NCBI RefSeq assembly: GCF_019798055.1
Contig: NZ_JAHOPH010000010.1
Span: 62,001-126,000 of the forward strand
DNA length: 64,000 nt
Source: Salsipaludibacter albus
GTDB taxonomy: Bacteria; Actinomycetota; Nitriliruptoria; Nitriliruptorales; Nitriliruptoraceae
Reading direction: 5' to 3'
In this document: one piece after another, positions 1 through 64,000 of the stretch
How the letters are laid out: each line of letters opens with the position of its first letter
Numbering within the stretch: the first letter of the stretch is position 1
The notes under the pieces: model-generated
What the model was told of the DNA's origin: nothing
What the model saw: only the letters and a program-made list of their open reading frames with translations
The model's database searches: none
Made by a program: the position numbers and the translations under genes

Positions 1-999
1 GGGGCGATCGAGCATCGCACCGGGCGCCGGGCCGAGCCCCGGGCCGTGGCCATCCTCCAGGGCTTCGTCCCCAACGAGGGCGACGCGTGGAGGCAGGCGC
101 TGTCGGCGGCCGACCGCTGGCTGGACGAGTCGTGGCCCACCGAGGTCACGTCGACCCGGCGCAACCTCGCGCCGATGGCACTGGCCCGCCGCGCGTTCCC
201 CGAGGCCGTCGAGGACTCCATCGGGCCCTACCTGCAACTGTGCCGCCAGCTGGGGTCGACCACCGCCGCGATGCACGCCGCGCTGGCCAGCGACTCCGAG
301 GACCCGGACTTCGCCCCGGAGGGCTTCACGGCGCTGTACCAGCGCAGCGTCTACCAGGCGATGCGCACCCGGACCCGTCGGACCATGCAGCTGCTGGAGC
401 GGGTCGTGCGCCGCGTGGGCGACGACGACGAGCGCGAGGGTCCGCGACCGTCGCTGTCCGGACTGCTGGACCGTTCCGACGACGTGCTCGACCGGTTCAC
501 CCACCTCAAGGCCGACCGGCTGTCCGGCGCGCGGACCCGGATCCACGGCGACTACCACCTCGGCCAGGTGCTGTGGACCGGCAAGGACTACGTGGTGCTG
601 GACTTCGAGGGCGAACCGGCCCGGTCGCTCAGCGAGCGGCGTCTGAAGTACTCGCCGCTGCGCGACGTCGCCGGGATGCTGCGCAGCTACCACTACGCCG
701 CCCACATCCGGACCCGGGACCTGTTGGAGCGCGGGGCGGTCAGCGACGACGAGGTGGCCCGGCTGGACACTGCCGCGACGTGGTGGGGGTCCTGGACCGG
801 TGCGGCCTTCCTCGCCGGTTACCTCGCCGACGCCCCGGCCGACGTCCTGCCCGACACGCGCGACGAGACCGCCAGGCTCCTGGACGCCTACGTCCTCGAG
901 AAGACGCTCTACGAGCTCGAGTACGAGCTCAACAACCGCATCGACTGGGTCGACATCCCGCTGGTCGGCATCCTCGACCAGCTCGATGCCAGCTGGTGA
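1..999 (+). CDS. maltokinase, C-terminal part (5' end outside window)
   Basis: The reading frame is open from base 1 to the TGA at 997-999, so this is the 3' part of a longer gene. The protein carries an aminoglycoside-phosphotransferase-like kinase core: a HGDYHLGQ catalytic loop followed by a DFEGEP metal-binding motif and SPLRDVAGMLRSYHYA. These motifs are typical of maltokinase (Mak/Pep2), which phosphorylates maltose to maltose 1-phosphate for the GlgE glucan pathway. In actinobacteria Mak is often next to or fused with trehalose synthase (TreS); the missing N-terminus prevents deciding this. glgB follows 53 bp downstream on the same strand, as in known treS-mak-glgB clusters, so co-transcription is likely. 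Confidence 0.88.
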   Translation, partial: GAIEHRTGRRAEPRAVAILQGFVPNEGDAWRQALSAADRWLDESWPTEVTSTRRNLAPMALARRAFPEAVEDSIGPYLQLCRQLGSTTAAMHAALASDSEDPDFAPEGFTALYQRSVYQAMRTRTRRTMQLLERVVRRVGDDDEREGPRPSLSGLLDRSDDVLDRFTHLKADRLSGARTRIHGDYHLGQVLWTGKDYVVLDFEGEPARSLSERRLKYSPLRDVAGMLRSYHYAAHIRTRDLLERGAVSDDEVARLDTAATWWGSWTGAAFLAGYLADAPADVLPDTRDETARLLDAYVLEKTLYELEYELNNRIDWVDIPLVGILDQLDASW

Positions 1000-1052
1000 G
1001 CCCGACCGACCTCCCGACCTCCCGACCTCCCGCGACGACAAGGCCCGACACC

Positions 1053-2978
1053 ATGGCCGACGACTCCACCTCCGTTCGCAGTGGCGGCTCGCTGCTGGGT
1101 GACCAGGACCTCTACCTGTTCAACGAGGGCACCCACCTGCGCCTGTACGACAAGCTCGGTGCCCACCTGACCGAGGTGGACGGTGACCCCGGCGTGCACT
1201 TCGCCGTGTGGGCGCCCAACGCCACCCGGGTGGCCGTCGTGGGTGACTTCAACGGCTGGGACGGCCGCAGCCACCCCCTGGAGGTCCGGGGCGACTCGGG
1301 CATCTGGGAGGGGTTCGTCCCCGGCGTCGAGCAGGGGACGACCTACAAGTACCGGATCACCCGCAAGGACGGCTCCGACAAGGACAAGTTCGACCCCTAC
1401 GCCGTCCACACCGAGACGCCACCCAAGACCGGCTCGAAGGTCTGGGACCTGGACTACGACTGGGACGACGACGAGTGGATGGCCGGCCGCGGCGAGCGCC
1501 AGACCCAGGACAGCGCCTTCACCATCTACGAGGTCCACATGGGCTCGTGGCAGCGCGGTGACGACGACCGGGTGCTGACCTACCGCGAACTCGCGCCGCG
1601 CCTGGCCGAGCACGCCACGAACATGGGCTTCACCCACGTCGAGTTCCTGCCGATCATGGAGTTCCCCTTCGAGGGCTCGTGGGGCTACCAGACGACGGGC
1701 TACTTCGCGCCGTCGTCGCGCTACGGCACGCCCCAGGACTTCATGTTCCTGGTCGACACGCTGCACCAGGCCGGGGTCGGCGTGATCCTGGACTGGGTGC
1801 CGTCGCACTTCCCGACCGACGACTACGCCCTGCAGGAGTACGACGGGACCCACCTGTACGAGCACGCCGACCAGCGCAAGGGCTTCCACCCCGACTGGAA
1901 GTCGTCGATCTTCAACTACGGCCGTCACGAGGTGCGCTCGTTCCTGCTGAGCTCGGCGATCTCGTGGCTGGACCGCTACCACGTCGATGGCCTCCGGGTC
2001 GACGCCGTCGCCTCGATGCTCTACCTCGACTACTCCCGCGAGGACGGCGAGTGGATCCCCAACGAGTTCGGTGGCAACGAGAACATCGAGGCGGTCGACT
2101 TCCTGCGTCGGCTCAACACCGAGGTGTTCGGCAACTTTCCCGACGTGCAGACCTTCGCCGAGGAGTCGACCGCGTGGCCCGGCGTGTCCCGACCGACCTA
2201 CCTGGGCGGCCTGGGGTTCGGGTTCAAGTGGGACATGGGCTGGATGCACGACACGCTCGACTACTTCCAGCGTGACCCGGTGCACCGGCGCTTCCACCAC
2301 GACCGCCTGACCTTCCGGGCGATCTATGCCTGGGCCGAGAACTACTGCCTGCCGCTCAGCCACGACGAGGTGGTGCACGGCAAGGGGTCGCTGCTGGGCA
2401 AGATGCCGGGGGACGACTGGCAGCAGTTCGCCAACCTGCGGTGCCTGCTGGCCTGGCAGTTCGCCACCCCGGGCAAGAAGCTGCTGTTCCAGGGCCAGGA
2501 GTTCGGGCAGCGAGCCGAGTGGAAGCACGACGCGAGCCTGGACTGGCACGAGCTCGAGTCACCCCTGCACGGTGGCGTGCTGCGGCTGACCCGCGACGCC
2601 GCGCACGCCTATCGCGACAACCCGGCCCTGCACGTCGGCGACGTCCACCCCGAGGGGTTCCGCTGGGTCGACGCGTCCGACACCGACCAGTCGGTGCTGT
2701 CGATGCTGCGCCAGGCCCGGACCCATCCGCCGGTGCTGGTCGTGGCCAACTTCACTCCGGTTCCCCGCCACGGCTACCGGGTCGGCGTGCCGATGACCGG
2801 CTCGTGGACCGAACTGCTCAACACCGACGCCGAGGACTACGGCGGGTCGGGCGAGGGCAACCTGGGTGCGGTGGAGGCCGAGCCGGAGCCGATGCACGGC
2901 TTCTCGCAGTCGGTCGCGTTGACCCTGCCGCCCCTGTCGGTGCTGTTCCTGCTCGCGCCCGACCGGGAACCGGCCTAG
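1053..2978 (+). CDS. glgB: 1,4-alpha-glucan branching enzyme
   Basis: 641 aa. Makes alpha-1,6 branches in glycogen or capsular glucan. The N-terminus has one CBM48 module (VHFAVWAPNATRVAVVGDFNGW) followed by a GH13 barrel. The nucleophile region is HVDGLRVDAVASMLYLDYSR with the catalytic Asp near residue 317, the acid/base region is TFAEEST near 370, and SHDEVVHGK supplies the conserved His-Asp. The start ATG at 1053 was chosen because it opens the recognisable domain; the frame is open much further upstream but that part overlaps the maltokinase gene. At 641 aa it is shorter than the roughly 730-aa enzymes with two N-terminal modules. Its stop overlaps the stop of the convergent lipoprotein gene in a shared CTAG. 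Confidence 0.95.
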   Translation: MADDSTSVRSGGSLLGDQDLYLFNEGTHLRLYDKLGAHLTEVDGDPGVHFAVWAPNATRVAVVGDFNGWDGRSHPLEVRGDSGIWEGFVPGVEQGTTYKYRITRKDGSDKDKFDPYAVHTETPPKTGSKVWDLDYDWDDDEWMAGRGERQTQDSAFTIYEVHMGSWQRGDDDRVLTYRELAPRLAEHATNMGFTHVEFLPIMEFPFEGSWGYQTTGYFAPSSRYGTPQDFMFLVDTLHQAGVGVILDWVPSHFPTDDYALQEYDGTHLYEHADQRKGFHPDWKSSIFNYGRHEVRSFLLSSAISWLDRYHVDGLRVDAVASMLYLDYSREDGEWIPNEFGGNENIEAVDFLRRLNTEVFGNFPDVQTFAEESTAWPGVSRPTYLGGLGFGFKWDMGWMHDTLDYFQRDPVHRRFHHDRLTFRAIYAWAENYCLPLSHDEVVHGKGSLLGKMPGDDWQQFANLRCLLAWQFATPGKKLLFQGQEFGQRAEWKHDASLDWHELESPLHGGVLRLTRDAAHAYRDNPALHVGDVHPEGFRWVDASDTDQSVLSMLRQARTHPPVLVVANFTPVPRHGYRVGVPMTGSWTELLNTDAEDYGGSGEGNLGAVEAEPEPMHGFSQSVALTLPPLSVLFLLAPDREPA

Positions 2979-3682
2979 CCGGCCACCTGGTCGGGACACA
3001 CGGTGTCCGGGTCGGTCACGGCGGCCGCGCCGAACTGGCGCTCGACCCGCCAGGCCGGCTCCTCGGCCGACCCGGTCGCGACGATCCGGACCAGCGCCGG
3101 GCCACCCGGGACCTCGATGTCGCCGAGCCCGTAGGTGACGAAGATGCAGCCGGGTCCGGCATCGAGCACCTCGACGTCGGTGGTCTCGAGGGGCTGGTCG
3201 GGCAGCGGCACGCCGGCCAGGCCGGTCACGGCGAACTGCACGAAGTCCTCGAGTCCCGCACCGACGAAGCGCTGGGCAGCGATGGCCCGGACGGCCTCCT
3301 CGTCGTCGCCGGCCTGCTGCGCCTGGCGGCCGACCTCCAACTCGAGGTCGGACAGGTCCTGGACCAGGGTCGCCGCGTCCGTGTCGTCCGGCGGGTCGAC
3401 CGCGACCGGCTCGACCGACAACGGCGGGTCCGCCTGGGTGGGGGCAGCGGGTGCGCTCGTCCCGGAGGCCGTCGGGGCATCGGTGGGCTGCGGGCTCGTC
3501 GGCTCGGGGGCCGTCGTCGGGGCGACGTCGGGCGACGGCGTCGCCGGAGCCGGGGCCGGGGAGGCATCCGACGTGGTCGGGGCGGCGGTGTCCGTCGGTG
3601 ACGGCGCAGGGTTGGCGTCGCCACCTCCGCAGCCGGCGAGGAGGACGGCCGCGAACGCAGCGGCGAGGACGTGGCGTGACAT
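2975..3682 (-). CDS. putative lipoprotein with Pro/Thr/Ala-rich linker
   Basis: 235 aa. The N-terminus is a lipoprotein signal peptide with lipobox LLAGC (Cys18), followed by a low-complexity Pro/Thr/Ala/Ser stretch to about residue 90 that probably spans the wall. A compact C-terminal domain of about 130 residues follows (LVQDLSDLELEVGRQAQQAG... with IFVTYGLGDIEVPGG). I do not recognise its family. It likely faces the outside of the cell membrane. It is convergent with glgB and the two stop codons share the palindrome CTAG at 2975-2978, leaving no room for an intergenic terminator. The upstream AraC-type gene is divergent (171 bp between starts), so the two may share a control region. Confidence 0.75.
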   Translation of the reverse strand: MSRHVLAAAFAAVLLAGCGGGDANPAPSPTDTAAPTTSDASPAPAPATPSPDVAPTTAPEPTSPQPTDAPTASGTSAPAAPTQADPPLSVEPVAVDPPDDTDAATLVQDLSDLELEVGRQAQQAGDDEEAVRAIAAQRFVGAGLEDFVQFAVTGLAGVPLPDQPLETTDVEVLDAGPGCIFVTYGLGDIEVPGGPALVRIVATGSAEEPAWRVERQFGAAAVTDPDTVCPDQVAG

Positions 3683-3852
3683 GGGGATTCCGTGGGGAGG
3701 GTCGCGTGCAGGGAATCAGTCCACGCGTCCTGCCATCCGCCCTCGACCCGTCCGCGTGGCCGGTGGAGGTCGCGATCCGCGGTGCCGTCGGACCGGTTGA
3801 GGGTGGGCCGCGGACCTGCGATGCTGGTCGTGGTGCGGACAGGAGACGACGC

Positions 3853-4734
3853 GTGGGCCATCCCGGTGACGTGCAAGGCGCCGTCCGCGAGGTGGTGGTC
3901 GACCGGGGCAGCGTGACGACGGGGTGGTTCCGTGCCCGACCGGGTGACCTCGGGTTCGGCGGCGGGACCACGGATCGGGCGATCGTGGTGTTCCCCCGGA
4001 CGGCCGTGGGCATCCGCCACCGGCGACGTGCGGAGGTCGTCGCCGACGCGACGACGGCCATGCTCTACAACCCCGGTGACGCCTACCACCGGCGTCTCAT
4101 CGATCCGGTCGGCGACCGCTGCGAATGGGTGTCGATCCCGGGTTCGTGGTGGGAACGGCTGTGCGGCGACGTGGATCCCGAGGGGCGGGTCCACGATCGG
4201 CGGTTCCGCGACGGACGGGTCTTCGCCGTCGACCACTGCCCGTTGCCCGACGACGCCTACCTCCGCCAGCGCTGGCTGACGACCGGGCTCGCCCGCGCCA
4301 CGCTGTCGACCCTGGCAGTGGAGGAGACCGCCCTCGACGTGCTGCGCGAGGTGCTGGAGGCCGGCGCCCGACGTCGGCCGGCCAGGTCGTCGACCCAGCC
4401 GTCGACCGGGCGACGCCACCGTCGCCTGGTGCAGGACACCCGCGAGTTCCTGGGCGCCTGTCGTGGCGTCGACGTCGACCTCGCGGGCGTGGCCGAGGCC
4501 GTGGGGTCCTCGCCCTGGCACCTGCACCGGGTGTTCCGGTCACGCACCGGGACCACGATCCACGCCCACCAGACGTCGCTGCGACTGCGGACCGCACTGG
4601 GGTGGCTGCCGGACCGTGAACTGGCGGCGATCGCCCACGACCTGGGGTTCTCCAGCCACAGCCACTTCACGGCGGCGTTCCGCCGCGCCTTCGGCAGCAC
4701 GCCGTCCCAGGTGCGGGCCGACCTGGCGAACTGA
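3853..4734 (+). CDS. AraC/XylS-family transcriptional regulator
   Basis: 293 aa. The C-terminal hundred residues form the double helix-turn-helix of AraC regulators: VDLAGVAEAVGSSPWHLHRVF then RELAAIAHDLGFSSHSHF and AFRRAFGSTPSQVR. The N-terminal part (GSVTTGWFRARPGD, AMLYNPGDAYHRR) looks like a small cupin-type sensor domain; its ligand is unknown. I chose the GTG at 3853 because AGGAG lies at 3841-3845, seven bases upstream. The gene diverges from the lipoprotein gene at 2975-3682, which it may control. It is followed after 55 bp by the convergent CHAT gene. Confidence 0.85.
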   Translation: MGHPGDVQGAVREVVVDRGSVTTGWFRARPGDLGFGGGTTDRAIVVFPRTAVGIRHRRRAEVVADATTAMLYNPGDAYHRRLIDPVGDRCEWVSIPGSWWERLCGDVDPEGRVHDRRFRDGRVFAVDHCPLPDDAYLRQRWLTTGLARATLSTLAVEETALDVLREVLEAGARRRPARSSTQPSTGRRHRRLVQDTREFLGACRGVDVDLAGVAEAVGSSPWHLHRVFRSRTGTTIHAHQTSLRLRTALGWLPDRELAAIAHDLGFSSHSHFTAAFRRAFGSTPSQVRADLAN

Positions 4735-4789
4735 CGAGCGCGTCGCCTGCGACGGGCGGGTGTCGCGATGTGGGGTCGTCCGGAGGTGG

Positions 4790-6517
4790 TCAGGGCACCG
4801 GCACGGCCTCGGTGGTGAGGTTCTCGCAGGCCAGGTTGAAGGTCACGGTGACGGCCTCGAGGGCCGTCTCGCCCGGCGTCACGGTCAACACGGCGTCGAG
4901 CACCTCGTCGGGGTCGAGGGTCTGGGCCTCGGCCAGGACGCCCTCGTTGGTGGTCAGGAGGTTGCCGTCCTGGTCGCGCACCTCCGTGACGCCGTTGATG
5001 ACGTACTCAGCCCGGGGGTCGACGTTGACGACGTGCACCGGCAGACGCACCAGCCGGCCACTGCGCTCCGCCGGACCGAGGTGGCCGGACAGCTCGCCCG
5101 TCTCGCAGGCCGACGCCACCCGGACGGCGCCGGCCGGGACCGACGACCCGTCGTCGGTTCCCACCTCGTCGTCCCGTGTCGCCCACCAGCCGAATCCCGC
5201 GATCACGACGACCAGCACCGTGACCACCGCGATCGCGACGCCGCGGCCACGACCCGTCCGGGTGACAGCACGTCCGTGCGGTGCCGATCCGTCCGGGTCG
5301 CGGGTGGCACCGCGTTCGGGACCGCGCTCGCCCGGCGGGTCGCGTGGCCTCGGCGGGATCGCGAACGGCGTGACCTCGGACACGGGCTCATCGGACGTGG
5401 AGACCGGGTGCCCGGGCGCCAGGTCGAAGATGCGTCCGTCGGGCGTGCGCATGAACAGCACCGGGGTGGCCCACTCGACGTCGTTGCCCGCCGCGAACAG
5501 GGCCTTGCGCCCCTCGGAGACGGCCGCGTCGATCGGGAAGCCGTCCGCGATCGATCGGTGCAACGCCCGCGAGAAGATGATCGCCGCCCGGTCGGTGATC
5601 TCGAACTGCATCGCCACGACCGCCGGGATGCCCTGGCGAACGAGTGCCTGCGCGACCCCGCCGTAGGGGTCCTCGGCCCCGGTCCGGGCGCCCTCGCAGG
5701 AGTTGAGCACCACCAGCCGGAGTGGGCGATGGTCGTGCAGGATGGTGCCCAGCTCGTCGGCCGTGACCAGCCGGGGCCGGCCCTCCGCGTCCTCCAGCAC
5801 CACCACCCCCTCCCCGGTGCCGGGGTCGAAGCCGCCGTGGCCGACCACGTGCAGGACGTGGGCGTCGCCACGTCGCAGCCGATCCTGCAGGCCGTCCGCC
5901 GTCCCGTCCGGCAGCTGCTCGAGCACGACCCGGCCGGTGGCGACAACGGGCGCGAGCGCGTCGCGGAGGTTGGCCGCCTCGCGGTCGACGTCCAGGGCGG
6001 CGGCGCCCTGCGGGAGGGCCACCAGCGCGACCACCCGCAGCGGGGTCGCGACCTGCAACGGTCGAGGCGTGCGGGCCAGGTCGAGGTAGCGCACCAGCGG
6101 CGTGTCGAGCGACACGACCAGGAACCGTCCGAGCTCGTCTGACCAGAGGAACTCCCACGGGACGTCGTGGAGCTCCGGGACGTCCGTCAGTCGCAGCCGG
6201 ATCCGCAGCCGCGCGTCCTCGCGCTCCACCGCGTCGAGGCTGCGCAGCAGGCAGGTCCCCACGGCGCCGCCGAGGACGGTGTCGTGGAGCTGCTGGCCGA
6301 AGCTCCGTGCCCGGGCCATCTGTGGGGAGCCGACGCGTCGGACGCCGATCCTGGTCCGTCCCGCCGTGAGCACGAGGAGCTCGAGGTCCCGTGCGTCGAA
6401 GGGCCAGTCGAACCGGTGCTCGGCCTGGCCGACCGGCGACTCCAGCACCCGTGCGACGAGGCGGTCGCCCTCGCGGACGACGGCCAGGTCGAAGTTGCGG
6501 TAGGTGGGCGGCTGCAT
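4790..6517 (-). CDS. membrane-anchored CHAT-domain protease
   Basis: 575 aa. Residues 1 to about 155 form an N-terminal domain seen in front of many CHAT domains (DVPWEFLWSDELGRFL). Residues 160-360 are a caspase-HetF-associated-with-TPR (CHAT) peptidase: His227 in HVVGHGGF and Cys274 in VVLNSCEGA form the expected dyad, followed by QGIPAVVAMQFEITDRAA. A Pro/Arg-rich linker (365-425) leads to one membrane helix (about 426-446) and a roughly 130-aa C-terminal region with two cysteines, probably outside the cell. CHAT proteases cleave protein targets and often act in defence or cell-death circuits, but no TPR or effector substrate is next to it here. GGAGG precedes the ATG. Substrate and trigger are unknown. 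Confidence 0.85.
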   Translation of the reverse strand: MQPPTYRNFDLAVVREGDRLVARVLESPVGQAEHRFDWPFDARDLELLVLTAGRTRIGVRRVGSPQMARARSFGQQLHDTVLGGAVGTCLLRSLDAVEREDARLRIRLRLTDVPELHDVPWEFLWSDELGRFLVVSLDTPLVRYLDLARTPRPLQVATPLRVVALVALPQGAAALDVDREAANLRDALAPVVATGRVVLEQLPDGTADGLQDRLRRGDAHVLHVVGHGGFDPGTGEGVVVLEDAEGRPRLVTADELGTILHDHRPLRLVVLNSCEGARTGAEDPYGGVAQALVRQGIPAVVAMQFEITDRAAIIFSRALHRSIADGFPIDAAVSEGRKALFAAGNDVEWATPVLFMRTPDGRIFDLAPGHPVSTSDEPVSEVTPFAIPPRPRDPPGERGPERGATRDPDGSAPHGRAVTRTGRGRGVAIAVVTVLVVVIAGFGWWATRDDEVGTDDGSSVPAGAVRVASACETGELSGHLGPAERSGRLVRLPVHVVNVDPRAEYVINGVTEVRDQDGNLLTTNEGVLAEAQTLDPDEVLDAVLTVTPGETALEAVTVTFNLACENLTTEAVPVP

Positions 6518-6649
6518 GACGACCTCCCGCCCATCCTACGTCGCGGTGGTGCCGTGGCGGGGGATCGCGTGATCCTCGCAAGATCGTGACAGCCGCGGCC
6601 GTGTCCGTCGTCGATCCTTGACGTCGTCGCCCCCCACCAGGAGACCACC

Positions 6650-7945
6650 ATGCGACTGGGCCGCACGATCATCGCCGCTATCGTCCTCGCACTCGCCGCA
6701 GCCGGCACGGCCGCCGCCGCCCCCGGCTTCCTCGAGGACGACGTGGTCGTCATCGATCGCCTCGACGGCGAGGAGGTGAACGGGTGGTACGGCTGGGTCG
6801 CGGCCAACGTCGACGACGTGGACGGCGACGGGGTCGACGACCTCGCCGTCCCGGAGATCAACCACTCACCCGCCGGCGCCGGGAAGGTCACCGTCTACTC
6901 CGGCGCCACCAGGGAGGTGCTGGCCGAGCACCTCGGCGCCCCCGGGAACAACCTCGGCTGGTCGACGTCGGCTGCCGGGGACGTCGACGGCGACGGGGTG
7001 CCCGACTATGCGGCCGGCGGCCCCGGGGCCTCGGCGTCCGACCCCGGTCGCGTGGTGGTCTGGTCCGGCGCGGACCACGGTGTGCTGCTGGACCTGGACG
7101 GTCCGGCGGGACTGCTGTGGGGGTTCTCGGTGTCGGCCGCGGGCGACGTCGACGGGGACGGTCACGACGACGTGGCACTCGGCGCGCTGTTCGCCGATGG
7201 CAACCGGGGCCGGGTGTCGGTGCGCTCGGGCGCCGACGGCACGGTGCTGTGGTCGATCAGTGGCCCGAAGGTCGGCGACCTGCTGGGCTCGGCGCTCGGG
7301 CTGGTCGGGGACGTCGACGGCGACGGGACCCAGGACCTGGCCGTGGGCGCCACGGGCGGTGGACACGGCGGTGGCGTGGCCTTCGTCGTGTCCGGCGTCG
7401 ACGGCACGATCCTGCACCGGCTCAACCCGCAGGGCGACGCGGTGGCCTTCGGCCAGTTCTTCGCCTCCGGCGCCGGGGACGTCGACGGGGACGGGATCGG
7501 TGACGTGTACGTCGGGGACTTCGCCGGCGGCAAGGCCAACCAGGCCAAGAACCCGCCCTTCAGCGGCGCGGCGTACGTGTTCTCCGGCGCGACGGGCGAG
7601 CGGCTCCACCGGTTCACCGGCGAACTCCCGGGCGAGGGCGTCGGCCCCGGTCGCGGCGTCGGGGATGTCGACGGCGACGGCCACGCCGACCTGGTCGTCG
7701 CCGGCTACCTGTCCGGTGCCGGTGCCCCGACGGCCGGCAAGGCGTGGGTCCGGTCTGGTCGGACGGGTGACGTCCTCCAGGAGATCACCAGCACGACGGC
7801 CGGGGAGAACTTCGGGGTCGACGCCCTGGGCCTGGGCGACGTCGACGGCGACGGTCGCACCGACTTCGTGGTGACGGCGGTGGGCCTGAGCTTCGCCGGC
7901 ACCGCCCCCGGCACGGCCTACGTGGTGGCCGGAACGACCGGGTGA
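6650..7945 (+). CDS. secreted FG-GAP (integrin alpha-like) repeat protein
   Basis: 431 aa. A clear Sec signal peptide (residues 1 to about 24, ending AAAAP) precedes a series of about seven FG-GAP repeats recognisable by the calcium-binding loop DVDGDGVDDLAV and close variants such as DVDGDGHDDVALG and DVDGDGRTDFVV. This arrangement folds into a seven-blade beta-propeller as in the integrin alpha head. No anchor or C-terminal sorting signal is visible, so it is probably secreted. AGGAGA lies upstream of the ATG. It diverges from the CHAT gene with 132 bp between starts. Its partner is unknown; such propellers are commonly structural or adhesive. Confidence 0.88.
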   Translation: MRLGRTIIAAIVLALAAAGTAAAAPGFLEDDVVVIDRLDGEEVNGWYGWVAANVDDVDGDGVDDLAVPEINHSPAGAGKVTVYSGATREVLAEHLGAPGNNLGWSTSAAGDVDGDGVPDYAAGGPGASASDPGRVVVWSGADHGVLLDLDGPAGLLWGFSVSAAGDVDGDGHDDVALGALFADGNRGRVSVRSGADGTVLWSISGPKVGDLLGSALGLVGDVDGDGTQDLAVGATGGGHGGGVAFVVSGVDGTILHRLNPQGDAVAFGQFFASGAGDVDGDGIGDVYVGDFAGGKANQAKNPPFSGAAYVFSGATGERLHRFTGELPGEGVGPGRGVGDVDGDGHADLVVAGYLSGAGAPTAGKAWVRSGRTGDVLQEITSTTAGENFGVDALGLGDVDGDGRTDFVVTAVGLSFAGTAPGTAYVVAGTTG

Positions 7946-8094
7946 CCCGGGCGGTGGGGGCGACGGGACCGTTGGCGGGGCTGTCAGGTCCTCGTCCGGG
8001 TCGTAGCGTCGACCGCGGTCGCACCAGCCGGGCGAGCCGGCCGGTCGCGACCGCCGGTGGCCGTCGCCGCCGGCCCGACGACGGAGGAACCACG

Positions 8095-8607
8095 ATGGTG
8101 TCGACGCGCGTCCTCGGACTCGGGATCTCCTCCGCGCAGGACCGACGCTGGAGCTACCTGTCGGACCACGTCGCCGGCGCGGCGGCCGGGTTGGCGCTGG
8201 TGCGCCACTGCCGCGACGTGCACCGGGGCACCCCGGCGGGGCCGGTCTTCGGCGGGGTCGTGGTCGACATCGAGCAGGACGAGGCCTGGCTGCGACAGGT
8301 CTGCGACACGCTGGTCGTCGAGCCCTCGAGGGTGAAGCAGGCCGCGGCCCTGCTCGGTGAGCGCGCGACCCGTGCCAAGCCCAACGGCCGCCTCCTCGGC
8401 TCGTCCCCGCTCAGCCGACTGGTCGAGCTCGAGACCCTGTGCTCGGGCATCGCCGGCAAGCGGAGCCTGTGGCGGTCCCTGCAGGAGGCACTGCCCGGCG
8501 AGCCGCTGGAGGTCGTGACCCTGGCCGAGCTGGTCGAGCGGGCCGACGACCAACACGCACGTGTCGAGTCGATCCGCCCGGTGATCGCGGCCGCCGCACT
8601 GGCCTGA
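8095..8607 (+). CDS. uncharacterised cytoplasmic protein
   Basis: 170 aa from the ATG at 8095, which has GGAGG at 8083-8087. There is no signal peptide or membrane segment. The protein is helix-rich with a central stretch (RQVCDTLVVEPSRVKQAAALLGE) and a second around LSRLVELETLCSGIAGKRSLW. I do not recognise the family, and position-specific motifs of an enzyme are not visible. It stands alone between the FG-GAP gene and the carboxypeptidase gene, 149 bp and 198 bp away. Confidence 0.7.
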   Translation: MVSTRVLGLGISSAQDRRWSYLSDHVAGAAAGLALVRHCRDVHRGTPAGPVFGGVVVDIEQDEAWLRQVCDTLVVEPSRVKQAAALLGERATRAKPNGRLLGSSPLSRLVELETLCSGIAGKRSLWRSLQEALPGEPLEVVTLAELVERADDQHARVESIRPVIAAAALA

Positions 8608-8731
8608 CGGCGGTCGGGCCGGGTGGCGTGACGTTGGTCGCGGTGGGTCGACGTGAAACACCGGTGACATCACCAGGACATCCCCGGGACGGCACCGGGA
8701 CCTAGGGTCGTCGGCGACGCCGGCCTCCGGG

Positions 8732-8742
8732 AAGGAGGTGAT
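8732..8742 (+). promoter_or_regulatory. orphan perfect Shine-Dalgarno sequence
   Basis: AAGGAGGTGAT matches the 16S anti-SD over its whole length but is 63 bp upstream of the carboxypeptidase ATG and in the wrong place to serve it. The frames that open just after it (GTG 8738, ATG 8741, GTG 8751) run into the carboxypeptidase gene in another phase. It may mark a short leader peptide or simply be chance. Confidence 0.35.
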
Positions 8743-8805
8743 GGATCTGCGTGGCCCCGGGCCACTGCTCTCCCCGAGATCTCGATCACCACACGAGGCA
8801 CACCC

Positions 8806-10596
8806 ATGCGAACACCATCCATGTCATCGGGCCGCCATCGGCTCGTCACCCTGCTCGCCCTGGCCGCACTCGTCGCCAGCCTGCTGGCCGTCACCGGGCT
8901 GCGTCCCGGGTCGCCGGCCGCCGCCCAGGTCGCTCCCGGCGAGGCGCGCGTCTCGCTCGTCGAGGTCGACACCTCCACCGACGAGGCACGCGAGGCCCTC
9001 GCCGACCTCGAGTTGGACGTCGAGTCCATCGCCGCCCCGACGACGTCCGTCCTCGTGCAGGACGGGTCCGACCTGGAGGCGCTCGACGAGGCCGGGCTGG
9101 ACTGGGAGACCGTCGTCCCGGACCTCACTGCCCGCAACCGCGCGGCCCGCCGGGCCGAGGAGCGCCGAGCGGCGCGCCTGCCCGGCGGGGCTGATGCCGC
9201 TGCGGCGGTCGCGACCGCCGACGACGACCTGCCCGAGGAGGTCGACGAGGCCCTCCTGCCCCCGATCGCCCTGGCGGAGGACGGCGTGCTGCCGGCAGAG
9301 GCGTCGGCGTTGCCGACCGGCCGGGTGACCTACCGCACCCTGCCGGAGGTCAACCACGAGTTGGCCCACCTCGCCGAGACCTACCCCGACCGCGTGCAGT
9401 TGTTCGAGCTGCCCGAGGAGAGCCTGCTCGGCCAGGAGGTCTGGGGCATCGAGATCACCCACGACGTCGCGACGAGGTCCGGCAAGGCCGAGATGCTCAT
9501 GAGCGGTGTGCACCACGCCCGCGAGTGGCCGACCGTGGACTACACCATGGAGCTGGCCTGGGAACTGCTGCTCAGTGACGGCGTCGACCCCCGGGTGACC
9601 GACCTGCTGGACCGGGTCCGGGTCGTGTTCGTCCCGGTCGTCAACCCGGACGGCTACGACATCTCGCGCCGCCTCGTGCAGGAGTTCAAGCGCAAGAACT
9701 GCCGGGTCGCACCCGGCGAGATCCCGACCCGCGAGGAGTGCGAGGACCCGGCCAACTTCAGCCAGGGCGTCGACCCCAACCGCAACTACGTGTCCTACTG
9801 GGGCAGCATCGGCGCGAGCTTCCGTCCCACGGCCTCCAACTATCGTGGCGAGGCGCCCTTCTCCGAGCCCGAGATCCGCAACATGGAGTGGCTGGCGGGT
9901 TCCCGCCAGGTCACCGTGGCGATCAACAACCACACGCCCGACGAGCGCATCCTGCGGGCGCCGGCCGACCTCAACGAGCCGGACCCGGTCGACGAGGCGC
10001 CCTACCAGGCCCTGGCCGAGCACCTCGCCGAGCCCCCGAACTACCTGCCGGGGCCGTGGGACGAGATCTACTACAACGGCAGCGGCGTCGCCGAGCAGTA
10101 CGCCTTCTACTCGACCGGCGCGTGGGCGTTCACGCCCGAGCTCGACCTGGGCGAGGGCGGGTTCCACCCACCCTACGACGGCGTCGCGGACGAGTGGCCC
10201 GAGCACCGCGAGATGTACCTGCGGGCCATGGAGGCCGCCGCCGACACGTCCGGGCACGCCGTGATCACCGGGACCGCGCCGCCCGGCGCCGAGCTGACCG
10301 TTCGCAACGACTTCGTGCTGTCCAGCGCACCGCCCCAGCTGTCGGGCGGGTCACAGGGCCCGATCATCCAGGTCGACACCACCCGCGAGTCCTCCATCGT
10401 GGTCGGCGAGGACGGGACCTTCACCTGGCACGTCACCCCGTCGGTGCGACCGGCAGAGTTCGTGAGCGCCCTGGTGACCGATGCGTGGACCGTGTCGTGT
10501 GCCAAGAAGCCCGGCAAGAAAGTCCGTGAGGAGGTCGACGTGGTCGTCGACCGTGGCGACGTCGCCACGGTCGCGTTCGACGACTGCGGCACGTGA
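8806..10596 (+). CDS. secreted M14 zinc carboxypeptidase
   Basis: 596 aa. A Sec signal peptide (residues 1 to about 41) is followed by a roughly 130-aa pro-region and then an M14 peptidase domain (about 170-460). Zinc ligands are visible as HHARE (His237, Glu240) and His376 in INNHTPDE. Substrate binding is given by DPNRNY (323-328), and the likely catalytic Glu is in FTPELDLGEG near residue 445. The C-terminal 130 residues form an extra beta-rich domain with two cysteines. The enzyme should remove C-terminal amino acids from peptides outside the cell, as carboxypeptidase T does. The ATG at 8806 lacks a strong RBS; ATG 8821 is an alternative. Confidence 0.92.
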   Translation: MRTPSMSSGRHRLVTLLALAALVASLLAVTGLRPGSPAAAQVAPGEARVSLVEVDTSTDEAREALADLELDVESIAAPTTSVLVQDGSDLEALDEAGLDWETVVPDLTARNRAARRAEERRAARLPGGADAAAAVATADDDLPEEVDEALLPPIALAEDGVLPAEASALPTGRVTYRTLPEVNHELAHLAETYPDRVQLFELPEESLLGQEVWGIEITHDVATRSGKAEMLMSGVHHAREWPTVDYTMELAWELLLSDGVDPRVTDLLDRVRVVFVPVVNPDGYDISRRLVQEFKRKNCRVAPGEIPTREECEDPANFSQGVDPNRNYVSYWGSIGASFRPTASNYRGEAPFSEPEIRNMEWLAGSRQVTVAINNHTPDERILRAPADLNEPDPVDEAPYQALAEHLAEPPNYLPGPWDEIYYNGSGVAEQYAFYSTGAWAFTPELDLGEGGFHPPYDGVADEWPEHREMYLRAMEAAADTSGHAVITGTAPPGAELTVRNDFVLSSAPPQLSGGSQGPIIQVDTTRESSIVVGEDGTFTWHVTPSVRPAEFVSALVTDAWTVSCAKKPGKKVREEVDVVVDRGDVATVAFDDCGT

Positions 10597-10628
10597 CCAC
10601 GCCCCCGTCCTGACGGCCGTGGCGAACC

Positions 10629-10655
10629 CGGGGCCGGCCGACGTGGCCGGCCCCG
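10629..10655 (+). terminator. hairpin after the carboxypeptidase gene
   Basis: An 11-bp perfect stem, CGGGGCCGGCC with GGCCGGCCCCG, and a 5-base loop sits 33 bp after the carboxypeptidase stop. There is no U-tract, as is common in GC-rich actinobacteria. The spacer 10597-10848 otherwise shows nothing I can name. Confidence 0.7.
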
Positions 10656-10848
10656 CTCCGTGGGTGGGTTCATCCTCCACCGGATGCCCGTTGCTGGTCA
10701 TGGTCAGTCCCTCGGTCGTCACCGCCGTACGCATCGACGCGAGGGCGGCCCGGTCCGGCCGGGCCCGGCCGGACGTCGTCGTCGGACCTCACGTCGCGGG
10801 GCGCCGGTGCGTTGGCATGCTGTGTGTCCACCGTCCAAGGTCGCCATC

Positions 10849-11343
10849 GTGTCCACGGTCCATGTCCACCATCCCAGCCCGCTGGGGCCGCTGACACTGG
10901 TCGGCGACGACCACGTGCTGGTCGGGCTGCACTTCCAGGACCGGACCCATCCCCCCGACCCGGCCGACCTCGGCGCGCACGACCCGGAGTCCCTGGCCGA
11001 GGCCCGCCGCCAGCTCGACGAGTACTTCGCTGGGGAGCGCACCACGTTCGACCTGGCCATCGACCCCCGTGGCACCGACTTCCAACGGCGGGTCTGGGAG
11101 GAACTGGTCGCCATCCCGCACGGCGAGACCCGCAGCTACGGCCAGGTCGCGGCCCGGGTCGGGGGTCCCTCGACCACCCGCGCGGTCGGGCTGGCCAACG
11201 GTCGCAACCCGATCGCCGTGGTCGTCCCGTGTCACCGCGTGATCGGGGCCGACGGCGGCCTCGTCGGCTACGGCGGGGGGCTGGACCGCAAGCGCTGGCT
11301 GCTGGACCACGAGTCCGGCACCCAGAGCCTGTTCACGGGCTGA
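10849..11343 (+). CDS. ogt: methylated-DNA--protein-cysteine S-methyltransferase (first copy)
   Basis: 164 aa. Direct reversal of O6-alkylguanine damage by transfer of the alkyl group to the active-site cysteine. The PCHRV motif with Cys128 is intact, preceded by RAVGLANGRNPIAVV and followed by GYGGGLDRKRWLL, all diagnostic of the Ogt/AGT family. The short N-terminal domain (SPLGPLTLVG, LDEYFAGERTTFDL) is also typical. The GTG at 10849 was chosen because it begins the conserved N-terminal strand and has AAGG upstream; an upstream ATG at 10660 would add non-conserved residues. A second copy lies at 13042. Confidence 0.94.
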   Translation: MSTVHVHHPSPLGPLTLVGDDHVLVGLHFQDRTHPPDPADLGAHDPESLAEARRQLDEYFAGERTTFDLAIDPRGTDFQRRVWEELVAIPHGETRSYGQVAARVGGPSTTRAVGLANGRNPIAVVVPCHRVIGADGGLVGYGGGLDRKRWLLDHESGTQSLFTG

Positions 11344-11401
11344 CCCCGTCGAGGTCGACACCCCGTCCACGGCACGGTTGGCTGGACCCGGGAGGTGCAG
11401 C

Positions 11402-12391
11402 GTGCAGGTCGTGGTCGTCGGTGCCGGGGTCGTCGGGCTGATGGCGGCACACGCGCTGTCCCACCGCGGCCATGCGGTCGAGGTGCTGACCCACGAGGAC
11501 CCGCTTGCCACCACCAGCGCGACGGCGGGTGCCAGCTTCAAGCCCCGGCTGGTCGACGACTCGCCACTCCTGCGTCCCCTGCTGGTGGCCAGTCGCGACG
11601 TCCTGGTCGGCTGGACGTCGAGCGGCTTCGCGACGACCTTGGGCATCCGCCGGCATCGCCACGCCGTCGTGACCACGAACGGCCCGTTCGAAGGCGACTG
11701 GCTCGACCTGGTCGACGACGTCAAGCGCTCCGTGCCGGGGCCCGGGGCCGGACTGTCCGGTGTCGCGGCACCGGGGGACACCGCCGCCGTCGCGTTCACC
11801 ACCTGGTTCTTCGACGTCGACGAGGTCCTGCCGGCCCTGCTGGGACACCTCCAGGGCGACCACGCGGTGGTCCCCCGCCATCGTGTCGTGTCCCGGCTGG
11901 AGGAGGTCGTCGACCTGGGCGAGGTCGTGGTCAACGCGACCGGTGTCGCCGCCAGCCGGCTGGTCGGCGACCCTGACGTCGTCGCGGTCCGTGGAACGGT
12001 CGTGCGGGTGCGATCGGCGGCGGTCGCGGACTGGGACCCGGACCGATCCATGTCACGCCACGGCAGCTACGTCTACCCCCGGCGGGACGGGGTCCTGGTC
12101 GGCGGGACGGCCGACTGGGGCGCGCACGACCGCACGCCCGACGGCGGCCTGGCCCGTCGGCTGGTGGACGCCGCGGTCCACCTCGCACCGGGGCTGGCCG
12201 ACGTGCGCGACGCCGAGCTCGAACCGATGGTGGGGCTGCGCCCATGGCGTCGAGGCGGGGTGCGGGTCGAGCGCGGGACGGACCTGGCGGGGACGCCGGT
12301 GATCCACGCCTACGGCCACGGCGGTGCGGGTTGGACCCTCGCCCCCGGCACCGCCGAGCGCGTCGCCGACCTGGTCGCGACCCTCCCCTGA
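11402..12391 (+). CDS. FAD-dependent D-amino-acid oxidase-like enzyme
   Basis: 329 aa. The N-terminus has the dinucleotide-binding motif VVGAGVVGLMAAHAL, and the fold continues as a DAO-family oxidase: VVNATGVAA in the middle and GSYVYPRRDGVLVGGT plus YGHGGAGWTLAPG near the end, which match D-amino-acid oxidase / D-aspartate oxidase. It would oxidise D-amino acids to keto acids with release of ammonia and peroxide; the exact substrate cannot be read from the sequence. The GTG at 11402 has GGGAGG about 7 bases upstream. It is 58 bp after ogt on the same strand and may be co-transcribed with it. Confidence 0.87.
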   Translation: MQVVVVGAGVVGLMAAHALSHRGHAVEVLTHEDPLATTSATAGASFKPRLVDDSPLLRPLLVASRDVLVGWTSSGFATTLGIRRHRHAVVTTNGPFEGDWLDLVDDVKRSVPGPGAGLSGVAAPGDTAAVAFTTWFFDVDEVLPALLGHLQGDHAVVPRHRVVSRLEEVVDLGEVVVNATGVAASRLVGDPDVVAVRGTVVRVRSAAVADWDPDRSMSRHGSYVYPRRDGVLVGGTADWGAHDRTPDGGLARRLVDAAVHLAPGLADVRDAELEPMVGLRPWRRGGVRVERGTDLAGTPVIHAYGHGGAGWTLAPGTAERVADLVATLP

Positions 12392-12529
12392 CCGCTCGCC
12401 TCCGTCCGCCCGTCCCAACCCCCTGCCGAGTGTGCAGGGATCGAGCAACAGTCGGCGCCCGTCGGTCACGCTCGGGAGTCGTCGAGGAGGGCCGGCTCAC
12501 GTTTCGCCCGCGTCGTACGTTGGCAGGGT

Positions 12530-13045
12530 GTGAACACGCTGCCGTTCGACCCGACCGCGACCCAGTACGCCGACACGGTGCTGCGGGTCTGCCGGGCCGT
12601 GCTCGGGCCGACCCCGGAGGCCGAGGACGCGTGGTCGGAGGCCTACCTCGCCGCACTCCGGGCATGGCCCGACCTGCGTCCGGACAGCAACGTCGAGGGC
12701 TGGCTCGTCACGATCGCCCACCGCAAGGCGATCGACGTCGTCCGGGCGCGGCGACGCCACGCCGTCCCGGTCGGGGCGGCCCCGGAGCCCCGGCGACCTG
12801 GACCCGCACGTGCCGGCGACGACGGGATCCCGCCGCTGCGCGACCCCCGGATCTGGGACGCGCTGGCGGCCCTGCCGGACAAGCAGCGGGCCTGCGTGAC
12901 CTACCACCACGTCGCCGGCCTGCCCCATGCGGAGGTCGCCTCGATCGTGGGTGGTTCCGTCGCGGCCGCCCGCCGGGCCTCGTCGGACGGCATCGCACGC
13001 CTGCGCCGCGACCTGGCCGACGTCCTCGAGGGAGGCGGACCATGA
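12530..13045 (+). CDS. RNA polymerase sigma factor, ECF-type sigma-70
   Basis: 171 aa. Region 2 is seen as AEDAWSEAYLAALRAWPDL...VEGWLVTIAHRKAIDVVRARRR and region 4 as LPDKQRACVTYHHVAGLPHAEVA with a helix-turn-helix, so this is a minimal two-domain sigma factor. The GTG start at 12530 places region 2 at the usual distance. Its stop overlaps the start of the second ogt gene (ATGA at 13042-13045), so the two are translationally coupled. That coupling suggests a role in an alkylation or mutagen response, but no anti-sigma factor is adjacent. The 139-bp spacer before it shows no clear promoter. Confidence 0.88.
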   Translation: MNTLPFDPTATQYADTVLRVCRAVLGPTPEAEDAWSEAYLAALRAWPDLRPDSNVEGWLVTIAHRKAIDVVRARRRHAVPVGAAPEPRRPGPARAGDDGIPPLRDPRIWDALAALPDKQRACVTYHHVAGLPHAEVASIVGGSVAAARRASSDGIARLRRDLADVLEGGGP

Positions 13046-13635
13046 CCGATGCCCTGTTCGCCGGGCTCGACCCCGACCCGGCCACCCGTGATCGCCTGCG
13101 TGCGCGACTGGTCCGTGACGCGGCCGCGGCGGACCTGCTGGACGTGGTCGTCCGCACCGTCGACAGTCCCGTGGGCCCGCTGCTGCTGGCCGGCACCGAC
13201 CGCGGCCTGGTCAAGGTGGCCTTCGCGCGCGAGGACCACGACCGGGTCCTGGCCACGCTCGCCACGGAGATCGGGCCACGACTGCTGGCTGATCCGGCCG
13301 GTCTCGACGACGTCGCCCGCCAACTCGACCAGTACTTCACCGGCGCCCGCACGTCGTTCGACCTCGACGTGGACCTGCGCCTGGCCCACGGGTTCCGCCG
13401 CGATGTCGTCGCGCACCTGCCCGCGATCGCCTACGGCCACACGGCCAGCTACGCCGAGGTCGCCCGCGCCGTCGGTCGGCCCCGGGCGTCGCGCGCGGTC
13501 GGCACGGCGTGTGCCCGCAACCCGCTGCCGCTGGTGGTCCCGTGCCATCGGGTCGTGCGCAGTGACGGCACCCCGGGGCAGTACGGCGGGGGCGAGCGCG
13601 CCAAGCGATGGCTGCTGGACCTCGAGGCCGGCTGA
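13042..13635 (+). CDS. ogt: methylated-DNA--protein-cysteine S-methyltransferase (second copy)
   Basis: 197 aa. Active-site motif PCHRV with Cys168, preceded by RAVGTACARNPLPLV and followed by GQYGGGERAKRWLL. The N-terminus is about 35 residues longer than in the first copy and starts with a helical segment (ATRDRLRARLVRDAAAADLLDVV). The ATG overlaps the sigma factor stop, giving a two-gene unit. Keeping two Ogt genes within 2.2 kb is redundant; the sigma-linked copy may be the inducible one and the other constitutive, but this is only inference. Confidence 0.93.
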   Translation: MTDALFAGLDPDPATRDRLRARLVRDAAAADLLDVVVRTVDSPVGPLLLAGTDRGLVKVAFAREDHDRVLATLATEIGPRLLADPAGLDDVARQLDQYFTGARTSFDLDVDLRLAHGFRRDVVAHLPAIAYGHTASYAEVARAVGRPRASRAVGTACARNPLPLVVPCHRVVRSDGTPGQYGGGERAKRWLLDLEAG

Positions 13636-13650
13636 CCGGTCGGTTCGGCC

Positions 13651-14085
13651 TCAACTCCCCAGGCGGTCGCGCAGCCCGGACGCCGTGCGCTTGCCGACGA
13701 CCTTGAACAGCGGGGTCGCCGCCGCGTCGACCCAGTCCGGGGCGTCCGAGTCCACCTCGGCGTGGTAGGTGATCCGGGTGCCGGCGTCGTGGGGGGCGAA
13801 CCGGATGTCGTCGGTCGAGACGAACGACTCGGCGGTCCCCACCAGCACCACCCGGTGCGGCGGGTCCCAGGTGGCGATCCGGTAGTCGATCGTGACCTCG
13901 CGGTTCGCGACCTCGGCCACGACCCGGAAGCGGGCTCCCTCGCCGAGGGGCTCGTCGGGGTCGAGGCGCTCGGCCTGGTCGAACATCGGGTCCCACTCGT
14001 CGAGGTGGGCGAAGTCCGCGACGTAGAAGAAGGCCGTCTCCGGCGTGGCGTCGACGTCGATGGTCTCGGTGACCGCTGCGGGCAT
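13651..14085 (-). CDS. SRPBCC-family (polyketide cyclase/START-like) protein
   Basis: 144 aa. The pattern VTETIDVDATPETAFFYVADF, then a middle VNREVT-like strand and a final amphipathic helix, is the helix-grip fold of the SRPBCC superfamily that binds lipids or other hydrophobic ligands. GGAG lies upstream of the ATG. No specific substrate can be assigned. It is convergent with the second ogt gene (15 bp apart) and divergent from glgX, with about 200 bp between the starts. Confidence 0.82.
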   Translation of the reverse strand: MPAAVTETIDVDATPETAFFYVADFAHLDEWDPMFDQAERLDPDEPLGEGARFRVVAEVANREVTIDYRIATWDPPHRVVLVGTAESFVSTDDIRFAPHDAGTRITYHAEVDSDAPDWVDAAATPLFKVVGKRTASGLRDRLGS

Positions 14086-14283
14086 GGTTGCTCCGGGATC
14101 GGGAGGCACCCATGGTGGCGACACCTCCGACACGCGCGGTGGCCGATCGGTGGGGCACGGATCCGTGGGTTTTGTTGGCCGTGCCGGGTGGCCGTAGAAT
14201 GGGCGTTCGTGCCGCCGGCGTCCCTGCCGGGAGTCTTCGGACGTCCGAGCGGCGTCCTCGTTCGATCCGACGCGGGAGCGTGC

Positions 14284-16455
14284 ATGCCCCACTATGAGGT
14301 CTGGCCGGGCTCGGCCGAGCCCCTCGGGGCGTCCTACGACGGTCTCGGGACGAACTTCGCGCTCTACAGCGAGACCGCGGAGGGCGTCGAGCTGTGCCTG
14401 TTCGACGACGACGGCGCGGAGACCCGGCTCGAGCTGACCTCGTTCACCAACCACCGGTGGCACGGCTACGTCCCCGACGTCGGCCCCGGGACCCGCTACG
14501 GCTACCGCGTCCACGGGCCGTGGGACCTCGCCGCCGGCGACCGCTGCAACCCGGCGAAGCTGTTGCTGGACCCCTACGCCCGGGGGATCGTCGGGGATGT
14601 CGACTGGGACCCGTCGGTGCACGGCCACGACCTGCAGGACATGGCCCGGCGCCCCGATCCCCACGACTCCGCGGACCACGTGCCGCGCTCGGTCGTCGTC
14701 TCCTCGTCGTTCAACTGGGGCAACGATCGCCCGCCCGAGCACGAGTGGGCCGACATGGTCATCTACGAGGTCCACGTCAAGGGGTTCACCCACCGGATGC
14801 CCGACGTGCCGCGCCACCTGCGTGGCACCTACGCCGGCATGGCCCATCCGGCGGCGATCGACCACCTGACCCGCCTCGGCGTCACCTCCGTCGAGCTGAT
14901 GCCGGTCCAGGCCTTCCTGACCGAGGGCGACCTGTCCGGACGTGGCCTGACCAACTACTGGGGCTACAACCCGATCAACTGGTTCGCGATCCACCCCGGG
15001 TGGGCCCGCACGGACGACCCCGAGGAGGTCGTCAACGAGTTCAAGGGCATGGTGAAGGCCCTGCACGCGGCGGGGATCGAGGTCCTGCTCGACGTCGTCT
15101 ACAACCACACCGCCGAGGGCAGCAGTGACGGGCCGATGCTGTCGCTGCGTGGCATCGACAACTTCCAGGCCTACCGACTGGCCGCCGACGACCGGTCGCA
15201 CTACGTCAACTACTCGGGGACCGGCAACACCGTCGACCTGCGTTCGAAGTCCATGGTCAAGCTGGTCATGGACTCGTTGCGCTTCCTGGTCACCGAGTGC
15301 CGGGTCGACGGGTTCCGCTTCGACCTGGCGACGGCGCTGGCCCGGACCGACCACGGCTACTCCGACCAGGCCGGTTTCCTGTCGGCGGTCAACCAGGACC
15401 CCATCATCAGCCAGACCAAGCTGATCGCCGAGCCCTGGGACGTCGGGCCCGGCGGCTGGCAGCAGGGCCGCTTCCCGGCCCCGTGGGCCGAGTGGAACGC
15501 GACCTTCCGGGACACCGTGCGCGACTTCGGGCGTGGCGCCGACGGCACGCTGGCGCGCGTCTCGTCGGTCATCGCCGGCAGCCAGGCGCTGTTCGAGCAC
15601 AACGGGCGTGGCCCCGGCTCGAGCATCAACTTCGTGACCGCCCACGACGGCTACACGCTGGCCGACCTGGTCGCCTACGAGCGCAAGCACAACGAGGCGA
15701 ACGGCTACGACAACACCGACGGCCACGACGACAACCGGTCATGGAACAGCGGTGTCGAGGGCCCCACCGACGACCCCGACGTGACCGCCCTGCGCCAGCG
15801 ACGGGCCCGCAACATGCTCACCATGCTGCTGCTCAGCCAGGGCGTGCCGATGCTGCTGGGTGGTGACGAGCTCGGCCGGACCCAGGGCGGCAACAACAAC
15901 GCCTTCTGCCAGGACAACGAGACCACCTGGTTCGACTGGGCCGCGGCCGACGACGACCTGGTCGCGTTCACCGCCGGCCTGGTCGCCCTGCGCCGGGCCC
16001 ACCCGGTGTTCCGTCGGCGCCACTTCCTGGCAGGCGGGTTCGGCGACGACGGCGACTACGACGTCGCCTGGCTGACCGCGGGCGGCGAGGCCATGCGTGA
16101 GCAGGACTGGCACGCCCCCGGCGTCAAGACCCTGCAGGTGCTCCTCAACGGCAGTGCCATCGCCCGGCGCGGCGACCGTGGCGAGCCGGTCGAGGACCTG
16201 ACCTACCTGTGGCTGCTCAACGCCCACGCCGACGGCCGTACCTTCACGCTTCCCAACGGGGACCGCGGACGCACCTGGCAGCAGGTGCTGGACACGGCCA
16301 CCGGTGCGCCCCCCGCCGACGACGGCCAGGTGTACGAGGCCGGACACGAGATCCGTCTCCTCGGCCACCACCAGCTCCTGCTGCGCCACGTCGACGCGCC
16401 CGAAGGCCCGGTCCCGCGGCCTCCGGCAGCGACCCGGGCACGCCCCGGCTCCTGA
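14284..16455 (+). CDS. glgX: glycogen debranching enzyme
   Basis: 723 aa. Hydrolyses alpha-1,6 branches of phosphorylase-limited glycogen. The N-terminal CBM48 module (GTNFALYSETAEGVELCLFD) precedes a GH13 isoamylase-type barrel: VVYNHTAEG, the nucleophile Asp347 in RVDGFRFDLA, the acid Glu383 in IAEPWDVG and the VTAHDGYTL transition-state motif. The signature GLTNYWGYNPINWFAIHP is typical of GlgX. The ATG at 14284 was chosen because the recognised domain begins at once; GGGAG lies a few bases upstream. glgP follows 65 bp later, so the two are probably one unit for glycogen breakdown. Confidence 0.95.
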   Translation: MPHYEVWPGSAEPLGASYDGLGTNFALYSETAEGVELCLFDDDGAETRLELTSFTNHRWHGYVPDVGPGTRYGYRVHGPWDLAAGDRCNPAKLLLDPYARGIVGDVDWDPSVHGHDLQDMARRPDPHDSADHVPRSVVVSSSFNWGNDRPPEHEWADMVIYEVHVKGFTHRMPDVPRHLRGTYAGMAHPAAIDHLTRLGVTSVELMPVQAFLTEGDLSGRGLTNYWGYNPINWFAIHPGWARTDDPEEVVNEFKGMVKALHAAGIEVLLDVVYNHTAEGSSDGPMLSLRGIDNFQAYRLAADDRSHYVNYSGTGNTVDLRSKSMVKLVMDSLRFLVTECRVDGFRFDLATALARTDHGYSDQAGFLSAVNQDPIISQTKLIAEPWDVGPGGWQQGRFPAPWAEWNATFRDTVRDFGRGADGTLARVSSVIAGSQALFEHNGRGPGSSINFVTAHDGYTLADLVAYERKHNEANGYDNTDGHDDNRSWNSGVEGPTDDPDVTALRQRRARNMLTMLLLSQGVPMLLGGDELGRTQGGNNNAFCQDNETTWFDWAAADDDLVAFTAGLVALRRAHPVFRRRHFLAGGFGDDGDYDVAWLTAGGEAMREQDWHAPGVKTLQVLLNGSAIARRGDRGEPVEDLTYLWLLNAHADGRTFTLPNGDRGRTWQQVLDTATGAPPADDGQVYEAGHEIRLLGHHQLLLRHVDAPEGPVPRPPAATRARPGS

Positions 16456-16520
16456 CCCGCACGATCCGCACGACCCACGATCCCACCATCCCTGACCCGG
16501 ACCACCTCGAAGGTGCCTCC

Positions 16521-18659
16521 ATGACCACCCTCCCCCAGCCCCTCGACGTCGTCGAGGACTCGCTCGCCACGGCGATCGACGACCTCGCGCGACGCCTGCC
16601 CGAGCCACTCCGGCCCCTGGCCCAGGTGGCCTACAACTACCGCTGGTCGTGGACCCCCGGGGCCATCGACGTCTTCATGGCGGTGGACCCGGGCCGGTGG
16701 CACGCGGTGCACGCCAACCCGGTCCGCCTCCTGGTCGAGGCGTCCCCGACCCGGCTGGAGGCAGCCGCGGACGACCAGGAGCTGGTCGCCCGCATCGCCG
16801 CCCTCGCCGAGGAGCTCGACGACGACCTCGCGCGTCCCAGCATGGACGACTTCGACCCGTCGTCGCCCGTGACGTTCCTGTGTGCCGAGTTCGGCGTCCA
16901 CGAGTCCATGCCGCTGTACTCGGGTGGTCTCGGTGTCCTGGCGGGCGACATCCTCAAGGAGGCCTCGGACCTCGCACTGCCCATGGTGGCGGTCGGGCTG
17001 TTCTACCGGAACGGCTACTTCCAGCAGCGGCTCGACGCCAGTGGCTGGCAGGTCGAGTCGTGGCAGGCCACCGACCCCGCCCTGTCACCGATCGTCCCGC
17101 TGCGTCGTGACGGCGAGCAGGTCACGGTGACGGTGCCGATCCGTGGGACGGAGGCGACCGCCCGTGCCTGGGTGATCCAGGTCGGCCGCGTGCCGCTGCT
17201 CCTGCTGGACACCGACCTCCCGGAGAACTCGCCGGCCGCCCGGTGGACCACCGCCCGGCTCTACGACGGCAACGACGACGTCCGCCTGGCGCAGTACGCC
17301 ACGCTCGGGATCGGGGCCGTGCGCCTGCTCGACCGGTTGGGCGTCGAACCGTCGCTGCTCCACCTCAACGAGGGCCACGCCGCACTGGCCGCGGTCGAGC
17401 TGATCGCGCAGCGCGTGGCCGACGGCGCCGACTTCGACACCGCCCGCGATGCCGTGCGGGACCGCTGCGTGTTCACCACCCACACCCCGGTCGCCGCCGG
17501 CAACGAGACCTACCCGCCGGACGTGCTGGTGGCGGCGCTGCCGGGCCTGGGCGACCGCCTGGGCATCGGGTCCAACGGCCTGCTCAACCTCGGCCGCATC
17601 CAGCCCGGCGATCCGCACGAGCCGGCCGGGATGACCCCGATGGCGATGCGCCTGGCCCGCAACACCAACGGCGTGGCCAAGCGCCACGGCGAGGTCGCCC
17701 GCGGCATGTGGCAGCCACTGTTCGGTGGTGAGGTCGAGGACGTGCCGATCGGGCACGTGACCAACGGCGTCCACCTGCCGACCTGGATGGGCAACGAGTT
17801 CCGTGGGCTGCTGGACACCCACCTGGCCGAGGACTGGTGGCGTCGGGCCGACGACCCGGCCACCTGGGAGCCGGTGGCCGACATCCCGGCCGCCGACCTG
17901 TGGGCCGCACGCACGACGGCCCGGGCGAGCCTGGTCCGCTGGGCCCGCGAGGTCGCGGCCAGGGACCGCCTGCGTCGTGGGGACACCCTGGAGTGGGCGG
18001 AGCTCGGCATCACCGGGCTGTCCGAGGACGCCCTGACCCTGGGCTTCGCCCGTCGGGTCGCCGGCTACAAGCGCCTGTACCTGCTGACCCGCGACGTCGA
18101 CCGGATGGCCCGGCTCATGGGTGGCGACCAGCCCGTCCAGTTGTTGATCGCCGGCAAGGCCCACCCCAAGGACGACGGTGCCAAGGCGATGGTCCGGGAC
18201 CTGTTCGCCAACCGCGGACGTCCGGAGCTGGCCGAGCGGGTGTTCTTCCTCGAGGACTACGACATCGAGATCGGTCGCCGGCTGACCGCCGGCTGTGACG
18301 TGTGGGTCAACGTCCCGCGTCCCCCGATGGAGGCGTCGGGCACGTCGGGCATGAAGGTGGTGCTCAACGGTGGCCTGAACCTGTCGGTGCTGGACGGCTG
18401 GTGGGCCGAGGGCTACGACGGCACCAACGGCTGGGGCATCGACGGCGCCGTCGACGACGACCACGGTCGCCAGGACCACGAGCACGCCATGATGCTCTAC
18501 GACCTGCTCGAGCAGCAGGTCGTGCCGACCTTCCACGACCGCGACGACGACGGCATCCCCCAGGGCTGGGTCGCGATGATGCGATCGTCCCTGCAGACCC
18601 TCGGCCCCCAGTTCTGCGCCAGCCGGATGATGCACGACTACGCCGGCCAGGTGTACTGA
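16521..18659 (+). CDS. glgP: alpha-glucan (glycogen) phosphorylase
   Basis: 712 aa. Releases glucose 1-phosphate from the ends of alpha-1,4-glucan. It is the shorter alpha-glucan phosphorylase type known in mycobacteria and other bacteria. Visible signatures are FLCAEFGVHESMPLYSGGLG, HLNEGHAALA, TTHTPVAAGNE and the pyridoxal-phosphate region EASGTSGMKVVLNGG, in which Lys612 is the predicted PLP lysine. RRVAGYKR is the phosphate-site sequence. The ATG at 16521 opens the conserved N-terminus (LRPLAQVAYNYRWSW). It is coupled to glgX by proximity. Confidence 0.94.
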   Translation: MTTLPQPLDVVEDSLATAIDDLARRLPEPLRPLAQVAYNYRWSWTPGAIDVFMAVDPGRWHAVHANPVRLLVEASPTRLEAAADDQELVARIAALAEELDDDLARPSMDDFDPSSPVTFLCAEFGVHESMPLYSGGLGVLAGDILKEASDLALPMVAVGLFYRNGYFQQRLDASGWQVESWQATDPALSPIVPLRRDGEQVTVTVPIRGTEATARAWVIQVGRVPLLLLDTDLPENSPAARWTTARLYDGNDDVRLAQYATLGIGAVRLLDRLGVEPSLLHLNEGHAALAAVELIAQRVADGADFDTARDAVRDRCVFTTHTPVAAGNETYPPDVLVAALPGLGDRLGIGSNGLLNLGRIQPGDPHEPAGMTPMAMRLARNTNGVAKRHGEVARGMWQPLFGGEVEDVPIGHVTNGVHLPTWMGNEFRGLLDTHLAEDWWRRADDPATWEPVADIPAADLWAARTTARASLVRWAREVAARDRLRRGDTLEWAELGITGLSEDALTLGFARRVAGYKRLYLLTRDVDRMARLMGGDQPVQLLIAGKAHPKDDGAKAMVRDLFANRGRPELAERVFFLEDYDIEIGRRLTAGCDVWVNVPRPPMEASGTSGMKVVLNGGLNLSVLDGWWAEGYDGTNGWGIDGAVDDDHGRQDHEHAMMLYDLLEQQVVPTFHDRDDDGIPQGWVAMMRSSLQTLGPQFCASRMMHDYAGQVY

Positions 18660-18720
18660 ACACCGCCGTCGTGAGGACGTGGTCCCTCCGGGGTGGGGGA
18701 GGTGGGCTGGGGTAGAGTCG

Positions 18721-18756
18721 GCGGCAGCCGTGATCGTGCGTGAACACGGCTGCCGC
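18721..18756 (+). terminator. 12-bp hairpin after glgP
   Basis: GCGGCAGCCGTG pairs perfectly with CACGGCTGCCGC across a 12-base loop, 61 bp after the glgP stop and upstream of the acyltransferase gene. It is most likely a terminator, though no U-run follows. Confidence 0.55.
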
Positions 18757-18831
18757 GCGACCACGGGGTGGCGGTCGTCAGCCGCAGCGCCGGCCTGATC
18801 CTCGCGCACCGATCCTGCCCAGGCGACGCCC

Positions 18832-20901
18832 GTGCCCCGACCCGTATCCGGCTCCGCGACGTACCTGCCCGGCCTCGACGGGCTGCGGGCGATCGCCGTC
18901 GTGGCCGTCATCCTCTACCACCTCGACCCGGCGTGGCTGCCGGGCGGGCTGCTGGGCGTGGGGATGTTCTTCACCCTCAGCGGGTACCTGATCACGTGGA
19001 TCCTCGTCAGGACCTGGGACCGGCTCGGCGGCCTGGACCTCAGGAACTTCTGGATCCGCCGCGCCCGACGGCTGCTGCCCGCCGTGGTCCTCCTGCTGGC
19101 GGTGGTCGTCGCCACCACCGCCGCAGTCGACCTGGCCGACCTCGGCACCCGGGTGCGCGAATCGCTGGCAGCGCTGTTCTACGTGTTCAACTGGACCACG
19201 ATCGCCTCCGACGTCTCCTACTTCGAGCGCTTCGCCGGGCCGGGGCCGTTCGACCACCTGTGGTCGTTGGCCGTCGAGGAGCAGTTCTACCTGCTGTGGC
19301 CCCTCCTGCTGCTCGGGCTCCTGAAGCTGTTCCGCGGCAGGATGACCCGCGTCGCCGCCACGACGATGGCCCTCGCCGCACTGTCGTTCGTGTGGATGAC
19401 GGTGCTGGCGCAGCCCGGGTTCGATGCCACCAGGGTGTACGAGGGCACCGACACGCGCGCCGGTGGCCTGCTCGTCGGCGCGGCCGTGGCGATGATCTGG
19501 CGTCCCGACCGCATCACCGCCGACATCACCCCCCGTGCACGGGCGATCGTCGACGGGCTGGGGATCGTGGCCCTGGCCACGATCCTGGGCCTGTTCGTGT
19601 TCATCGACCCCTGGGGCCAGGTGCTCTACGACGGCGGCCTGCTGCTGCTGAGCATCGCCACCGTCGTGCTGGTCGGCGTGGTCGTCCACCCGGCGTCACG
19701 CCTCGCTCGCGCCATGGGCCTGGCCCCGCTGGTGTGGGTGGGTGAGCGCTCCTACGGCATCTACCTGTGGCACCTGCCGGTCATCGTGTTCACCCCCGCG
19801 TCGGTGCTGGCCGGTGCGCCGCTGGTCCGGGCCGGGCTGCAGGTGACGGTCAGCTTCGTCCTGGCCGCCCTGTCGTGGCGACTGGTCGAGGACCCGATCC
19901 GCCGGCACGGCATGGGGGTCCTGGCGGACCGGCCCGTGATCGTGCGGCCGTCGTGGTGGCGCTGGCCGAAGGCACCGGTCGCGCGACGCGCCGTCGTGCT
20001 GGGTGCCGCGGCCACCGTGACGCTGTCGAGCGTGGCCCTGGCCGGGGGATCGTCCACCGGCCCCGACCCCGACAGCGGCATCGCGGCGCAGGCCGAGTCG
20101 ACCATCGACCCGGACCCGTCGCCGTCCGATCCCGACCCGGGCGACGCTGCGGCCACCCCCGACGAACCGGCCGAGAGCGCACCGGCGGACGACGGTCCGT
20201 CGGCGACCCCGGAGTCGGCCCAGACGCCTGCCCCGGCGGCGCCCGCGTCCGACGACGGGTCGTCGACGTCGGCGTGCACCTCCGTCGTGCACGTCGGTGA
20301 CTCGACCTCGCTCGGGCTGGACGACGTGGCGTACCTGCCCGACGAGGACGACCAGATCCCGGCGCGCTACGCCGAGGTCGGGGCCGAGGAGGTCATCACC
20401 CAGATCGACGGGGCGATGTCGATCGTGGAGCGGTTCAAGGACCGACCCAACGCGACCATGCGCGTGTCGCAGCTCGTCGAGGACGGCCAGGACGGCTGCT
20501 GGGTGCTCGCGATGGGCACCAACGAGGCCGCCAACGAGGCGGTCGGTGGGGGGATCCCGTTCGACGAGCGCATCGCCATGCTGATGGAGGAGGTCGACGG
20601 ACAGCCGACGATGTGGACCACGACCCGCAGCCTGGAGGACACCGGCCCCTACGCGGACCAGGAGATGGCGGCGTGGAGCGAGGCGGTCGTGGCCGCCTGC
20701 GAGACCTGGCCGAACCTGCGGGTCTACGACTGGCGCTCGGAGGTCCGGGACGACTGGTTCATCGACGACCAGATCCACTACACGTCCGAGGGCTACCGCA
20801 ACCGCGCGGAGCGACTGGCCCAGGCCCTGGCGCGGGCCTGGCCCGCCGACGGCGACCCCATGTCGGACTGCCTCGTCTCGTCGGGCCTCGACGAGGAATG
20901 A
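18832..20901 (+). CDS. OafA/YrhL-type membrane acyltransferase with C-terminal SGNH domain
   Basis: 689 aa. Residues 1 to about 400 form the acyltransferase-3 membrane domain with about ten helices; the conserved opening is LPGLDGLRAIAVVAVILYH and DHLWSLAVEEQFYLLWP follows. A Pro/Asp/Ala-rich linker (about 410-475) leads to an extracellular SGNH hydrolase-like domain: GDSTSLG with Ser491, GTNEAAN, and the DQIHYTSEGY block with Asp646 and His649. Such proteins O-acetylate cell-wall or exported polysaccharides. The GTG start gives the expected N-terminus although the RBS is weak. It is a single gene, convergent with the rimK operon. Confidence 0.9.
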   Translation: MPRPVSGSATYLPGLDGLRAIAVVAVILYHLDPAWLPGGLLGVGMFFTLSGYLITWILVRTWDRLGGLDLRNFWIRRARRLLPAVVLLLAVVVATTAAVDLADLGTRVRESLAALFYVFNWTTIASDVSYFERFAGPGPFDHLWSLAVEEQFYLLWPLLLLGLLKLFRGRMTRVAATTMALAALSFVWMTVLAQPGFDATRVYEGTDTRAGGLLVGAAVAMIWRPDRITADITPRARAIVDGLGIVALATILGLFVFIDPWGQVLYDGGLLLLSIATVVLVGVVVHPASRLARAMGLAPLVWVGERSYGIYLWHLPVIVFTPASVLAGAPLVRAGLQVTVSFVLAALSWRLVEDPIRRHGMGVLADRPVIVRPSWWRWPKAPVARRAVVLGAAATVTLSSVALAGGSSTGPDPDSGIAAQAESTIDPDPSPSDPDPGDAAATPDEPAESAPADDGPSATPESAQTPAPAAPASDDGSSTSACTSVVHVGDSTSLGLDDVAYLPDEDDQIPARYAEVGAEEVITQIDGAMSIVERFKDRPNATMRVSQLVEDGQDGCWVLAMGTNEAANEAVGGGIPFDERIAMLMEEVDGQPTMWTTTRSLEDTGPYADQEMAAWSEAVVAACETWPNLRVYDWRSEVRDDWFIDDQIHYTSEGYRNRAERLAQALARAWPADGDPMSDCLVSSGLDEE

Positions 20902-20952
20902 CCAGGGTCGGGCCCGGGCTGGACGGTGCGATCTGCCGCGCCGACATCGCCC

Positions 20953-22155
20953 TCAGCCGGCCGCGGCATCGATGTCGCGGGTGCGCAGCTTGCGGACCCG
21001 GACCTGGGCCCGGCGCTGGGCACGGGTCGGGATCATGTCGCGCATCTCCTCGAGCTTGCCGAAGCACAGCAGGCGGTCGCCCGGCTCCAGGACCCGGTTG
21101 CCTCGGGGGTTGGGGACCACGGTCGAGTCACGGTGCAGCGTCAGCACGCTGATGTCGCGCTCGCGCAGCCCGGACTGGGCCAGCGTCGTCCCGACCAGGT
21201 CGGCGCCCTCGCGCACGAGCAGTTCGGCCACGCCGTAGCCGGTCGAGACGCTCAGCCGCTGGTGCACGTCCAGCTGGGGGAACGCCACCTGGTTGTCGAT
21301 GTAGTCGATGATCGCGCCCGCGACGTCCAGCCGGGTCGCACGCTCGATCCCCTCCAGGCCCGGTGACGAATTCACCTCCATCACCAGCGGGCCGTCGTCA
21401 CCCTCCAGCATGTCCACGCCGGCCACCCGCAGCCCCATGATCTGGGCCGAGCGCACGGCGGTCGCGGTGTACTCGTCGTCCAGCTCGACGGCCTCCACCG
21501 ACCCGCCGCGATGGACGTTGGAGCGGAACTCGTCGCCCTGGGCGGTGCGACGCATCGCGGCCACCACCCGGTCGCCGATGACCAACGCCCGGATGTCACG
21601 ACCCTTGCTCTCGGTGATGAACTCCTGGATCAGGACGTTCTGGCGGGTGCTGTGCAGGGTCTCGATGATCGCCTCGGCGACCTTGGTGTCGGGCGCGAGG
21701 ATCACCCCGATGCCCTGGGTGCCCTCGAGCAGCTTGATGACCACCGGTGCGCCGCCGACCCGCTCGATGGCGGGCAGGACGTCCTTGCGGTCGCGGACGA
21801 ACGCCGTGGCGGGCATGCCCACCTCGTGGCGCGACAGGATCTGCATCGCCCGCAGCTTGTCCCGAGAGTTGGTGATGCCGTTGGCGGTGTTGGGCGTGTA
21901 GACGTCCATCTGCTGGAACTGGCGCAGGACCGCGGACCCGTAGTAGGTGATCGAGGCACCGATCCGGGGAAGGACGGCGTCGTAGTCCGACAGCCGGCGA
22001 CCGCGGAACTGCAGGTCGGGCTCGTCGCCTGACAGGTCGATCGCGAATCGCAGCGTGTCCAGCACCCGGCAGTCGTGGCCGCGCTCGAGCGCGGCGGTCT
22101 TGAGGCGCTGGGTGCTGTAGGCGGACGGGGCGCGGGAGAGGATGGCCAGCTTCAT
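20953..22155 (-). CDS. RimK-type ATP-grasp amino-acid ligase fused to an RCK_C (TrkA-C) domain
   Basis: 400 aa. Residues 1-290 are an ATP-grasp ligase of the RimK type: ITNSRDKLRAMQIL, GGAPVVIKLLEGTQGIGV, VLIQEFI and the metal-binding VMEVNSSPGLEGIE. RimK adds glutamate to protein C-termini (ribosomal protein S6) or joins other amino acids. Residues about 300-375 (GYGVAELLVREGADLVGT, VLEPGDRLLCFG) match the ligand-binding RCK_C domain known from potassium channels and transporters, not part of ordinary 300-aa RimK proteins. It is the last gene of a three-gene operon with 4-bp ATGA overlaps. The RCK_C part may sense a nucleotide or ion and gate the ligase; this is inference. Confidence 0.88.
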   Translation of the reverse strand: MKLAILSRAPSAYSTQRLKTAALERGHDCRVLDTLRFAIDLSGDEPDLQFRGRRLSDYDAVLPRIGASITYYGSAVLRQFQQMDVYTPNTANGITNSRDKLRAMQILSRHEVGMPATAFVRDRKDVLPAIERVGGAPVVIKLLEGTQGIGVILAPDTKVAEAIIETLHSTRQNVLIQEFITESKGRDIRALVIGDRVVAAMRRTAQGDEFRSNVHRGGSVEAVELDDEYTATAVRSAQIMGLRVAGVDMLEGDDGPLVMEVNSSPGLEGIERATRLDVAGAIIDYIDNQVAFPQLDVHQRLSVSTGYGVAELLVREGADLVGTTLAQSGLRERDISVLTLHRDSTVVPNPRGNRVLEPGDRLLCFGKLEEMRDMIPTRAQRRAQVRVRKLRTRDIDAAAG

Positions 22156-23330
22156 GGGGAGTCCGGTTCGGGGCGGTCGGTCGTGGTGCGATCGGTCGTG
22201 GTGTCGGGATCCGTCGTGCGGGGGTCCGACGTGGGTTCCGTGGTGCGGTCCGGGGCGGGCGGCACGCCGGGCGGGCCATCGGCGCCGTCGTGCTCGTCGA
22301 GGTCGGCGATGCGGGCGACGTGCACCAGTGCGTCGCCCTGGTGGCCGAGTGGGTGCTGCGTGTGGCCGATGATGATCCCGTCGAAGCGCGCCCGTGCCTG
22401 GGAGAGCCTGCGTCCGAGCGAGTCGTGCACGACCGCGACCCGCTCGCCCTTGGCCACGCGGTCGCCCAGTGCCACGTCCAGCGAGACGATGCCGCTCCGG
22501 CGTGCCCGGATCCAGGCGCTCTTGCGGCTGGCGACCGGCACGGGTGGCGGGGCGACCTCCACGCCGGAGTCCATGTCCAGGCGTGCCAGCACCCGGTGGA
22601 TGCCGTCCACCCCCGCGGTGATGGCCTGGGGGTCGAACCGGAGGGCCTCGCCGCCCTCGAACAGCAGGACGGTCTTGCCGGCGGCCGTGCCGGCGGCACG
22701 CAGGGACCCGTCCCGCACCCGGGCGTGCAGCATGACCGGGGCACCGAAGGCCTCGGCCAGGTCGCGGGTGCGGGGGTCGTCGAGGTCGCCCCGGACCTGG
22801 GGGAGGTTGGTGCGATGGTCCGACCCGGTGTGCAGGTCGATGCCCACGTCGCTGCGGGCCACGACCTCCTCCATGAACACGTGGGCGATCCGCGAGGCCA
22901 GCGACCCGGTCGCCGAGCCCGGGAACGACCGGTTCAGGTCCCGGCGGTCCGGCAGGTAGCGATCGCCGACCAGGAAGCCGTGGACGTTGACGATCGGCAC
23001 CATGATCACGGTCCCGGCGAGGCTGCGTGGGTCGAGGTCCTCGTTGACGCGGCGGATGATCTCGACGCCACCGATCTCGTCGCCGTGGATCGACGACGAG
23101 ATCCAGATCGTCGGGCCCTCGTGGCGCCCGTGCACGACCCGCAGGGGCAGGGAGATGCGGGTGCCGGTGACCAGCCGAGGCACGGGCAGCTCACCGGTCT
23201 CGCGACGTCCCGCGCGTACCTCGAGGTCCCCGATCCGGAACGGAGGTCGGCGTCGCAGTCCGGATCGCCGTCGGCGCGTCGGGGCCGGGTCCGACGACAG
23301 TGGCGGGGCCGGGGGCGGATCTTCGGTCAT
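22152..23330 (-). CDS. succinylglutamate desuccinylase/aspartoacylase-family zinc hydrolase
   Basis: 392 aa. Zinc ligands are visible as His82 and Glu85 in SSSIHGDEIGG and His167 in GIDLHTGSDH, and the catalytic Glu as Glu225 in LFEGGEALRF. This is the M14-like aspartoacylase family, which removes acyl or amino-acid groups from amide bonds. After residue 260 there is a barrel-sandwich-like segment (SGIVSLDVALGDRVAKGE), then a disordered Thr/Asp/Pro tail from about 345. The first 40 residues are basic. Its start overlaps the stop of the upstream retropepsin-like gene and its stop overlaps the start of rimK. It probably trims or reverses the modification made by the ligase. Confidence 0.88.
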   Translation of the reverse strand: MTEDPPPAPPLSSDPAPTRRRRSGLRRRPPFRIGDLEVRAGRRETGELPVPRLVTGTRISLPLRVVHGRHEGPTIWISSSIHGDEIGGVEIIRRVNEDLDPRSLAGTVIMVPIVNVHGFLVGDRYLPDRRDLNRSFPGSATGSLASRIAHVFMEEVVARSDVGIDLHTGSDHRTNLPQVRGDLDDPRTRDLAEAFGAPVMLHARVRDGSLRAAGTAAGKTVLLFEGGEALRFDPQAITAGVDGIHRVLARLDMDSGVEVAPPPVPVASRKSAWIRARRSGIVSLDVALGDRVAKGERVAVVHDSLGRRLSQARARFDGIIIGHTQHPLGHQGDALVHVARIADLDEHDGADGPPGVPPAPDRTTEPTSDPRTTDPDTTTDRTTTDRPEPDSP

Positions 23331-23791
23331 CGGTTGCGCCGTCGGATGTCGGCCGGCGGGCGGCCGCCGAGGTAGGAGCGTCCCGGGTCGACCACGAACC
23401 GCCCACGCAGTGCCTCGCGACCGACCAGCATCCGGAACCCCATCTCGTCACGGTTCGTCAGCGTGAGCTCGATGGGCGCCACCAGCCCGACCAGGTGCAG
23501 GTCGGTGTGCACGACCGGCCGGCGCTGGGTGTCTCCGCTGGACGAGCGGACCTCGCGATGGTCGACGACCGGCGCCTCGACCTGCACCGGGTCGTCGTCG
23601 GAGCCCTGCCACGGATGCAGCGAGAACCGGACCCACGGGGATCCGTCCCGGTCGAACGGCTCGAGGTCCCAGGCATGGATTGCCGAGGTCCGTGCGCCGG
23701 TGTCGACCTTCGCCTTCATGTGGTCCACACCCCAGTCGGGCAGTGCCACCCACTCGCGCCACCCGACGGCGACCGGAGCCCGCTCACCCAC
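23327..23791 (-). CDS. retropepsin-like protease of the RimB (ATP-dependent zinc protease, COG4067) family
   Basis: 154 aa. The motif KAKVDTGARTSAIHA with the catalytic-type DTGA (Asp30) and a later FRMLVGREALRGRFVVDPGRSYL match the family known as RimB or putative ATP-dependent zinc protease. In Pseudomonas a RimB of this family is encoded with rimK and modulates its glutamylation. It is the first gene of the operon with the aspartoacylase-like gene and rimK, with ATGA overlaps throughout. Transcription probably starts in the 142-bp spacer shared with ilvE upstream. Substrate unknown. Confidence 0.86.
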   Translation of the reverse strand: MGERAPVAVGWREWVALPDWGVDHMKAKVDTGARTSAIHAWDLEPFDRDGSPWVRFSLHPWQGSDDDPVQVEAPVVDHREVRSSSGDTQRRPVVHTDLHLVGLVAPIELTLTNRDEMGFRMLVGREALRGRFVVDPGRSYLGGRPPADIRRRNR

Positions 23792-23933
23792 GGGCGTGGA
23801 CGCGAGGCGGCGTGGTGGCGTCGGGCATGGACGGTCCGGTCGTGTGGAGGATGGGAGGACGTCGCCGACGACGCGGCCCGAGCGAGGCGTTGCGGGCCGA
23901 ACCGGGTCGGGGCGGGGGACGAGGTCGGGGAGG

Positions 23934-25046
23934 TCAGGCCAGGCGGGTCATCCAGCCGTGGGGGTCGTCGGCCCGGCCGTACTGGATGTCGACCAGGGCC
24001 TGGCGCAGCGCCATCGTGACCTCGCCGGCGGTCTCGCCGTCACCCATGGTGATGGTGGCGTCCCCGTCGCGCAGCGTGCCCAGCGGGGTGATGACGGCGG
24101 CCGTCCCGCAGGCGAAGACCTCGGTGATGGCACCGGATGCGGCGCCCTCGGCCCACTCGTCGATCGACACGCGTCGCTCGACGACCTCGTGGCCCGACTC
24201 TGCGGCCAGGGTCAGCACGGATGCGCGGGTGATGCCCTCGAGGATCGTCCCGGACAGCTGCGGCGTCACGATCGTGCCGTCGGCGTGGACGAAGAACAGG
24301 TTCATGCCACCGAGTTCCTCGACCCAGCGACCCTCGGTCGCGTCGAGGAAGCACACCTGGGCGCAGCCGTTGGCCGTGGCCTGCTGCTGGGCGGCCAGGC
24401 TCGCGGCGTAGTTGCCACCGCACTTGGCCGCACCCGTCCCACCGGGGGCCGCGCGGGTGTAGTCGCGCGACAGCCAGATGTCGACCGGGGCCGGACCGGA
24501 GGCGAAGTACGGGCCCACCGGCGAGCTGATCACGTAGTAGGTCACCTCGTGGGCCGGCCGGACCCCCAGGAACTTCTCGCTGGCGATCATGAACGGCCGC
24601 AGGTACAGGCTGGACTCCTCGAGCCCCGGCACCCAGGCCTGGTCGGTCGACACCAGCTGGCGCAGCGACTGCAGGAACGCCCCGTCGGGCAGCTCGGGCA
24701 GGGCCAGGCGGCGGGCGGACCGGTTCATCCGGGCGGCGTTCTGTTCCGGGCGGAAGCTCCACACCGAGCCGTCGGCGTGGCGGTAGGCCTTGAGCCCCTC
24801 GAAGATCTCCTGGGCGTAGTGCAGCACGGCTGCCGCCGGGTCGAGCGTGATCGGTCCGTAGGGCTGGATCCGGTCGTCGTGCCAGCCCTCGTCCAGGGTC
24901 CAGGTCGCGACGGCCATGTGGTCGCTGAAGTGCCGTCCGAAGCCCGGGTCGGCAAGGATCGCGGCGCGGTCCGAATCGGTGACCGGGTCGGTCGATGCCT
25001 CGACCGGGAAGGACAGGGACGTGGCGAGGGCGGTGTCAGTCATCAT
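23934..25046 (-). CDS. ilvE: branched-chain amino-acid aminotransferase
   Basis: 370 aa. PLP-dependent transfer of amino groups to make valine, leucine and isoleucine. Fold type IV features are clear: [28 protein letters not shown], the PLP lysine Lys208 in [12 protein letters not shown] and the [15 protein letters not shown] block near the C-terminus. The length agrees with the actinobacterial IlvE. Two ATG codons stand next to each other at the start; either may be used, and no strong RBS is visible. It stands alone, between the ArsR-type gene and the rim operon on the same strand. Confidence 0.95.
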
Positions 25047-25102
25047 GCTTGCACGCTACTGCCTCCCCCGTCCCCCCTTCCACCCCGGCCCGGCCCCGGT
25101 CA

Positions 25103-26191
25103 TCACCGGAGCAGGCTGGCTCGCAGGGCGTGGCCGAGGTCGCCGACGACGTCCAGGTCGAGGTCGTGGAGTCGGAAGTGTCCCTGCTGGCGCACCTCGA
25201 CCAGCCCGGCCTCGCGCAGGACCGTCAGGTGGCGCGAGACCGTCGGCTCGGTCAGCCCGGTCAGGCCGGCCAGCTCGCGGGTCGACCGGGCCTCGTTGGC
25301 CAGCAGCGCGGCCAGGCGGAGCCGGGTCGGGTCGGCCAGCGCCTCCAGCCGTGCCGCCGTGACCTCCAACGGGGGCAGCCCGCCGGTGGGGGCCCGCCGG
25401 TGCACGGGGTACTGGAGGCACAGGGGCCACCGGGGGTTGGGCTGGGCGATGACGTGCGGGTGGCACAGCAGGCTGGGCACGAGGTGCAGGGGCTGGTCGG
25501 GGCTCGGCGCCATGGTGGCCGTGAACGACTTGTCGATGACGACGTCGTCGTCACTGGCGCGGACCCCGTGGCCCAGCCCGGCCAGCAGCGCGGTCGGGCC
25601 GCGGGCCTCCAGCAGCCGGGTCGCCTCGTCGACACTGCGGGCCAGCGTGGGGCGCAGGCCCGCCCATTCCTCGCCGAAGAACGCGTCGCGACACCCGGCC
25701 AGGAAGTCGACGAGCCGTCGTTGCACCCGTGCGGGGTCCTCCAGCAGGCCTCGGGCGACGTCCTCCACCGCCGGACCGCGCGCCCGGGCGTGGGACAGCA
25801 GCTGGTCCGGTCCCTCCCCGGGGCGATGCCCCGGAGACAGGTTCTCGCCCAGTCGGGTTCCCAGCGGTTGCAGGGCCTCGGTCGTGAGCTGCTCGGTGGG
25901 CACCGCGGCCAGCGCCGCCAGCTCGTCGTCGAGCGTGCGCACCGGCGGCAGGGCATCGGACACCACCAGGAGGAAGTTGGCGCGGTAGCCGTCCCACAGG
26001 AACTCCAGCGCGACGCGCTCGCGGTCGAGCGGCCCGGGCAGCCGTCCCAGCACACGGGTCCGCCAGTCGGCCAGGAACAGGTGGTGGTCGAGGCGGGTCA
26101 GGACGTGCAGGGCGGCACCGAGCTCCGCCAGCGGCGACAGCGTGGGCAGTACGAGCGAGCTGGTCCCGTCCAGCCGGACCGTCACCGCCAT
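25103..26191 (-). CDS. ArsR-type winged-helix regulator with large N-terminal domain
   Basis: 362 aa. The C-terminal 80 residues carry an ArsR-type HTH: LEALADPTRLRLAALLANEARSTRELAGLTGLTEPTVSRHLTVLREAGLV. The N-terminal 270 residues look like the DUF5937-type domain found in front of such HTH domains in actinobacteria (DHHLFLADWR, NFLLVVSDALPPVR, FLAGCRDAFFGEEW). I chose the ATG at 26191 over an upstream one because the residues before it are basic and not conserved-looking. There are no cysteine metal sites. It diverges from the 47-aa gene at 26347, so it may repress that gene and itself. Confidence 0.84.
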   Translation of the reverse strand: MAVTVRLDGTSSLVLPTLSPLAELGAALHVLTRLDHHLFLADWRTRVLGRLPGPLDRERVALEFLWDGYRANFLLVVSDALPPVRTLDDELAALAAVPTEQLTTEALQPLGTRLGENLSPGHRPGEGPDQLLSHARARGPAVEDVARGLLEDPARVQRRLVDFLAGCRDAFFGEEWAGLRPTLARSVDEATRLLEARGPTALLAGLGHGVRASDDDVVIDKSFTATMAPSPDQPLHLVPSLLCHPHVIAQPNPRWPLCLQYPVHRRAPTGGLPPLEVTAARLEALADPTRLRLAALLANEARSTRELAGLTGLTEPTVSRHLTVLREAGLVEVRQQGHFRLHDLDLDVVGDLGHALRASLLR

Positions 26192-26254
26192 GGCGGCGCC
26201 CCGGGGTGGCTGGTCGCACGGGTCACGCGGTCTCCGACGTCCGGTGTGGGGAGT

Positions 26255-26271
26255 TTGCCGTGTCCGTGCAA
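26255..26271. promoter_or_regulatory. possible operator dyad between the ArsR-type gene and the 47-aa gene
   Basis: TTGCCGTGTCCGTGCAA has 4-bp arms TTGC and GCAA separated by 9 bases, and lies centrally in the 155-bp divergent spacer. Weak, but in the right position for a winged-helix dimer. Confidence 0.3.
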
Positions 26272-26346
26272 TCACCGCGCGTGGATCGCGCCAGGGCCCC
26301 ACACTGGGCCGCCCGACGTCGACCCGACCCCTGAAGGAGTGCCACC

Positions 26347-26490
26347 ATGGTTCCCATCGGCACCATCGAGGTGATCGCGGCCCACCGTGACGACCTGCTG
26401 CACGAGGCGGACGACCATCGTCGTGCCCGCGGCGACGGCATCACGCCTCCTCGCCGACTGCGCCGGATCCCCGGCCTGCGACACCGCTGA
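26347..26490 (+). CDS. 47-aa basic protein, divergent from the ArsR-type gene
   Basis: ATG 26347 to TGA 26488-26490. AAGGAG lies at 26334-26339, an ideal RBS, which together with the tight position makes this a credible small gene. The protein begins MVPIGTIEVIAAHRDDLLHE, has an acidic helix, then a basic Arg-rich tail (RRLRRIPGLRHR). There is no signal peptide or membrane segment. I do not recognise it. Because the regulator gene is divergent and only 155 bp away, expression under that regulator is plausible. A terminator hairpin follows 39 bp later. Confidence 0.65.
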   Translation: MVPIGTIEVIAAHRDDLLHEADDHRRARGDGITPPRRLRRIPGLRHR

Positions 26491-26529
26491 CCACCGACTT
26501 CCCATCGCCCGCACCACGTGGGCAACGAA

Positions 26530-26561
26530 CGATGCCGCGACCCAACGGGGTCGCGGCATCG
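26530..26561. terminator. bidirectional terminator between the small gene and csbD-like gene
   Basis: CGATGCCGCGACCC pairs with GGGTCGCGGCATCG: a perfect 14-bp stem with a 4-base loop. It lies between two convergent genes and can serve both. Confidence 0.82.
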
Positions 26562-26584
26562 TGTGTGTGGGTCCGTTGCGGCGC

Positions 26585-26758
26585 TCAGTCGTTGGTCAAC
26601 GCGTCCTTGGCCTTCCGGGCCGCGTCCTTGGCCTTGCGGCCGGCGTCCTTCGCCGAACCCTTGGCCTGGTCCTGCTTGCCCTGGCGCTCCAGGGACTCGT
26701 CGTCGGTGGCCCTGCCGACCGCTTCCTTGGCCTTGCCGCGCGCGTTGTCGGTACCCAT
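26585..26758 (-). CDS. CsbD-family general stress protein
   Basis: 57 aa. Composition and the pattern MGTDNARGKAKEAVGRATDD with KQDQAKGSAKDAGRKAKDAARKAKDA fit the CsbD family of small hydrophilic, lysine- and alanine-rich stress proteins of unknown mechanism, often sigma-B-type controlled. The ATG at 26758 starts the conserved region and has a GAGG upstream. It is convergent with the small gene and divergent from the esterase gene. Confidence 0.85.
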   Translation of the reverse strand: MGTDNARGKAKEAVGRATDDESLERQGKQDQAKGSAKDAGRKAKDAARKAKDALTND

Positions 26759-26907
26759 GGCATCCTCACTGATGGCGGGTCGTTTGGTGTCGGCGAGCGT
26801 ACGAACCACCCTGTCGTGACGTCGTGTCCGTTCGGCCCCCCACGTCCCCCCACGTCCCCCGACGGCCCGCTGACGGGTCGTGCGACGTCGTCCGTCCAGG
26901 AGTTGCC

Positions 26908-27828
26908 ATGCAGTTGCACCCCGCCACCGAGGTCGAGCCGTGGGCCGGTCCGCCCGGTCCCGACGAGGTCGTGCGCCAGCGGGCCCAGCGGGATGCGGAG
27001 GCGGCCGCCGTGGCCGGCGAGCCCGTGGACGTCGCCGAGGTCGTGGCGCGCCGCATCGGTGGGGTCGACACGCGGGTGTACCTCCCACGCCGTGACCAGT
27101 CGTCGGCCTCGTCGGGGGCCGTCGTGTGGCTGCACGGGGGAGGCTGGGTGTTCGGCAGTCTCGAGACGGCCGACGGTGGCTGTCGGCGACTGGCCCGGGC
27201 CTCGGGGCTGGTGGTCGTGTCGGTCGACTACCGCCTGTCGCCGGAGCACGTGTGGCCGGCGGCGACCGACGACGGCGAGGCGGTCCTGGAGGCCCTGGCG
27301 ACCGGGGGCGACGACGTCGCCGACCTCGCGATCGACCCGGACCGGATCGTGGTCGCCGGGGACTCCGCCGGGGGGTTCCTGGCGGCGGTGCTGGCCCGCC
27401 GCGCCCGCGACGCCGGTCGTGACCTTGCCGGGCAGGCGCTGGTCTACCCGGTCGTGCAGCGAGCGGCGCTCGACGACCTCGCGGACGAGGCCGGGGACCC
27501 CGAGGGCCTGTCCGTGGCGGCCATGCGGTGGTACTGGGAGGCGTTCCTGGGAGCGGGCGGCCCGGATCCCGCCGGAGACCCGGACCTCGATCCCCTGGCC
27601 GCCGACCTGGTCGGGCTGCCGCCCGCGCTGGTCCTGACGGCCGAGCACGACATCCTGCGGGCCGAGGGCGAGCAGTACGCCCAGGCGCTCCAGTCCGCCG
27701 GGGTCGACGTCGTGAGCACCTGCTTCCAGGGCGTGCCACACGGGTTCTTCCGCCACCTCGCCACGCTGTCCGCCGCGGCGGTCGCCGTGGACCAGGTCGC
27801 CGCCTGGTGCGCGACCCGCGCCAGGTGA
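26908..27828 (+). CDS. alpha/beta hydrolase, hormone-sensitive-lipase family esterase
   Basis: 306 aa. The oxyanion motif HGGGW (76-80), the nucleophile elbow GDSAGG with Ser153, the acid Asp248 in AEHDILR and His278 in PHGF make a complete triad, as in the bacterial HSL/AB_hydrolase-3 family. The protein lacks a signal peptide. It hydrolyses short acyl esters; natural substrate unknown. The ATG at 26908 has AGGAG at 26898-26902. Single gene, convergent with the ATP-grasp gene 13 bp away. Confidence 0.92.
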   Translation: MQLHPATEVEPWAGPPGPDEVVRQRAQRDAEAAAVAGEPVDVAEVVARRIGGVDTRVYLPRRDQSSASSGAVVWLHGGGWVFGSLETADGGCRRLARASGLVVVSVDYRLSPEHVWPAATDDGEAVLEALATGGDDVADLAIDPDRIVVAGDSAGGFLAAVLARRARDAGRDLAGQALVYPVVQRAALDDLADEAGDPEGLSVAAMRWYWEAFLGAGGPDPAGDPDLDPLAADLVGLPPALVLTAEHDILRAEGEQYAQALQSAGVDVVSTCFQGVPHGFFRHLATLSAAAVAVDQVAAWCATRAR

Positions 27829-27841
27829 GAGCTCCGCGGGG

Positions 27842-29080
27842 TCAGCCAGGGGAGTGGTCGTGGCGCCACAGGTCGAGCAGGCCACGGAAGTGGGCCAGGA
27901 ACCGTTCGTGCTCGTGGTCGGGGTAGGTGGCGCGGACCGTGCGGACCAGCAGGTCGTCGAAGTCGGACGAGTCGACCCACTCCCGGACGAGCTCGTCGAC
28001 GTGGGGCAGGGAGGTGGCGCAGAACTCCTGGTAGCGCTCGGTGTCGAAGTGGCGGTCCGCGAGCTCGCCGTAGGCGGCGAGCCGGTCGGCCGACGTGCGG
28101 TCCGGGTCGTCGGCGATCGCGAACCAGTCGGGGGTCGACACGTGGGCGTCGAAGCGTCGGTCGGTGGCCAGGCAGAAGGCCGACCACCGCAGCAGCGCCG
28201 TCATCGCCCACGGGAAGTAGTAGTGCAGTGACGTCAGCGCGACGTCCGGGCAGGCGTTGGCGTAGTCGATCGGCATCAGCCGATCACCGGCGGCCAGCAT
28301 CTCGCACGAGTTGAACTCCCAGCGGAAGAAGGCGTTGACGGTCCGGGTGATCGCGATCGCGTCGCGGCCCGCCTCGGCCGACAGGAAGTCGTGCGCGACC
28401 TCGTAGCGCTCGTGCATCGGGCGCTCCGGCCGGAACTTCATCACCATCGTCTCGGGACCGATCGCCAGCGCCCGGACGAACACGTCGTAGTCGACCGCCT
28501 GCTGCAGGTGCATCAGCATCTCGCCGGAGGCGTCGTAGGCGGCCTGCAGGTCGTCGGGGCCCTCGATGCGCGACACGCCGCGCCAGCCGCCGCCGTCGAA
28601 GGGCTTCATGTACAGCGGGTAGCCCAGTTCCGCGGCGATCTCGGGCAGGTCGAAGGGCTCGTTGTAGTGGTCTGCGGTGTAGGCCCAGCGGACGTTGTCG
28701 ACCGGGTTCTTGTAGGGGACGAGCACGGTCTCGGGGACGTCGAGGCCCAGCCGGATCATCGCGCAGTAGGCCGCGTGCTTCTCCATCGACTGGAACGTGA
28801 ACGGCGAGTTCAACAGGTAGACGTCGTCCATCAGCGCGACCTTCTTGAGCCACTCGCGCGGGTGGTAGTACCAGTGGGCGAGCCGGTCGATGACGAGGTC
28901 GTGGCGGGCCGGGTCGCGCAGCGAGAAGGGGGTGATCCGGACCCGCTCGGTGTCCATCCGGTGGTCGTTGCCGGCATGGGTGAACACGCCCAGCCGCTGG
29001 GCGAGGACCTCGAAGGCATGTGGCCAGTCCTCCTCCGTGCCGAGCAGCAGTCCTACGAGGTGGTCGTCAACGTCGCTCAC
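27842..29080 (-). CDS. ATP-grasp-fold ligase-like protein
   Basis: 412 aa. The segment LYMKPFDGGGWRGVSRI is a recognisable ATP-grasp nucleotide-binding loop, and a long C-terminal helical half follows (MVMKFRPERPMHERYEV, WEFNSCEMLAAGDRLMPIDYANACPDVA, where the metal-binding residues would sit). The exact family is not certain; the reaction would be formation of an amide or ester from a carboxylate and an amine with ATP. It is the last gene of a three-gene unit with two esterase-like genes upstream, 42 bp from the second, on the same strand. This conserved-looking partnership suggests a modifying and demodifying pair. Confidence 0.75.
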   Translation of the reverse strand: MSDVDDHLVGLLLGTEEDWPHAFEVLAQRLGVFTHAGNDHRMDTERVRITPFSLRDPARHDLVIDRLAHWYYHPREWLKKVALMDDVYLLNSPFTFQSMEKHAAYCAMIRLGLDVPETVLVPYKNPVDNVRWAYTADHYNEPFDLPEIAAELGYPLYMKPFDGGGWRGVSRIEGPDDLQAAYDASGEMLMHLQQAVDYDVFVRALAIGPETMVMKFRPERPMHERYEVAHDFLSAEAGRDAIAITRTVNAFFRWEFNSCEMLAAGDRLMPIDYANACPDVALTSLHYYFPWAMTALLRWSAFCLATDRRFDAHVSTPDWFAIADDPDRTSADRLAAYGELADRHFDTERYQEFCATSLPHVDELVREWVDSSDFDDLLVRTVRATYPDHEHERFLAHFRGLLDLWRHDHSPG

Positions 29081-29122
29081 GTCGTGCTCCGGATCGGGGG
29101 GGTTCGGGATGGGTGGCGCGGG

Positions 29123-29878
29123 TCAGCAGAACCGGGGGAGGTGGTGGGCGAGCTGGCGCTGCCACCACGGCCAGTCGTGCGCGGCGTCGTGGCCCCACAC
29201 GTCCAGCTCGTGGCGGATGCCCTTGTCGGCCAGCAGGTCGGCGAACGCCCGGGTCGACGGCAGCGAGCCCGTCGGGTCGACCTCCCAGGCGCCCTGGCCC
29301 ACCACCAGCAGGAGGCTGACGTGCTCGCGCAGCCAGTCGAGGTGGTCGCCGTGCAGGTTCGCGACATAGGCGGTCGGGTTGGCGAAGTAGGTGGCCTCGC
29401 CGGGCGGCCCCCAGGCACGCCAGCGCTCGACGTCGTAGTTTCCCGACAGCCCGATCGCCAGCGGCACGAGGTCGGGACGCTGCAGGGCCAGGTGGACGGC
29501 GTGGTAGGCGCCCATGCTGCAGCCCAGCGCCAGGGGTTCGGCCCCGTCGCTGTCGTCGGCCACGAACGGCAGCAGTCGGGTCACGACCCAGTGGTGGTAG
29601 GCCCCGTGGCGGCGCGCCCGCTCCTCGACGTCGACGTCACGGTCCGACCACGAGAACGCGTCGAGCGAGTCGACGCAGTACAGCTTGACCCGTCCTGCCT
29701 CGACCAGGTCACCGACGGCATCCACCATGCCGTTGTCGGCGAAGTCCCACGCCCGGCCGGCCTCGGACGGGAACACGATCACCGGTCGCCCGAAGTGGCC
29801 GTGGACCTGGACCGACAACGACGCCCCGTGGTCGAACAGTGGTCCCTCCAGGGGCAGGTCCAGATGGCGCGGGCTCAT
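29123..29878 (-). CDS. esterase-like alpha/beta hydrolase (short)
   Basis: 251 aa. The nucleophile elbow LGCSMGAYHA carries Ser121 and the His is likely in WGHDAAHDW near residue 230-237. The fold resembles the PF00756 esterase family (mycolyltransferase/enterochelin esterase-like), but it lacks a signal peptide, so it would act in the cytoplasm. The ATG overlaps the end of the upstream esterase gene by four bases. It is middle gene of the esterase-esterase-ATP-grasp unit. Confidence 0.83.
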   Translation of the reverse strand: MSPRHLDLPLEGPLFDHGASLSVQVHGHFGRPVIVFPSEAGRAWDFADNGMVDAVGDLVEAGRVKLYCVDSLDAFSWSDRDVDVEERARRHGAYHHWVVTRLLPFVADDSDGAEPLALGCSMGAYHAVHLALQRPDLVPLAIGLSGNYDVERWRAWGPPGEATYFANPTAYVANLHGDHLDWLREHVSLLLVVGQGAWEVDPTGSLPSTRAFADLLADKGIRHELDVWGHDAAHDWPWWQRQLAHHLPRFC

Positions 29879-30951
29879 GGGGTCTCCTCGTCGCCGGACG
29901 CCGGCGGGTCGCCCGGCCCGCCCCAGGTCCGGACGAGCAGGTCGCCCAGTCCGGGTTCGAGCCCGTCACGCCACGCGGTGTAGTTGTGGAGGTCGTCGAG
30001 GTCGTGCAGCACGACGTCGTGTCCGACCGCACGCAGGGTCGCGGCCATGGCGACGTTGTTGGCGTGGTTCTCCTCGCGACGCCCGCAGGTCAGGACCACG
30101 TCCAGCCGGTCCTCGGTCACCACGTCGGTGTCGCGCTCGGCGACCCAGCCGCTGACCCGGTCGAAGTGGGGATAGGCGCCCTCCTGGGGGTCGAGCTCGG
30201 GACGGAAGAAGGACCCGGACTGGGAGAACACCCCCCGTGTCGCCACGCCGCCGGCCAGCGCCACCTGCAGTGCGGCCAGTCCGCCCAGGCTGGCGCCCAT
30301 GGTCACCAGCGCCCCACGGCGGGGTCGGCGTCGGTCCGCCTCGGCGACGACGGCCGTGACCGCGTCCGGCCAGCGGGGGTTGACCGCGTACCACGCGTCG
30401 CGCTCGACGGGTTGGAGCAGGGCCATCCGGAAGCGGGGGAGCCGCCCGGTCGCGACGGTGCTGGCGGCCCACTGGCCCAGCCCGGCGAGCCGGTCGTACT
30501 CGGGGCCGTCGTGGACGACCAGGAGCGGGGCCGGGGTGGTGTCGGGGAGGTCGGCCGGGAACCAGGTCGTGACCGGGACGTCGCCCACGACCGTCGGGAC
30601 CAGGTCGTGGTGGCGCACGGCCTCGACCCCGGGTTCGTCCAGCCAGGCCGGCGGCTCGTAGCCGGGCAGGAGGGCGACGCTGCGGTCACCGAACGCCGTG
30701 GCGACCCGCTCCGGGTTGTCGGGGTCGAGCACGACCTGTGCCGCGCCGTGGTCGTCGGTCACCAGGAACCGGTACTCGAGTCGTCCCAGCGGTGGCAACG
30801 GGATCGCCAGGCGCCACCCGTCGGCGGTGCGGCGGAAGCGGTGGTCGGCGACCAGGTCGTCGTCGACCTCCAGCCGGACCATGGCGAGGTGGTGCTCGGG
30901 GTCGTCGACCGCGAACACCAGCCGGTCGTCGGCGACGGTCGGGGCACCCAT
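29875..30951 (-). CDS. enterochelin-esterase-like hydrolase
   Basis: 358 aa. The N-terminal about 110 residues look like the beta-sandwich that precedes the catalytic domain in Fes-type esterases (RLEYRFLVTDDHG, DPDNPERVATAFGDRS), and the C-terminal 230 residues hold GASLGGLAAL with Ser221 and LTCGRREENHANN with a final HNYTAWR where the catalytic His would be. It is related to siderophore (enterochelin) esterases, but no siderophore gene is nearby. It overlaps the following gene by 4 bp, and leads the unit. The ATG lies 18 bp from the NYN-gene stop. Confidence 0.85.
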   Translation of the reverse strand: MGAPTVADDRLVFAVDDPEHHLAMVRLEVDDDLVADHRFRRTADGWRLAIPLPPLGRLEYRFLVTDDHGAAQVVLDPDNPERVATAFGDRSVALLPGYEPPAWLDEPGVEAVRHHDLVPTVVGDVPVTTWFPADLPDTTPAPLLVVHDGPEYDRLAGLGQWAASTVATGRLPRFRMALLQPVERDAWYAVNPRWPDAVTAVVAEADRRRPRRGALVTMGASLGGLAALQVALAGGVATRGVFSQSGSFFRPELDPQEGAYPHFDRVSGWVAERDTDVVTEDRLDVVLTCGRREENHANNVAMAATLRAVGHDVVLHDLDDLHNYTAWRDGLEPGLGDLLVRTWGGPGDPPASGDEETP

Positions 30952-30969
30952 GGGACGTGACCCTAGCCG

Positions 30970-31422
30970 TCAGGGGTGGTCGTCCGACGACGACGCCGAG
31001 GACTCCGACGTGGTCGGGGACGGGGTCGGCAGCCGTGCGAGCAACGAGGTCGGACCGACCACCGCGGCACCCCGGGCCCGGACCCGCTCGGCGAGCCGCC
31101 GGTCGGCCGTCACGACCGTGGCCGGCGTGTCGGACGTGCCCACCAGGTCGACGATCCGGTCGTCGGCGGCGTCGCGCCCCCGACCGGCGTGGTGGACCTC
31201 CACGCCGTCGACCACGCCGTCGGGCAGGCGCTCGTCCGGGGTCCCGTCCACCACGGCCGTGATCCGTTCCCCGGAGGTGTCCGCCAGCAGTGCCAGTCGT
31301 CGGACCAGCCCCGCCGCCGCACCGGTCCGGTCACGCCACCAGCCGTCGGGCCGGGAGCCGACGACGTTCATGACGTCGACCAGCAGCCACGGCCGCTCGT
31401 CCCGCTCGTCGTGGTCGTCCAC
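30970..31422 (-). CDS. NYN/PIN-like nuclease-domain protein
   Basis: 150 aa from a GTG at 31422. The opening WLLVDVMNVVGSRPDGWWRDRTGA, the acidic VVDGTPD and RDAADDRIVDLVG, and VVTADRRLAERVRARGA match the NYN (YacP-like PIN) fold, with Asp residues for metal-dependent RNA cleavage. The C-terminal 30 residues are Ser/Asp-rich. The start was set at the GTG just after a GGAGGACGAG stretch, because longer versions would include arginine-rich sequence that is poorly coding. It is downstream of the thiamine transporter ATPase (59 bp) and could be the last gene of that operon, though it has no thiamine role I know. Confidence 0.75.
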   Translation of the reverse strand: MDDHDERDERPWLLVDVMNVVGSRPDGWWRDRTGAAAGLVRRLALLADTSGERITAVVDGTPDERLPDGVVDGVEVHHAGRGRDAADDRIVDLVGTSDTPATVVTADRRLAERVRARGAAVVGPTSLLARLPTPSPTTSESSASSSDDHP

Positions 31423-31481
31423 CTCGTCCTCCTCGACACCCGTCCTGCGTCGTGCGCCCGCCGCGATCCGGGCGTCGTGCC

Positions 31482-32576
31482 TCAGTCCACCGCGAGCGCC
31501 CGCCACGCCTCGTCGGGGACCCGGACGGCGACGGCGTCGTCGTCCGCCGGCATGGCGTGGATCGGCCCGGTGGCACGCACGACGATCGGACCCGTGCCCG
31601 TCTCCACCTCGTCGAGTGCCACGTCGACGGCGACGTGGTCGCCGGCGAAGTGGCGCGCCACGACGTGTCCGGTCCACGACGTCGCGCCGTCGGTGGCGCG
31701 CGGGGTCGTGGGCAGGTCCGTGTCGACCTCGACCCGGGCGGCGTCCACGCCGACCAGCGCCGGGTGGCCGAGGGTCGCGAGGATCCGCTCGTCCAGCGGC
31801 AGGTGGGGATGGTCGTCGTCGGCGTCGGCCCGGGTCGTGGCGAACACGTCGTGCCAGCCCAGGAACCGGGCCACGAACGCGGTCCGGGGGTCGTCCCAGA
31901 GCGCACCTGGCGGGTCCAGCCGGACGATCCTGCCCGCGTCCATGACCGCGACCCGGTCGGCGACGGCCAGTGCCTCGTCCTGGTCGTGGGTGACGTGCAC
32001 GACGGCGGCGTCGACGGCCGCGAACACCTCGGGGAGCTCGGCGAGCAGTCGGTCGCGCAGGCGCCGGTCCAGCGACGACAGTGGTTCGTCGAGCAGCAGC
32101 AGTCGTGGCTGGGGGGCGATCGCGCGTGCCAGCGCCACGCGCTGGGCCTGCCCTCCCGAGAGCGCGTCGACCCGCCGGTCACCCAGGCCCGCCAGCCCGA
32201 CCAGTTCGAGGACCTCGTCGATCCTGGCGCGACGCCGATCCGGCGCCCACCCCCGCATCCGCAGGCCGAAGCCGACGTTGTCGCCGACGTCGAGGTGCGG
32301 GAACAGCGCGCCGTCCTGGAACATCAGTCCGGTGTCGCGCTGGTCCGGGCGACGGCGCGACACGTCCTGGCCGTCGACCAGGACGCGCCCGGCGTGGGGG
32401 ACCAGCCCGGCGATCGCCGCGAGCAGGGAGGACTTGCCACAGCCGGAGGGTCCCAGCAGGGCGACCACCTCGCCCGGGGCCACGGCGAGGTCGACGTGGT
32501 CGACCGCCAGCACGGCCCCGTAGCGCACCGCGACGTCCTCGACCGCCAGCCGCGCCGCCACCTCCGAGCCCGTCAC
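31482..32576 (-). CDS. ABC transporter ATPase of the thiamine importer
   Basis: 364 aa. Walker A GPSGCGKS (42-49), signature LSGGQAQR (139-146), Walker B LLLLDEPLSSLD, and a long C-terminal regulatory domain of the TOBE type (to residue 364). Similarity in layout to ThiQ/FbpC/PotA-type ATPases of binding-protein importers. It is the third transporter part after ThiB and the fused permease, under the upstream TPP riboswitch. GGGAGG precedes the GTG start. The spacer to the permease gene holds a tandem hairpin repeat (32602-32811). Confidence 0.9.
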   Translation of the reverse strand: MTGSEVAARLAVEDVAVRYGAVLAVDHVDLAVAPGEVVALLGPSGCGKSSLLAAIAGLVPHAGRVLVDGQDVSRRRPDQRDTGLMFQDGALFPHLDVGDNVGFGLRMRGWAPDRRRARIDEVLELVGLAGLGDRRVDALSGGQAQRVALARAIAPQPRLLLLDEPLSSLDRRLRDRLLAELPEVFAAVDAAVVHVTHDQDEALAVADRVAVMDAGRIVRLDPPGALWDDPRTAFVARFLGWHDVFATTRADADDDHPHLPLDERILATLGHPALVGVDAARVEVDTDLPTTPRATDGATSWTGHVVARHFAGDHVAVDVALDEVETGTGPIVVRATGPIHAMPADDDAVAVRVPDEAWRALAVD

Positions 32577-32601
32577 GCTCCCACCTCCCCGTCACCAGCA
32601 T

Positions 32602-32811
32602 GGTGTGCCGTTCCCGTGCTTCGCGGCACGGCACCAGCACACGATCCTCCGAGGGTGCTGGCGGGGATCGCGGGCTTGCGGACACGGTGTGCGGTTCCCG
32701 TGCCTGTTGGCACGGCACCAGCACACGATTCCCCGTGGGAGGTGGCATGGGTCGCGGGGGGATGGACATGGTGTGCGGTTCCCGTGCCTGTTGGCACGGC
32801 ATCAGCACACG
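32602..32811. repeat. three 84-bp-spaced tandem hairpin units between permease and ATPase genes
   Basis: Three copies of a 42-bp element (starts at 32602, 32686, 32770) are exactly 84 bp apart. Each carries an inner stem of CCGTGCC and GGCACGG with a 4-base loop in copies 2 and 3 (a variant, CGTGC/GCACG, in copy 1) and an outer GTGTGC with GCACAC. The 42-bp segments between copies are also similar (about 27 of 42 identical by eye). This is an intercistronic spacer, so on the mRNA it would form three hairpins. Function unknown: mRNA stability, regulator or repeat element are all possible. Confidence 0.85.
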
Positions 32812-32838
32812 CTCGTCGCGGGGCGGGTGCGGCCGGCA

Positions 32839-34560
32839 TCAGAAGGCTCCCAGGTCGGCGACGCGGAGCCGGTCGACGGCGGCGACGACCACGATGGTCA
32901 CGACCATCAGGATGCAGCTCATCGCCATGGCCCGCCCGAGGTTGATCGCTCCCGGCTGGCCGAGCAGCCGGTAGATCGCGACCGGTATGGTCGGGCTGGT
33001 GGCCCGGGCGATGAACACGGTCGCGCCGAACTCGCCCAGCGAGATGGCGAAGGCGAAGCCCGCGGCCACGGTCGCGGACCGGAACAGGATCGGCAGGTCG
33101 ACGTGGCGCCAGGTCCCGGTGGGCGAGGCGCCGAGCACCGCGGCGGCCTGGCGGAGCCGGTCGTCGATCGCCTCCAGGGCCGGCACCAGGATCCGCACCA
33201 CGAACGGGATCGCGACCAGCGCCTGGGCCAGCGGCACCAGGATCGGTGACGCTCGCAGGTCCAGCGGCGGGGTGTCCAGCGTGATCAGGAACCCGAACCC
33301 GACCGTGACGGCCGACACCCCCAGCGGCAGCATCAGCAGCAGGTCGAACGCCCGGCCCCAGGTGGAGCGCCGTCGCCGGGTGATCGCGACGGCCGCGGCC
33401 CCGCCCACGACCGTGGCGACCGCGGCCGCTGCCACGGCGAACACCAAGGACGTCCGCACCGCCTCCCACGGCGCGACCGCCAGCACCGAGTCGGTATCGG
33501 CCAGGGCCCGGTACCACGCCAGCGAGTGCCCGTCGGCCGTGGCGAGCGAGCGCTCCACCAGGACGGCGATCGGCAGCCCGATCACGACCGCCATCAGCAG
33601 CACGGTCGCGCCGACGCCCGCCCACTGCAGCCCACGTGGACGCTGGAGCCCCCGATGGGCGGCCGTGGTGATGCCCGACGAGCCGGCCCGGTCCCGGCCG
33701 AGCCGGGCGTTGACAAGCAGGGCGGCGGCGACCGCCACGACCTGCAGCAGCGCCAGCGTGGACGCCTGCGGCAGGTCCAGCAACTGCGCCGTCGCTCGGT
33801 AGATCGCGACCTCCAGCGTCGCCATCCCGGGTGCGCCGAGGATCAGCACGATCCCGAACGAGGTGAACGTGAACAGGAACGTGATCGCGCTGGCGGCCGT
33901 GATCGCCGGTCGCAGCAGCGGCAGGGTGACCGTGCGGAACGCCTGCCACGGACTGGCACCCAGCGACCGGGCCGCCCGGACCAGTCGTGGGTCGAGGTTG
34001 GACCAGCGTCCCCCGACGGTGCGCACCACCACGGCGACGTTGAAGAACACGTGGGCGAGCAGGACCGCGGCCAGGGTCTGGGTCAGGCGGGGCGGGGCGT
34101 CCAGTCCGAACAGCCCGGCGATCCACGCCATCACCGGCGACCCCGACCCGAGCAGTCCGGTGAAGGCGCTGGCCACCACCACCGTCGGCAGCACGAACGG
34201 CACCGTCACCGCCGCGCGGAACAGCGTGCGTCCGGGGACGTCGACCCGGGCAACCAGCCAGGCCCCCGGGAGCCCGACGGCCAGGGTCAGCACGGTGGAC
34301 AGCACTGCCTGCCAGGTCGAGAACCACAGCACCCGCCGGGTGGTGGGCGCGAGCAGGACGTCGAGCGCGTCGCCACCCGCACCCGCCTCGGTCAGCCCGG
34401 TGGCGATGATGGTGCCCACCGGCCACACGAACAGGACGGCGAAGAACACCGCCGGCACCGCCACGGTCGCGACCCGCCACCCGGTCGGGAGCGTCCGCGT
34501 GATCGCGCGGGCCGCGTCGGGCACGTCGGACCCGTGGGACGGAGCGGCCGGGGTCGTCAC
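32839..34560 (-). CDS. thiP: thiamine ABC transporter permease (fused, ThiP type)
   Basis: 573 aa from GTG 34560. Two homologous permease halves (about 12 membrane helices), each with an EAA-type loop: LVRAARSLGASPWQAFRTVTLPLL and LRQAAAVLGASPTGTWRHVDLPIL. A single fused permease is typical of ThiP and the iron importer FbpB. The ligand is inferred as thiamine from the TPP riboswitch and thiamine diphosphokinase at the head of the operon. GTG 34560 is the only start near the membrane part; it overlaps the stop of a 15-codon ORF that begins in the thiB stop (see 34557-34604). Confidence 0.9.
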   Translation of the reverse strand: MTTPAAPSHGSDVPDAARAITRTLPTGWRVATVAVPAVFFAVLFVWPVGTIIATGLTEAGAGGDALDVLLAPTTRRVLWFSTWQAVLSTVLTLAVGLPGAWLVARVDVPGRTLFRAAVTVPFVLPTVVVASAFTGLLGSGSPVMAWIAGLFGLDAPPRLTQTLAAVLLAHVFFNVAVVVRTVGGRWSNLDPRLVRAARSLGASPWQAFRTVTLPLLRPAITAASAITFLFTFTSFGIVLILGAPGMATLEVAIYRATAQLLDLPQASTLALLQVVAVAAALLVNARLGRDRAGSSGITTAAHRGLQRPRGLQWAGVGATVLLMAVVIGLPIAVLVERSLATADGHSLAWYRALADTDSVLAVAPWEAVRTSLVFAVAAAAVATVVGGAAAVAITRRRRSTWGRAFDLLLMLPLGVSAVTVGFGFLITLDTPPLDLRASPILVPLAQALVAIPFVVRILVPALEAIDDRLRQAAAVLGASPTGTWRHVDLPILFRSATVAAGFAFAISLGEFGATVFIARATSPTIPVAIYRLLGQPGAINLGRAMAMSCILMVVTIVVVAAVDRLRVADLGAF

Positions 34561-34604
34561 GACCCGGACCGTCCGCTGGCGGCGTGCCCGGTCGGGTCGC
34601 TCAT
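34557..34604 (-). other. 15-codon ORF linking thiB stop to thiP start
   Basis: ATG at 34604 overlaps the thiB stop TGA (ATGA), and its own TGA overlaps the thiP GTG (GTGA). The would-be peptide reads MSDPTGHAASGRSGS. It could relay ribosomes from thiB to thiP, or mark a frame slip near the thiP start. Direct proof is not possible here. Confidence 0.4.
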
Positions 34605-35767
34605 CCGAGCACGATCTCGGTCCAGCGCTGCACCAGCTCCTCGCGCCGGTCGTCGATGGTGGCCGGGTCCATCGTGATCGGGTCGTCGGGGACCGCGCTG
34701 TACTCGACGAACTCGGGAGGCAGTTCGACGTCGGTCCGCGCCGGGAACACGAACATCTGCAGGGGGATGTCGGCCTGGAACTCGGGCTGGACCATGAAGT
34801 CGACCAGGGCCCGTGCCCCGGCCTCGTTGTCGGTGCCGGCCAGCACGCCGGCAAACTCGACCTGCTGGAAGCACGACGCCGTGATCACCCCGGTCGGGGC
34901 CTCGTCCAGCTCCTCCTCGGCGAAGATCACCTCGGCCGGTGGGCTGGAGGCGTACGACACGACAAGCGGCCGGTCGCCCTCGGAGCCCGCCGCACCGGAG
35001 AACACGCCGTAGTAGGCGTCCTCCCAGCCCGCGCTGACCGCGACGTCGTTGGCGACCAGGTCCTCCCAGTACTGCTCCCAGCCGTCCTCGCCGAACGTGC
35101 TGTAGGTGGCCAGCAGGAAGGCCAGGCCCGGCGACGACGTCGCAGGGTTCTCCACGACCAGCTGGCCGGCGTAGTCCGGCTCGGTGAGGTCGTCGAGCGT
35201 GCTCGGCGGCTCGCCGTCGGTGTAGGCCGACACGTCGTAGTTGAGGCAGACGTCGCCACGGTCGATCGGGGTCACCCGCCACTGGTCGTCCAGCACCAGG
35301 GCGGGGTCCAGCGCGTCGGCCTCGGCCGGCTCGTGCGGGACGAACACCTCGGCGTCGAGGGCACGCGACAGCAGGGTGTTGTCGACCCCGAACAGGACGT
35401 CGCCCTGGGGGTTGCCGGCGGTGAGCACGGCCGCGTTGACCGTCGCGCCCGCGTCGCCCGAGCGCAGGACCTCGACCTCGTAGCCGGTCTGGTCGGTGAA
35501 GGCCGCGAGCACGTCGTCGCTGATCGCGAACGAGTCGTGGGTCACCAGCTGCACGGCCGGGTCCTGCGGCGTCGTCGGCGCGTCGGAGGGGTCGGTCGAC
35601 GCGGTGGCTGCCTCGGTGGCGCCGGAGGGCTCGGGAGGCGCATCCGGGTCGTCGGCGGCCTCACCGGCGCAGGCGCTGGCGAGGAGCGCGACGGCGGCGG
35701 CGACGGCCGCGAGTCGGAGGCCGCGTCCGCGGGTGGGGCGTCGATGGCGGGGGAGGGACTGGTCCAT
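34601..35767 (-). CDS. thiB: thiamine ABC transporter substrate-binding lipoprotein
   Basis: 388 aa from the ATG at 35767. Lipobox LASAC with Cys33, an Ala/Pro/Ser/Thr linker, then a periplasmic-binding-protein type II fold with the ThiB/iron-binding-protein pattern (VQLVTHDSFAISDDVLAAFTDQTGYEV, GDVCLNYD). It delivers the ligand to the fused permease. Its 3' end is within 50 bp of thiP. Thiamine is inferred from context. It follows thiN by 60 bp. Confidence 0.9.
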   Translation of the reverse strand: MDQSLPRHRRPTRGRGLRLAAVAAAVALLASACAGEAADDPDAPPEPSGATEAATASTDPSDAPTTPQDPAVQLVTHDSFAISDDVLAAFTDQTGYEVEVLRSGDAGATVNAAVLTAGNPQGDVLFGVDNTLLSRALDAEVFVPHEPAEADALDPALVLDDQWRVTPIDRGDVCLNYDVSAYTDGEPPSTLDDLTEPDYAGQLVVENPATSSPGLAFLLATYSTFGEDGWEQYWEDLVANDVAVSAGWEDAYYGVFSGAAGSEGDRPLVVSYASSPPAEVIFAEEELDEAPTGVITASCFQQVEFAGVLAGTDNEAGARALVDFMVQPEFQADIPLQMFVFPARTDVELPPEFVEYSAVPDDPITMDPATIDDRREELVQRWTEIVLG

Positions 35768-35827
35768 GGTGTGGGTCCTGGTGGGTGTCGGGCGGACCGC
35801 CGGCGGGGACACCGGCGTCGCGTCGAC

Positions 35828-36484
35828 TCAGCGCCCGGGTTGGACGGCCAGCAGCGTGCCGGCCTCGATGGTGACCCGGGCCTCCGGAGCGACGAGCTCG
35901 TTGGACACCCCACGACTGGAACCCGGGACGAGCGACTCGTCCGACAGCTGGTACAGCAGGCCGGTGGTCGCGATGCCGTCCACCCGGCCGAAGACCGGCA
36001 GCAGCGTGACCACGTCACCGACCGAGCCACGCAGCTCGCGCGCGTCGGTGATGACCGACACGACCGCCTGCGTGGTCACGACCGTGACCCGGGCGTGCCG
36101 CGCGGCACGGGCCGCCACGAGCACGTTGGCAAGCTGGTGGTCGAACCGGTCACCGCCCCCGTCGCACACCACGATGTGGCGCGCGCCCCCCGCCAACGCC
36201 AGGTCCAGCGCGAGGTCGAGGTCGGTTGCGTCCTTGTCGGTGCTGTGGCGGCGGACGTCGATGCCCGCTGCGACCGCCCGGGAGACCTGCTCCGGGTCGA
36301 CCGAGTCGAGGTCACCGACGAGCACGTCGACGTCGAGGTCGAGCCGATCCGCGAGCGCCAGGCCCTGGTCGGCAGCGATGACACGGACGTCGTCCGCGGA
36401 GTCGGGGAGGTGCGCGGCGAACCGCGCGAGCGCCAACACGGTGGTCACGTCGCCACCGGCGGTGATCACCGCGGTCGACACCAT
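35828..36484 (-). CDS. thiN: thiamine diphosphokinase
   Basis: 218 aa. Makes TPP from imported thiamine and ATP. Signature blocks IAADQGLALADRL, VGDLDSVDPEQV and STDKDATDLDLALDLAL are those of the TPK family, with the dyad HQLANVLVAARAA after. The ATG at 36484 lies directly behind the TPP riboswitch, the start of the operon thiN-thiB-thiP-thiQ-like. This organisation means salvage of thiamine from outside, controlled by intracellular TPP. Conserved length for the family. Confidence 0.93.
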   Translation of the reverse strand: MVSTAVITAGGDVTTVLALARFAAHLPDSADDVRVIAADQGLALADRLDLDVDVLVGDLDSVDPEQVSRAVAAGIDVRRHSTDKDATDLDLALDLALAGGARHIVVCDGGGDRFDHQLANVLVAARAARHARVTVVTTQAVVSVITDARELRGSVGDVVTLLPVFGRVDGIATTGLLYQLSDESLVPGSSRGVSNELVAPEARVTIEAGTLLAVQPGR

Positions 36485-36489
36485 GACTC

Positions 36490-36599
36490 GCCCCTTCCTC
36501 CGCTGGCATTGTCCAGCTCAGGTTCCACGGGTCGGTGGCGCCGCCACGTTCTGGCAAGCCACCCTCTCAGCCCGGTCCTGCCCGAGCTCCCCGGGGGTG
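36490..36599 (-). promoter_or_regulatory. TPP riboswitch (THI element)
   Basis: On the minus strand the sequence reads GGGGAGC, then GGGCTGAGAGGGTGG, then ACCCGTGGAACCTGAGC, then CTGGACAATGCCAGCG and GGAGGAAGGGG. These are the conserved helices of the TPP aptamer (CTGAGA, ACCTGA and the AATgCCAGCG loop) in correct order and spacing. The GGAGGAAGGGG stretch is both the 3' side of the element and the RBS of thiN, so TPP would probably block ribosome entry. Confidence 0.95.
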
Positions 36600-36625
36600 C
36601 ACACGCCTCGAGGACGTGCAGGACG

Positions 36626-36631
36626 AGCCTA
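36626..36631 (-). promoter_or_regulatory. candidate -10 element of the thi operon
   Basis: TAGGCT on the minus strand, about 30 bp upstream of the riboswitch aptamer. Actinobacterial -10 boxes often read TAGgCT. No convincing -35. Confidence 0.35.
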
Positions 36632-36678
36632 ACGACTCGCTCGACCGACCCGCCACGGCCGATGTCGGCACGCGGGCC

Positions 36679-37629
36679 CTACAGCCAGCCGTGCCGTGAT
36701 GCCTGCACGCCCAGCTGGAACCTCGTCTGGGCGCCGAGCAGTTCCTGCAGCTGGCTGATCCGCCGACGCACGGTCCGCTCGGACACCTCCAGGTCCCGGG
36801 CGATGGCCTTGTCGGTCAGCCCGGCGGCGAGGTTGGTCAGCAGCCGTCGGGTCTCGGTGGACTCCTTGTCGATGTGGGCCGCGGTGGTCGAGCCCGACAC
36901 CGGCACGGCCAGACGCCAGAAGGCCTCGAAGACGCCCACCATCGTGTCCAGGAAGTCCGAGGCGTGGATGATCACGCCGTCGGCGAGGCGGCTGGAGGCC
37001 ACCCGCACCACGACCAGGGCGAACAGGTCGTCGGAGATCAGGAGGTTCATCGGCACCCCGGGGAAGACGCGGGCCTGCTCGCCGTGGAGGATGCAGTCCT
37101 GGACCATGGCCAGGGCCCCGGGGTTGCGCAGGACCTCGGCGCCGTAGATGGACCGCACCGTGGTGCCTCGATCGAGGGTCTCGAACAGCCCTTCTGCGAT
37201 GCGGAGCCGCTCGGTGCTGGAGCCGATCGACAGGGCCCGGACCTGGTCGCGCGAGTCGGCCAGCACCCGGGCCTGGATGCGTCGTGCCGCCTCCATCGTC
37301 GGGACGATCTCGAGGTAGTCCGCCCGTCCCTGGTGCAGCGACCACAGTTGCCCGAGCTGCTCGGCGGCCGTGCGGGCCAGGTCCGCCTCCCGTGCGCGGG
37401 CTCGGGCATACCGCTCCAGCGGCGTGCGCGGGGTGACCGCGACCATGCGTCCATCGACCCACACGAGCAGGCCGAGTGACTCGAGGTCCTCCACCGCGGT
37501 CTTGACCTCGTCGGCCGAAATGTCGAGATCGCTTGCCAACCGGCCCTCCGACGTGGCACGGTGGGCCATCAGGTGCGAGTAGACCCGGGTCGCGGGACCC
37601 GATGCACCGAGTTCGTGGAGCGGATCCAA
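36679..37629 (-). CDS. TrmB/LuxR-like transcriptional regulator
   Basis: 316 aa. Residues about 10-75 form an N-terminal winged helix like TrmB (VYSHLMAHRATSEGRLASDLDISADEVKTAVEDLESLGLLV). A coiled stretch and sensor domain of about 170 residues follow (VLADSRDQVRALSIGSSTERL, VFPGVPMNLLISDDLFALVV). The C-terminal 60 residues hold a LuxR-type HTH: RLLTNLAAGLTDKAIARDLEVSERTVRRRISQLQELLG. This architecture occurs in actinobacteria beside genes for small secreted peptides. Here the 65-aa peptide gene diverges, 244 bp between starts, with palindromes and direct repeats in between. It probably regulates that gene, with a ligand unknown. Confidence 0.85.
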   Translation of the reverse strand: MDPLHELGASGPATRVYSHLMAHRATSEGRLASDLDISADEVKTAVEDLESLGLLVWVDGRMVAVTPRTPLERYARARAREADLARTAAEQLGQLWSLHQGRADYLEIVPTMEAARRIQARVLADSRDQVRALSIGSSTERLRIAEGLFETLDRGTTVRSIYGAEVLRNPGALAMVQDCILHGEQARVFPGVPMNLLISDDLFALVVVRVASSRLADGVIIHASDFLDTMVGVFEAFWRLAVPVSGSTTAAHIDKESTETRRLLTNLAAGLTDKAIARDLEVSERTVRRRISQLQELLGAQTRFQLGVQASRHGWL

Positions 37630-37656
37630 CGTCGACGCCTTTCCGGGCTTGGGGGG

Positions 37657-37669
37657 CGGCCAATGGCCG
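37657..37669. promoter_or_regulatory. palindrome near the regulator start
   Basis: CGGCCAATGGCCG is a perfect 6+1+6 palindrome 28 bp before the regulator start. Candidate autoregulatory operator. Confidence 0.35.
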
Positions 37670-37694
37670 TCGTGGCAGGGGTACGTCGCGCTGT

Positions 37695-37724
37695 CCGGAA
37701 CCGGCCACGCCGGAAGCGGCCACC
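37695..37724. promoter_or_regulatory. tandem 15-bp direct repeats in the regulator-peptide spacer
   Basis: CCGGAACCGGCCACG and CCGGAAGCGGCCACC stand head to tail with 13 of 15 bases identical. A related TTCCGGCCGACC lies nearby at 37738. Such a pair suits a LuxR-type dimer or tandem binding between the divergent genes. Confidence 0.45.
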
Positions 37725-37873
37725 AATCCGTCTCGCGTTCCGGCCGACCGTCACCATAAAGTCTCTGGAAGACGGATTCGGCCCATCCCCCCGCAGCCGG
37801 TGAGGTCCTGGGGAGACACTATCCCATGGACGCCCGTCCACGACTGCCAACCACAGGGAAGGACAGGACTCAC

Positions 37874-38071
37874 ATGAAGCGGAAACTCGCCGCTCTCCTC
37901 TCCGCGGCAACGCTCGTCGGCTGCTCGGTGATCGCGACGACCGCCACGGCTGCGGAGGACAAGGCTCCCGAACAGGGCGCCACCGCCATCTTCGACATCG
38001 GCAACCAGAAGTCGGATGTCCTCGACATGGACCTGGTTCTCGGGTTCATGGGGATCTTCGACATCGGCTGA
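37874..38071 (+). CDS. 65-aa secreted peptide with duplicated IFDIG
   Basis: Short gene, ATG 37874. The N-terminus MKRK plus LAALLSAATL and VGCS is a signal peptide; the lipobox-like LVGC at Cys17 could make it a lipoprotein, or signal peptidase I could cut after TATAA near residue 27. The rest is acidic then hydrophobic. The pentapeptide IFDIG occurs at 39-43 and again as the last five residues 61-65, encoded by an identical 15-base stretch at both places. I know no family for it. It diverges from the TrmB/LuxR-like regulator gene and is followed by three hairpins including a clear terminator. I infer a signal peptide or modified-peptide precursor. Confidence 0.72.
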   Translation: MKRKLAALLSAATLVGCSVIATTATAAEDKAPEQGATAIFDIGNQKSDVLDMDLVLGFMGIFDIG

Positions 38072-38081
38072 TCAACAACGT

Positions 38082-38117
38082 GCTGTCGGCCGCGCACCCC
38101 CCCGCTCGGCCGGCAGC
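38082..38117 (+). other. first hairpin after the peptide gene
   Basis: GCTGTCGGCCG against CGGCCGGCAGC forms an imperfect 11-bp stem with one mismatch and a C-rich loop. Role unknown; perhaps 3' mRNA protection. Confidence 0.5.
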
Positions 38118-38147
38118 AGGTCCGGCGTCCCCGCGCCAAGGACCAGC

Positions 38148-38171
38148 AGGGTGCCACCCCCCCGGCACCCT
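38148..38171 (+). other. second hairpin after the peptide gene
   Basis: AGGGTGCC with GGCACCCT, an 8-bp stem around a C-rich 8-base loop, immediately before the terminator. Confidence 0.55.
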
Positions 38172-38173
38172 CC

Positions 38174-38208
38174 AACGGGGCGGGCCTCTGGCCCGCCCCG
38201 TTTCTCTG
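38174..38208 (+). terminator. rho-independent terminator of the peptide gene
   Basis: A perfect 13-bp stem AACGGGGCGGGCC and GGCCCGCCCCGTT with loop TCT, followed by the pyrimidine run TCTCT. It may also serve the convergent malic enzyme gene. Confidence 0.9.
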
Positions 38209-38256
38209 TGCTGCCCGGCTGATCTCTCGACCCCCCGGCCGGGCTCCCACCCGTCG

Positions 38257-39699
38257 TCAGACCAGGTCGTCGGCCTCCTCGAGGTCGAACGATGGTGCGG
38301 GAGCGGCGTCCTCGCCACGCTCCACGACGTCGCGGATGGCCGCGGCCACCGCGGGGACGACGTCGGTGTTGAACACGCTGGGGATGATGTGGAACGGGTG
38401 GAGCTCGTCGGCGTGGACCGTGTCGGCGATCGCCAGCGCGGCAGCCACCTTCATCTCCTCGGTGATGGCACGGGCCCGGGCATCGAGGGCACCGCGGAAC
38501 ACCCCCGGGAACGCCAGCACGTTGTTGATCTGGTTGGGGTAGTCGCTGCGCCCGGTGGCCACGACGGCGGCGTGGTCACGGGCCAGGATCGGGTCGACCT
38601 CCGGCTCGGGGTTGGCCAGGGCGAAGACGATCGCGTCGTCGGCCATGCGGGACAGCTCGCCGGCGTCGAACAGGCTGGGGCCCGACACCCCGATGAAGAC
38701 GTCGGCGCCCTCCAGGGAGTCGACCACCGAGCCGGTGACACGCCCCACGTTGGTCGTCTCGGCGATCCACTGCTTGCCGCTGTCGGGCTGGTCACTGTCG
38801 CGCTCGATGATGCCGTGACGGTCGACCACCCGGACGTCGCCGATGCCCTGGGCGACGAGCAGCTTCGCGATCGCCACACCGGCGGCGCCGGCGCCGACCA
38901 TCGTGGCGGTGATGTCGCCGATGTCCTTGCCGACCAGCCGCAGCGCGTTGGTCAGCGCGGCCAGGACGACGATGGCGGTGCCGTGCTGGTCGTCGTGGAA
39001 GACGGGGATGTCCAGTTCGTCCCGGAGCCGCTCCTCGATCTCGAAGCAGCGGGGGGCGGCGATGTCCTCCAGGTTGATGCCGCCGTAGACCGGCGCCATC
39101 GCCTTGACGATGGCGATGATCTCCTCGGTGTCGGTCGTGTCCAGCGCGACCGGCCAGGCATCCACGTCGGCGAACTGCTTGAACAGCACCGCCTTGCCCT
39201 CCATGACCGGCAGGGAGGCCACGGGTCCGATGTCGCCCAGGCCGAGCACCGCCGTGCCGTCGGTGACGATCGCCACCGTGTTGCCCTTGATGGTCAGGGA
39301 CCGGGCGTCCTGGGGCTTGTCGACCAGGGCGAGGCAGACCCGTGCCACGCCGGGGGTGTAGGCCATCGACAGGTCGTCGCGGGTCTTGAGCGGCACGCGT
39401 GAGCGCACCGCGAGCTTGCCACGCAGGTGGCTCAGGAAGGTGCGGTCCGAGACGCGGTGGACGTGCACGCCCTCGAGCTCCTCGACGGCCTCGGCCAGCC
39501 GGGACGAGTGATCGCTGTCACGGGCGTTGGCGGTGACGTCGACGGTCACTCGCTGGTCGCGGGTGGACACGAAGTCGACCGCCGTCACGCTGGCCCCGTG
39601 GTCGCCGACGACGGTCGTGACGCGCCCGATCGCGCGCTGGTCCTCGGGGTCGAGGTACAGCCGCATGGTGATCGCGTAGGACGCGCTGGTGGTCGGCAC
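38257..39699 (-). CDS. NAD-dependent malic enzyme with N-terminal ACT domain
   Basis: 480 aa. Residues 1 to about 85 are an ACT regulatory domain ([24 protein letters not shown]), joined to the malic enzyme N and NAD domains: [51 protein letters not shown] and [17 protein letters not shown]. It decarboxylates malate to pyruvate with NAD(P). The ACT module usually binds an amino-acid effector. The ATG at 39699 has the expected N-terminus. It is downstream of the second importer on the same strand, but a hairpin spacer of 165 bp separates them. Confidence 0.94.
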
Positions 39700-39782
39700 G
39701 GTGGGACGCTCCGGGGAGGGGACGGATCGGTCCCCGACCGTACTCCGCCCCCCGCCACACCTCCCCGTCTCCGCGACCCAGA

Positions 39783-39849
39783 TCCACGTCGAGTTCCACG
39801 TCGAGTGTGCGGATCGCGGCCGCCCGTGGCCCCGATGCGCACACTCGAC
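39783..39849. repeat. tandem 12-mer plus long inverted repeat
   Basis: TCCACGTCGAGT is present twice head to tail (39783-39794, 39795-39806). From 39800 to 39849 a nearly complete stem forms: GTCGAGTGTGCG pairs with CGCACACTCGAC (12 bp), continued by ATCG and GGCC pairs with single mismatches. It is between the binding protein gene and malic enzyme gene, so it may end the importer transcript. The arm GTCGAGTGTGCGGATCG resembles the repeats at 57702-57824 read in reverse. Confidence 0.75.
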
Positions 39850-39864
39850 GCGTGCCGTGCGTGC

Positions 39865-40932
39865 TCAGTCCCCGAGGAAGTCCGTGGTGAACGCGTCGTC
39901 GACGTCGATGGGGGCGGAGATGGCGTCCTCGGCGACCAGGAGGTCGTGGAGGTCCTGCCACTGCTCGGCGGTCTGCCAGCCCAGGCCGTGCTCGTCGGTC
40001 ATCGGCGAGGTGGCGTCGGCGAGCTCGGTGTCGAGCATGGCGCGCTGGTGGTCCCGGTCGGCCTCGGGGCCGGTCCACTCCAGCACGATGTCGACGGCCT
40101 GGTCAGGGTGACTGGCGGCCCAGGCGATGCCCTCCATGGCCGCATCGACGAAGTCGTCGAGCAGGTCGGGGTCGTCGGCGACCGTGTCCGCCGTGGCGAC
40201 GTAGGTCAGCCCGAGGGTCGGCACCCCGAAGTCGGCCGCGTCCCACAGGTTGAGTTCGTATCCCCACGAGGCGAGCGTGTCCGGCTCGTTGGACTTGTAG
40301 ATCGGGTAGACGTCGACCTGGCCCTCGGTCAGCACCCGGGGGTCGAAGCCGACGTTGACCAGCTCGACCTCGTCGCGGTCCAGCCCGACGGCGTCCATGA
40401 TCGCGAAGACGTCGGGGGCGGGCGTGCCCTTGAACCCGACGGTGTGCCCGGCCCAGTCCTGCGGGGTCTCGATGCCGGAGTCGGCCAGGGACACGTAGGC
40501 CTGCTGGCCGACCTGGCCGAGCAGGGCGAGGCTGACCAGCGGCAGGCCCGGGTCGGCACGGCGTTCCAGCAGCACGGCGGCGTCCTGGGTCGTGACCTGC
40601 ACGGTGTCGTTGGACAGCAGTTGGAGGTGCTCGCCCCCGCCCCCCGAGTGGGTGATCTCGACGTCCAGCCCGCGGTCGGCGAAGAACCCCTGCGCGTCGG
40701 CGACGTAGACCCCGACGAACGGCAGGTTGGCCTGTGGCGAGAACCCGGCCATGAAGGTCATGGACCGCATCTCGTCGACGGGGTCCTCGCCGGTCGCTCC
40801 ACCTGCCGGGGAGGAGGTCACGGTCGGCGAGGTGGGCTCGGTCGTCGGCGTGGCCGCGGGGGTCGAGGAGCAGGCGGCCACCAGGGCCACCAGGCCGACC
40901 GCGACGAACAGGCGGCGCAGGGAGGTGTGCAC
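39865..40932 (-). CDS. NMT1/THI5-like substrate-binding lipoprotein
   Basis: 355 aa from GTG 40932 (GTG 40956 would add 8 residues). Lipobox LVAAC with Cys21, then the NMT1/THI5 fold (FMAGFSPQANLPFVGVYVADAQGFFADRGLDVEI, DAAVLLERRADPGLPLVSLALLG). Such proteins bind pyrimidine precursors of thiamine, or riboflavin or other ring compounds. It belongs to an importer with permease and ATPase upstream; all are read leftward behind an IclR-PNPOx regulator. There is no TPP riboswitch upstream here, so the ligand remains open. Confidence 0.88.
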   Translation of the reverse strand: MHTSLRRLFVAVGLVALVAACSSTPAATPTTEPTSPTVTSSPAGGATGEDPVDEMRSMTFMAGFSPQANLPFVGVYVADAQGFFADRGLDVEITHSGGGGEHLQLLSNDTVQVTTQDAAVLLERRADPGLPLVSLALLGQVGQQAYVSLADSGIETPQDWAGHTVGFKGTPAPDVFAIMDAVGLDRDEVELVNVGFDPRVLTEGQVDVYPIYKSNEPDTLASWGYELNLWDAADFGVPTLGLTYVATADTVADDPDLLDDFVDAAMEGIAWAASHPDQAVDIVLEWTGPEADRDHQRAMLDTELADATSPMTDEHGLGWQTAEQWQDLHDLLVAEDAISAPIDVDDAFTTDFLGD

Positions 40933-40960
40933 GTGGATGGCGGTTCCTCGGGTCACGGCG

Positions 40961-41788
40961 TCAGGCCCGTCGCCAGGCCAGCGCACGTCGTTCCAGGCGG
41001 GTGACGAGGTGGTAGACCAGCGCGGACAACGCGGTCAGCACCAGCACGGCCGCGAACAGCGCGGGCATGCGAAGGTTGGTGTAGGCCAGCCACATCGAGC
41101 GGCCCAGCCCCGACGAGGCGCCCATCCACTCGGCCACGACCGCGCCGATCATCGCCAGTGGCGCCGACACCTTCAGGGCGGCGAACAGGTAGGGCCACGA
41201 GGTGGGCCAGCGCGCGTGGCGGAACACCGTGACCGGGTCGGCGTCGACCGAGGCGAACCAGTCCTCGATCGCCGGGTCGAGCGACCGGAACCCCTCCAGG
41301 GCGTTGACCAGCATCGGGAAGAACGTCAGCAGGGCGGTGACCAGGACCTTCGGGGCGTGGCCGAACCCCAGCCAGATGGTCAGGATCGGGGCCACGGCGA
41401 TGATCGGGGTCGACTTCGCGAGCAGGGCCATCGACAGCACCGCCTGCTCGAGGTTGCGGAAGAACGTGATCACCACGGCCAGTGCGAGCCCGACCGCCGT
41501 GCCGAGCACCAGTCCGGCCGCGGCCTCGCCCAGGGTCACCAGCGCCGCCGGGGCCAGGCTCGACGCGCCGTCGACGAGCGCGCGGACCACGGCCGTCGGC
41601 GCCGGGACGATCCACTCGGGCGTGCCGGTCAGCCGGACCCCGAGCTCCCAGGCCACGGCGGCGCCAACCAGCAGCAGGACACCGGCGACCGGCGTGACCC
41701 GCGACCTCGTCGCGGCAGCCGGCGACGGGTCCGCCGTCGGCGATCCCGTCGTGTCGGCTCGCGTGTCGGGGACGTCGAGCAGGCTCAT
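40961..41788 (-). CDS. ABC transporter permease, NMT1-type importer
   Basis: 275 aa. About six membrane helices and the cytoplasmic EAA loop (ALEGFRSLDPAIEDWFASVDA, with FRHARWPTSWPYLFAALK). This matches the SsuC/TauC/ThiX permease family. Its start overlaps the end of the ATPase gene by four bases, so the parts are translationally coupled. Confidence 0.92.
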   Translation of the reverse strand: MSLLDVPDTRADTTGSPTADPSPAAATRSRVTPVAGVLLLVGAAVAWELGVRLTGTPEWIVPAPTAVVRALVDGASSLAPAALVTLGEAAAGLVLGTAVGLALAVVITFFRNLEQAVLSMALLAKSTPIIAVAPILTIWLGFGHAPKVLVTALLTFFPMLVNALEGFRSLDPAIEDWFASVDADPVTVFRHARWPTSWPYLFAALKVSAPLAMIGAVVAEWMGASSGLGRSMWLAYTNLRMPALFAAVLVLTALSALVYHLVTRLERRALAWRRA

Positions 41789-42621
41789 GCCCGCGCCCCC
41801 GGTCCGGCGCCGGCGACCCGGCGTGGAGCGAGGTCGGACGTCGCCACCGTCACCTCGTCGACCGACCCCAACAGGTGCCGCGCCTCGCGCACCAGGTCCT
41901 GGACGGCCGGCGCCGTGACGTCGCGGGGGCGTGGCAGGTCCACCTCCAGGTCACCCACCACCGTGCCGGGGCGGGGGCCGAGCACGACGACCCGGTCGGC
42001 CAGCGACACCGCCTCGGTGAGGTGGTGCGTGACCCACACGACCGTGGGACGCAACCGCTCCCAGATCCCCAGCAGGTCCGCGGCCAGGCCCTCGCGGGTC
42101 AACTCGTCGAGGGCGGCGAGCGGCTCGTCCATCAACCACAGTGGCGCGTCCTGGGCCAGCATCCGTGCCAGGGCGGCCCGCTGCTGCATCCCGCCCGACA
42201 GCTGCCCGGGCAGGGCGTCGGCGAAGTCACCCAGCGACACCAGGTCGAGCAGTGGATCCAGGTCCGGCGCCGACCGGGGGGTGGCCACGATCTCGCGGGC
42301 CAGCGCCACGTTGTCGCGCACCGTGGCCCACGGCAGCAACGCCGGTCGCTGCGCGAGCCAGCCGACCTGCTTGGCCCGCCGCACCTCGGCGGGGTCGTGG
42401 TCCCCGATCGCGATCCGGCCACGGGTCGGTCGGTCGAGCCCGGCCACCAGCCGCAGCAGGGTGGACTTGCCACAGCCGGACGGGCCCACCACGGCCACGA
42501 ACGATCCGGCCGCCACGTCCAGGTCGATCCCGTCCAGGGCGACGACCCGGCCGTGGTCGTGGCCGACTCCCCGCAGGGTCAGCGGCGGGGGGGCGGTGGT
42601 CGGGGGCGCGGGGTGGCTCAT
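41785..42621 (-). CDS. ABC transporter ATPase, NMT1-type importer
   Basis: 278 aa. Walker A GPSGCGKS (46-53), Q-loop WLAQRPALLPW, signature LSGGMQQR (141-148) and Walker B LWLMDEPLAALDE. Of the SsuB/TauB/ThiZ kind. The ATG at 42621 overlaps the end of the IclR-type gene (ATGA) and the stop overlaps the permease start. Confidence 0.93.
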   Translation of the reverse strand: MSHPAPPTTAPPPLTLRGVGHDHGRVVALDGIDLDVAAGSFVAVVGPSGCGKSTLLRLVAGLDRPTRGRIAIGDHDPAEVRRAKQVGWLAQRPALLPWATVRDNVALAREIVATPRSAPDLDPLLDLVSLGDFADALPGQLSGGMQQRAALARMLAQDAPLWLMDEPLAALDELTREGLAADLLGIWERLRPTVVWVTHHLTEAVSLADRVVVLGPRPGTVVGDLEVDLPRPRDVTAPAVQDLVREARHLLGSVDEVTVATSDLAPRRVAGAGPGARA

Positions 42622-43757
42622 GCTGCTGCCTCGGCGAGGCCGGCCCGGCCGTGGATGCGGTCGGGGACCACCCGGATCGCGGTCCAGCCATCGCCGGAGG
42701 TCACCATGGACCTGGCCTGCTCGGCGCCGAGGTGTCGCGCTGCCATCCGACGGCGCAGGCCGTCCAGCCCACCGTCGACGAGCCGGTCCACCTCGTCCGT
42801 CGTGACCGGCTCGGCCCAGCCCGTCACGAAGACCCGGCGCAGGGCGGGCCACGGCTCCTCGACGTTCAGGGACACGTGGCTGCCGGTGCCGACGTAGCCC
42901 GCCCAGGACGCGCCCGGGGAGGCGGTCAGCCACATCGACTCGCCGTCCCAGTCGAACCACAACGGCACGACGTGGGGGGTGCCGTCTTCGCGCAGGCAGG
43001 CGAGCTGGGCACCGTGGCGACCGCGCAGCAACTCCTCGACCTCGTCGGGTGCCAGCGGTCGGCCGGGCTCGAGGTGTTCGCTGCGGGACGCCGCCCCCCA
43101 TGGCTGCCACCGGGGCGCGCCCAGTCGGAGGGACACGGCGATCGCCAGGTCGCGCACCACGCGTGCCACCGCGGCCAGGTGGTCGTCGTCGGCCCGCTGG
43201 CGGGGGACCCCCACGACAACGGCGGCGATGGGGAGGTGGCCGTCCCGGCAGATCGGTGCGGCGATCTCGACTGCCTCGTCGCCGACGACCCGTGCGACCG
43301 CGTCGTCGTCCAGGCCGTCGGGAGCGCAGGCGCGGGCGTCCGCCCCGCCGTCCCCGCGCTCCTGGCCCACCCCGTAGGCGCATCGGACGGGCCGGTCGGG
43401 TTCGTGGACGGCGATGACCAGGCGGCTCGATCCGGCCGGCCGCACGAGCGCGACGGTCTCGTCGACCCGGAGGTCGGCCAGCACGTCGTCCAGGGCCGTG
43501 CGGAGCGCGTCGTCGTCCTGTTCGAGGGGCGGCGCCACCCGGCGCAGGCCCGGCCCGACCCGGTAGCGCCCGGCGGGGTCCTGGGCCAGCCAGGAGCGGT
43601 CCTTCAGGGTGTTGAGCAGGGCGAACAGTCCCGAGCGCGATCCGTCGACCACGTCCTCGAGCTGTCCGGACGTCAGCCCGTCCCGGGCGTCCCCGACGGC
43701 CTCCAGCAGGTCGATCGCCCGCGCCACCGCGGGCACGTGTCGTCCGTAGGTGCCCAC
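42618..43757 (-). CDS. IclR-type regulator fused to a pyridoxamine-phosphate-oxidase-like domain
   Basis: 379 aa from the GTG at 43757, chosen for its purine-rich RBS (GAGAGGTGGGAG) and because IclR proteins start like VPAVARAIDLLEAVGDARDGL; GTG 43805 is an alternative 16 codons longer. Residues about 1-210 hold an IclR winged helix and ligand domain. The C-terminal roughly 150 residues are a split-barrel flavin-like domain of the PNPOx family (LLRGRHGAQLACLREDGTPHVVPLWFDWDGESMWLTA). I have not met this fusion as a common architecture. It heads the importer operon (overlap with ATPase) and probably senses the imported compound, maybe via a flavin or B6-like cofactor. Confidence 0.8.
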   Translation of the reverse strand: MGTYGRHVPAVARAIDLLEAVGDARDGLTSGQLEDVVDGSRSGLFALLNTLKDRSWLAQDPAGRYRVGPGLRRVAPPLEQDDDALRTALDDVLADLRVDETVALVRPAGSSRLVIAVHEPDRPVRCAYGVGQERGDGGADARACAPDGLDDDAVARVVGDEAVEIAAPICRDGHLPIAAVVVGVPRQRADDDHLAAVARVVRDLAIAVSLRLGAPRWQPWGAASRSEHLEPGRPLAPDEVEELLRGRHGAQLACLREDGTPHVVPLWFDWDGESMWLTASPGASWAGYVGTGSHVSLNVEEPWPALRRVFVTGWAEPVTTDEVDRLVDGGLDGLRRRMAARHLGAEQARSMVTSGDGWTAIRVVPDRIHGRAGLAEAAA

Positions 43758-44069
43758 CCGCTCCCACCTCTCCGAGTCGGTGCGAACCACGGGAAGTCCA
43801 TCCACGTGGACCGCTGTCCAGCATGGCGATCAAGCCTATCCCCGTCGGCGAGGCACGGTCCGGGATGTGAATCACGCCCCCGGCCGAGGACGTTTGCGTG
43901 CGCTGGTCGCGCACAACGTCGTGGCCCCCCACCGGCGGTGACGGCACATGGAACGACACCGACTACAGTCGCAGAAGTTCGATCGAGCCCGTCGTCGTGA
44001 CGGGACGATCGGTCGGCTGTAGGGGCACGCCACACCGGACGCTCGCGTCCGCACGAGGGGGAAACTCTG
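43758..44069. promoter_or_regulatory. divergent spacer before the IclR-type gene and the first surface-protein gene
   Basis: 312 bp. On the minus strand TAGGCT at 43833-43838 is a possible -10 for the IclR-type gene. On the plus strand TGACGG (43939-43944) and TACAGT (43964-43969), 19 bp apart, are weak promoter-like boxes for the surface-protein gene, whose RBS GAGGGG lies before ATG 44070. No riboswitch motif or gene was seen. Confidence 0.35.
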
Positions 44070-47000
44070 ATGACGTCTCAAACTGCATCGATTTCGACCA
44101 GCACGCGCCTGTGGATCATCCTGGCCGCGGCCCTGCTGGTCATCGTGGCCCCGGGGCTCGCGTTCAGCCTCGCCGCCAACGCGGACGAGGCCGCGACCGC
44201 CGAGGAGGCCGCCGCCGAGGAGGAGGCTGCCGAGGAGGCGGCGTCCGCCGCTCGGTCGGCCGCGCCCGCCGAGGAGCCGGTGGAGGAGGTCGAGTCCGCC
44301 CCCGCCGAGGAGAAGGCTCCGGCCGAGGAGAAGGCCGCCGAAGAAGAGTCGGCCAAGGACGAGTCGGCCGCTGAGGACGAGGCTGCGGCGGAAGAAGAGT
44401 CTGCCGAGGAGGGTGAATCCTCGTCGGACCAGACGTCGTCGGAGGACGAGGCCGCCGAGGCCGTCGGAATCGAAGAGGAGGCGGTCGAGGAGGCCGTCGC
44501 GTCCCTGCTGACCCTGACCCCCGAGGCCAACTGCCCCCTGACCGGTGGTACCGGCTCCGGGCTCGCGGCTGGTTTCTCCATCGACGGCAACTGCGGCATC
44601 GACCCAGACGACCCCGGCGACACGAACACCGACTGGGACAGCGCCGTGGTGGGTGACCAGCCGGTCTTCATCGACGGGCTCGACGACGCCACCCAGTACG
44701 GCAACGGCGCGTCGGAGAACGACGATCCCCTGACCTGGGGAACCTCGAATGCGACCGCGTCCGGCCAGGCCGACATCGACCAGGTCTATGCCTGGGGCAC
44801 GACCATCGACGGCCAACTCTGGGGCTACCTCGGGTTCACCCGCGGTCCGGTCACGGGCAGCATCGGCTACACCGTCGAGCTCAACCAGTTGCCGAACGTC
44901 ATCGCCCCCTCCGGCGCGAGCGTCCCGAACCGCTCGGTCGGGGACCTGCGCTTCAACTTCACGCAGGGTGGCAACGACGAGCTCTTCCTGGAGCAGGTCG
45001 ACCGCTGGGACGGCGACTCGTGGGTTGACGCGTCGGCCGACATCGACGCGAGCACGTTCTTCTCCGGCGTCAGCACTGGCAAGCAGTTCGTGGAGATCGC
45101 CCTGAACATCACCGGGCTGCTCGACATCGCCCCCGGCTGCCCGCCGGCTGCCGACTTCGCCCAGCTCAACATCCGGTCGCGCCAGGCCGACCAGCTGAAC
45201 TCGGCCATGAAGGACTACGCCCAGACGCTGTTCGAGATCGAGAACACCTGCACGGCACTCGAGGTCACCAAGAACGTCGAGGGCGTGGCGGGTGACTGGG
45301 GTCCGTTCCAGTTCGAGCTCGAGGGTCCCGACGGGACCGAGGGCTTCTCGCTCGACAGCGACAGCCCCTCGATCGTGTTCGACGAGCTGAGCCCGGGTGA
45401 CGAGTACACGCTCACCGAGACTCCGGTGGAGGGCTACATCGCCGGCGACCTCGAGTGCACGTTCAACGGGGAACCGTTCGGTGACACGGACGGCACCTCG
45501 GTGACGTTCACCGCGCCGTCGGGCGACGGTGACAACACCACCATCGAGATCGAGTGCGAGATCACCAACACGGCGATCCCGTCCGAGGTGGAGGTGACCA
45601 AGACGGTCGCGGGTGTCGACGACTCCTTCGAGTGGGACTTCGAGTTCACGATCACGCCGGACGCGACGCCGGCCGGTGCGCAGACGGCGTCGGGGACGGG
45701 TGACGGTTCGGCCACGGTGACGTGGACCGACCTGGTGCCCGGCGAGGAGTACACGATCGCCGAGACCGCGGTCGAGGGCTTCGAGGCGGGGACGTTGGTG
45801 TGTGAGGATGCCGAGGGCAGTGTGGACACCGACGGTGTCGACGACGCGTCGGTGACCTTCATCGCCCCGTTGGGTGGCGAAGGTGTCGAGATCGTCTGTT
45901 CGATCACCAACACCGCGATCCCGTCGGAGGTCGAGGTGACCAAGACGGTCGCGGGTGTCGCCGACTCCTTCGAGTGGGACTTCGAGTTCACGATCACCCC
46001 GGACGCGACCCCCGCGGGTCCGCAGACGGCGTCGGGGACGGGTGACGGTTCGGCCACGGTGACGTGGACCGACCTGGTGCCCGGCGAGGAGTACACGATC
46101 GCCGAGACCGCGGTCGAGGGCTTCGAGGCGGGGACGTTGGTGTGTGAGGATGCCGAGGGCAGTGTGGACACCGACGGTGTCGACGACGCGTCGGTGACCT
46201 TCATCGCCCCGTTGGGTGGTGACGGCGTGGAGATCGTCTGTTCGATCACCAACACGCCCATCTCGTCGGAGGTCGAGGTGACCAAGACGGTCGCGGGTGT
46301 CGCTGACTCCTTCGAGTGGGACTTCGAGTTCACGATCACCCCGGACGCGACGCCTGCCGGTGCGCAGACGGCGTCGGGGACGGGTGACGGTTCGGCCACG
46401 GTCGGCTGGACCGACCTGGTGCCCGGCGAGGAGTACACGATCACCGAGGCCACGGTCGACGGCTTCGAGGCCGGCGACCTCGAGTGCGAGTTCGACGGCG
46501 AGGCCTTCGGCGAGACCGATGGCGCGTCGGTGACCTTCGTCGCGCCGCTGGGCGGCGAGGGTGTCGAGGTGACCTGTGAGATCACCAACACCGCGATCCC
46601 GGCCGACGTCGAGGTCACCAAGACCGTCGACGGCGTGGCGGACGACTTCGCGTGGTCGTTCGACTTCACCATCACGCCGACCCCGGACGGCGAGACATCG
46701 CCGCAGTCGGCATCCGGGTCGGGCAACACCTCGGACAGCGTGGCCTGGGGGAACCTGGTCCCGGGCGAGCAGTACACCATCACCGAGGTCGAGCAGGCCG
46801 GATACGAGGCCCAGGTGCTGGAGTGCGACGTCGAGGATCTCGATGGTGAGGCAGATGCATCCGTCACCTTCGTCGCCCCCCTGGGCGGTGAGGGGGTCGA
46901 GATCAACTGCACCCTGGTCAACGAGGCCCAGGCCGGTCAGCTGTCGATCATCAAGATCGTCTCTGGGGTGGCCGACGACTTCGCCTGGGGACCCTTCACC

Positions 47001-48770
47001 TTCCGCCTGACCCCCGACGACGGGTCCGAGCCGAGCGAGATGACGGTCGACAGCGACAATCCTGCGGCGCAGTTCGTGGACCTCGTGCCGGGCGTGAGCT
47101 ACCTGCTCGAGGAGGTCGACGTCCCGGCCGGCTATGACGCGGGTGCCATCGAGTGCTCTGTGTTCCGCGCCGACGACACGTTCGGACAGATCAGCCTTCC
47201 GTACCTGGTCCAGCCTGGGGACGACGTCGTGTGCGACGTGACGAACGTCGCGCGGCCGTCCCAGGTGACGGTGACCAAGGAGGTCGTCGGGATCGACGAG
47301 TCGCTGGACTGGGAGTTCGAGTTCACGATCAGCCCGGAGACCGACGGGGAGGACGCCACACAGACCGCCTCCGGCACCGGTGAGGGCACGTCGGTCGTGG
47401 GTTGGAACGCGCTCGTCCCGGGTGAGACCTACACGATCACCGAGACGACGGTCGGCGGCTACGACGCCGGCGACCTGACCTGCCAGCTCGGCGAGGGCGA
47501 CTTCGGCGAGAGCGACGGCGTCTCGGTGACCTTCGAGGCCCCGCTGGACCTCGATGCCGAGGGTCCGGAGATCACCTGTGGGATCACCAACACGGCGATC
47601 CCGTCCGAGGTGGACGTGACCAAGACGGTCGAGGGTGTCGCGGACGACTGGATGTGGTCGTTCGACTTCACGATCGACCCGGTGCCGGGTGAGCAGGACG
47701 CCACGCTGGCGGCCGCGGGGACGGGCGACTCGTCCGCGACCGTCGGCTGGACCGACCTGGTTCCGGGCGAGTCCTACACCATCTCGGAGACGACGCAGGC
47801 CGGGTTCGAGGCGCCCACGCTGGTGTGTGAGGGTGTCGACGACACCGACGGCGCGGACGACGCGTCCGTGACGTTCGTCGCGCCGCTCGGTGGTGAGGGG
47901 GTCGAGATCACCTGCTCGATCACCAACACCGCGCGTCCGTCGCAGGTCGAGGTGACCAAGACGGTCGTCGGCATCGCCGACGACTGGGACTGGTCGTTCG
48001 ACTTCACCATCGCCCCGGCCACGGACGACGAGGACGCCACGCAGACCGCCAGCGGCACCGGTGACGGTGACGCCACGGTCGGCTGGGACAACCTCGTCCC
48101 CGGCGAGACCTACACCATCGCCGAGACCACGATCGACGGCTTCACCGCCAGCGAGTTCGTCTGCGAGGGTCTGGACGACCTCGACGAGGACCCGACCACG
48201 GTGACCTTCGTGGCACCCCTGGACGTCGACGAGCAGGCACCCGAGGTGACCTGTTCGATCACCAACACCGCCGCACCCGGCATGCTGGAGATCGTCAAGT
48301 CGACCGTCGGTGGTGACGGCAGCTTCACCTTCGCGTTGACGCCCGAGGGCGGCGACCCGGTCAACCTGGACGTGACCACGTCCGGCGGCACCGGGAGCGT
48401 CGTCGTCAGCGACATCGTCCCGGGCACGACCTGGACGCTGTCCGAGGTCGAGCCCGGTGGAGGCTGGATCGCAGGCGACCTGACCTGCACCGTGACCCAC
48501 GTGGACGCGTCGACCGAGGACGTCGATCCGGCGATGGCCTTCACGGTCCTGCCGGGTGACGCGATCAGCTGCGCGATCACCAACACGTTGCCCCCGCCGC
48601 CGCCGCCGCCGCCGCCTCCGCCACCGCCTCCTCCGCCGCCGCCTCCGCCGATCCTGCCCCACACCGGGGTGGACCTGCCGTGGCTGGTCGCGGCCGCGAG
48701 CGTGCTGCTCCTGGCCGGCGCTGCCCTGGTGGGCGTCGGTCGCCGCGACCGTCGCCGCGAGGTCTCGTGA
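44070..48770 (+). CDS. giant repeat surface protein with LPHTG sorting signal
   Basis: 1566 aa. Signal peptide with one strong hydrophobic stretch (about 14-37), then an Ala/Glu-rich disordered zone to about 150, a unique domain of about 230 residues (IDGLDDATQYGNGASEN, EIALNITGLLDIAPGCPP), and about ten repeats of roughly 110 aa related to the CnaB/SpaA-like DUF5979 type. Each repeat starts with a Lys in a TK strand, has a Glu in YTIxE and ends in C-x-ITN, a pattern fit for Lys-Asn isopeptide bonds. Then 20 prolines, LPHTG (1529-1533), a membrane helix and a basic tail. This is sortase anchoring to the wall. No sortase gene is in the window. Probably an adhesin or stalk. Confidence 0.92.
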   Translation: MTSQTASISTSTRLWIILAAALLVIVAPGLAFSLAANADEAATAEEAAAEEEAAEEAASAARSAAPAEEPVEEVESAPAEEKAPAEEKAAEEESAKDESAAEDEAAAEEESAEEGESSSDQTSSEDEAAEAVGIEEEAVEEAVASLLTLTPEANCPLTGGTGSGLAAGFSIDGNCGIDPDDPGDTNTDWDSAVVGDQPVFIDGLDDATQYGNGASENDDPLTWGTSNATASGQADIDQVYAWGTTIDGQLWGYLGFTRGPVTGSIGYTVELNQLPNVIAPSGASVPNRSVGDLRFNFTQGGNDELFLEQVDRWDGDSWVDASADIDASTFFSGVSTGKQFVEIALNITGLLDIAPGCPPAADFAQLNIRSRQADQLNSAMKDYAQTLFEIENTCTALEVTKNVEGVAGDWGPFQFELEGPDGTEGFSLDSDSPSIVFDELSPGDEYTLTETPVEGYIAGDLECTFNGEPFGDTDGTSVTFTAPSGDGDNTTIEIECEITNTAIPSEVEVTKTVAGVDDSFEWDFEFTITPDATPAGAQTASGTGDGSATVTWTDLVPGEEYTIAETAVEGFEAGTLVCEDAEGSVDTDGVDDASVTFIAPLGGEGVEIVCSITNTAIPSEVEVTKTVAGVADSFEWDFEFTITPDATPAGPQTASGTGDGSATVTWTDLVPGEEYTIAETAVEGFEAGTLVCEDAEGSVDTDGVDDASVTFIAPLGGDGVEIVCSITNTPISSEVEVTKTVAGVADSFEWDFEFTITPDATPAGAQTASGTGDGSATVGWTDLVPGEEYTITEATVDGFEAGDLECEFDGEAFGETDGASVTFVAPLGGEGVEVTCEITNTAIPADVEVTKTVDGVADDFAWSFDFTITPTPDGETSPQSASGSGNTSDSVAWGNLVPGEQYTITEVEQAGYEAQVLECDVEDLDGEADASVTFVAPLGGEGVEINCTLVNEAQAGQLSIIKIVSGVADDFAWGPFTFRLTPDDGSEPSEMTVDSDNPAAQFVDLVPGVSYLLEEVDVPAGYDAGAIECSVFRADDTFGQISLPYLVQPGDDVVCDVTNVARPSQVTVTKEVVGIDESLDWEFEFTISPETDGEDATQTASGTGEGTSVVGWNALVPGETYTITETTVGGYDAGDLTCQLGEGDFGESDGVSVTFEAPLDLDAEGPEITCGITNTAIPSEVDVTKTVEGVADDWMWSFDFTIDPVPGEQDATLAAAGTGDSSATVGWTDLVPGESYTISETTQAGFEAPTLVCEGVDDTDGADDASVTFVAPLGGEGVEITCSITNTARPSQVEVTKTVVGIADDWDWSFDFTIAPATDDEDATQTASGTGDGDATVGWDNLVPGETYTIAETTIDGFTASEFVCEGLDDLDEDPTTVTFVAPLDVDEQAPEVTCSITNTAAPGMLEIVKSTVGGDGSFTFALTPEGGDPVNLDVTTSGGTGSVVVSDIVPGTTWTLSEVEPGGGWIAGDLTCTVTHVDASTEDVDPAMAFTVLPGDAISCAITNTLPPPPPPPPPPPPPPPPPPPPILPHTGVDLPWLVAAASVLLLAGAALVGVGRRDRRREVS
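45591..46616 (+). repeat. three 342-bp tandem repeats inside the surface-protein gene
   Basis: Units beginning GAGGTGACCA at 45591, 45933 and 46275 are 342 bp (114 codons) apart. The first two are almost identical at DNA level over their whole length; the third matches for about 170 bp and then differs. Such units recombine easily and can change the length of the protein. Confidence 0.88.
48591..48650 (+). repeat. 60-bp proline codon tract (20 Pro)
   Basis: Twenty consecutive proline codons, seven of them CCG in a row near the start, precede the LPHTG signal. Slippage could change the length; translation would need EF-P. Confidence 0.9.
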
Positions 48771-48789
48771 CCTGACGCACTGAACCGGC

Positions 48790-48826
48790 CGCGGGCCGTC
48801 GATCCGATCGGGGTCGACGGCCCGCG
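48790..48826 (+). terminator. terminator of the 1566-aa surface-protein gene
   Basis: Stem CGCGGGCCGTCGA with TCGACGGCCCGCG (13 bp) and an 11-base loop, 19 bp after the stop. Only a short TCGTCT follows. Confidence 0.8.
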
Positions 48827-48831
48827 TCGTC

Positions 48832-48866
48832 TGTGCGCACGTGCGGGACGGGTCGGCGTGCGCACA
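48832..48866. other. second hairpin in the spacer
   Basis: TGTGCGCACG pairs with CGTGCGCACA, 10 bp perfect, loop 15. The TGTGCG core recalls the hairpin repeats at 32602 and 39800. The rest of the 368-bp spacer (48771-49138) shows only promoter-like boxes. Confidence 0.65.
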
Positions 48867-48978
48867 GCGAACGCGACCTGCGAGCCCACCAGGTCGCCGA
48901 AATCGCCGCAGGAAGGAACCCCGGCGTCTGGACACCGCCATTGACCACCTCTCGTGACGTCTGGGTGTTCGTGGCTGG

Positions 48979-49006
48979 TTGCGAGGGCGAGGACGACGGC
49001 TAAGTT
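48979..49006 (+). promoter_or_regulatory. candidate promoter of the 2801-aa gene
   Basis: TTGCGA (48979-48984) and TAAGTT (49001-49006) with 16 bp between them fit a sigma-70 type promoter, 133 bp before the ATG at 49139. Confidence 0.4.
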
Positions 49007-49138
49007 CGTGTCGGACTACCGGGTCGTGGCCGACTCGACGGGGCGGTCGCGCCTCTCGTGCCCACGGCACAGCGTGTTTCACGCGGGTGGTCCATGCGTG
49101 CTTGTTGTTGCGCCGGGTCGCCGGCCGGAGGGGAACAC

Positions 49139-52100
49139 ATGAAGACCACCGCGGAGATCAGCCCGTTCCGACGCCGCCTCGTCCTGTGGCTCGCGTTGCT
49201 CGTGGGACTCGTGATCCCTGCCGTCGCCTACACCACATGGGCGGAGGCGGCCCTGCCAGGCCACACCGCCCCGGGCGAGTTCACCAAGTTCGAGATCGAC
49301 GGCAACATCGCGGGCGCCAATGACTGGGCTGGGGGCGGCTACGGCCCGTACACGACGCCGCAGAATCGTCCGTCGACGGGGACGATCGGGTTCACCGAGG
49401 CGGTCGACGCCTGCGAGGTCGGGACCGAGGACGGCTGGGCGGGGGCGCTCGAGGGCCAGCCCTTCCCGTGGACCGTCGAGACCGAGAGCATGCCTCGCAA
49501 GACCGACATCTGTGAGTTCGGCGCGGCCTACGAGATCGTCGACGTGGATGGCGAGTACCACTACGTGCTGTACGGCTACGCCGCCCGGGCTGCGGACGCC
49601 ACTGGTGACCAGTCGCTGTTCTTCCTCCTCGACCGACCGGGCCAGGCGGTCGGCGACATCATCCTGGAGTACGACTTCGACCCGTCCGGGTCGAGCCAGC
49701 CGACCGAGTTGCGCTGGGACGGCTCGGACTGGGCCTCGTCGACGCTGTCGGCCGGTGTCCAGGAGGGCGTCGGACCGAACCCCTTCGTCCCGGGCGCGAA
49801 CCCCGAGACCTTCGTCGAGTTCGCCATCGACCTGACGGCCAACGAGATCTTCCCGCCGGTCGTCGGCGGTGTCGAGCAGTGCATCACCTTCGTGGCCACC
49901 GGCTTCGCCACGAACAACTCGAACAGCCTCAACTCGCAGTTGAAGGACCGCGCGGCCTTCCCGGGTGACCAGGCCGTCACCAACTGCACCGAGATCACCA
50001 TCAGCAAGGAGGCGAACGTCGACGCGCCAGGCGTCGAGTTCCTCTACGAGCTGGACCAGGCGGACGGCGAGACGGTCCACGACGGCACGCTCGACCCGCC
50101 GGATGGCGTCACTGACCTGGACGGGGGGCCGAACGGCATCGCGGCGAACATCGAGGTCGGGGAGTCCCACCTGTGGCAGAACGTCATCGCCGAGCCCGAC
50201 TACCAGCTCCAGGAGGCCGTCCCCGACGGCTGGGACCTGGTGGACATCACCTGCACCTGGTACGACCCGTTCCTGGAGACGACGCGTACCGAGGTCGTCA
50301 CGACCGGTCCGGACGATGCGAACACGATCGAGCAGACGTTCCAGATCCCGCCCCCGACGGTCGACAACGGCGTCAAGACGTCGTGTGTCATCACGAACGA
50401 GACGTCCGGCCTGGTGATCGCCAAGGCCGGTGAGGGCGCCGAAGGCAGCGAGTTCACCTTCAGCGCCTCGCCCTCGCCCGAGGGCAACTACGTCGTGCCG
50501 CTGAATGGCGACACGGGCGTGATCGCCTACGACCCGGGCACGGACGTCACCATCGAGGAGACCGCACTGCCCGACACCGAGCCCGGCTGGGTCTACCAGG
50601 GCGCCGAGTGCCTCAGCGACGCCGAGGGCGCCGAGCCGGTCCTGTTCGACGTCGGCGAGACCGTCGAGGTCACGACCGTCGGTGGTGAGGTCATCACCTG
50701 CACCTTCACGAACAACCAGCAGGGCCAGATCAACGTGGCGAAGGAGGGTCAGCCAGCCGATGGGGGACCGTTCGGCTTCGACACCAACTACGACGACAAC
50801 ACGGTCGACCCTGACGGCAGCGAGGACTTCTCGCTCACCATCGATGGCCCTGCCAACAACTCCGACGACCTCGCGCCGGGTGAGTACACGATCGTCGAAC
50901 TGCTCGACGAGGCCAACCTGACGCAGGACCCCGACTACACCCTGGGCGACGTGGCCTGCGAGATCACGACCACCGGCACCGGCGACTCGACCTTCACCAC
51001 GTCCGTCGACGACGCCAACGCGGTGGTCGACCTCGCCGCTGGCGACATCGTCGACTGCACGTTCACCAACGTCCAGGCCGGTCGCCTGATCGTGGTCAAG
51101 GAAACCGATTTCGCCGACGACACCTTCGAGTTCAGCGGTGCGGTCTCGGGCACCATCACGACCTTCAACGGCGCCACGGACGACGGCGACGAGCTGATGG
51201 CCGATCTCGCCCCGGACACCGACTACACCGTCGACGAGACGGTCCCGGCCGGCTGGGACGCGACCGGCGCGACGTGTGACAACGGGTCGGGCACGTTCAC
51301 CGACGGCGACGCCGTCGCCGGCCTGTCCGACATCGAGATCACCGCGGGCGACACGGTCACCTGCACCTTCACCAACGAGCGCGAGACCGCCAACCTCACG
51401 CTGACGAAGCAATGGGGTCCCGACGCCGTGCCGGACGACACCGTCGAGCTGACCGCGACCGGCGACGACCCGCAGACCGCCGGTCCCGCCGAAGGGGACT
51501 CCACCGTCGGTGGCGCGACCAACGACGCCGTGCTGACCGTGTACCCGGGCGAAGTCGTGACGCTCGAGGAGGCCTTCGGGGACAACGTGGCCGACTACGA
51601 GGCCCTGCTCGGGTGCGACCCGGGCGACGCCGGCACGCTCGACTACACCGAGGGCGACCTGTCCGGCACGTTCACCGTCCCCGACGACGACCCGGTCGAC
51701 GTCACCTGCACGTTCGTCAACGAGCGCCTGCGCGCCGAGCTGACCCTGGAGAAGGAATGGGTCGACGGCTTCGGCGGTGACACGGCGGAGATCACCGCGG
51801 ACGGTTCCGACAGCGGGACCACGACGTCCACCGCGCCAGACGGCGCGTCGGTCACCATCGACGTGCTCTCGGGCGAGGTCGTCGACCTCAGCGAGGTGCT
51901 CGGCGACAACACCGGGACGTACACGACGACGCTGGAGTGCACCGACGAGGACGGCCTGAACTACGTCGAGGGCGAGCTGGACGGGACCTACGAGGTCCCG
52001 ATGGTCCCCGAGAACGTCACCTGCACCTTCACCAACACCCGCACCTCGACGACCCTCACCCTGGACAAGTCCTGGACGAACCCGGCGGACGGTGACAGCG

Positions 52101-55100
52101 TCGACCTGGCGATCACCGGCGAGGCCGGTGAGGGCACGGGCACGGTCGCCGGTGACGGTTCGACCGACGAGCCGGCCACGCTGACCGTGTACTCCGGTGA
52201 GGTCGTCGACCTCGCGGAGGCGTTCGCCCCCGGCAACCCGGACTGGTACTCGACCCTGCTGACCTGTGACTCGGGGACGCTCGGCTACACGGCCGACGCC
52301 CTGTCCGGGACGCTCGAGATCACCGCGACCCCGGACGCCGGCATCTCCTGCCAGTTCTCCAACGTTCGTGAGACCGCCCAGGTCATCGTCGCCAAGGACG
52401 TGGCACCCGACACCGACTCGGGCCTGTTCGACCTGTCGATCAACGGCAACGTCGAGGTGGACGACGCCGGCGACGGCGATGCCTCCGACCCCGTCGAGGT
52501 GTTCGTCGGCGACCCGGTGACCGTGTCGGAGGCAGCCGGGACCGGCACCGACCTTGCCAACTACGACAGCGAACTGGCGTGCGACAACGACATCGCCCCC
52601 GAACCCAACACCGGAACGAGTGGCGAGTTCACCATCGGCACGGCCGACCTGACCGTGACCTGCACGTTCACCAACACCCGCAAGTCGGCCGAGCTCACCC
52701 TCACCAAGGACTGGGTGAACGGCGCCGACGGCGACATGGTGTCGCTGACCGCCAGTGGTGACAGCGGCAACAGCGTCGACGCGCTGGGTTCGTCGACGGC
52801 CCCGGACACCGACTCCGACGCCGTGCTCACGATCTGGGCCGGTGAGGCGGTCACCCTGTCCGAGGCCTACGCCGGCGGGAACACCGGCTCCTACACCGCC
52901 GAGCTGTCCTGCACCGAGGACATTCTGACCTACACGTCCGGGGACATCAGTGGCAGCTACGGCGTGCCGTCGGACCCGGTCGACGTGACCTGCACGTTCG
53001 TCAACACCCGCACGTCGGCCGAGTTGACGCTGGACAAGGACTGGGTCGACGGTGCCGACGGCGACACCGCCGACCTGGACATCACCGCCACGCTGGGTTC
53101 GGACCCGGCGGACGGCGCGACCGCCACGGCCGACGGGACCATCGGCACCTCCAACGACGGCACCACGGTGACCGCCGAGGTGCTGTCGGGCGAGACCGTG
53201 ACCCTCGACGAGGTCCTCGGGGCGGGCAACACCGGCTCCTACGACAGCACGTTGTCGTGTGACGCGGCCGGGCTCGAACCCGAGCCGACCACGGGTACGA
53301 CCGGCGAGTACACCATGCCGTTCGACCCAAGCGAGGTCACCTGCACGTTCACCAACACCCGCACCCGGGTCGACCTGGTGCTCGACAAGGAGTGGATCGA
53401 CGCGGCGGCCGGTGACGAGGCGACGTTGACCGGCACGGGTGCCGTCGACGACGCCACCGACACGTCGACCGCCAGCGGCGCCGCCGGCAGCGAGCTCGAC
53501 TCGCCGGTCGTGACGCTGGAGGTCCTGTCCGGCGAGACGGTCGCGCTCGAGGAGGTCCTCGGCGACAACGACGCCGTGTACGCCACCTCGCTGGCGTGCA
53601 CCGACGGTGACCTGGCCTACGACGCGGGTGAGCTCGACGGGGAGTTGACGGTCCCGTCGGACGCCACCGAGGACATCACCTGCACGTTCACCAACGAGGC
53701 GGGCCGCGGCAACATCGTCATCGTCAAGAACGTCGAGGGCGCAGACGGCACCTTCGACTTCACCGGTGACTGGCCCGACCCCGACGACGACGACGCTTCG
53801 CTGGTCGGCGACTTCTCGATCACCACCGTGGACGAGACCGGCAGCGCGACCTGGACCGGTGTCCTGGTGCCACCGGACGGCGAGCCCTACACCGTCACCG
53901 AGCTCGACCCGACCCCGGAGTACGACGGCACCGACCTGGTGTGCGTCGACCCGGACGGCGGGTCCAGCGTGGACGGGCTGACCGGCTCGATCGACCTCGA
54001 CGTCGGCGAGACCGTCACCTGCACCTACACCAACACCCAGCGTTCGACCATCACGGTGATCAAGGACGCCGTGCCGGACGACGACCAGGCGTTCACGTTC
54101 ACGACGTCGGGTGACCCGTTGCCGGACACGTTCGACCTGGTCGACGACGGCACGGACACCACCAACTCGTTCACGTCCGACCTCCTCCCGGCCGACGACA
54201 CCTACAGCGTCGAGGAGACCCCCGTGGAGGGGTGGACGCTGTCGAGCGCGACCTGCGACAACGGCGATTCGCCGGACGCGATCGACCCGGAGCCGGGCCA
54301 GAACGTGACGTGCACGTTCGTCAACGAGGCCGCGCCGGGCTCGGTCGTGGTCACCAAGAACGTCGAGGGTGTCGCGGACACCTACGCGTGGTCGTTCGAC
54401 ATCGCGATCGACCCGGTCGATGCCGGTGTCACCTCGCCACAGACCGTCTCGGGGACCGGCAACTCGAGCGACACGGTGACCTTCGAGCCGCTGACGCTCA
54501 ACCAGACCTACACCATCCTCGAGCCGGACCTGCCGGCCGGGTGGGAACAGACCGTGTTCGACTGTGGTCCGGACGCGGAGCCCGACACCGAGGGCTACCA
54601 GGTCCGGATCACCGAGCCCGGCCAGCAGATCGACTGCACCATCACCAACGAGGCGCAGCCGTCGTCGGTCGCGGTCTACAAGACCGTGGAGGGCGTGGCC
54701 GACGACTTCACGTGGTCGTTCGACTTCACGATCGACCCGGCCACCGACGGTGAGCCTGCCACGCAGACCGCGTCTGGCACCGGCAACACGACCGAGTTCG
54801 TCCTGTGGGAGAACCTCGTCCCGGGCGAGACGTACACCATCACCGAGAGCGAGGTCGAGGGCTTCGACATCGGCGAGTTCGCCTGCACCGGCCTGGACGA
54901 CCTCGACGACGACCCGACGTCGGTCACGTTCGTGGCCCCGCTGGGCACGGCCCAGGAGTTCACCGACGTGACCTGCACGGTCACCAACACCGCGGTGCCG
55001 TCGGAGGTCGAGGTCACCAAGACCGTCGAGGGCATCACCGGTGACCTCGCCTGGTCGTTCGACTTCACGATCAGCCCGGTGCCGACCGGCCAGGACGCCA

Positions 55101-57544
55101 CCCTGCCGGCCTCGGGTTCCGGTGCCGGTGAGGCCACCGTCGGGTGGACCGACCTGGTCCCGGGCGAGATCTACACGATCACCGAGACCACGGAGGATGG
55201 CTACGACGCAGGCGTCCTGGTCTGCGACGGGGTCACCGACCTGGACGGGGCCGACGACGCGTCGGTCCAGTTCGAGGCGCCGCTCGGTGGCGACGGGCTC
55301 GAGATCGACTGCTCCATCACCAACGTGGCCGAGCCGTCCTCGGTCGCCGTCTACAAGTCCGTCGAGGGCGTGGCCGACGACTACGCATGGTCGTTCGACT
55401 TCACGATCGACCCGGAGACGGTCGACGAGGACGCCACCCAGACCGCCTCCGGCGTCGGCAACACGACCGAGTTCGTGGTCTGGGAGAACCTGGTTCCGGG
55501 CGAGACGTACACCATCACGGAGGCAGAGGTCGACGGGTTCGACATCGGCGAGTTCGCCTGCACGGGCCTCGACGACCTCGACGACGACCCGACGTCGGTG
55601 ACGTTCGTGGCGCCGTTGGGCCTGGTCCAGGAGTTCACCGACGTGACCTGCACGGTCACCAACACGGCCCAGCCGGGCCAGGTGACCATCACCAAGACCA
55701 CCCTCGGCGGCGACGGGTCGTTCACCTTCGCGATCACGCCGGACGGTGGTGACCCCGTCGAGTACGAGGTGACCACCGTGGACGGGACCGGCGAGGTCAC
55801 GATCGGCGACCTGCTGCCGGGCGAGACCTACACGATCAGCGAGCTGGACCCGGGTTCGTCCTGGATCGCCGATGACCTGACGTGCACGGTCGCACGCGTC
55901 GACGGCTCGATGGAGATGGTGGACCCGGTCGGCGGGTTCACCGTCGAGGTCGGTGACGAGATCGCCTGTGGCATCACCAACACGGCCAAGGGCACGATCG
56001 TCATCGTCAAGAACGTCGAGGGTGCCGACGGCACGTTCGAGTTCACGGGCGACTGGACCCCGGACGGTTCCGAGGTGACCTTCCCGGTGACCACGATGGG
56101 TGGCACGGGCAGCGAGACCTTCGTCGACGTCGACCCCGGCGAATACACCGTCTCGGAGGTCGATCCGTACCCGGACTACATCGCCGAGGCGATCTCGTGC
56201 ATCGGTGACGTCGAGGGCGACGACAGCAGCGTGGACGGGCTGGTCGGCACGATCAACCTCGACCCGGGCGAGATCGTGACCTGCACCTTCGGCAACACCG
56301 AGACCGCGACCGTGGTCGTGGACAAGGTGACCGACCCGGCCGACGACCCGACCGCGTTCGACTTCCAGTTCGGACCGCTCGACGGTGACGCGACCGACTT
56401 CGTGCTCGCCGACGCCGACGCCCCGGAGGTGTTCGGTGGCCTGGCTCCGGGCGACTACCTGCTCGACGAGCTGGTGCCCGACGGCTGGGTGCTCACCGAC
56501 GTGACCTGCTCGCCCGAGCAGTTCGTGGACGGAACCCAGGCCACGATCACGGTCGAGGCCGGCGACACGGTCACCTGCACCTACACCAACAGTGGGCGCG
56601 GCGACCTGGTCATCGACAAGACCGTGACCAGCCTGGTCGAGCCGGGCGACGCCAGCTTCACCGTCACCTACGACCTGGTGGTCACGGGTGACTCGGCGGT
56701 CGCCGAGCCCTACACCGTCACCGACGAGCTGCTGTTCGGCGACGGGATCACGGTCGACGCGGCCACGGTCACCTCGACCGACGGCACGGTCAACGGCGAC
56801 TGGGACGGCGAGACCGTCCTGGAAGTCACCGACGGGACCCAGTCCCTGCCGGCCGGCGACACCCACACCTACACGGTGGAGGTGTCCGGCACGGTCGGTG
56901 TCACGTCGACCTCGACCAGCCGCGACTGCGTGCTGGACGAGGGCGAGGACGGCACCGGGCTGCTCAACGAGGCCACGGTCACCTACGACAACGGGTCGAA
57001 CACCGACGACGCGTGTGACGAGCCCGAGGAGCCGCAGGCCGACCTGGCGGTCACCAAGACCGGACCGGGGCACATCGTGCTCCAGCCGGGCCAGACCGCG
57101 GCACCGGTGGACTACACGATCACCGTGACCAACCTGGGTCCGGGCACCGCGGTCGACGCGGTCGCCACCGACACCCTCCCGGAGGGCCTGGACGTGACCG
57201 ACGTCACGACCAGCGTCGGGACGTGTGACGTGGCGGACCTGGTGATCACCTGCGACCTGGGCGACATGGCCCCGGACGACGTGGTGACGATCATGGTGTC
57301 CGGCATCACGACGCCGTTCCTGGACGACACGTTCACCAACGTCGTCGAGGTCACGTCGAGCACGCCGGACCCGGACCCGGACAACAACCGGGACACGGTC
57401 ACGACCACGATCACCAAGGAGCTGCCACGGACCGGCCTCGAGCTGACCTGGCTGGCCATGCTGGCCGCCCTGCTCCTGCTCGCCGGCCTGGCGATGCGCG
57501 ACCTCGGTCGCGTCGCCGCACGCTCCACCACCCGGAAGCGCTGA
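49139..57544 (+). CDS. giant repeat surface protein with LPRTG sorting signal
   Basis: 2801 aa. Signal peptide with hydrophobic core about 14-33. A unique N-terminal domain of about 270 residues (EFTKFEIDGNIAGANDW...), then roughly 20 repeats of 80-110 aa with strands such as LTLDKDWVDGADGD or VVTKNVEGVADTYAWSF. Each has a Lys at the start, a Glu in the middle (VDLxE, YTITE) and ends in CTFTN, as needed for isopeptide bonds, plus two Cys. The end is a DUF11-like domain (ADLAVTKTGPGHIVLQPGQTA), then LPRTG (2762-2766), helix and ARSTTRKR tail. The ATG at 49139 has GGAGGGG upstream. It is related to the gene before it, but not a simple copy. Confidence 0.92.
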   Translation: MKTTAEISPFRRRLVLWLALLVGLVIPAVAYTTWAEAALPGHTAPGEFTKFEIDGNIAGANDWAGGGYGPYTTPQNRPSTGTIGFTEAVDACEVGTEDGWAGALEGQPFPWTVETESMPRKTDICEFGAAYEIVDVDGEYHYVLYGYAARAADATGDQSLFFLLDRPGQAVGDIILEYDFDPSGSSQPTELRWDGSDWASSTLSAGVQEGVGPNPFVPGANPETFVEFAIDLTANEIFPPVVGGVEQCITFVATGFATNNSNSLNSQLKDRAAFPGDQAVTNCTEITISKEANVDAPGVEFLYELDQADGETVHDGTLDPPDGVTDLDGGPNGIAANIEVGESHLWQNVIAEPDYQLQEAVPDGWDLVDITCTWYDPFLETTRTEVVTTGPDDANTIEQTFQIPPPTVDNGVKTSCVITNETSGLVIAKAGEGAEGSEFTFSASPSPEGNYVVPLNGDTGVIAYDPGTDVTIEETALPDTEPGWVYQGAECLSDAEGAEPVLFDVGETVEVTTVGGEVITCTFTNNQQGQINVAKEGQPADGGPFGFDTNYDDNTVDPDGSEDFSLTIDGPANNSDDLAPGEYTIVELLDEANLTQDPDYTLGDVACEITTTGTGDSTFTTSVDDANAVVDLAAGDIVDCTFTNVQAGRLIVVKETDFADDTFEFSGAVSGTITTFNGATDDGDELMADLAPDTDYTVDETVPAGWDATGATCDNGSGTFTDGDAVAGLSDIEITAGDTVTCTFTNERETANLTLTKQWGPDAVPDDTVELTATGDDPQTAGPAEGDSTVGGATNDAVLTVYPGEVVTLEEAFGDNVADYEALLGCDPGDAGTLDYTEGDLSGTFTVPDDDPVDVTCTFVNERLRAELTLEKEWVDGFGGDTAEITADGSDSGTTTSTAPDGASVTIDVLSGEVVDLSEVLGDNTGTYTTTLECTDEDGLNYVEGELDGTYEVPMVPENVTCTFTNTRTSTTLTLDKSWTNPADGDSVDLAITGEAGEGTGTVAGDGSTDEPATLTVYSGEVVDLAEAFAPGNPDWYSTLLTCDSGTLGYTADALSGTLEITATPDAGISCQFSNVRETAQVIVAKDVAPDTDSGLFDLSINGNVEVDDAGDGDASDPVEVFVGDPVTVSEAAGTGTDLANYDSELACDNDIAPEPNTGTSGEFTIGTADLTVTCTFTNTRKSAELTLTKDWVNGADGDMVSLTASGDSGNSVDALGSSTAPDTDSDAVLTIWAGEAVTLSEAYAGGNTGSYTAELSCTEDILTYTSGDISGSYGVPSDPVDVTCTFVNTRTSAELTLDKDWVDGADGDTADLDITATLGSDPADGATATADGTIGTSNDGTTVTAEVLSGETVTLDEVLGAGNTGSYDSTLSCDAAGLEPEPTTGTTGEYTMPFDPSEVTCTFTNTRTRVDLVLDKEWIDAAAGDEATLTGTGAVDDATDTSTASGAAGSELDSPVVTLEVLSGETVALEEVLGDNDAVYATSLACTDGDLAYDAGELDGELTVPSDATEDITCTFTNEAGRGNIVIVKNVEGADGTFDFTGDWPDPDDDDASLVGDFSITTVDETGSATWTGVLVPPDGEPYTVTELDPTPEYDGTDLVCVDPDGGSSVDGLTGSIDLDVGETVTCTYTNTQRSTITVIKDAVPDDDQAFTFTTSGDPLPDTFDLVDDGTDTTNSFTSDLLPADDTYSVEETPVEGWTLSSATCDNGDSPDAIDPEPGQNVTCTFVNEAAPGSVVVTKNVEGVADTYAWSFDIAIDPVDAGVTSPQTVSGTGNSSDTVTFEPLTLNQTYTILEPDLPAGWEQTVFDCGPDAEPDTEGYQVRITEPGQQIDCTITNEAQPSSVAVYKTVEGVADDFTWSFDFTIDPATDGEPATQTASGTGNTTEFVLWENLVPGETYTITESEVEGFDIGEFACTGLDDLDDDPTSVTFVAPLGTAQEFTDVTCTVTNTAVPSEVEVTKTVEGITGDLAWSFDFTISPVPTGQDATLPASGSGAGEATVGWTDLVPGEIYTITETTEDGYDAGVLVCDGVTDLDGADDASVQFEAPLGGDGLEIDCSITNVAEPSSVAVYKSVEGVADDYAWSFDFTIDPETVDEDATQTASGVGNTTEFVVWENLVPGETYTITEAEVDGFDIGEFACTGLDDLDDDPTSVTFVAPLGLVQEFTDVTCTVTNTAQPGQVTITKTTLGGDGSFTFAITPDGGDPVEYEVTTVDGTGEVTIGDLLPGETYTISELDPGSSWIADDLTCTVARVDGSMEMVDPVGGFTVEVGDEIACGITNTAKGTIVIVKNVEGADGTFEFTGDWTPDGSEVTFPVTTMGGTGSETFVDVDPGEYTVSEVDPYPDYIAEAISCIGDVEGDDSSVDGLVGTINLDPGEIVTCTFGNTETATVVVDKVTDPADDPTAFDFQFGPLDGDATDFVLADADAPEVFGGLAPGDYLLDELVPDGWVLTDVTCSPEQFVDGTQATITVEAGDTVTCTYTNSGRGDLVIDKTVTSLVEPGDASFTVTYDLVVTGDSAVAEPYTVTDELLFGDGITVDAATVTSTDGTVNGDWDGETVLEVTDGTQSLPAGDTHTYTVEVSGTVGVTSTSTSRDCVLDEGEDGTGLLNEATVTYDNGSNTDDACDEPEEPQADLAVTKTGPGHIVLQPGQTAAPVDYTITVTNLGPGTAVDAVATDTLPEGLDVTDVTTSVGTCDVADLVITCDLGDMAPDDVVTIMVSGITTPFLDDTFTNVVEVTSSTPDPDPDNNRDTVTTTITKELPRTGLELTWLAMLAALLLLAGLAMRDLGRVAARSTTRKR

Positions 57545-57559
57545 CCGGAAACACACCTG

Positions 57560-57596
57560 ACGGGCCGCCGGCGGAACCACGCCGGCGGCCCGTTCT
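57560..57596 (+). terminator. terminator of the 2801-aa gene
   Basis: ACGGGCCGCCGGC with GCCGGCGGCCCGT, 13-bp perfect stem and 8-base loop, followed by TCT. 15 bp after the stop. Confidence 0.88.
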
Positions 57597-57627
57597 CATG
57601 CCCGCCCCTGATGGAGCGCTGGACGTT

Positions 57628-57877
57628 GCGAGCGCAGCGAGCAACTCCAACGTGCCCGCATCAGGTGTCGTCCGAAGCGCTCAGCGTCCACCGGGCACGC
57701 GTCGGTTGGGGAGCTCGTGCCCGCTGACGGGGTCCGATCCGACACTCGACCGCGGAGCCAGGCCCTTCCCACATCGGTTGGGGAGCTCGTGCCCGCTGAC
57801 GGGTACCGATCCGACACTCGACCGGCGGGACGTCGCCGACGTTCCACCGGGCGGGGCGAGCGCAGCGAGCAACTCCA
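57628..57877. repeat. nested direct repeats in the spacer after the surface proteins
   Basis: A 22-bp sequence starting GCGAGCGCAGCGAGCAACTC occurs at 57628-57649 and 57856-57877. Inside, a 51-bp element starting TCGGTTGGGGAGCTCGTGCC occurs at 57702 and 57774, exactly 72 bp apart, and each carries CCGATCCGACACTCGAC. In reverse that is GTCGAGTGTCGGATCGG, nearly the arm of the 39800-39849 inverted repeat. No gene is supported in 57597-57899. Confidence 0.82.
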
Positions 57878-57878
57878 T

Positions 57879-57897
57879 CGTGCCGCGGAGCGGCACG
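57879..57897 (-). terminator. hairpin after the 150-aa membrane protein gene
   Basis: CGTGCCGC with GCGGCACG, 8-bp perfect stem, 3-base loop, two bases past the stop of the minus-strand gene. Confidence 0.5.
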
Positions 57898-57899
57898 CG

Positions 57900-58352
57900 T
57901 CAGCAGGTCTCGGCGAGGGCGTCGAGGTCGTCGGCCAGCGCGGCGTAGTCGCGGCGGCCGAGGTGCTCGCGCATGTCGGCACCCGTCTCGGAGATGACCG
58001 GGTCGAGCTCGGGGTCCTCGCGTGCGGCGGCCAGCGCCAGGTTCGAGATCGCCGAGGCACGGTAAATCGCCGGATCGACGGTGACGTCGGTCTGCTCGAC
58101 TGCGTCCACCTCGAGGGCGCCCGGGACGGCCAACGCCGCACACATCGCGGCGAGGTCCGCCGCCGCGGCCTCCGCGCCGTCGCCGGTGCCCTGTTGCAGG
58201 GACGGCCCGTCCCCGCCGGTGTCGCGGAACACCACCCAGCCGACGCCCAGACCGACGAGGAGCGAGACGAGCGCGATGCCGACCAGGAGGCCACGTGGGA
58301 CCGGCCCGCGACGCACCGGGCGAGCAGCAGGAACCGGATCCACGATGACCAT
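57900..58352 (-). CDS. single-pass membrane protein of unknown function
   Basis: 150 aa. Begins MVIVDPVPAARPVRRG; then a membrane helix (about 22-43, LLVGIALVSLLVGLGVGWVVF), and a C-terminal about 100-residue domain outside (DLAAMCAALAVPGALEV, ASAISNLALAAAREDPELDP, two Cys, one the last residue). I do not know the family. The GTG three codons later is an alternative start with better RBS spacing. It diverges from the Fur gene. Confidence 0.72.
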   Translation of the reverse strand: MVIVDPVPAARPVRRGPVPRGLLVGIALVSLLVGLGVGWVVFRDTGGDGPSLQQGTGDGAEAAAADLAAMCAALAVPGALEVDAVEQTDVTVDPAIYRASAISNLALAAAREDPELDPVISETGADMREHLGRRDYAALADDLDALAETC

Positions 58353-58592
58353 CCTCGGACGTGACGAATCGGCGACCGCGCCACGGCGTCGGAATCCCCC
58401 CGTCGCCCCCGGTCCGGTCGAGACCTCGTCCGAAGATAGCCCCGCCGGCGGGAGGGTGGTCGGTCCGGGTGGCAGCGGCGGCCCTGCGAGGGCGCGGACC
58501 GCCTGATTGCTACGATCCTGACGGATCCGTGGAGATCCAGCGCGATCCAGCAACACGACGATCCGCACCCGCGACCCGACCGCCGAGCGCCA

Positions 58593-59048
58593 ATGCCTCC
58601 CACCACCGCCGCGACCGACGGGCCGGACACCGTCGAGGACCGCCTGCGCGCGGCCGGCTGGCGGATGACCGTGCAGCGGCGCGTCATCGCCGAGGCGTTC
58701 GACCAGCGGCGACGCGACGGGCGCGACGTCCACCTCACGGCAGAGCAGGTCCTTGCCGCGGCCCGTGCCACCCTGCCCGACGTCAGCCTCGCCACCGTCT
58801 ACAACACGCTCAACGACCTGGTCGAACTGGGGGCCCTCGCCGAGGTCTCGCCGGACGACGGGCCCCGGCGCTACGACGCGAACGTGGCCGACGACCACCA
58901 GCACCTGGTCTGCGTGGACTGCAGCAGGGTCGTGGACGTCCACCTGCCGACGCGCCCGACCCTCGGACCCGACGCACGCCACGGGTTCGACGTCGCCGGC
59001 GTCGAGGTCACGTTCCGTGGGCGGTGCCCGGACTGCCGGGCGGCCTGA
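58593..59048 (+). CDS. Fur-family metal-responsive regulator
   Basis: 151 aa. Winged helix (VEDRLRAAGWRMTVQRRVIAEAF, SLATVYNTLNDLVELGALAEV) then the dimer domain with metal site residues DHQHLVCVDC and CPDC (Cys107/110 and Cys145/148), the structural zinc pairs of Fur/PerR/Zur. Which metal or peroxide it senses cannot be told. Genes with an operator could include itself and the membrane protein that diverges (240 bp between starts). Confidence 0.92.
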   Translation: MPPTTAATDGPDTVEDRLRAAGWRMTVQRRVIAEAFDQRRRDGRDVHLTAEQVLAAARATLPDVSLATVYNTLNDLVELGALAEVSPDDGPRRYDANVADDHQHLVCVDCSRVVDVHLPTRPTLGPDARHGFDVAGVEVTFRGRCPDCRAA

Positions 59049-59094
59049 GGCCGCCGGCCCGGACTCGTCGCACCACTCGACCGGAGGTTCGTCC

Positions 59095-60348
59095 GTGGAG
59101 GCATGGTCCGTGGCCGACCGCCGACGCCGGTTGGTGCGCCGTCACCACCTGGACGCGACGGCGTCTGCCCCCGACGGCTCTGAGGCACCCGAGGCCACCG
59201 TCGCACGGGTGTCCCGCAGCATGGTCGGGTTGCACGGCACCGATCCGGTCGCGGTGTTCCTGCAGGTCCGTGCTCGTGTGCCCGGGGTCGCCGCCGATGC
59301 CGTCGAGCACGCCCTCTACGACGCGCGGACGGTCGTCCGGGTGCTCGCGATGCGTCGCACCATGTTCGTCGTCGATCCCGTCGACATGCCGATGCTGAAG
59401 GCAGCCGTCACCGACCGGCTGGGCGCCGCCGAACTGCGCCGGACGGCGAAGTGGATCGAGGAGGCGGACCTCGCGCGGGACGGCCAGGCATGGGTCCGAG
59501 CGGCCGCGGTCGACACCGTGGCCACGCTGGCCGAGCACGGGCCGATGACCGCGCTCGACCTGCGGGCCCACGTCCCCGCACTGGCCGAACAGATCGTGCT
59601 CGGACGGGGCAAGCCGTGGGAGGGCAAGGTCGGCATGTCCACGCGCGTCCTGTTCTGGCTCGCCACCACGGGGCGGATCGTCCGCGGGCGCCCGGGCGGG
59701 TCGATCGCCTCCACGAACTGGGAGTGGGCCCTCACCGAGGACTGGCTCGGCGACGACGCCCCCGGACTGGATGAGTCGGACGACCCGGAACGGGCCGACG
59801 CGGCCGTGGCCCTCGCGCGTCGCTACCTCGCCGCCTTCGGGCCGGCGACGTTCGACGACGTGCAGTGGTGGACCGGGTGGACCAAGACCCTGACCCGGGC
59901 CGCGCTGGCGGCCATCGGACCGGACGTCGTGATGGTGCAGGACGGCCTCGGCGGGACGACCGAGGCCCTGGTCCTCCCCGGCGACGGTGCGCCACCGGAC
60001 CCCGCCACCGCCGAGGAGTCGCCGGTCGTCGCGCTGCTGCCGGCACTCGACGCCACGCCCATGGGATGGAAGCAGCGTGGGTTCTGCCTCGGCACCCGCA
60101 CCGGCTTCCCCAGTGCGTTCTTCGACCGCAACGGCAACATCGGCCCGACGGTCTGGGCCGACGGCCGGGTCGTCGGTGCCTGGACCCAGCGGGCCGACGG
60201 CGAGATCGCGTGGCGGCTGGTCGACGACCACGGGATCGACGAGGCCGCGGTGGCCGTCCAGGCGGCGGCGGTCGCCGAGTGGCTCGGGGACCTGCGCTTC
60301 ACGCCACGCTTCCCCACGCCGTGGCAGGTGGAGCTGCAGTCCGCCTGA
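59095..60348 (+). CDS. winged-helix DNA-binding (HTH_42 / AlkZ-YcaQ family) protein
   Basis: 417 aa. Domain order and motifs (ARVSRSMVGLHGTDPVAVFLQVRARVPG, RRTMFVVDPVDMPML, FGPATFDDVQWWTGW, PALDATPMGWKQRGF) match the HTH_42 family, some of whose members (AlkZ, YcaQ) are DNA glycosylases for cross-links or alkylated bases. The Gln-x-Gln type residues that would mark active enzyme are not clearly seen, so function is uncertain. GTG 59095 has GGAGG at 59083-59087. It follows fur after 46 bp. Confidence 0.85.
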   Translation: MEAWSVADRRRRLVRRHHLDATASAPDGSEAPEATVARVSRSMVGLHGTDPVAVFLQVRARVPGVAADAVEHALYDARTVVRVLAMRRTMFVVDPVDMPMLKAAVTDRLGAAELRRTAKWIEEADLARDGQAWVRAAAVDTVATLAEHGPMTALDLRAHVPALAEQIVLGRGKPWEGKVGMSTRVLFWLATTGRIVRGRPGGSIASTNWEWALTEDWLGDDAPGLDESDDPERADAAVALARRYLAAFGPATFDDVQWWTGWTKTLTRAALAAIGPDVVMVQDGLGGTTEALVLPGDGAPPDPATAEESPVVALLPALDATPMGWKQRGFCLGTRTGFPSAFFDRNGNIGPTVWADGRVVGAWTQRADGEIAWRLVDDHGIDEAAVAVQAAAVAEWLGDLRFTPRFPTPWQVELQSA

Positions 60349-60382
60349 TCCGGCCCCGGGCGGCAGGTGTCACCTGCGGTGG

Positions 60383-60964
60383 TCAGTCCCGGTCGACGAC
60401 CCGGATCGTGTCACCCGGCGACGCCTCGCCGCGCTCGACGACCTTGACGTAGATCCCCCGCAGCCGCATCGCCTTGCCACGCTCGCTGCTGACCATGCGC
60501 TGGGCCTCCGCCCCGAAGCGCCGCACGAACTTGATGCAGCCCGTGTGGGGCTTGGCGGTCACCTCGACCAGGGCGGAGCCCAGCCTGAGGCGGTCCCCGG
60601 GAACCAGCTCGTCGGTCGACAGGTCGAGGTCGACGACCACCTGGTCACCGGCCCACGGCCAGCGGGTCCGTTCGCCGTTCGCGACCAGGTCGAGGAACCG
60701 GGCGTTCATCAACGTCAGCTGGGCCTCGACGTCGGGGTCGTCGCCACGATGGCGCCAGTCGTCGCCGACCAGGCCGTCCTCGGCGGTGAAGCTGCCCGTG
60801 CCCAGCACGCGGCGTTCGAAGGCGCCCGGGCGGGCGACGACCATCTCGACACGGCCGGTGCCGGAGGGCGACGCCGCGACCCGGTCGAGCCCGGCCTCCA
60901 GCTCGGCCGTGGACAGGTGGTCGGTGACGACGCCCTCGTCGACGGGGGCGGTCAGGGTGGACAT
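60383..60964 (-). CDS. MOSC-domain protein
   Basis: 193 aa. The MOSC fold is seen in DDWRHRGDDPDVEAQLTLMNARFLDLV, VVVDLDLSTDELVPGDRLRLG and TGCIKFVRRFG, with the conserved Cys of the sulfur- or molybdenum-cofactor binding site. Such proteins act in sulfur carrying or reduction of N-hydroxylated compounds; the substrate is open. The ATG at 60964 has GAGG upstream. Convergent with the winged-helix gene, divergent from the LLM gene. Confidence 0.88.
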   Translation of the reverse strand: MSTLTAPVDEGVVTDHLSTAELEAGLDRVAASPSGTGRVEMVVARPGAFERRVLGTGSFTAEDGLVGDDWRHRGDDPDVEAQLTLMNARFLDLVANGERTRWPWAGDQVVVDLDLSTDELVPGDRLRLGSALVEVTAKPHTGCIKFVRRFGAEAQRMVSSERGKAMRLRGIYVKVVERGEASPGDTIRVVDRD

Positions 60965-61175
60965 GCGATCCTCGCTCGGTCGTTGCGTGGCCGAGTCTGC
61001 CACCATGCGTCGGGCAACGCCAAGTGCGACGGGTCCGGCGTGCGCGACGACGACACGATGACGGCGACACGATGATGGCGACACGATGGTGCGCGCAGAC
61101 ACGCGCGTCACGCCGCGTGCCGTGGAGTCGGACGGCCTATCGTGGGGCGGAACCGATCGACGGACGGAGCCCGAC

Positions 61176-62216
61176 GTGCAGCTCGCCCATTTCCTGTCCT
61201 ACGCCGGCAACCCACGCGAGACCGCCGAACAGGTCGTCGCGCAGGAGTCGGCCGGGCTCGACATCGTCTGGGTCGCGGAGGCCTACGGCTTCGACTCGCC
61301 GACCCTGATGGGCTACCTCGCCGCGCGGACCGAGCACCTGCAGATCGGGTCGGCGATCCTCAACGTGTTCTCGCGCACCCCGGGCGCCATCGCCCAGACC
61401 GCGGCGGGGCTCGACAACGTCAGTGGGGGACGGGCGATCCTGGGTCTCGGCGCCTCCGGTCCCCAGGTCATCGAGGGGTTCCACGGCGTGCCCTACCGCA
61501 AGCCGCTGACCCGGACCCGCGAGGTGATCGACGTCGTCCGCCTGGCGCTGCGACGTGGGACGCTGGAGTACCAGGGTGACACCGTGACCCTGCCGCTGCC
61601 GGCCGACCAGGGCATGGGACTGGGCAAGCCGCTCAAGATGATCAACACGCCCGAGCGTCCGGCCGTGCCGATCTACATGGCGTCGCTCGGCAGCAAGTCG
61701 GTGGCCACCGCCGCCGAGATCGCCGACGGCTGGATCCCGCACCTGTTCCTTCCCGAGCGGGCCGAGCGTGTCTGGGGCGAGTCGCTGGCCGACGGGCGGT
61801 CGCGGCGCAGCGGCGAGCTGGGCGACCTGGAGGTCGTGGCCGGCGGGCTGCTGGCCATCACCGATCGACCCGAGCAGGCCGAGGCCATCCTGGCGGAGGG
61901 CCGCAAGGTGGCGGCGCTGTATGTGGGCGGCATGGGTGCCCGTGACAAGAACTTCTACAACGACCTGTGGGTCGACTACGGGTTCGACGACGAGGCCGCG
62001 ACGGTGCAGGACCTGTACCTGTCCGGCAAGAAGCGCGAGGCCGCGGCGGCCTTCGACGGCGACACCATCGCGGCGATGAACCTCGTCGGCGACGAGGCCT
62101 TCGTGCGTGACCGCCTCGACGCCTTCCGTGCAGCCGGCGTCACCGTGCTCAACGTGATCCCGGCCGGCCCCGACCCGCTCGGTGACCTCGCCCGGGTCAA
62201 GGACTGGGTGGCGTAA
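61176..62216 (+). CDS. LLM-class flavin/F420-dependent oxidoreductase
   Basis: 346 aa. Luciferase-like TIM barrel: ESAGLDIVWVAEAYGFDSPTLMGYLAARTEHLQIGSAILN (with Ala/Gly-rich strands), LGLGASGPQVIEGFHG, YMASLGSKSVATAAEIADGWIPH. In actinobacteria such enzymes often use coenzyme F420. The GTG at 61176 with GGAG at 61166-61169 begins at QLAHFLSYAGNP. The substrate is unknown. A thioesterase-like gene follows. Confidence 0.92.
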   Translation: MQLAHFLSYAGNPRETAEQVVAQESAGLDIVWVAEAYGFDSPTLMGYLAARTEHLQIGSAILNVFSRTPGAIAQTAAGLDNVSGGRAILGLGASGPQVIEGFHGVPYRKPLTRTREVIDVVRLALRRGTLEYQGDTVTLPLPADQGMGLGKPLKMINTPERPAVPIYMASLGSKSVATAAEIADGWIPHLFLPERAERVWGESLADGRSRRSGELGDLEVVAGGLLAITDRPEQAEAILAEGRKVAALYVGGMGARDKNFYNDLWVDYGFDDEAATVQDLYLSGKKREAAAAFDGDTIAAMNLVGDEAFVRDRLDAFRAAGVTVLNVIPAGPDPLGDLARVKDWVA

Positions 62217-62278
62217 CCGCGCCCGACGACTGCCGGGGACGGCCGATCGACGGTGTCGCGGCCGCCCGGGTCGCCAGC

Positions 62279-62710
62279 ATGCTCGACGTCGCCCGCGACC
62301 ACGCCCGCCGCCACGGCGTGCCCGACGACCCCGGACCCGCGCCCGCGCCCGATGCACGGATGCCGGCCGTGGGCACGACGGCGTCGCGCACCTTCGTCGT
62401 CACGTCCGACGACACCGCGGCCGCGATGGGCCACCCCGACGCTGGCATGGCCGTGCTGGCCAGTCCCCGCCTGGCGCTGTGGTTCGAGCTGGTCTCCGGG
62501 GACACCCTGCCGGCACCGGGGGACACCACGTCCCACGTCGGCTCCGGGATCCTGCTGCACCACCTGGGCCCGGCCCGCGTCGGCGACACCGTCGAGGTCC
62601 GTGTCGAGGTGGCCACCGTCGCCGGCCGCACCGTCGGCCTCACCTGTGACGCCCGGGTCGGCGACGACCTGGTCGGCACGGGGTCCCACCAGCGCGTCCT
62701 GCTGGCGTGA
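62279..62710 (+). CDS. hotdog-fold thioesterase-like protein (FlK type)
   Basis: 143 aa. The helix ASPRLALWFELVSG and the block PGDTTSHVGSGILLHHLGPARVGDTVEV match the single hotdog domain of acyl-CoA thioesterases such as fluoroacetyl-CoA thioesterase FlK. No start is available upstream in frame. It overlaps the next gene (GTGA), so they are coupled. Confidence 0.83.
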   Translation: MLDVARDHARRHGVPDDPGPAPAPDARMPAVGTTASRTFVVTSDDTAAAMGHPDAGMAVLASPRLALWFELVSGDTLPAPGDTTSHVGSGILLHHLGPARVGDTVEVRVEVATVAGRTVGLTCDARVGDDLVGTGSHQRVLLA

Positions 62711-63177
62711 ACGACGACGGGCCGGAGCGAACCCCGGACGGCCACCACGTGGTGATCGACGGTCGGCGCTGGCGCGCCACGGACCCCGACCTGCCCGAAG
62801 CGCTCCGCAGCGCCCTGGTCGGCGAGCTCATGGCGGCGCGTCGAGCCGTCGGTGCGGCCGACACCGACGTGGCCGTGCGGCGCGCTCGGGACCGCGTCCA
62901 GGACGCCAAGGTCGCGCTGGGCGAGCGCGGCCATCCGTGGTGGGAGGAGGCGGACGACGACCAGCGTCGGGAGCGCGTGGCGGCGACGCTCCGGGCCCTG
63001 GCGCGTCGGGCCGACGGCGGTCCGGTGGGCCTGTCGACGGCAGCGCAGGTGCTGCCCGACGGGCGGGACGGGCACGAGCCACCCGGCCCGGTGCACGACG
63101 TCGCCGCCGACCTGGTGGCCGGCGGCGACGTGGTCTGGGTGGACGAGGCGCGGGACGCCGTCACCCTGCGGAACTAG
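62707..63177 (+). CDS. small uncharacterised protein of an actinobacterial conserved type
   Basis: 156 aa. Begins with VVIDGRRWRATDPDLPEALRSALVGELMAARRAV, a pattern I recall in actinobacterial proteins named, without proof, biopolymer transporter Tol, with a second DUF3253-like winged-helix end. Function not known. Its start overlaps the thioesterase stop and its stop overlaps the pirin stop within CTAG at 63174-63177. Confidence 0.78.
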   Translation: MNDDGPERTPDGHHVVIDGRRWRATDPDLPEALRSALVGELMAARRAVGAADTDVAVRRARDRVQDAKVALGERGHPWWEEADDDQRRERVAATLRALARRADGGPVGLSTAAQVLPDGRDGHEPPGPVHDVAADLVAGGDVVWVDEARDAVTLRN

Positions 63178-64000
63178 TTCGTGCGACCGTCCTGGCGGGA
63201 GTCGCCGCCCAGGCCCGGGTGAGGCGTGTTGGGGATGACGCCGAGCCGGCCGGCCTGGAAGTCCTCGAAGGCCTTGACCAGCTCGCCCCGGGTGTTCATC
63301 ACGAACGGTCCGTGCCAGGCGATCGGCTCCTGGATCGGCTCGCCACCCAGGACCAGGACGTCCATGCGCGGCGTGCGCGACTCCTGGGCCTCGTCGGCCG
63401 TCACGACCAGCACGTCGCCCTCGCGACGGAAGGTCGCGAGCTGGCCGGTACGGATCGGGGCACGCGAGTCCCCGACGGTGCCACTGCCACCCAGCACGTA
63501 GGCAAGGGCATTGAAGGCCGGGTTCCAGGGCAGGCGGACCTCGGCGCCGGGCTCGATGGTCAGGTGCGCCATCGTGATCGGCGTGTGGGTGATGCCCGGG
63601 CCCTTGGTCCCGTCGAGCTCACCGGCGATCAGCCGGACGAGCGCACCACCGTCGTGGGAGGTCAGCAGGCGCACGTCGCCACCGCGGATGTCCTGGTAGC
63701 GCGGGTCCATCATCTTGTGGGCCTTCGGCAGGTTGACCCACAGCTGGAAGCCGTGGAACAGCCCGCCGGACACCACCAGGTCCTCCGGCGGCCGCTCGAT
63801 GTGCAGCAGCCCGGAGCCCGCGGTCATCCACTGGGTGTCGCCGTTGGTGATGACCCCGCCGCCACCGGTCGAGTCCTGGTGCTCGAAGGTCCCGTCGATG
63901 ATGTAGGTCACGGTCTCGAAGCCGCGGTGCGGGTGCCACGACGTGCCCTTGGGCTCGCCCGGCGCGTACTCCACCTCACCCATCTGGTCCAGGTGGATGA
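63174..64000 (-). CDS. pirin-family protein (5' end outside window)
   Basis: At least 275 aa are in the window; the frame continues past base 64000. The bicupin motifs SWHPHRGFETVTYIIDG and GDTQWMTAGSGLLHIE contain the His/Glu metal site of pirin, and the usual LxxMGxVxYAPGE precursor is present at the window edge. Pirins are iron-binding, some are quercetinases or regulators. A start at 63983 is within the fold and not real. Confidence 0.92.
   Translation of the reverse strand, partial: IHLDQMGEVEYAPGEPKGTSWHPHRGFETVTYIIDGTFEHQDSTGGGGVITNGDTQWMTAGSGLLHIERPPEDLVVSGGLFHGFQLWVNLPKAHKMMDPRYQDIRGGDVRLLTSHDGGALVRLIAGELDGTKGPGITHTPITMAHLTIEPGAEVRLPWNPAFNALAYVLGGSGTVGDSRAPIRTGQLATFRREGDVLVVTADEAQESRTPRMDVLVLGGEPIQEPIAWHGPFVMNTRGELVKAFEDFQAGRLGVIPNTPHPGLGGDSRQDGRTN

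Follow-up and report, generated by a model that had tools for sequence, protein, structure and literature searches.

Gene content of the locus

Three genes on the minus strand form a compact unit in the 64,000-nucleotide stretch of Salsipaludibacter albus DNA analysed here (the window). These encode a two-domain serine hydrolase resembling the enterochelin esterase Fes (29875–30951; ORF of 358 aa, with an N-terminal beta-sandwich and an alpha/beta hydrolase domain), a short serine hydrolase of the family PF00756 (29123–29878; ORF of 251 aa with no second domain) and an ATP-grasp ligase-like protein (27842–29080; ORF of 412 aa with a GTG start). The original prediction had taken these ORFs as one unit, and their positions and the 4-bp overlap of the two hydrolase genes were found to be correct. 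The short esterase gene is separated from the ATP-grasp gene by 42 bp, and similarly tight spacing is seen in relatives of the unit. Promoter and terminator scans were uninformative.

A gene for a YacP-like NYN domain protein (30970–31677, minus strand; PF05991, 25.1 bits) lies 18 bp upstream of the Fes-like gene, and a hormone-sensitive-lipase-type esterase gene (26824–27828, plus strand) is convergent with the ATP-grasp gene. Neither is probably a member of the module, each being found beside it in one (L052) of 80 surveyed loci, which are the best-scoring of at least 561 relatives confirmed among the 588 pattern matches listed and not a random sample. The AspA, RimB and ArsR genes of the window were likewise rejected as members (near the ATP-grasp gene only in L052), as was the window's RimK gene (0/80 loci). 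The nearest ABC system (31482–35812) has a thiamine-type binding protein and adjoins a thiamine diphosphokinase gene, in agreement with the claimed absence of siderophore genes from the neighbourhood.

The short esterase has a clear match to PF00756 (47.3 bits, cut-off 22) and profile matches to 6ne9 (3e-9), 7b5v and Ag85C. Its residues S121 (66/69 alignment rows), E199 (68/69) and H234 (69/69) form a candidate catalytic triad, assigned from conservation. The profile match and the conserved S121-E199-H234 set are shared with the CE1/PF00756 esterases (feruloyl and acetylxylan esterases, antigen 85), from which this protein differs in being a stand-alone enzyme of 251 aa encoded beside ATP-grasp ligases.

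The Fes-like protein scores just below the cut-off for PF00756 (21.5 bits against 22) and reaches 60.0 bits with the NCBIfam enterochelin esterase model PRK10439, for which the cut-off is 222; it is therefore labelled here Fes-like and not Fes. Its structural model (pLDDT 91.7) matches the ferric enterobactin esterase 3mga with a Z score of 29.6 over 335 residues (residues 1–347), and S221, E293 and H322, each present in 68/68 alignment rows, would by their conservation make up its triad. The N-terminal domain PF11806 was seen only in one relative (L138), at 25.5 bits against a cut-off of 27.1. Thus, the protein shares with Fes (PRK10439; PDB 3mga, 3c8d) the two-domain architecture and the conserved S-E-H residues but differs from it in having 22% identity, in falling below the equivalog cut-off, in being encoded with an ATP-grasp gene and in occurring mostly in genomes that lack siderophore biosynthesis. 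Among 20 genomes that carry all three genes, no NRPS condensation domain (PF00668) was found in 16, that of S. albus included (the other four were positive), and IucA/IucC (PF04183) was absent from all 20, again including S. albus. A siderophore role is therefore unlikely. The full-length two-domain match would suit a Fes-like enzyme that opens imported ferric catecholates with the assistance of its neighbours, but this specific reading has very little to commend it given those genomes, the PRK10439 score and a unit that holds no siderophore gene.

Fold and conserved residues of the ATP-grasp protein

No Pfam model matched the 412-aa protein (E 0.01), and weak matches to Ddl and biotin-carboxylase models were confined to residues ~140–190. 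Its AlphaFold model (pLDDT 86.6) has an ATP-grasp fold, with a RimK-like part at residues ~7–308 and a helical C-terminal part at ~310–408. The best fold match is RimK (Z 21.0, 265 residues, rmsd 2.7), ahead of LysX and ArgX (Z 18.5–18.7) and, on the same model, of inositol-phosphate kinases (Z 17.6–18.8), so that the predicted fold alone does not separate ligases from kinases. The kinases lie only ~2 Z units below RimK, which would be expected if the protein were a small-molecule kinase (ITPK/PPIP5K-like) and no ligase. RimK still ranks higher by that amount, esterase neighbours would make little sense for a kinase and the other partners in related clusters are ligases, all of which makes a kinase improbable.

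Four residues, K159, E260, D272 and N275, are invariant in both alignments (17/17 rows in A1 and 38/38 in A2), and following the general ATP-grasp pattern (Lys, acid, acid, Asn) we take them to be the nucleotide- and Mg-binding residues. The protein thus appears to retain an intact candidate set of ligase residues, as the original prediction requires. Membership of the RimK family (PF08443, TIGR00768) was not supported: TIGR00768 was absent from the seven NCBIfam matches, there was no Pfam match, and an hhalign comparison with the window's own RimK was not significant (probability 0.1 percent). With the amide ligases RimK, LysX and ArgX the protein shares the ATP-grasp fold over ~260 residues (Z 18.5–21), a glycine-rich stretch and the acid-acid-Asn pattern, but it differs from them in its extra helical C-terminus of ~100 residues, in a D-x-x-N spacing in place of E-x-N and in the lack of a significant sequence match or a Pfam model.

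Linkage and co-inheritance of the three genes

Among the 72 of the 80 loci with at least 3 kb of sequence upstream of the ATP-grasp gene, both hydrolase genes were found on the same strand in 37 and a single one in 28 (the short esterase alone in 11, the Fes-like gene alone in 17). The remaining seven had neither; overall, neither hydrolase lay upstream in 10 of the 80 loci, three of which are curtailed on that side. Across a sample of 296 genomes from the phylum, the ATP-grasp gene was present in 24, the short esterase in 23 and the Fes-like gene in 20, with all three in 20 genomes; by chance, ~2 genomes would be expected to share any given pair. These counts refer to matches retained at E <1e-25 for the ATP-grasp protein (24 of 86 genomes matched at E 0.001), E <1e-30 for the short esterase (23 of 27) and E <=1e-18 for the Fes-like protein (20 of 25). 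The 62 ATP-grasp genomes dropped had short matches, mostly to residues ~140–190, although the match in G076 may be a fragment. Within the window's own class (27 genomes), seven genomes had the ATP-grasp gene together with the esterase, one had the ATP-grasp gene alone, none had the esterase alone and 19 had neither. One genome (G050) carries the ATP-grasp gene and lacks both hydrolases.

The three-gene arrangement is therefore far beyond chance: the ATP-grasp protein and the two PF00756-related hydrolases are inherited together, usually in one tight unit and with conserved active sites. The gene-neighbour survey proposed with the original prediction thus found the genes kept together, and since the candidate ligase residues are also intact, neither of the two outcomes that had been named as grounds for abandoning it was observed. 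The linkage and the co-occurrence across the phylum bear out the idea of a conserved unit of an uncharacterised pathway, and the three genes form a real, uncharacterised set. The suggestion that the ligase makes a product and both esterases open it fared less evenly: the genes are indeed linked, but it is not a fixed rule because some loci keep one hydrolase or none.

A defence or phage origin was rejected, as there was no PADLOC match for eight proteins (E 0.01), no PHROGs match for the three module proteins, no relative in viral contigs and no match to ATP-grasp-A on plasmids. The short esterase is also found next to another ATP-grasp family in Peptoclostridium, Pararhizobium and Sinorhizobium; an adjacent match to ATP-grasp-B was absent in 11 of 14 plasmid relatives of the short esterase.

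Related clusters and proposed function

In some relatives, the module is joined by GCS2, a circularly permuted ATP-grasp protein, members of two more ATP-grasp families or a Peptidase_S51-type protein. Loci L140 and L145 combine the short esterase with a short ATP-grasp protein, a CP_ATPgrasp_2-like protein and GCS2; L138, L139, L143, L144 and L153 carry the ATP-grasp, S51, Fes-like and short esterase genes. At least two families of carboxylate-amine ligases are therefore present per cluster in L140 and L145 and, counting GCS2-long, in L083, L100, L108 and L129, the only four loci where GCS2-long adjoins the module. As a general missing partner GCS2-long was rejected: it matched 50/296 genomes (47 at E <1e-80), none of them in family f6, where the ATP-grasp gene occurs in 10 of the genomes sampled. 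The GCS2 gene of S. albus is on another contig, outside the unit, and the Peptidase_S51 query had no match in its genome. The variant loci resemble linked amidoligase operons in that unrelated carboxylate-amine ligases and hydrolases cluster together, whereas the window's own unit holds a single ligase. Passages of PMC4431377 attribute the description of such operons to Iyer et al. (2009) and state that linked ATP-grasp and COOH-NH2 ligases often perform successive peptide ligations. No description of a Fes/PF00756 pair with an ATP-grasp gene was found in the literature searched.

The three proteins very probably act on one cell compound, and on balance we slightly favour a cytosolic ligase and two hydrolases that make and open one acyl conjugate. 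The ATP-grasp enzyme would activate a carboxylate by phosphorylation and transfer the acyl group, more probably to an amine than to a hydroxyl; the result would be a small conjugate of amide or peptide-like type. Both hydrolases would act on that same acyl group and could serve either to open the conjugate (turnover) or to free the acid used by the ligase. The short esterase recurs next to several ATP-grasp types, and the related clusters, with their GCS2, circularly permuted ATP-grasp, two further ATP-grasps and Peptidase_S51-type protein, would extend this scheme.

An amide or peptide-like product is favoured because RimK is the best fold match and because amide ligases and a Peptidase_S51-type protein appear as extra members of the variant clusters. 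The same observations speak against the ester-linked product of the original prediction. ATP-grasp enzymes can form esters, as the D-Ala-D-Lac ligases do. Graspetide omega-esters, too, are formed by ATP-grasp enzymes, according to part of PMC8939145. Both hydrolases beside the ligase have PF00756 esterases as relatives, and for the Fes-like protein the match to a trilactone esterase extends along the whole chain. An ATP-grasp protein making an ester (depsi-type) bond that the two esterases open nevertheless seems rather unlikely in view of the amide ligase fold and the amide ligases and peptidase-family gene of the variant clusters. PF00756 also includes acyltransferases and enzymes with thioester substrates, so that the label 'esterase' leaves the type of bond open.

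Alternatively, the hydrolases could act first, on a precursor that is an ester or a thioester, and so supply the carboxylic acid that the ATP-grasp protein joins to an amine, in a one-way route with no turnover. Such a route is possible, if tentative: it fits the hydrolase-hydrolase-ligase gene order and the frequency of single-hydrolase loci (28/72), which would be expected if the hydrolases used alternative precursors, but the conserved neighbours include no acyl-carrier or precursor-forming gene. A graspetide (RiPP) cluster, in which the ATP-grasp protein macrocyclises a precursor peptide, is hardly credible; some graspetide loci with ATP-grasp and possible alpha/beta hydrolase genes are reported in a portion of PMC8939145, but the gaps of the unit (42, -4 and 18 bp) leave no space for a precursor gene, which rules one out within it.

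One further lead came from alpha-glucan genes, which lie near the module in four lineages. In the window, GlgP is 9.2 kb from the module, and GlgX, GlgB and a maltokinase-like gene lie beyond it; in the Knoellia/Phycicoccus group and G139 the module is beside a TreS-Mak-GlgB-GlgE cluster, in G222 it is within a GlgC/GlgA/GlgB/GlgP cluster, and in G099 GlgC is ~9 kb away. The Fes-like enzyme, as modelled, also has a two-domain build in common with CBM48-CE1 carbohydrate esterases. Glycogen genes occurred in 4/21 module stretches and in 0/40 fixed-spacing 20-kb control stretches from four genomes (Fisher p 0.011), in a comparison that was post hoc, used queries drawn from module loci and included stretches of the same genome or clade that are not independent. 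They were matched at 16/80 named loci, nearly all from one clade. For these reasons we treat the proximity as a weak lead only. That the cassette attaches an acyl or aminoacyl group to alpha-glucans, or to a sugar intermediate of glycogen metabolism, and takes it off again is a long shot; if true, glycogen with a regulated, ATP-grasp-made acyl mark would represent new storage-polymer chemistry.

If a conjugate-forming ligase with two hydrolases is the correct reading, hundreds of actinobacteria would have in common a cytosolic conjugation step, so far undescribed, that has dedicated hydrolases, and 'enterochelin esterase'-like genes in organisms that lack siderophore synthesis would be relabelled. 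The related pair of short esterase and ATP-grasp genes would extend this conjugation step to Clostridia and Rhizobiaceae.

Organization and structural models of the trio

An ORF check confirmed that the minus strand of the window carries, in the originally predicted order, genes for a Fes-like hydrolase (29875-30951), a short esterase (29123-29878; PF00756, 47.3 bits) and a 412-aa ATP-grasp protein (27842-29080). The first two genes overlap by 4 bp, the gap between the short esterase and the ATP-grasp start is 42 bp, and the 3' end of a YacP-like gene lies 18 bp upstream of the trio. The ATP-grasp gene is present in a single copy in the 4.25-Mb genome (the window lies on contig 2); among the matches listed, its nearest named relative is from a Nitriliruptorales MAG (77% identity), which also shares neighbour genes with the window.

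The Fes-like protein scores slightly under the PF00756 cut-off and reaches 60 bits with the enterochelin esterase model (cut-off 222). Its structural model (pLDDT 91.7) matches ferric enterobactin esterase over the full length (Z 29.6, 335 residues, 22% identity), with CBM48-CE1 carbohydrate esterases second (Z about 24); the short esterase profile matches CE1 esterases and antigen 85. A Pfam search with the ATP-grasp protein gave no match, and there were just weak local matches to Ddl and biotin carboxylase. The best structural match of its model (pLDDT 86.6) is RimK (Z 20.3-21.0, residues 7-308), followed by LysX/ArgX and inositol-phosphate kinases (Z 18.4-18.8), and its C-terminal ~100 residues are predicted to be helical.

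Residues K159, G163, G164, E260, D272 and N275 are invariant in the ATP-grasp family (17/17 and 38/38 rows). Judging by the general ATP-grasp pattern, we take them to be the nucleotide-binding Lys and the metal ligands, although the D-x-x-N spacing is one residue off that of RimK; this candidate set of ligase residues agrees with the originally predicted ligase role. The hydrolases likewise retain S221, E293 and H322 (Fes-like, 68/68) and S121, E199 and H234 (short esterase, 66/69, 68/69 and 69/69). All three proteins would be cytosolic, because no signal-peptide-like sequence was seen by eye in their start regions.

Linkage and co-occurrence in other genomes

A profile scan of genome contigs yielded at least 561 ATP-grasp relatives among at least 588 pattern matches. 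Among the best 80 of these relatives, 72 loci had at least 3 kb upstream of the ATP-grasp gene: both hydrolases preceded it on the same strand in 37, the short esterase was the sole hydrolase in 11, the Fes-like gene in 17 (mostly Actinoplanes and relatives), and neither was found in seven. The other eight, with less than 3 kb, had both (three), the esterase (two) or neither (three). Both ORFs were called in 53 loci, and 48 of these had an esterase-ATP-grasp gap between -4 and 114 bp. In Nonomuraea (L128, L131), the ATP-grasp gene has no upstream hydrolase and lies directly behind a gene that by eye looks like DUF2252.

In 296 genomes drawn evenly across the phylum, we found the ATP-grasp gene (E <1e-25) in 24, the short esterase (E <1e-30) in 23 and the Fes-like gene (E <=1e-18) in 20. 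The first two occurred together in 21 genomes and all three in 20, with ~2 expected per pair, the hypergeometric values ignoring relatedness. The pattern also holds inside the window's class (ATP-grasp and esterase, seven; ATP-grasp only, one; esterase only, none; neither, 19; Fisher 9e-6). These linkage and co-occurrence counts show that the genes are kept together elsewhere, as the original prediction required.

It had also placed no siderophore genes nearby, and this stands: the binding protein of the neighbouring ABC transporter is of the thiamine type (TIGR01254, 226 bits), and the transporter genes are followed by thiamine diphosphokinase (together 31482-36484, minus strand). Of the 20 genomes with all three genes, 16 had no NRPS condensation domains and none had IucA/IucC.

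Variant clusters and genomic surroundings

Wider stretches of sampled genomes revealed variant clusters. In five (L138, L139, L143, L144 and L153), the Fes-like and short esterase genes accompany a Peptidase_S51-type gene and further ATP-grasp genes, which were searched with Pfam and are here named families B and C; an S51 query matched exactly these five of the 15 genomes tested and had no match in the window's own genome. In two others (L140, 7845-13126; L145, 6501-10594), CP_ATPgrasp_2-like and GCS2 genes come after a shorter ATP-grasp relative with 29-30% identity, the short esterase lying directly upstream of this relative in L145 and, with the Fes-like gene, facing it in L140. In four loci (L083, L100, L108 and L129), the ATP-grasp gene lies next to a GCS2 gene coding for 500 aa. 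Two genomes from a single genus (L146, L154) have ATP-grasp B next to a longer short-esterase relative; the L146 esterase relative (8800-10248) has a ~230-residue Ala/Lys/Pro-rich tail. On plasmids, ATP-grasp B adjoins the short esterase in Peptoclostridium, Pararhizobium and Sinorhizobium (3/14 esterase records), the other 11 having no adjacent match, and lies beside an aminotransferase and a methyltransferase on a Massilia plasmid.

Alpha-glucan genes occur near the module in four lineages (4/21 module stretches vs 0/40 control stretches), an after-the-fact finding from biased queries, so that we rate a link to the cassette as low. On the plus strand of the window they comprise a maltokinase-like gene (46-999), GlgB (1053-2978), GlgX (14284-16455) and alpha-glucan phosphorylase (16521-18659).

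About 4 kb from the trio is a second ligase-hydrolase unit (20953-23791, minus strand), with overlapping genes for a RimK-like ligase with a TrkA_C domain, an AspA/AstE-type deacylase and a RimB/RloA-type retropepsin. The lower-GC part of the window contains a pair of very long ORFs (44070-57544, plus strand) that look secreted; they encode 1566 and 2801 aa, and the first has a surface-anchored repeat match.

Product and possible role

The original prediction was of an ester-linked product, made by the ATP-grasp protein and opened by the esterases. An ester is possible, since ATP-grasp enzymes form esters in graspetides, according to the excerpt of PMC8939145; here, however, only the name 'esterase' points that way. 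An amide or peptide-like product is favoured instead by the RimK-like fold, the S51-type gene and the statement, in the excerpt of PMC4431377, that successive peptide ligations are often catalysed by linked ATP-grasp and COOH-NH2 ligases.

None of the literature searched describes the trio; its enzyme classes are known already and their combination appears to be new. We lean slightly towards a cytosolic cassette whose ligase and hydrolase pair work on a single acyl group, which they would share for either turnover or precursor release.

What the first reader, a model, noticed from the sequence alone, without database searches (positions are those of the whole stretch)
36679..38208. Divergent TrmB/LuxR-like regulator and secreted peptide with duplicated IFDIG: candidate peptide signalling or modified-peptide system
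Seen: a 316-aa regulator diverges from a 65-aa gene whose product has a signal peptide (or lipobox LVGC) and the pentapeptide IFDIG twice, the second at the very C-terminus, encoded by the same 15 bases. The 244-bp spacer holds a 6+1+6 palindrome by the regulator and two 15-bp direct repeats. Known: TrmB-LuxR regulators stand next to small secreted peptide genes in actinobacteria, and C-terminal pentapeptides act as signals in Firmicutes. Inference: IFDIG or a fragment could be the signal, with the regulator as sensor. No transporter or modifying enzyme is adjacent.
Basis: partly seen in the sequence, partly recalled or inferred. Interest (0 to 1): 0.78.

Follow-up and report, generated by a model that had tools for sequence, protein, structure and literature searches.

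The report
Regulator paired with secreted pentapeptide-repeat precursor
A DNA-binding protein and a tiny secreted protein, encoded back to back, look like a short-peptide signalling pair in a little-known actinobacterium, and the same layout with different end-motifs turns up beside the same family of regulators in many Streptomyces, where no described signalling system was found for it.

Summary
A 316-aa cytosolic regulator (TrmB-type winged helix, PLD-fold TrmB effector domain, LuxR/GerE HTH) diverges from a 65-aa secreted peptide carrying IFDIG twice, the second copy at the C-terminus. The only same-genus genome held has the syntenic pair: the regulator is 67% identical, and the peptide has diverged to a 44-aa precursor ending ILDIG. 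I[FL]DIG-stop occurs nowhere else in 27 related genomes. A ~31-bp operator in the spacer is shared with ~45%-identical regulators of Kribbella, Microtetraspora and Streptomyces, where the gene it faces is a secreted HExxH metalloprotease.

In a separate clade of the same regulator family, 30 of 56 loci face a small secreted peptide ending in a Trp-containing pentamer (DMGWQ, VIGWD, TTVWE...), sometimes repeated 2-4 times. It matches no Pfam/NCBIfam family and I found no paper on it. Best reading: an autoregulated pheromone-like pair whose C-terminal pentapeptide is the matured signal. Control of the peptide gene by the regulator is well supported; ligand identity, processing and import are inferred. 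Main caution: the window's closest regulators face a protease, not a peptide, so the peptide could be output only.

The parts
36679..37629 (-). TrmB-LuxR one-component regulator, 316 aa: N-terminal winged HTH (about 1-65), helical linker, PLD-fold TrmB-type effector domain (about 105-245), C-terminal LuxR/GerE HTH (about 255-316); TTG start
   Evidence: 67% identical orthologue in the same genus
37874..38071 (+). 65-aa secreted peptide precursor: Sec-type signal (KRK, hydrophobic core, ATA|AE) and IFDIG twice, the second at the C-terminus
37988..38002 (+). first IFDIG copy (residues 39-43)
   Evidence: sequence and translation
38054..38071 (+). second IFDIG copy (residues 61-65) plus stop codon, ATCTTCGACATCGGCTGA; I[FL]DIG-stop is unique to this gene and its orthologue among 27 genomes
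   Evidence: G000:C2:100054-100071
37692..37722 (.). operator TGTCCGGAACCGGCCACGCCGGAAGCGGCCA, overlapping the two direct repeats 37695-37709 and 37710-37724
   Evidence: exact form occurs once per genome
37757..37762 (+). -10-like hexamer TAAAGT of the peptide promoter (TATCGT in the orthologue), 53 bp from the operator core; operator centre then near -60
   Evidence: conserved position; promoter not shown experimentally
38174..38202 (+). strong GC hairpin after the peptide gene (-29 kcal/mol for the 36-nt stretch folded), possible end of a one-gene transcript
   Evidence: the T-run criterion of the scan is not met

Best explanation
A self-contained, autoregulated peptide-signalling pair. The regulator binds the ~31-bp operator about 60 bp upstream of the likely start site and drives the divergent peptide gene (supported by conservation; that it activates rather than represses is inferred from the position). 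The peptide is exported by Sec, the signal sequence is removed and the C-terminal pentapeptide IFDIG (ILDIG in the sister species) is cut free outside the cell (inferred). The short peptide is taken back up, for example by an Opp-type permease, and binds the PLD-fold domain of the cytosolic regulator, closing a feedback loop (inferred). Two copies of the motif in one precursor would raise the yield of signal.
For: Pair and synteny conserved in the same genus; only the secretion signal and the C-terminal I[FL]DIG are recognisably conserved. I[FL]DIG-stop is found only at these two genes in 27 genomes, 0 in the reversed-pattern control; composition-only chance of a 4/5 C-terminal match is 1e-4. 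Operator and -10 spacing are conserved across the regulator clade; the exact operator occurs once per genome. The regulator has TrmB/TrmBL2 plus LuxR domains and no membrane-spanning stretch. Opp-type binding proteins (PF00496) are in the genome. In the same regulator family 30 of 56 loci face a small secreted peptide with a C-terminal Trp pentamer, against 3 ORFs of that kind in three times as much control DNA and 0.6 in shuffles; conservation is confined to the last 5-6 residues and 8 of 27 precursors carry internal copies. Motif types follow the regulator tree. Model: Phr pentapeptides usually lie at the extreme C-terminus of their precursors (PMC7425212).
Against: The window's regulator belongs to a clade in which 13 of 25 members face a secreted HExxH metalloprotease under the same operator, so its ligand need not be the peptide. 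The Trp-peptide regulators are a separate clade about 30% identical, and IFDIG has no Trp. Only two species carry the DIG peptide. No transporter, protease or other dedicated partner is adjacent. No expression, binding or mass-spectrometry data exist here.
Confidence: 0.5

Rival explanations
1. The peptide is output only: the regulator senses another cue (a sugar, a metabolite or general extracellular peptides) and switches on a secreted product. In Kribbella and others that product is a metalloprotease; here it is a small secreted effector (bacteriocin-like, inhibitor, or surface peptide) whose C-terminus matters for its target.
For: The same operator and similar promoter spacing precede an HExxH protease gene in relatives; other regulators of the family sit beside subtilisin-, sedolisin- or C39-like secreted proteins (by eye); TrmB-fold effector domains bind sugars (2f5t and 3qph matches).
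Against: Does not by itself explain why only the last five residues are kept, nor the in-precursor duplication, nor the parallel with the Trp-motif precursors.
Confidence: 0.35
2. The peptide is a precursor of a modified natural product (RiPP).
For: Short precursor with a leader-like part and a repeated core.
Against: The leader is a Sec signal; adjacent genes are malic enzyme and thiamin pyrophosphokinase behind a TPP riboswitch; no RiPP family hit; malic enzyme sequence follows in the sister genome too.
Confidence: 0.04
3. A small lipoprotein anchored through the lipobox cysteine.
For: LVGC fits the lipobox; weak LPAM_1 hit, E 0.17.
Against: The orthologue has no cysteine.
Confidence: 0.06
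4. The short ORF is not a gene; the repeat is chance.
For: No Pfam or NCBIfam match above cut-off.
Against: Orthologue at the same place with the same ends; GC3 88%; conserved promoter elements.
Confidence: 0.03

Closest known systems
RRNPP peptide-receptor systems of Firmicutes (Rap-Phr, PlcR-PapR, NprR-NprX, Paenibacillus Alo), PMC7425212 and PMC10075063
   Same: Receptor gene next to a short secreted precursor; signal expected at the extreme C-terminus, about five residues; cytosolic receptor
   Different: Receptor here is a TrmB/PLD-fold plus LuxR HTH protein with no TPR domain found; divergent rather than receptor-then-peptide operon; actinobacterial
TrmB / TrmBL2 archaeal regulators (PDB 3qph, 2f5t, 5box, 5bpd)
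   Same: N-terminal winged HTH and PLD-fold effector domain
   Different: An extra C-terminal LuxR/GerE HTH, and a secreted-product gene facing it
TrmB-LuxR regulators facing Trp-motif secreted peptides in Streptomyces (for example WP_331741920.1 with WP_331741917.1, WP_328304659.1 with WP_328304655.1; both peptides annotated 'hypothetical protein')
   Same: Same regulator architecture, divergent small Sec-exported precursor, conserved C-terminal pentamer, copies in tandem in some
   Different: Motif has Trp at the second-last position; separate clade; some loci have an extra 90-107-aa cytosolic ORF
TrmB-LuxR regulators facing a secreted HExxH metalloprotease in Kribbella, Microtetraspora, Streptomyces (L039-L058)
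   Same: Closest regulators (42-48%), same operator, similar -10 offset
   Different: The gene under the operator is a 390-470-aa protease-like protein, not a peptide

Membership tests
TrmB-LuxR one-component regulators | TrmB-type winged HTH plus TrmB/PLD-fold effector domain | tested here: met
   Profile matches TrmBL2 over residues 7-242, E 2e-13; fold match to TrmBL2 and TrmB
TrmB-LuxR one-component regulators | C-terminal LuxR/GerE HTH | tested here: met
   PF00196 above cut-off, residues 263-306; DevR match
RRNPP | TPR or TPR-like peptide-binding domain in the receptor | tested here: not met
   No TPR domain in Pfam scan or fold search
RRNPP | short exported precursor next to the receptor, signal at the C-terminus | tested here: inconclusive
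   Export signal and conserved C-terminal pentamer seen; that it is the signal is not shown
RRNPP | re-import by Opp and intracellular binding | not testable with these tools
   Opp-type binding proteins present in the genome, nothing more
Trp-motif peptide / TrmB-LuxR class (defined here) | small Sec-exported precursor facing the regulator with a conserved C-terminal pentamer | tested here: met
Trp-motif peptide / TrmB-LuxR class (defined here) | Trp in the C-terminal pentamer | tested here: not met
   IFDIG and ILDIG have no Trp
Trp-motif peptide / TrmB-LuxR class (defined here) | regulator inside the Trp-peptide clade | tested here: not met
   Window lies in the HExxH clade (99); the Trp-peptide clade is separate
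RiPP precursor | modifying enzyme nearby | tested here: not met
   Neighbours are malic enzyme and thiamine genes
Lipoprotein | conserved lipobox cysteine | tested here: not met
   Absent in the orthologue

The most novel reading that the evidence does not exclude
Actinobacteria possess a large, undescribed class of linear-peptide signalling systems in which a cytosolic TrmB-PLD-LuxR regulator is the receptor for a pentapeptide cut from the C-terminus of a divergent, often multi-copy secreted precursor; the window pair is a second, Trp-less lineage of it that arose where relatives keep a protease gene under the same operator.
Probability: 0.42. Interest if true: 0.88.

Novelty: new variant of a known kind. 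Interest (0 to 1): 0.72.

Why it matters
[quoted passage not shown] If these pairs are receptor and pheromone, they offer ligands that can be synthesised straight from the sequence for many orphan LuxR-type regulators, several per Streptomyces genome and some beside biosynthetic genes. That is directly testable and could be a way to switch silent clusters.

Tried and rejected
Homologues of the whole peptide by sequence: none in the contigs of 84,980 species, and only the sister orthologue, at E 0.18, among 40 relatives; such short diverging peptides are found by position, not by similarity. The C12 match is chance. Most hits of the Streptomyces DPGWQ peptide search are noise; only G179, G412 and G452 checked out. 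Weak Trp-ending ORFs in Amycolatopsis and Micromonospora loci (FGVSPVWK and the like) are judged spurious: they do not look like exported peptides and recur in register with other conserved sequence. Operator-like sites with 2 mismatches elsewhere are at background. The window genome's own HExxH protease (C16:48270) lies at another locus, with no operator seen upstream. Eight literature searches returned nothing describing the regulator-peptide pairing; the library lacks most subscription journals, so an earlier description cannot be excluded.

Full report
What is there. The window lies in a 4.25-Mb, 79-contig genome whose only same-genus neighbour held matches a record deposited as Nitriliruptorales bacterium LH_M21. 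A 316-aa regulator (36679-37629, minus) diverges from a 65-aa ORF (37874-38071, plus). The ORF product is MKRKLAALLSAATLVGCSVIATTATAAEDKAPEQGATAIFDIGNQKSDVLDMDLVLGFMGIFDIG: a Sec-type signal, then IFDIG twice, the last at the C-terminus. Shuffling the mature part reproduces a C-terminal pentamer repeat in 2.8e-5 of trials; identity of the 15 bases is mostly codon bias. GC3 is 88%.

The pair is conserved. In the same-genus genome the regulator is 67% identical and the divergent ORF, followed by the same malic enzyme sequence, reads MKKSLVAIAAAAAMLLATVGATAADAAPANHASLTGAHRILDIG. Everything after the signal has changed except the C-terminal I[FL]DIG, present once. The DNA pattern for I[FL]DIG-stop occurs in 27 whole genomes only at these two genes, and its reversed control nowhere. 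The lipobox cysteine is not conserved.

The regulator. Pfam finds an N-terminal HTH and a C-terminal GerE HTH. An AlphaFold model (mean pLDDT 86, pTM 0.60, so domain placement is uncertain) matches archaeal TrmBL2 and TrmB and PLD-fold proteins; a sequence profile matches TrmBL2 over residues 7-242 and DevR over 252-313. The most hydrophobic 19-residue stretch averages 1.65 on the Kyte-Doolittle scale and falls among strands of the PLD-fold domain, so the protein is most likely cytosolic. Any external signal must therefore enter the cell; Opp-type binding proteins are encoded.

The operator. The 15-bp direct repeats are the visible part of a conserved element. Window TGTCCGGAACCGGCCACGCCGGAAGCGGCCA, sister CCGGATGTTGCCATGCCGGATGTGGTCA, Kribbella CGACAGGTTCCCGCCATGCCGGATTCCGACAG, Streptomyces TGTCACTTTCCTGCCATGCCGGATTCCGACAG, Microtetraspora TGTCATATTCCGGACATGCCGGATCATGACA. 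A -10-like hexamer lies 52-53 bp from the core in window and sister, and a conserved block lies at about the same offset in the others, which would put the operator near -60, a usual place for an activator. The exact operator occurs once in each of the two genomes; looser matches are at background. So the regulator most likely controls the peptide gene, and little else by this exact site.

What the relatives face. The nearest regulators (42-48%) form a clade with the window pair (support 99); 13 of its 25 members face a secreted protein with an HEFGH-type metalloprotease motif (Pfam finds only a sub-threshold M48 match). More distant members sit by subtilisin-, sedolisin- or C39-like secreted proteins (assigned by eye from sequence, not by profile). 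A different clade of the same regulator family, found through Streptomyces homologues, faces small secreted peptides: 30 of 56 loci, against 3 such ORFs in threefold control DNA and 0.6 in shuffles. Their last five or six residues are conserved (DMGWQ and kin; VIGWD, SINWD, TTVWE, DVTWG, DSLWD) and the rest is not; 8 of 27 carry internal copies, up to four. The Trp filter selected position -2, but positions -1, -3, -5 and -6 were not selected and are also conserved. The 56 loci are the best-scoring ones for a profile built partly from peptide-linked regulators, so 30 of 56 is not a rate for the whole family. Motif types group with regulator subclades. Annotated records call these peptides hypothetical proteins; none of the seven Trp peptides tested, nor the DIG peptides, reaches a Pfam or NCBIfam cut-off. 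One Trp-type case (DTGWD, G040) lies in the window's own class.

Mechanism. Shown or well supported: a short peptide gene with an export signal, under the control of the neighbouring regulator through a conserved operator, with selection on its C-terminal five residues. Inferred: that the pentapeptide is released, imported and bound by the regulator in a feedback loop. The parallel is the Phr type, where a five-residue signal usually sits at the extreme C-terminus of the precursor (PMC7425212). The strongest counter-argument is that under the same operator the relatives make a protease-like protein, so the ligand of this regulator may be something older than the peptide. A unifying guess is that the family senses short peptides in general, coming from protease action in one branch and from dedicated precursors in others. 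That guess is untested.

Novelty. As a kind, peptide plus cytosolic receptor is known (RRNPP), but the receptor fold, the divergent layout and the host phylum differ, and the RRNPP receptor criterion (TPR domain) fails here. I therefore call it a new variant of a known kind, with the signalling function unproven. The library searched holds only open-licence papers, so an earlier description may exist.

Noticed in passing
window 36478-36603 (-): TPP riboswitch (RF00059) before a thiamin pyrophosphokinase and an ABC transporter set (SBP_bac_6, BPD_transp_1, ABC_tran) down to 31482; an NMT1/THI5-like binding protein lies at 39868-40986. A thiamine uptake region flanks the pair.
   Followed up: partly
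window 44070-48770 (+): 1566-aa secreted protein with seven SpaA_4 prealbumin-like repeats, a poly-Pro stretch, an LPHTG-like motif and a C-terminal hydrophobic tail: looks like a wall-anchored surface stalk.
   Followed up: partly
L263:3575-3895 and upstream regions of L195, L210, L211, L213: A 90-107-aa cytosolic ORF lies between regulator and Trp-motif peptide in several Streptomyces loci (WP_328304657.1, hypothetical); possible third component.
   Followed up: no
L062:3203-3388 (-), L066:3170-3361 (-), L075:2954-3139 (-): Lentzea small secreted peptides with tandem PDGNDVLIA-like repeats near, but about 1.6-2 kb from, a related regulator.
   Followed up: no
G000:C16:48270-49340 (L240, L256): The window genome has its own HExxH metalloprotease homologue (40% to the Kribbella one) at another locus; none found in the sister genome.
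   Followed up: partly
L261, L262 (NZ_CP108701.1, NZ_CP108363.1): On two Streptomyces linear plasmids the regulator / DDMGWG peptide pair sits beside a MupA/Atu3671-type monooxygenase gene, likely a biosynthetic cluster.
   Followed up: partly
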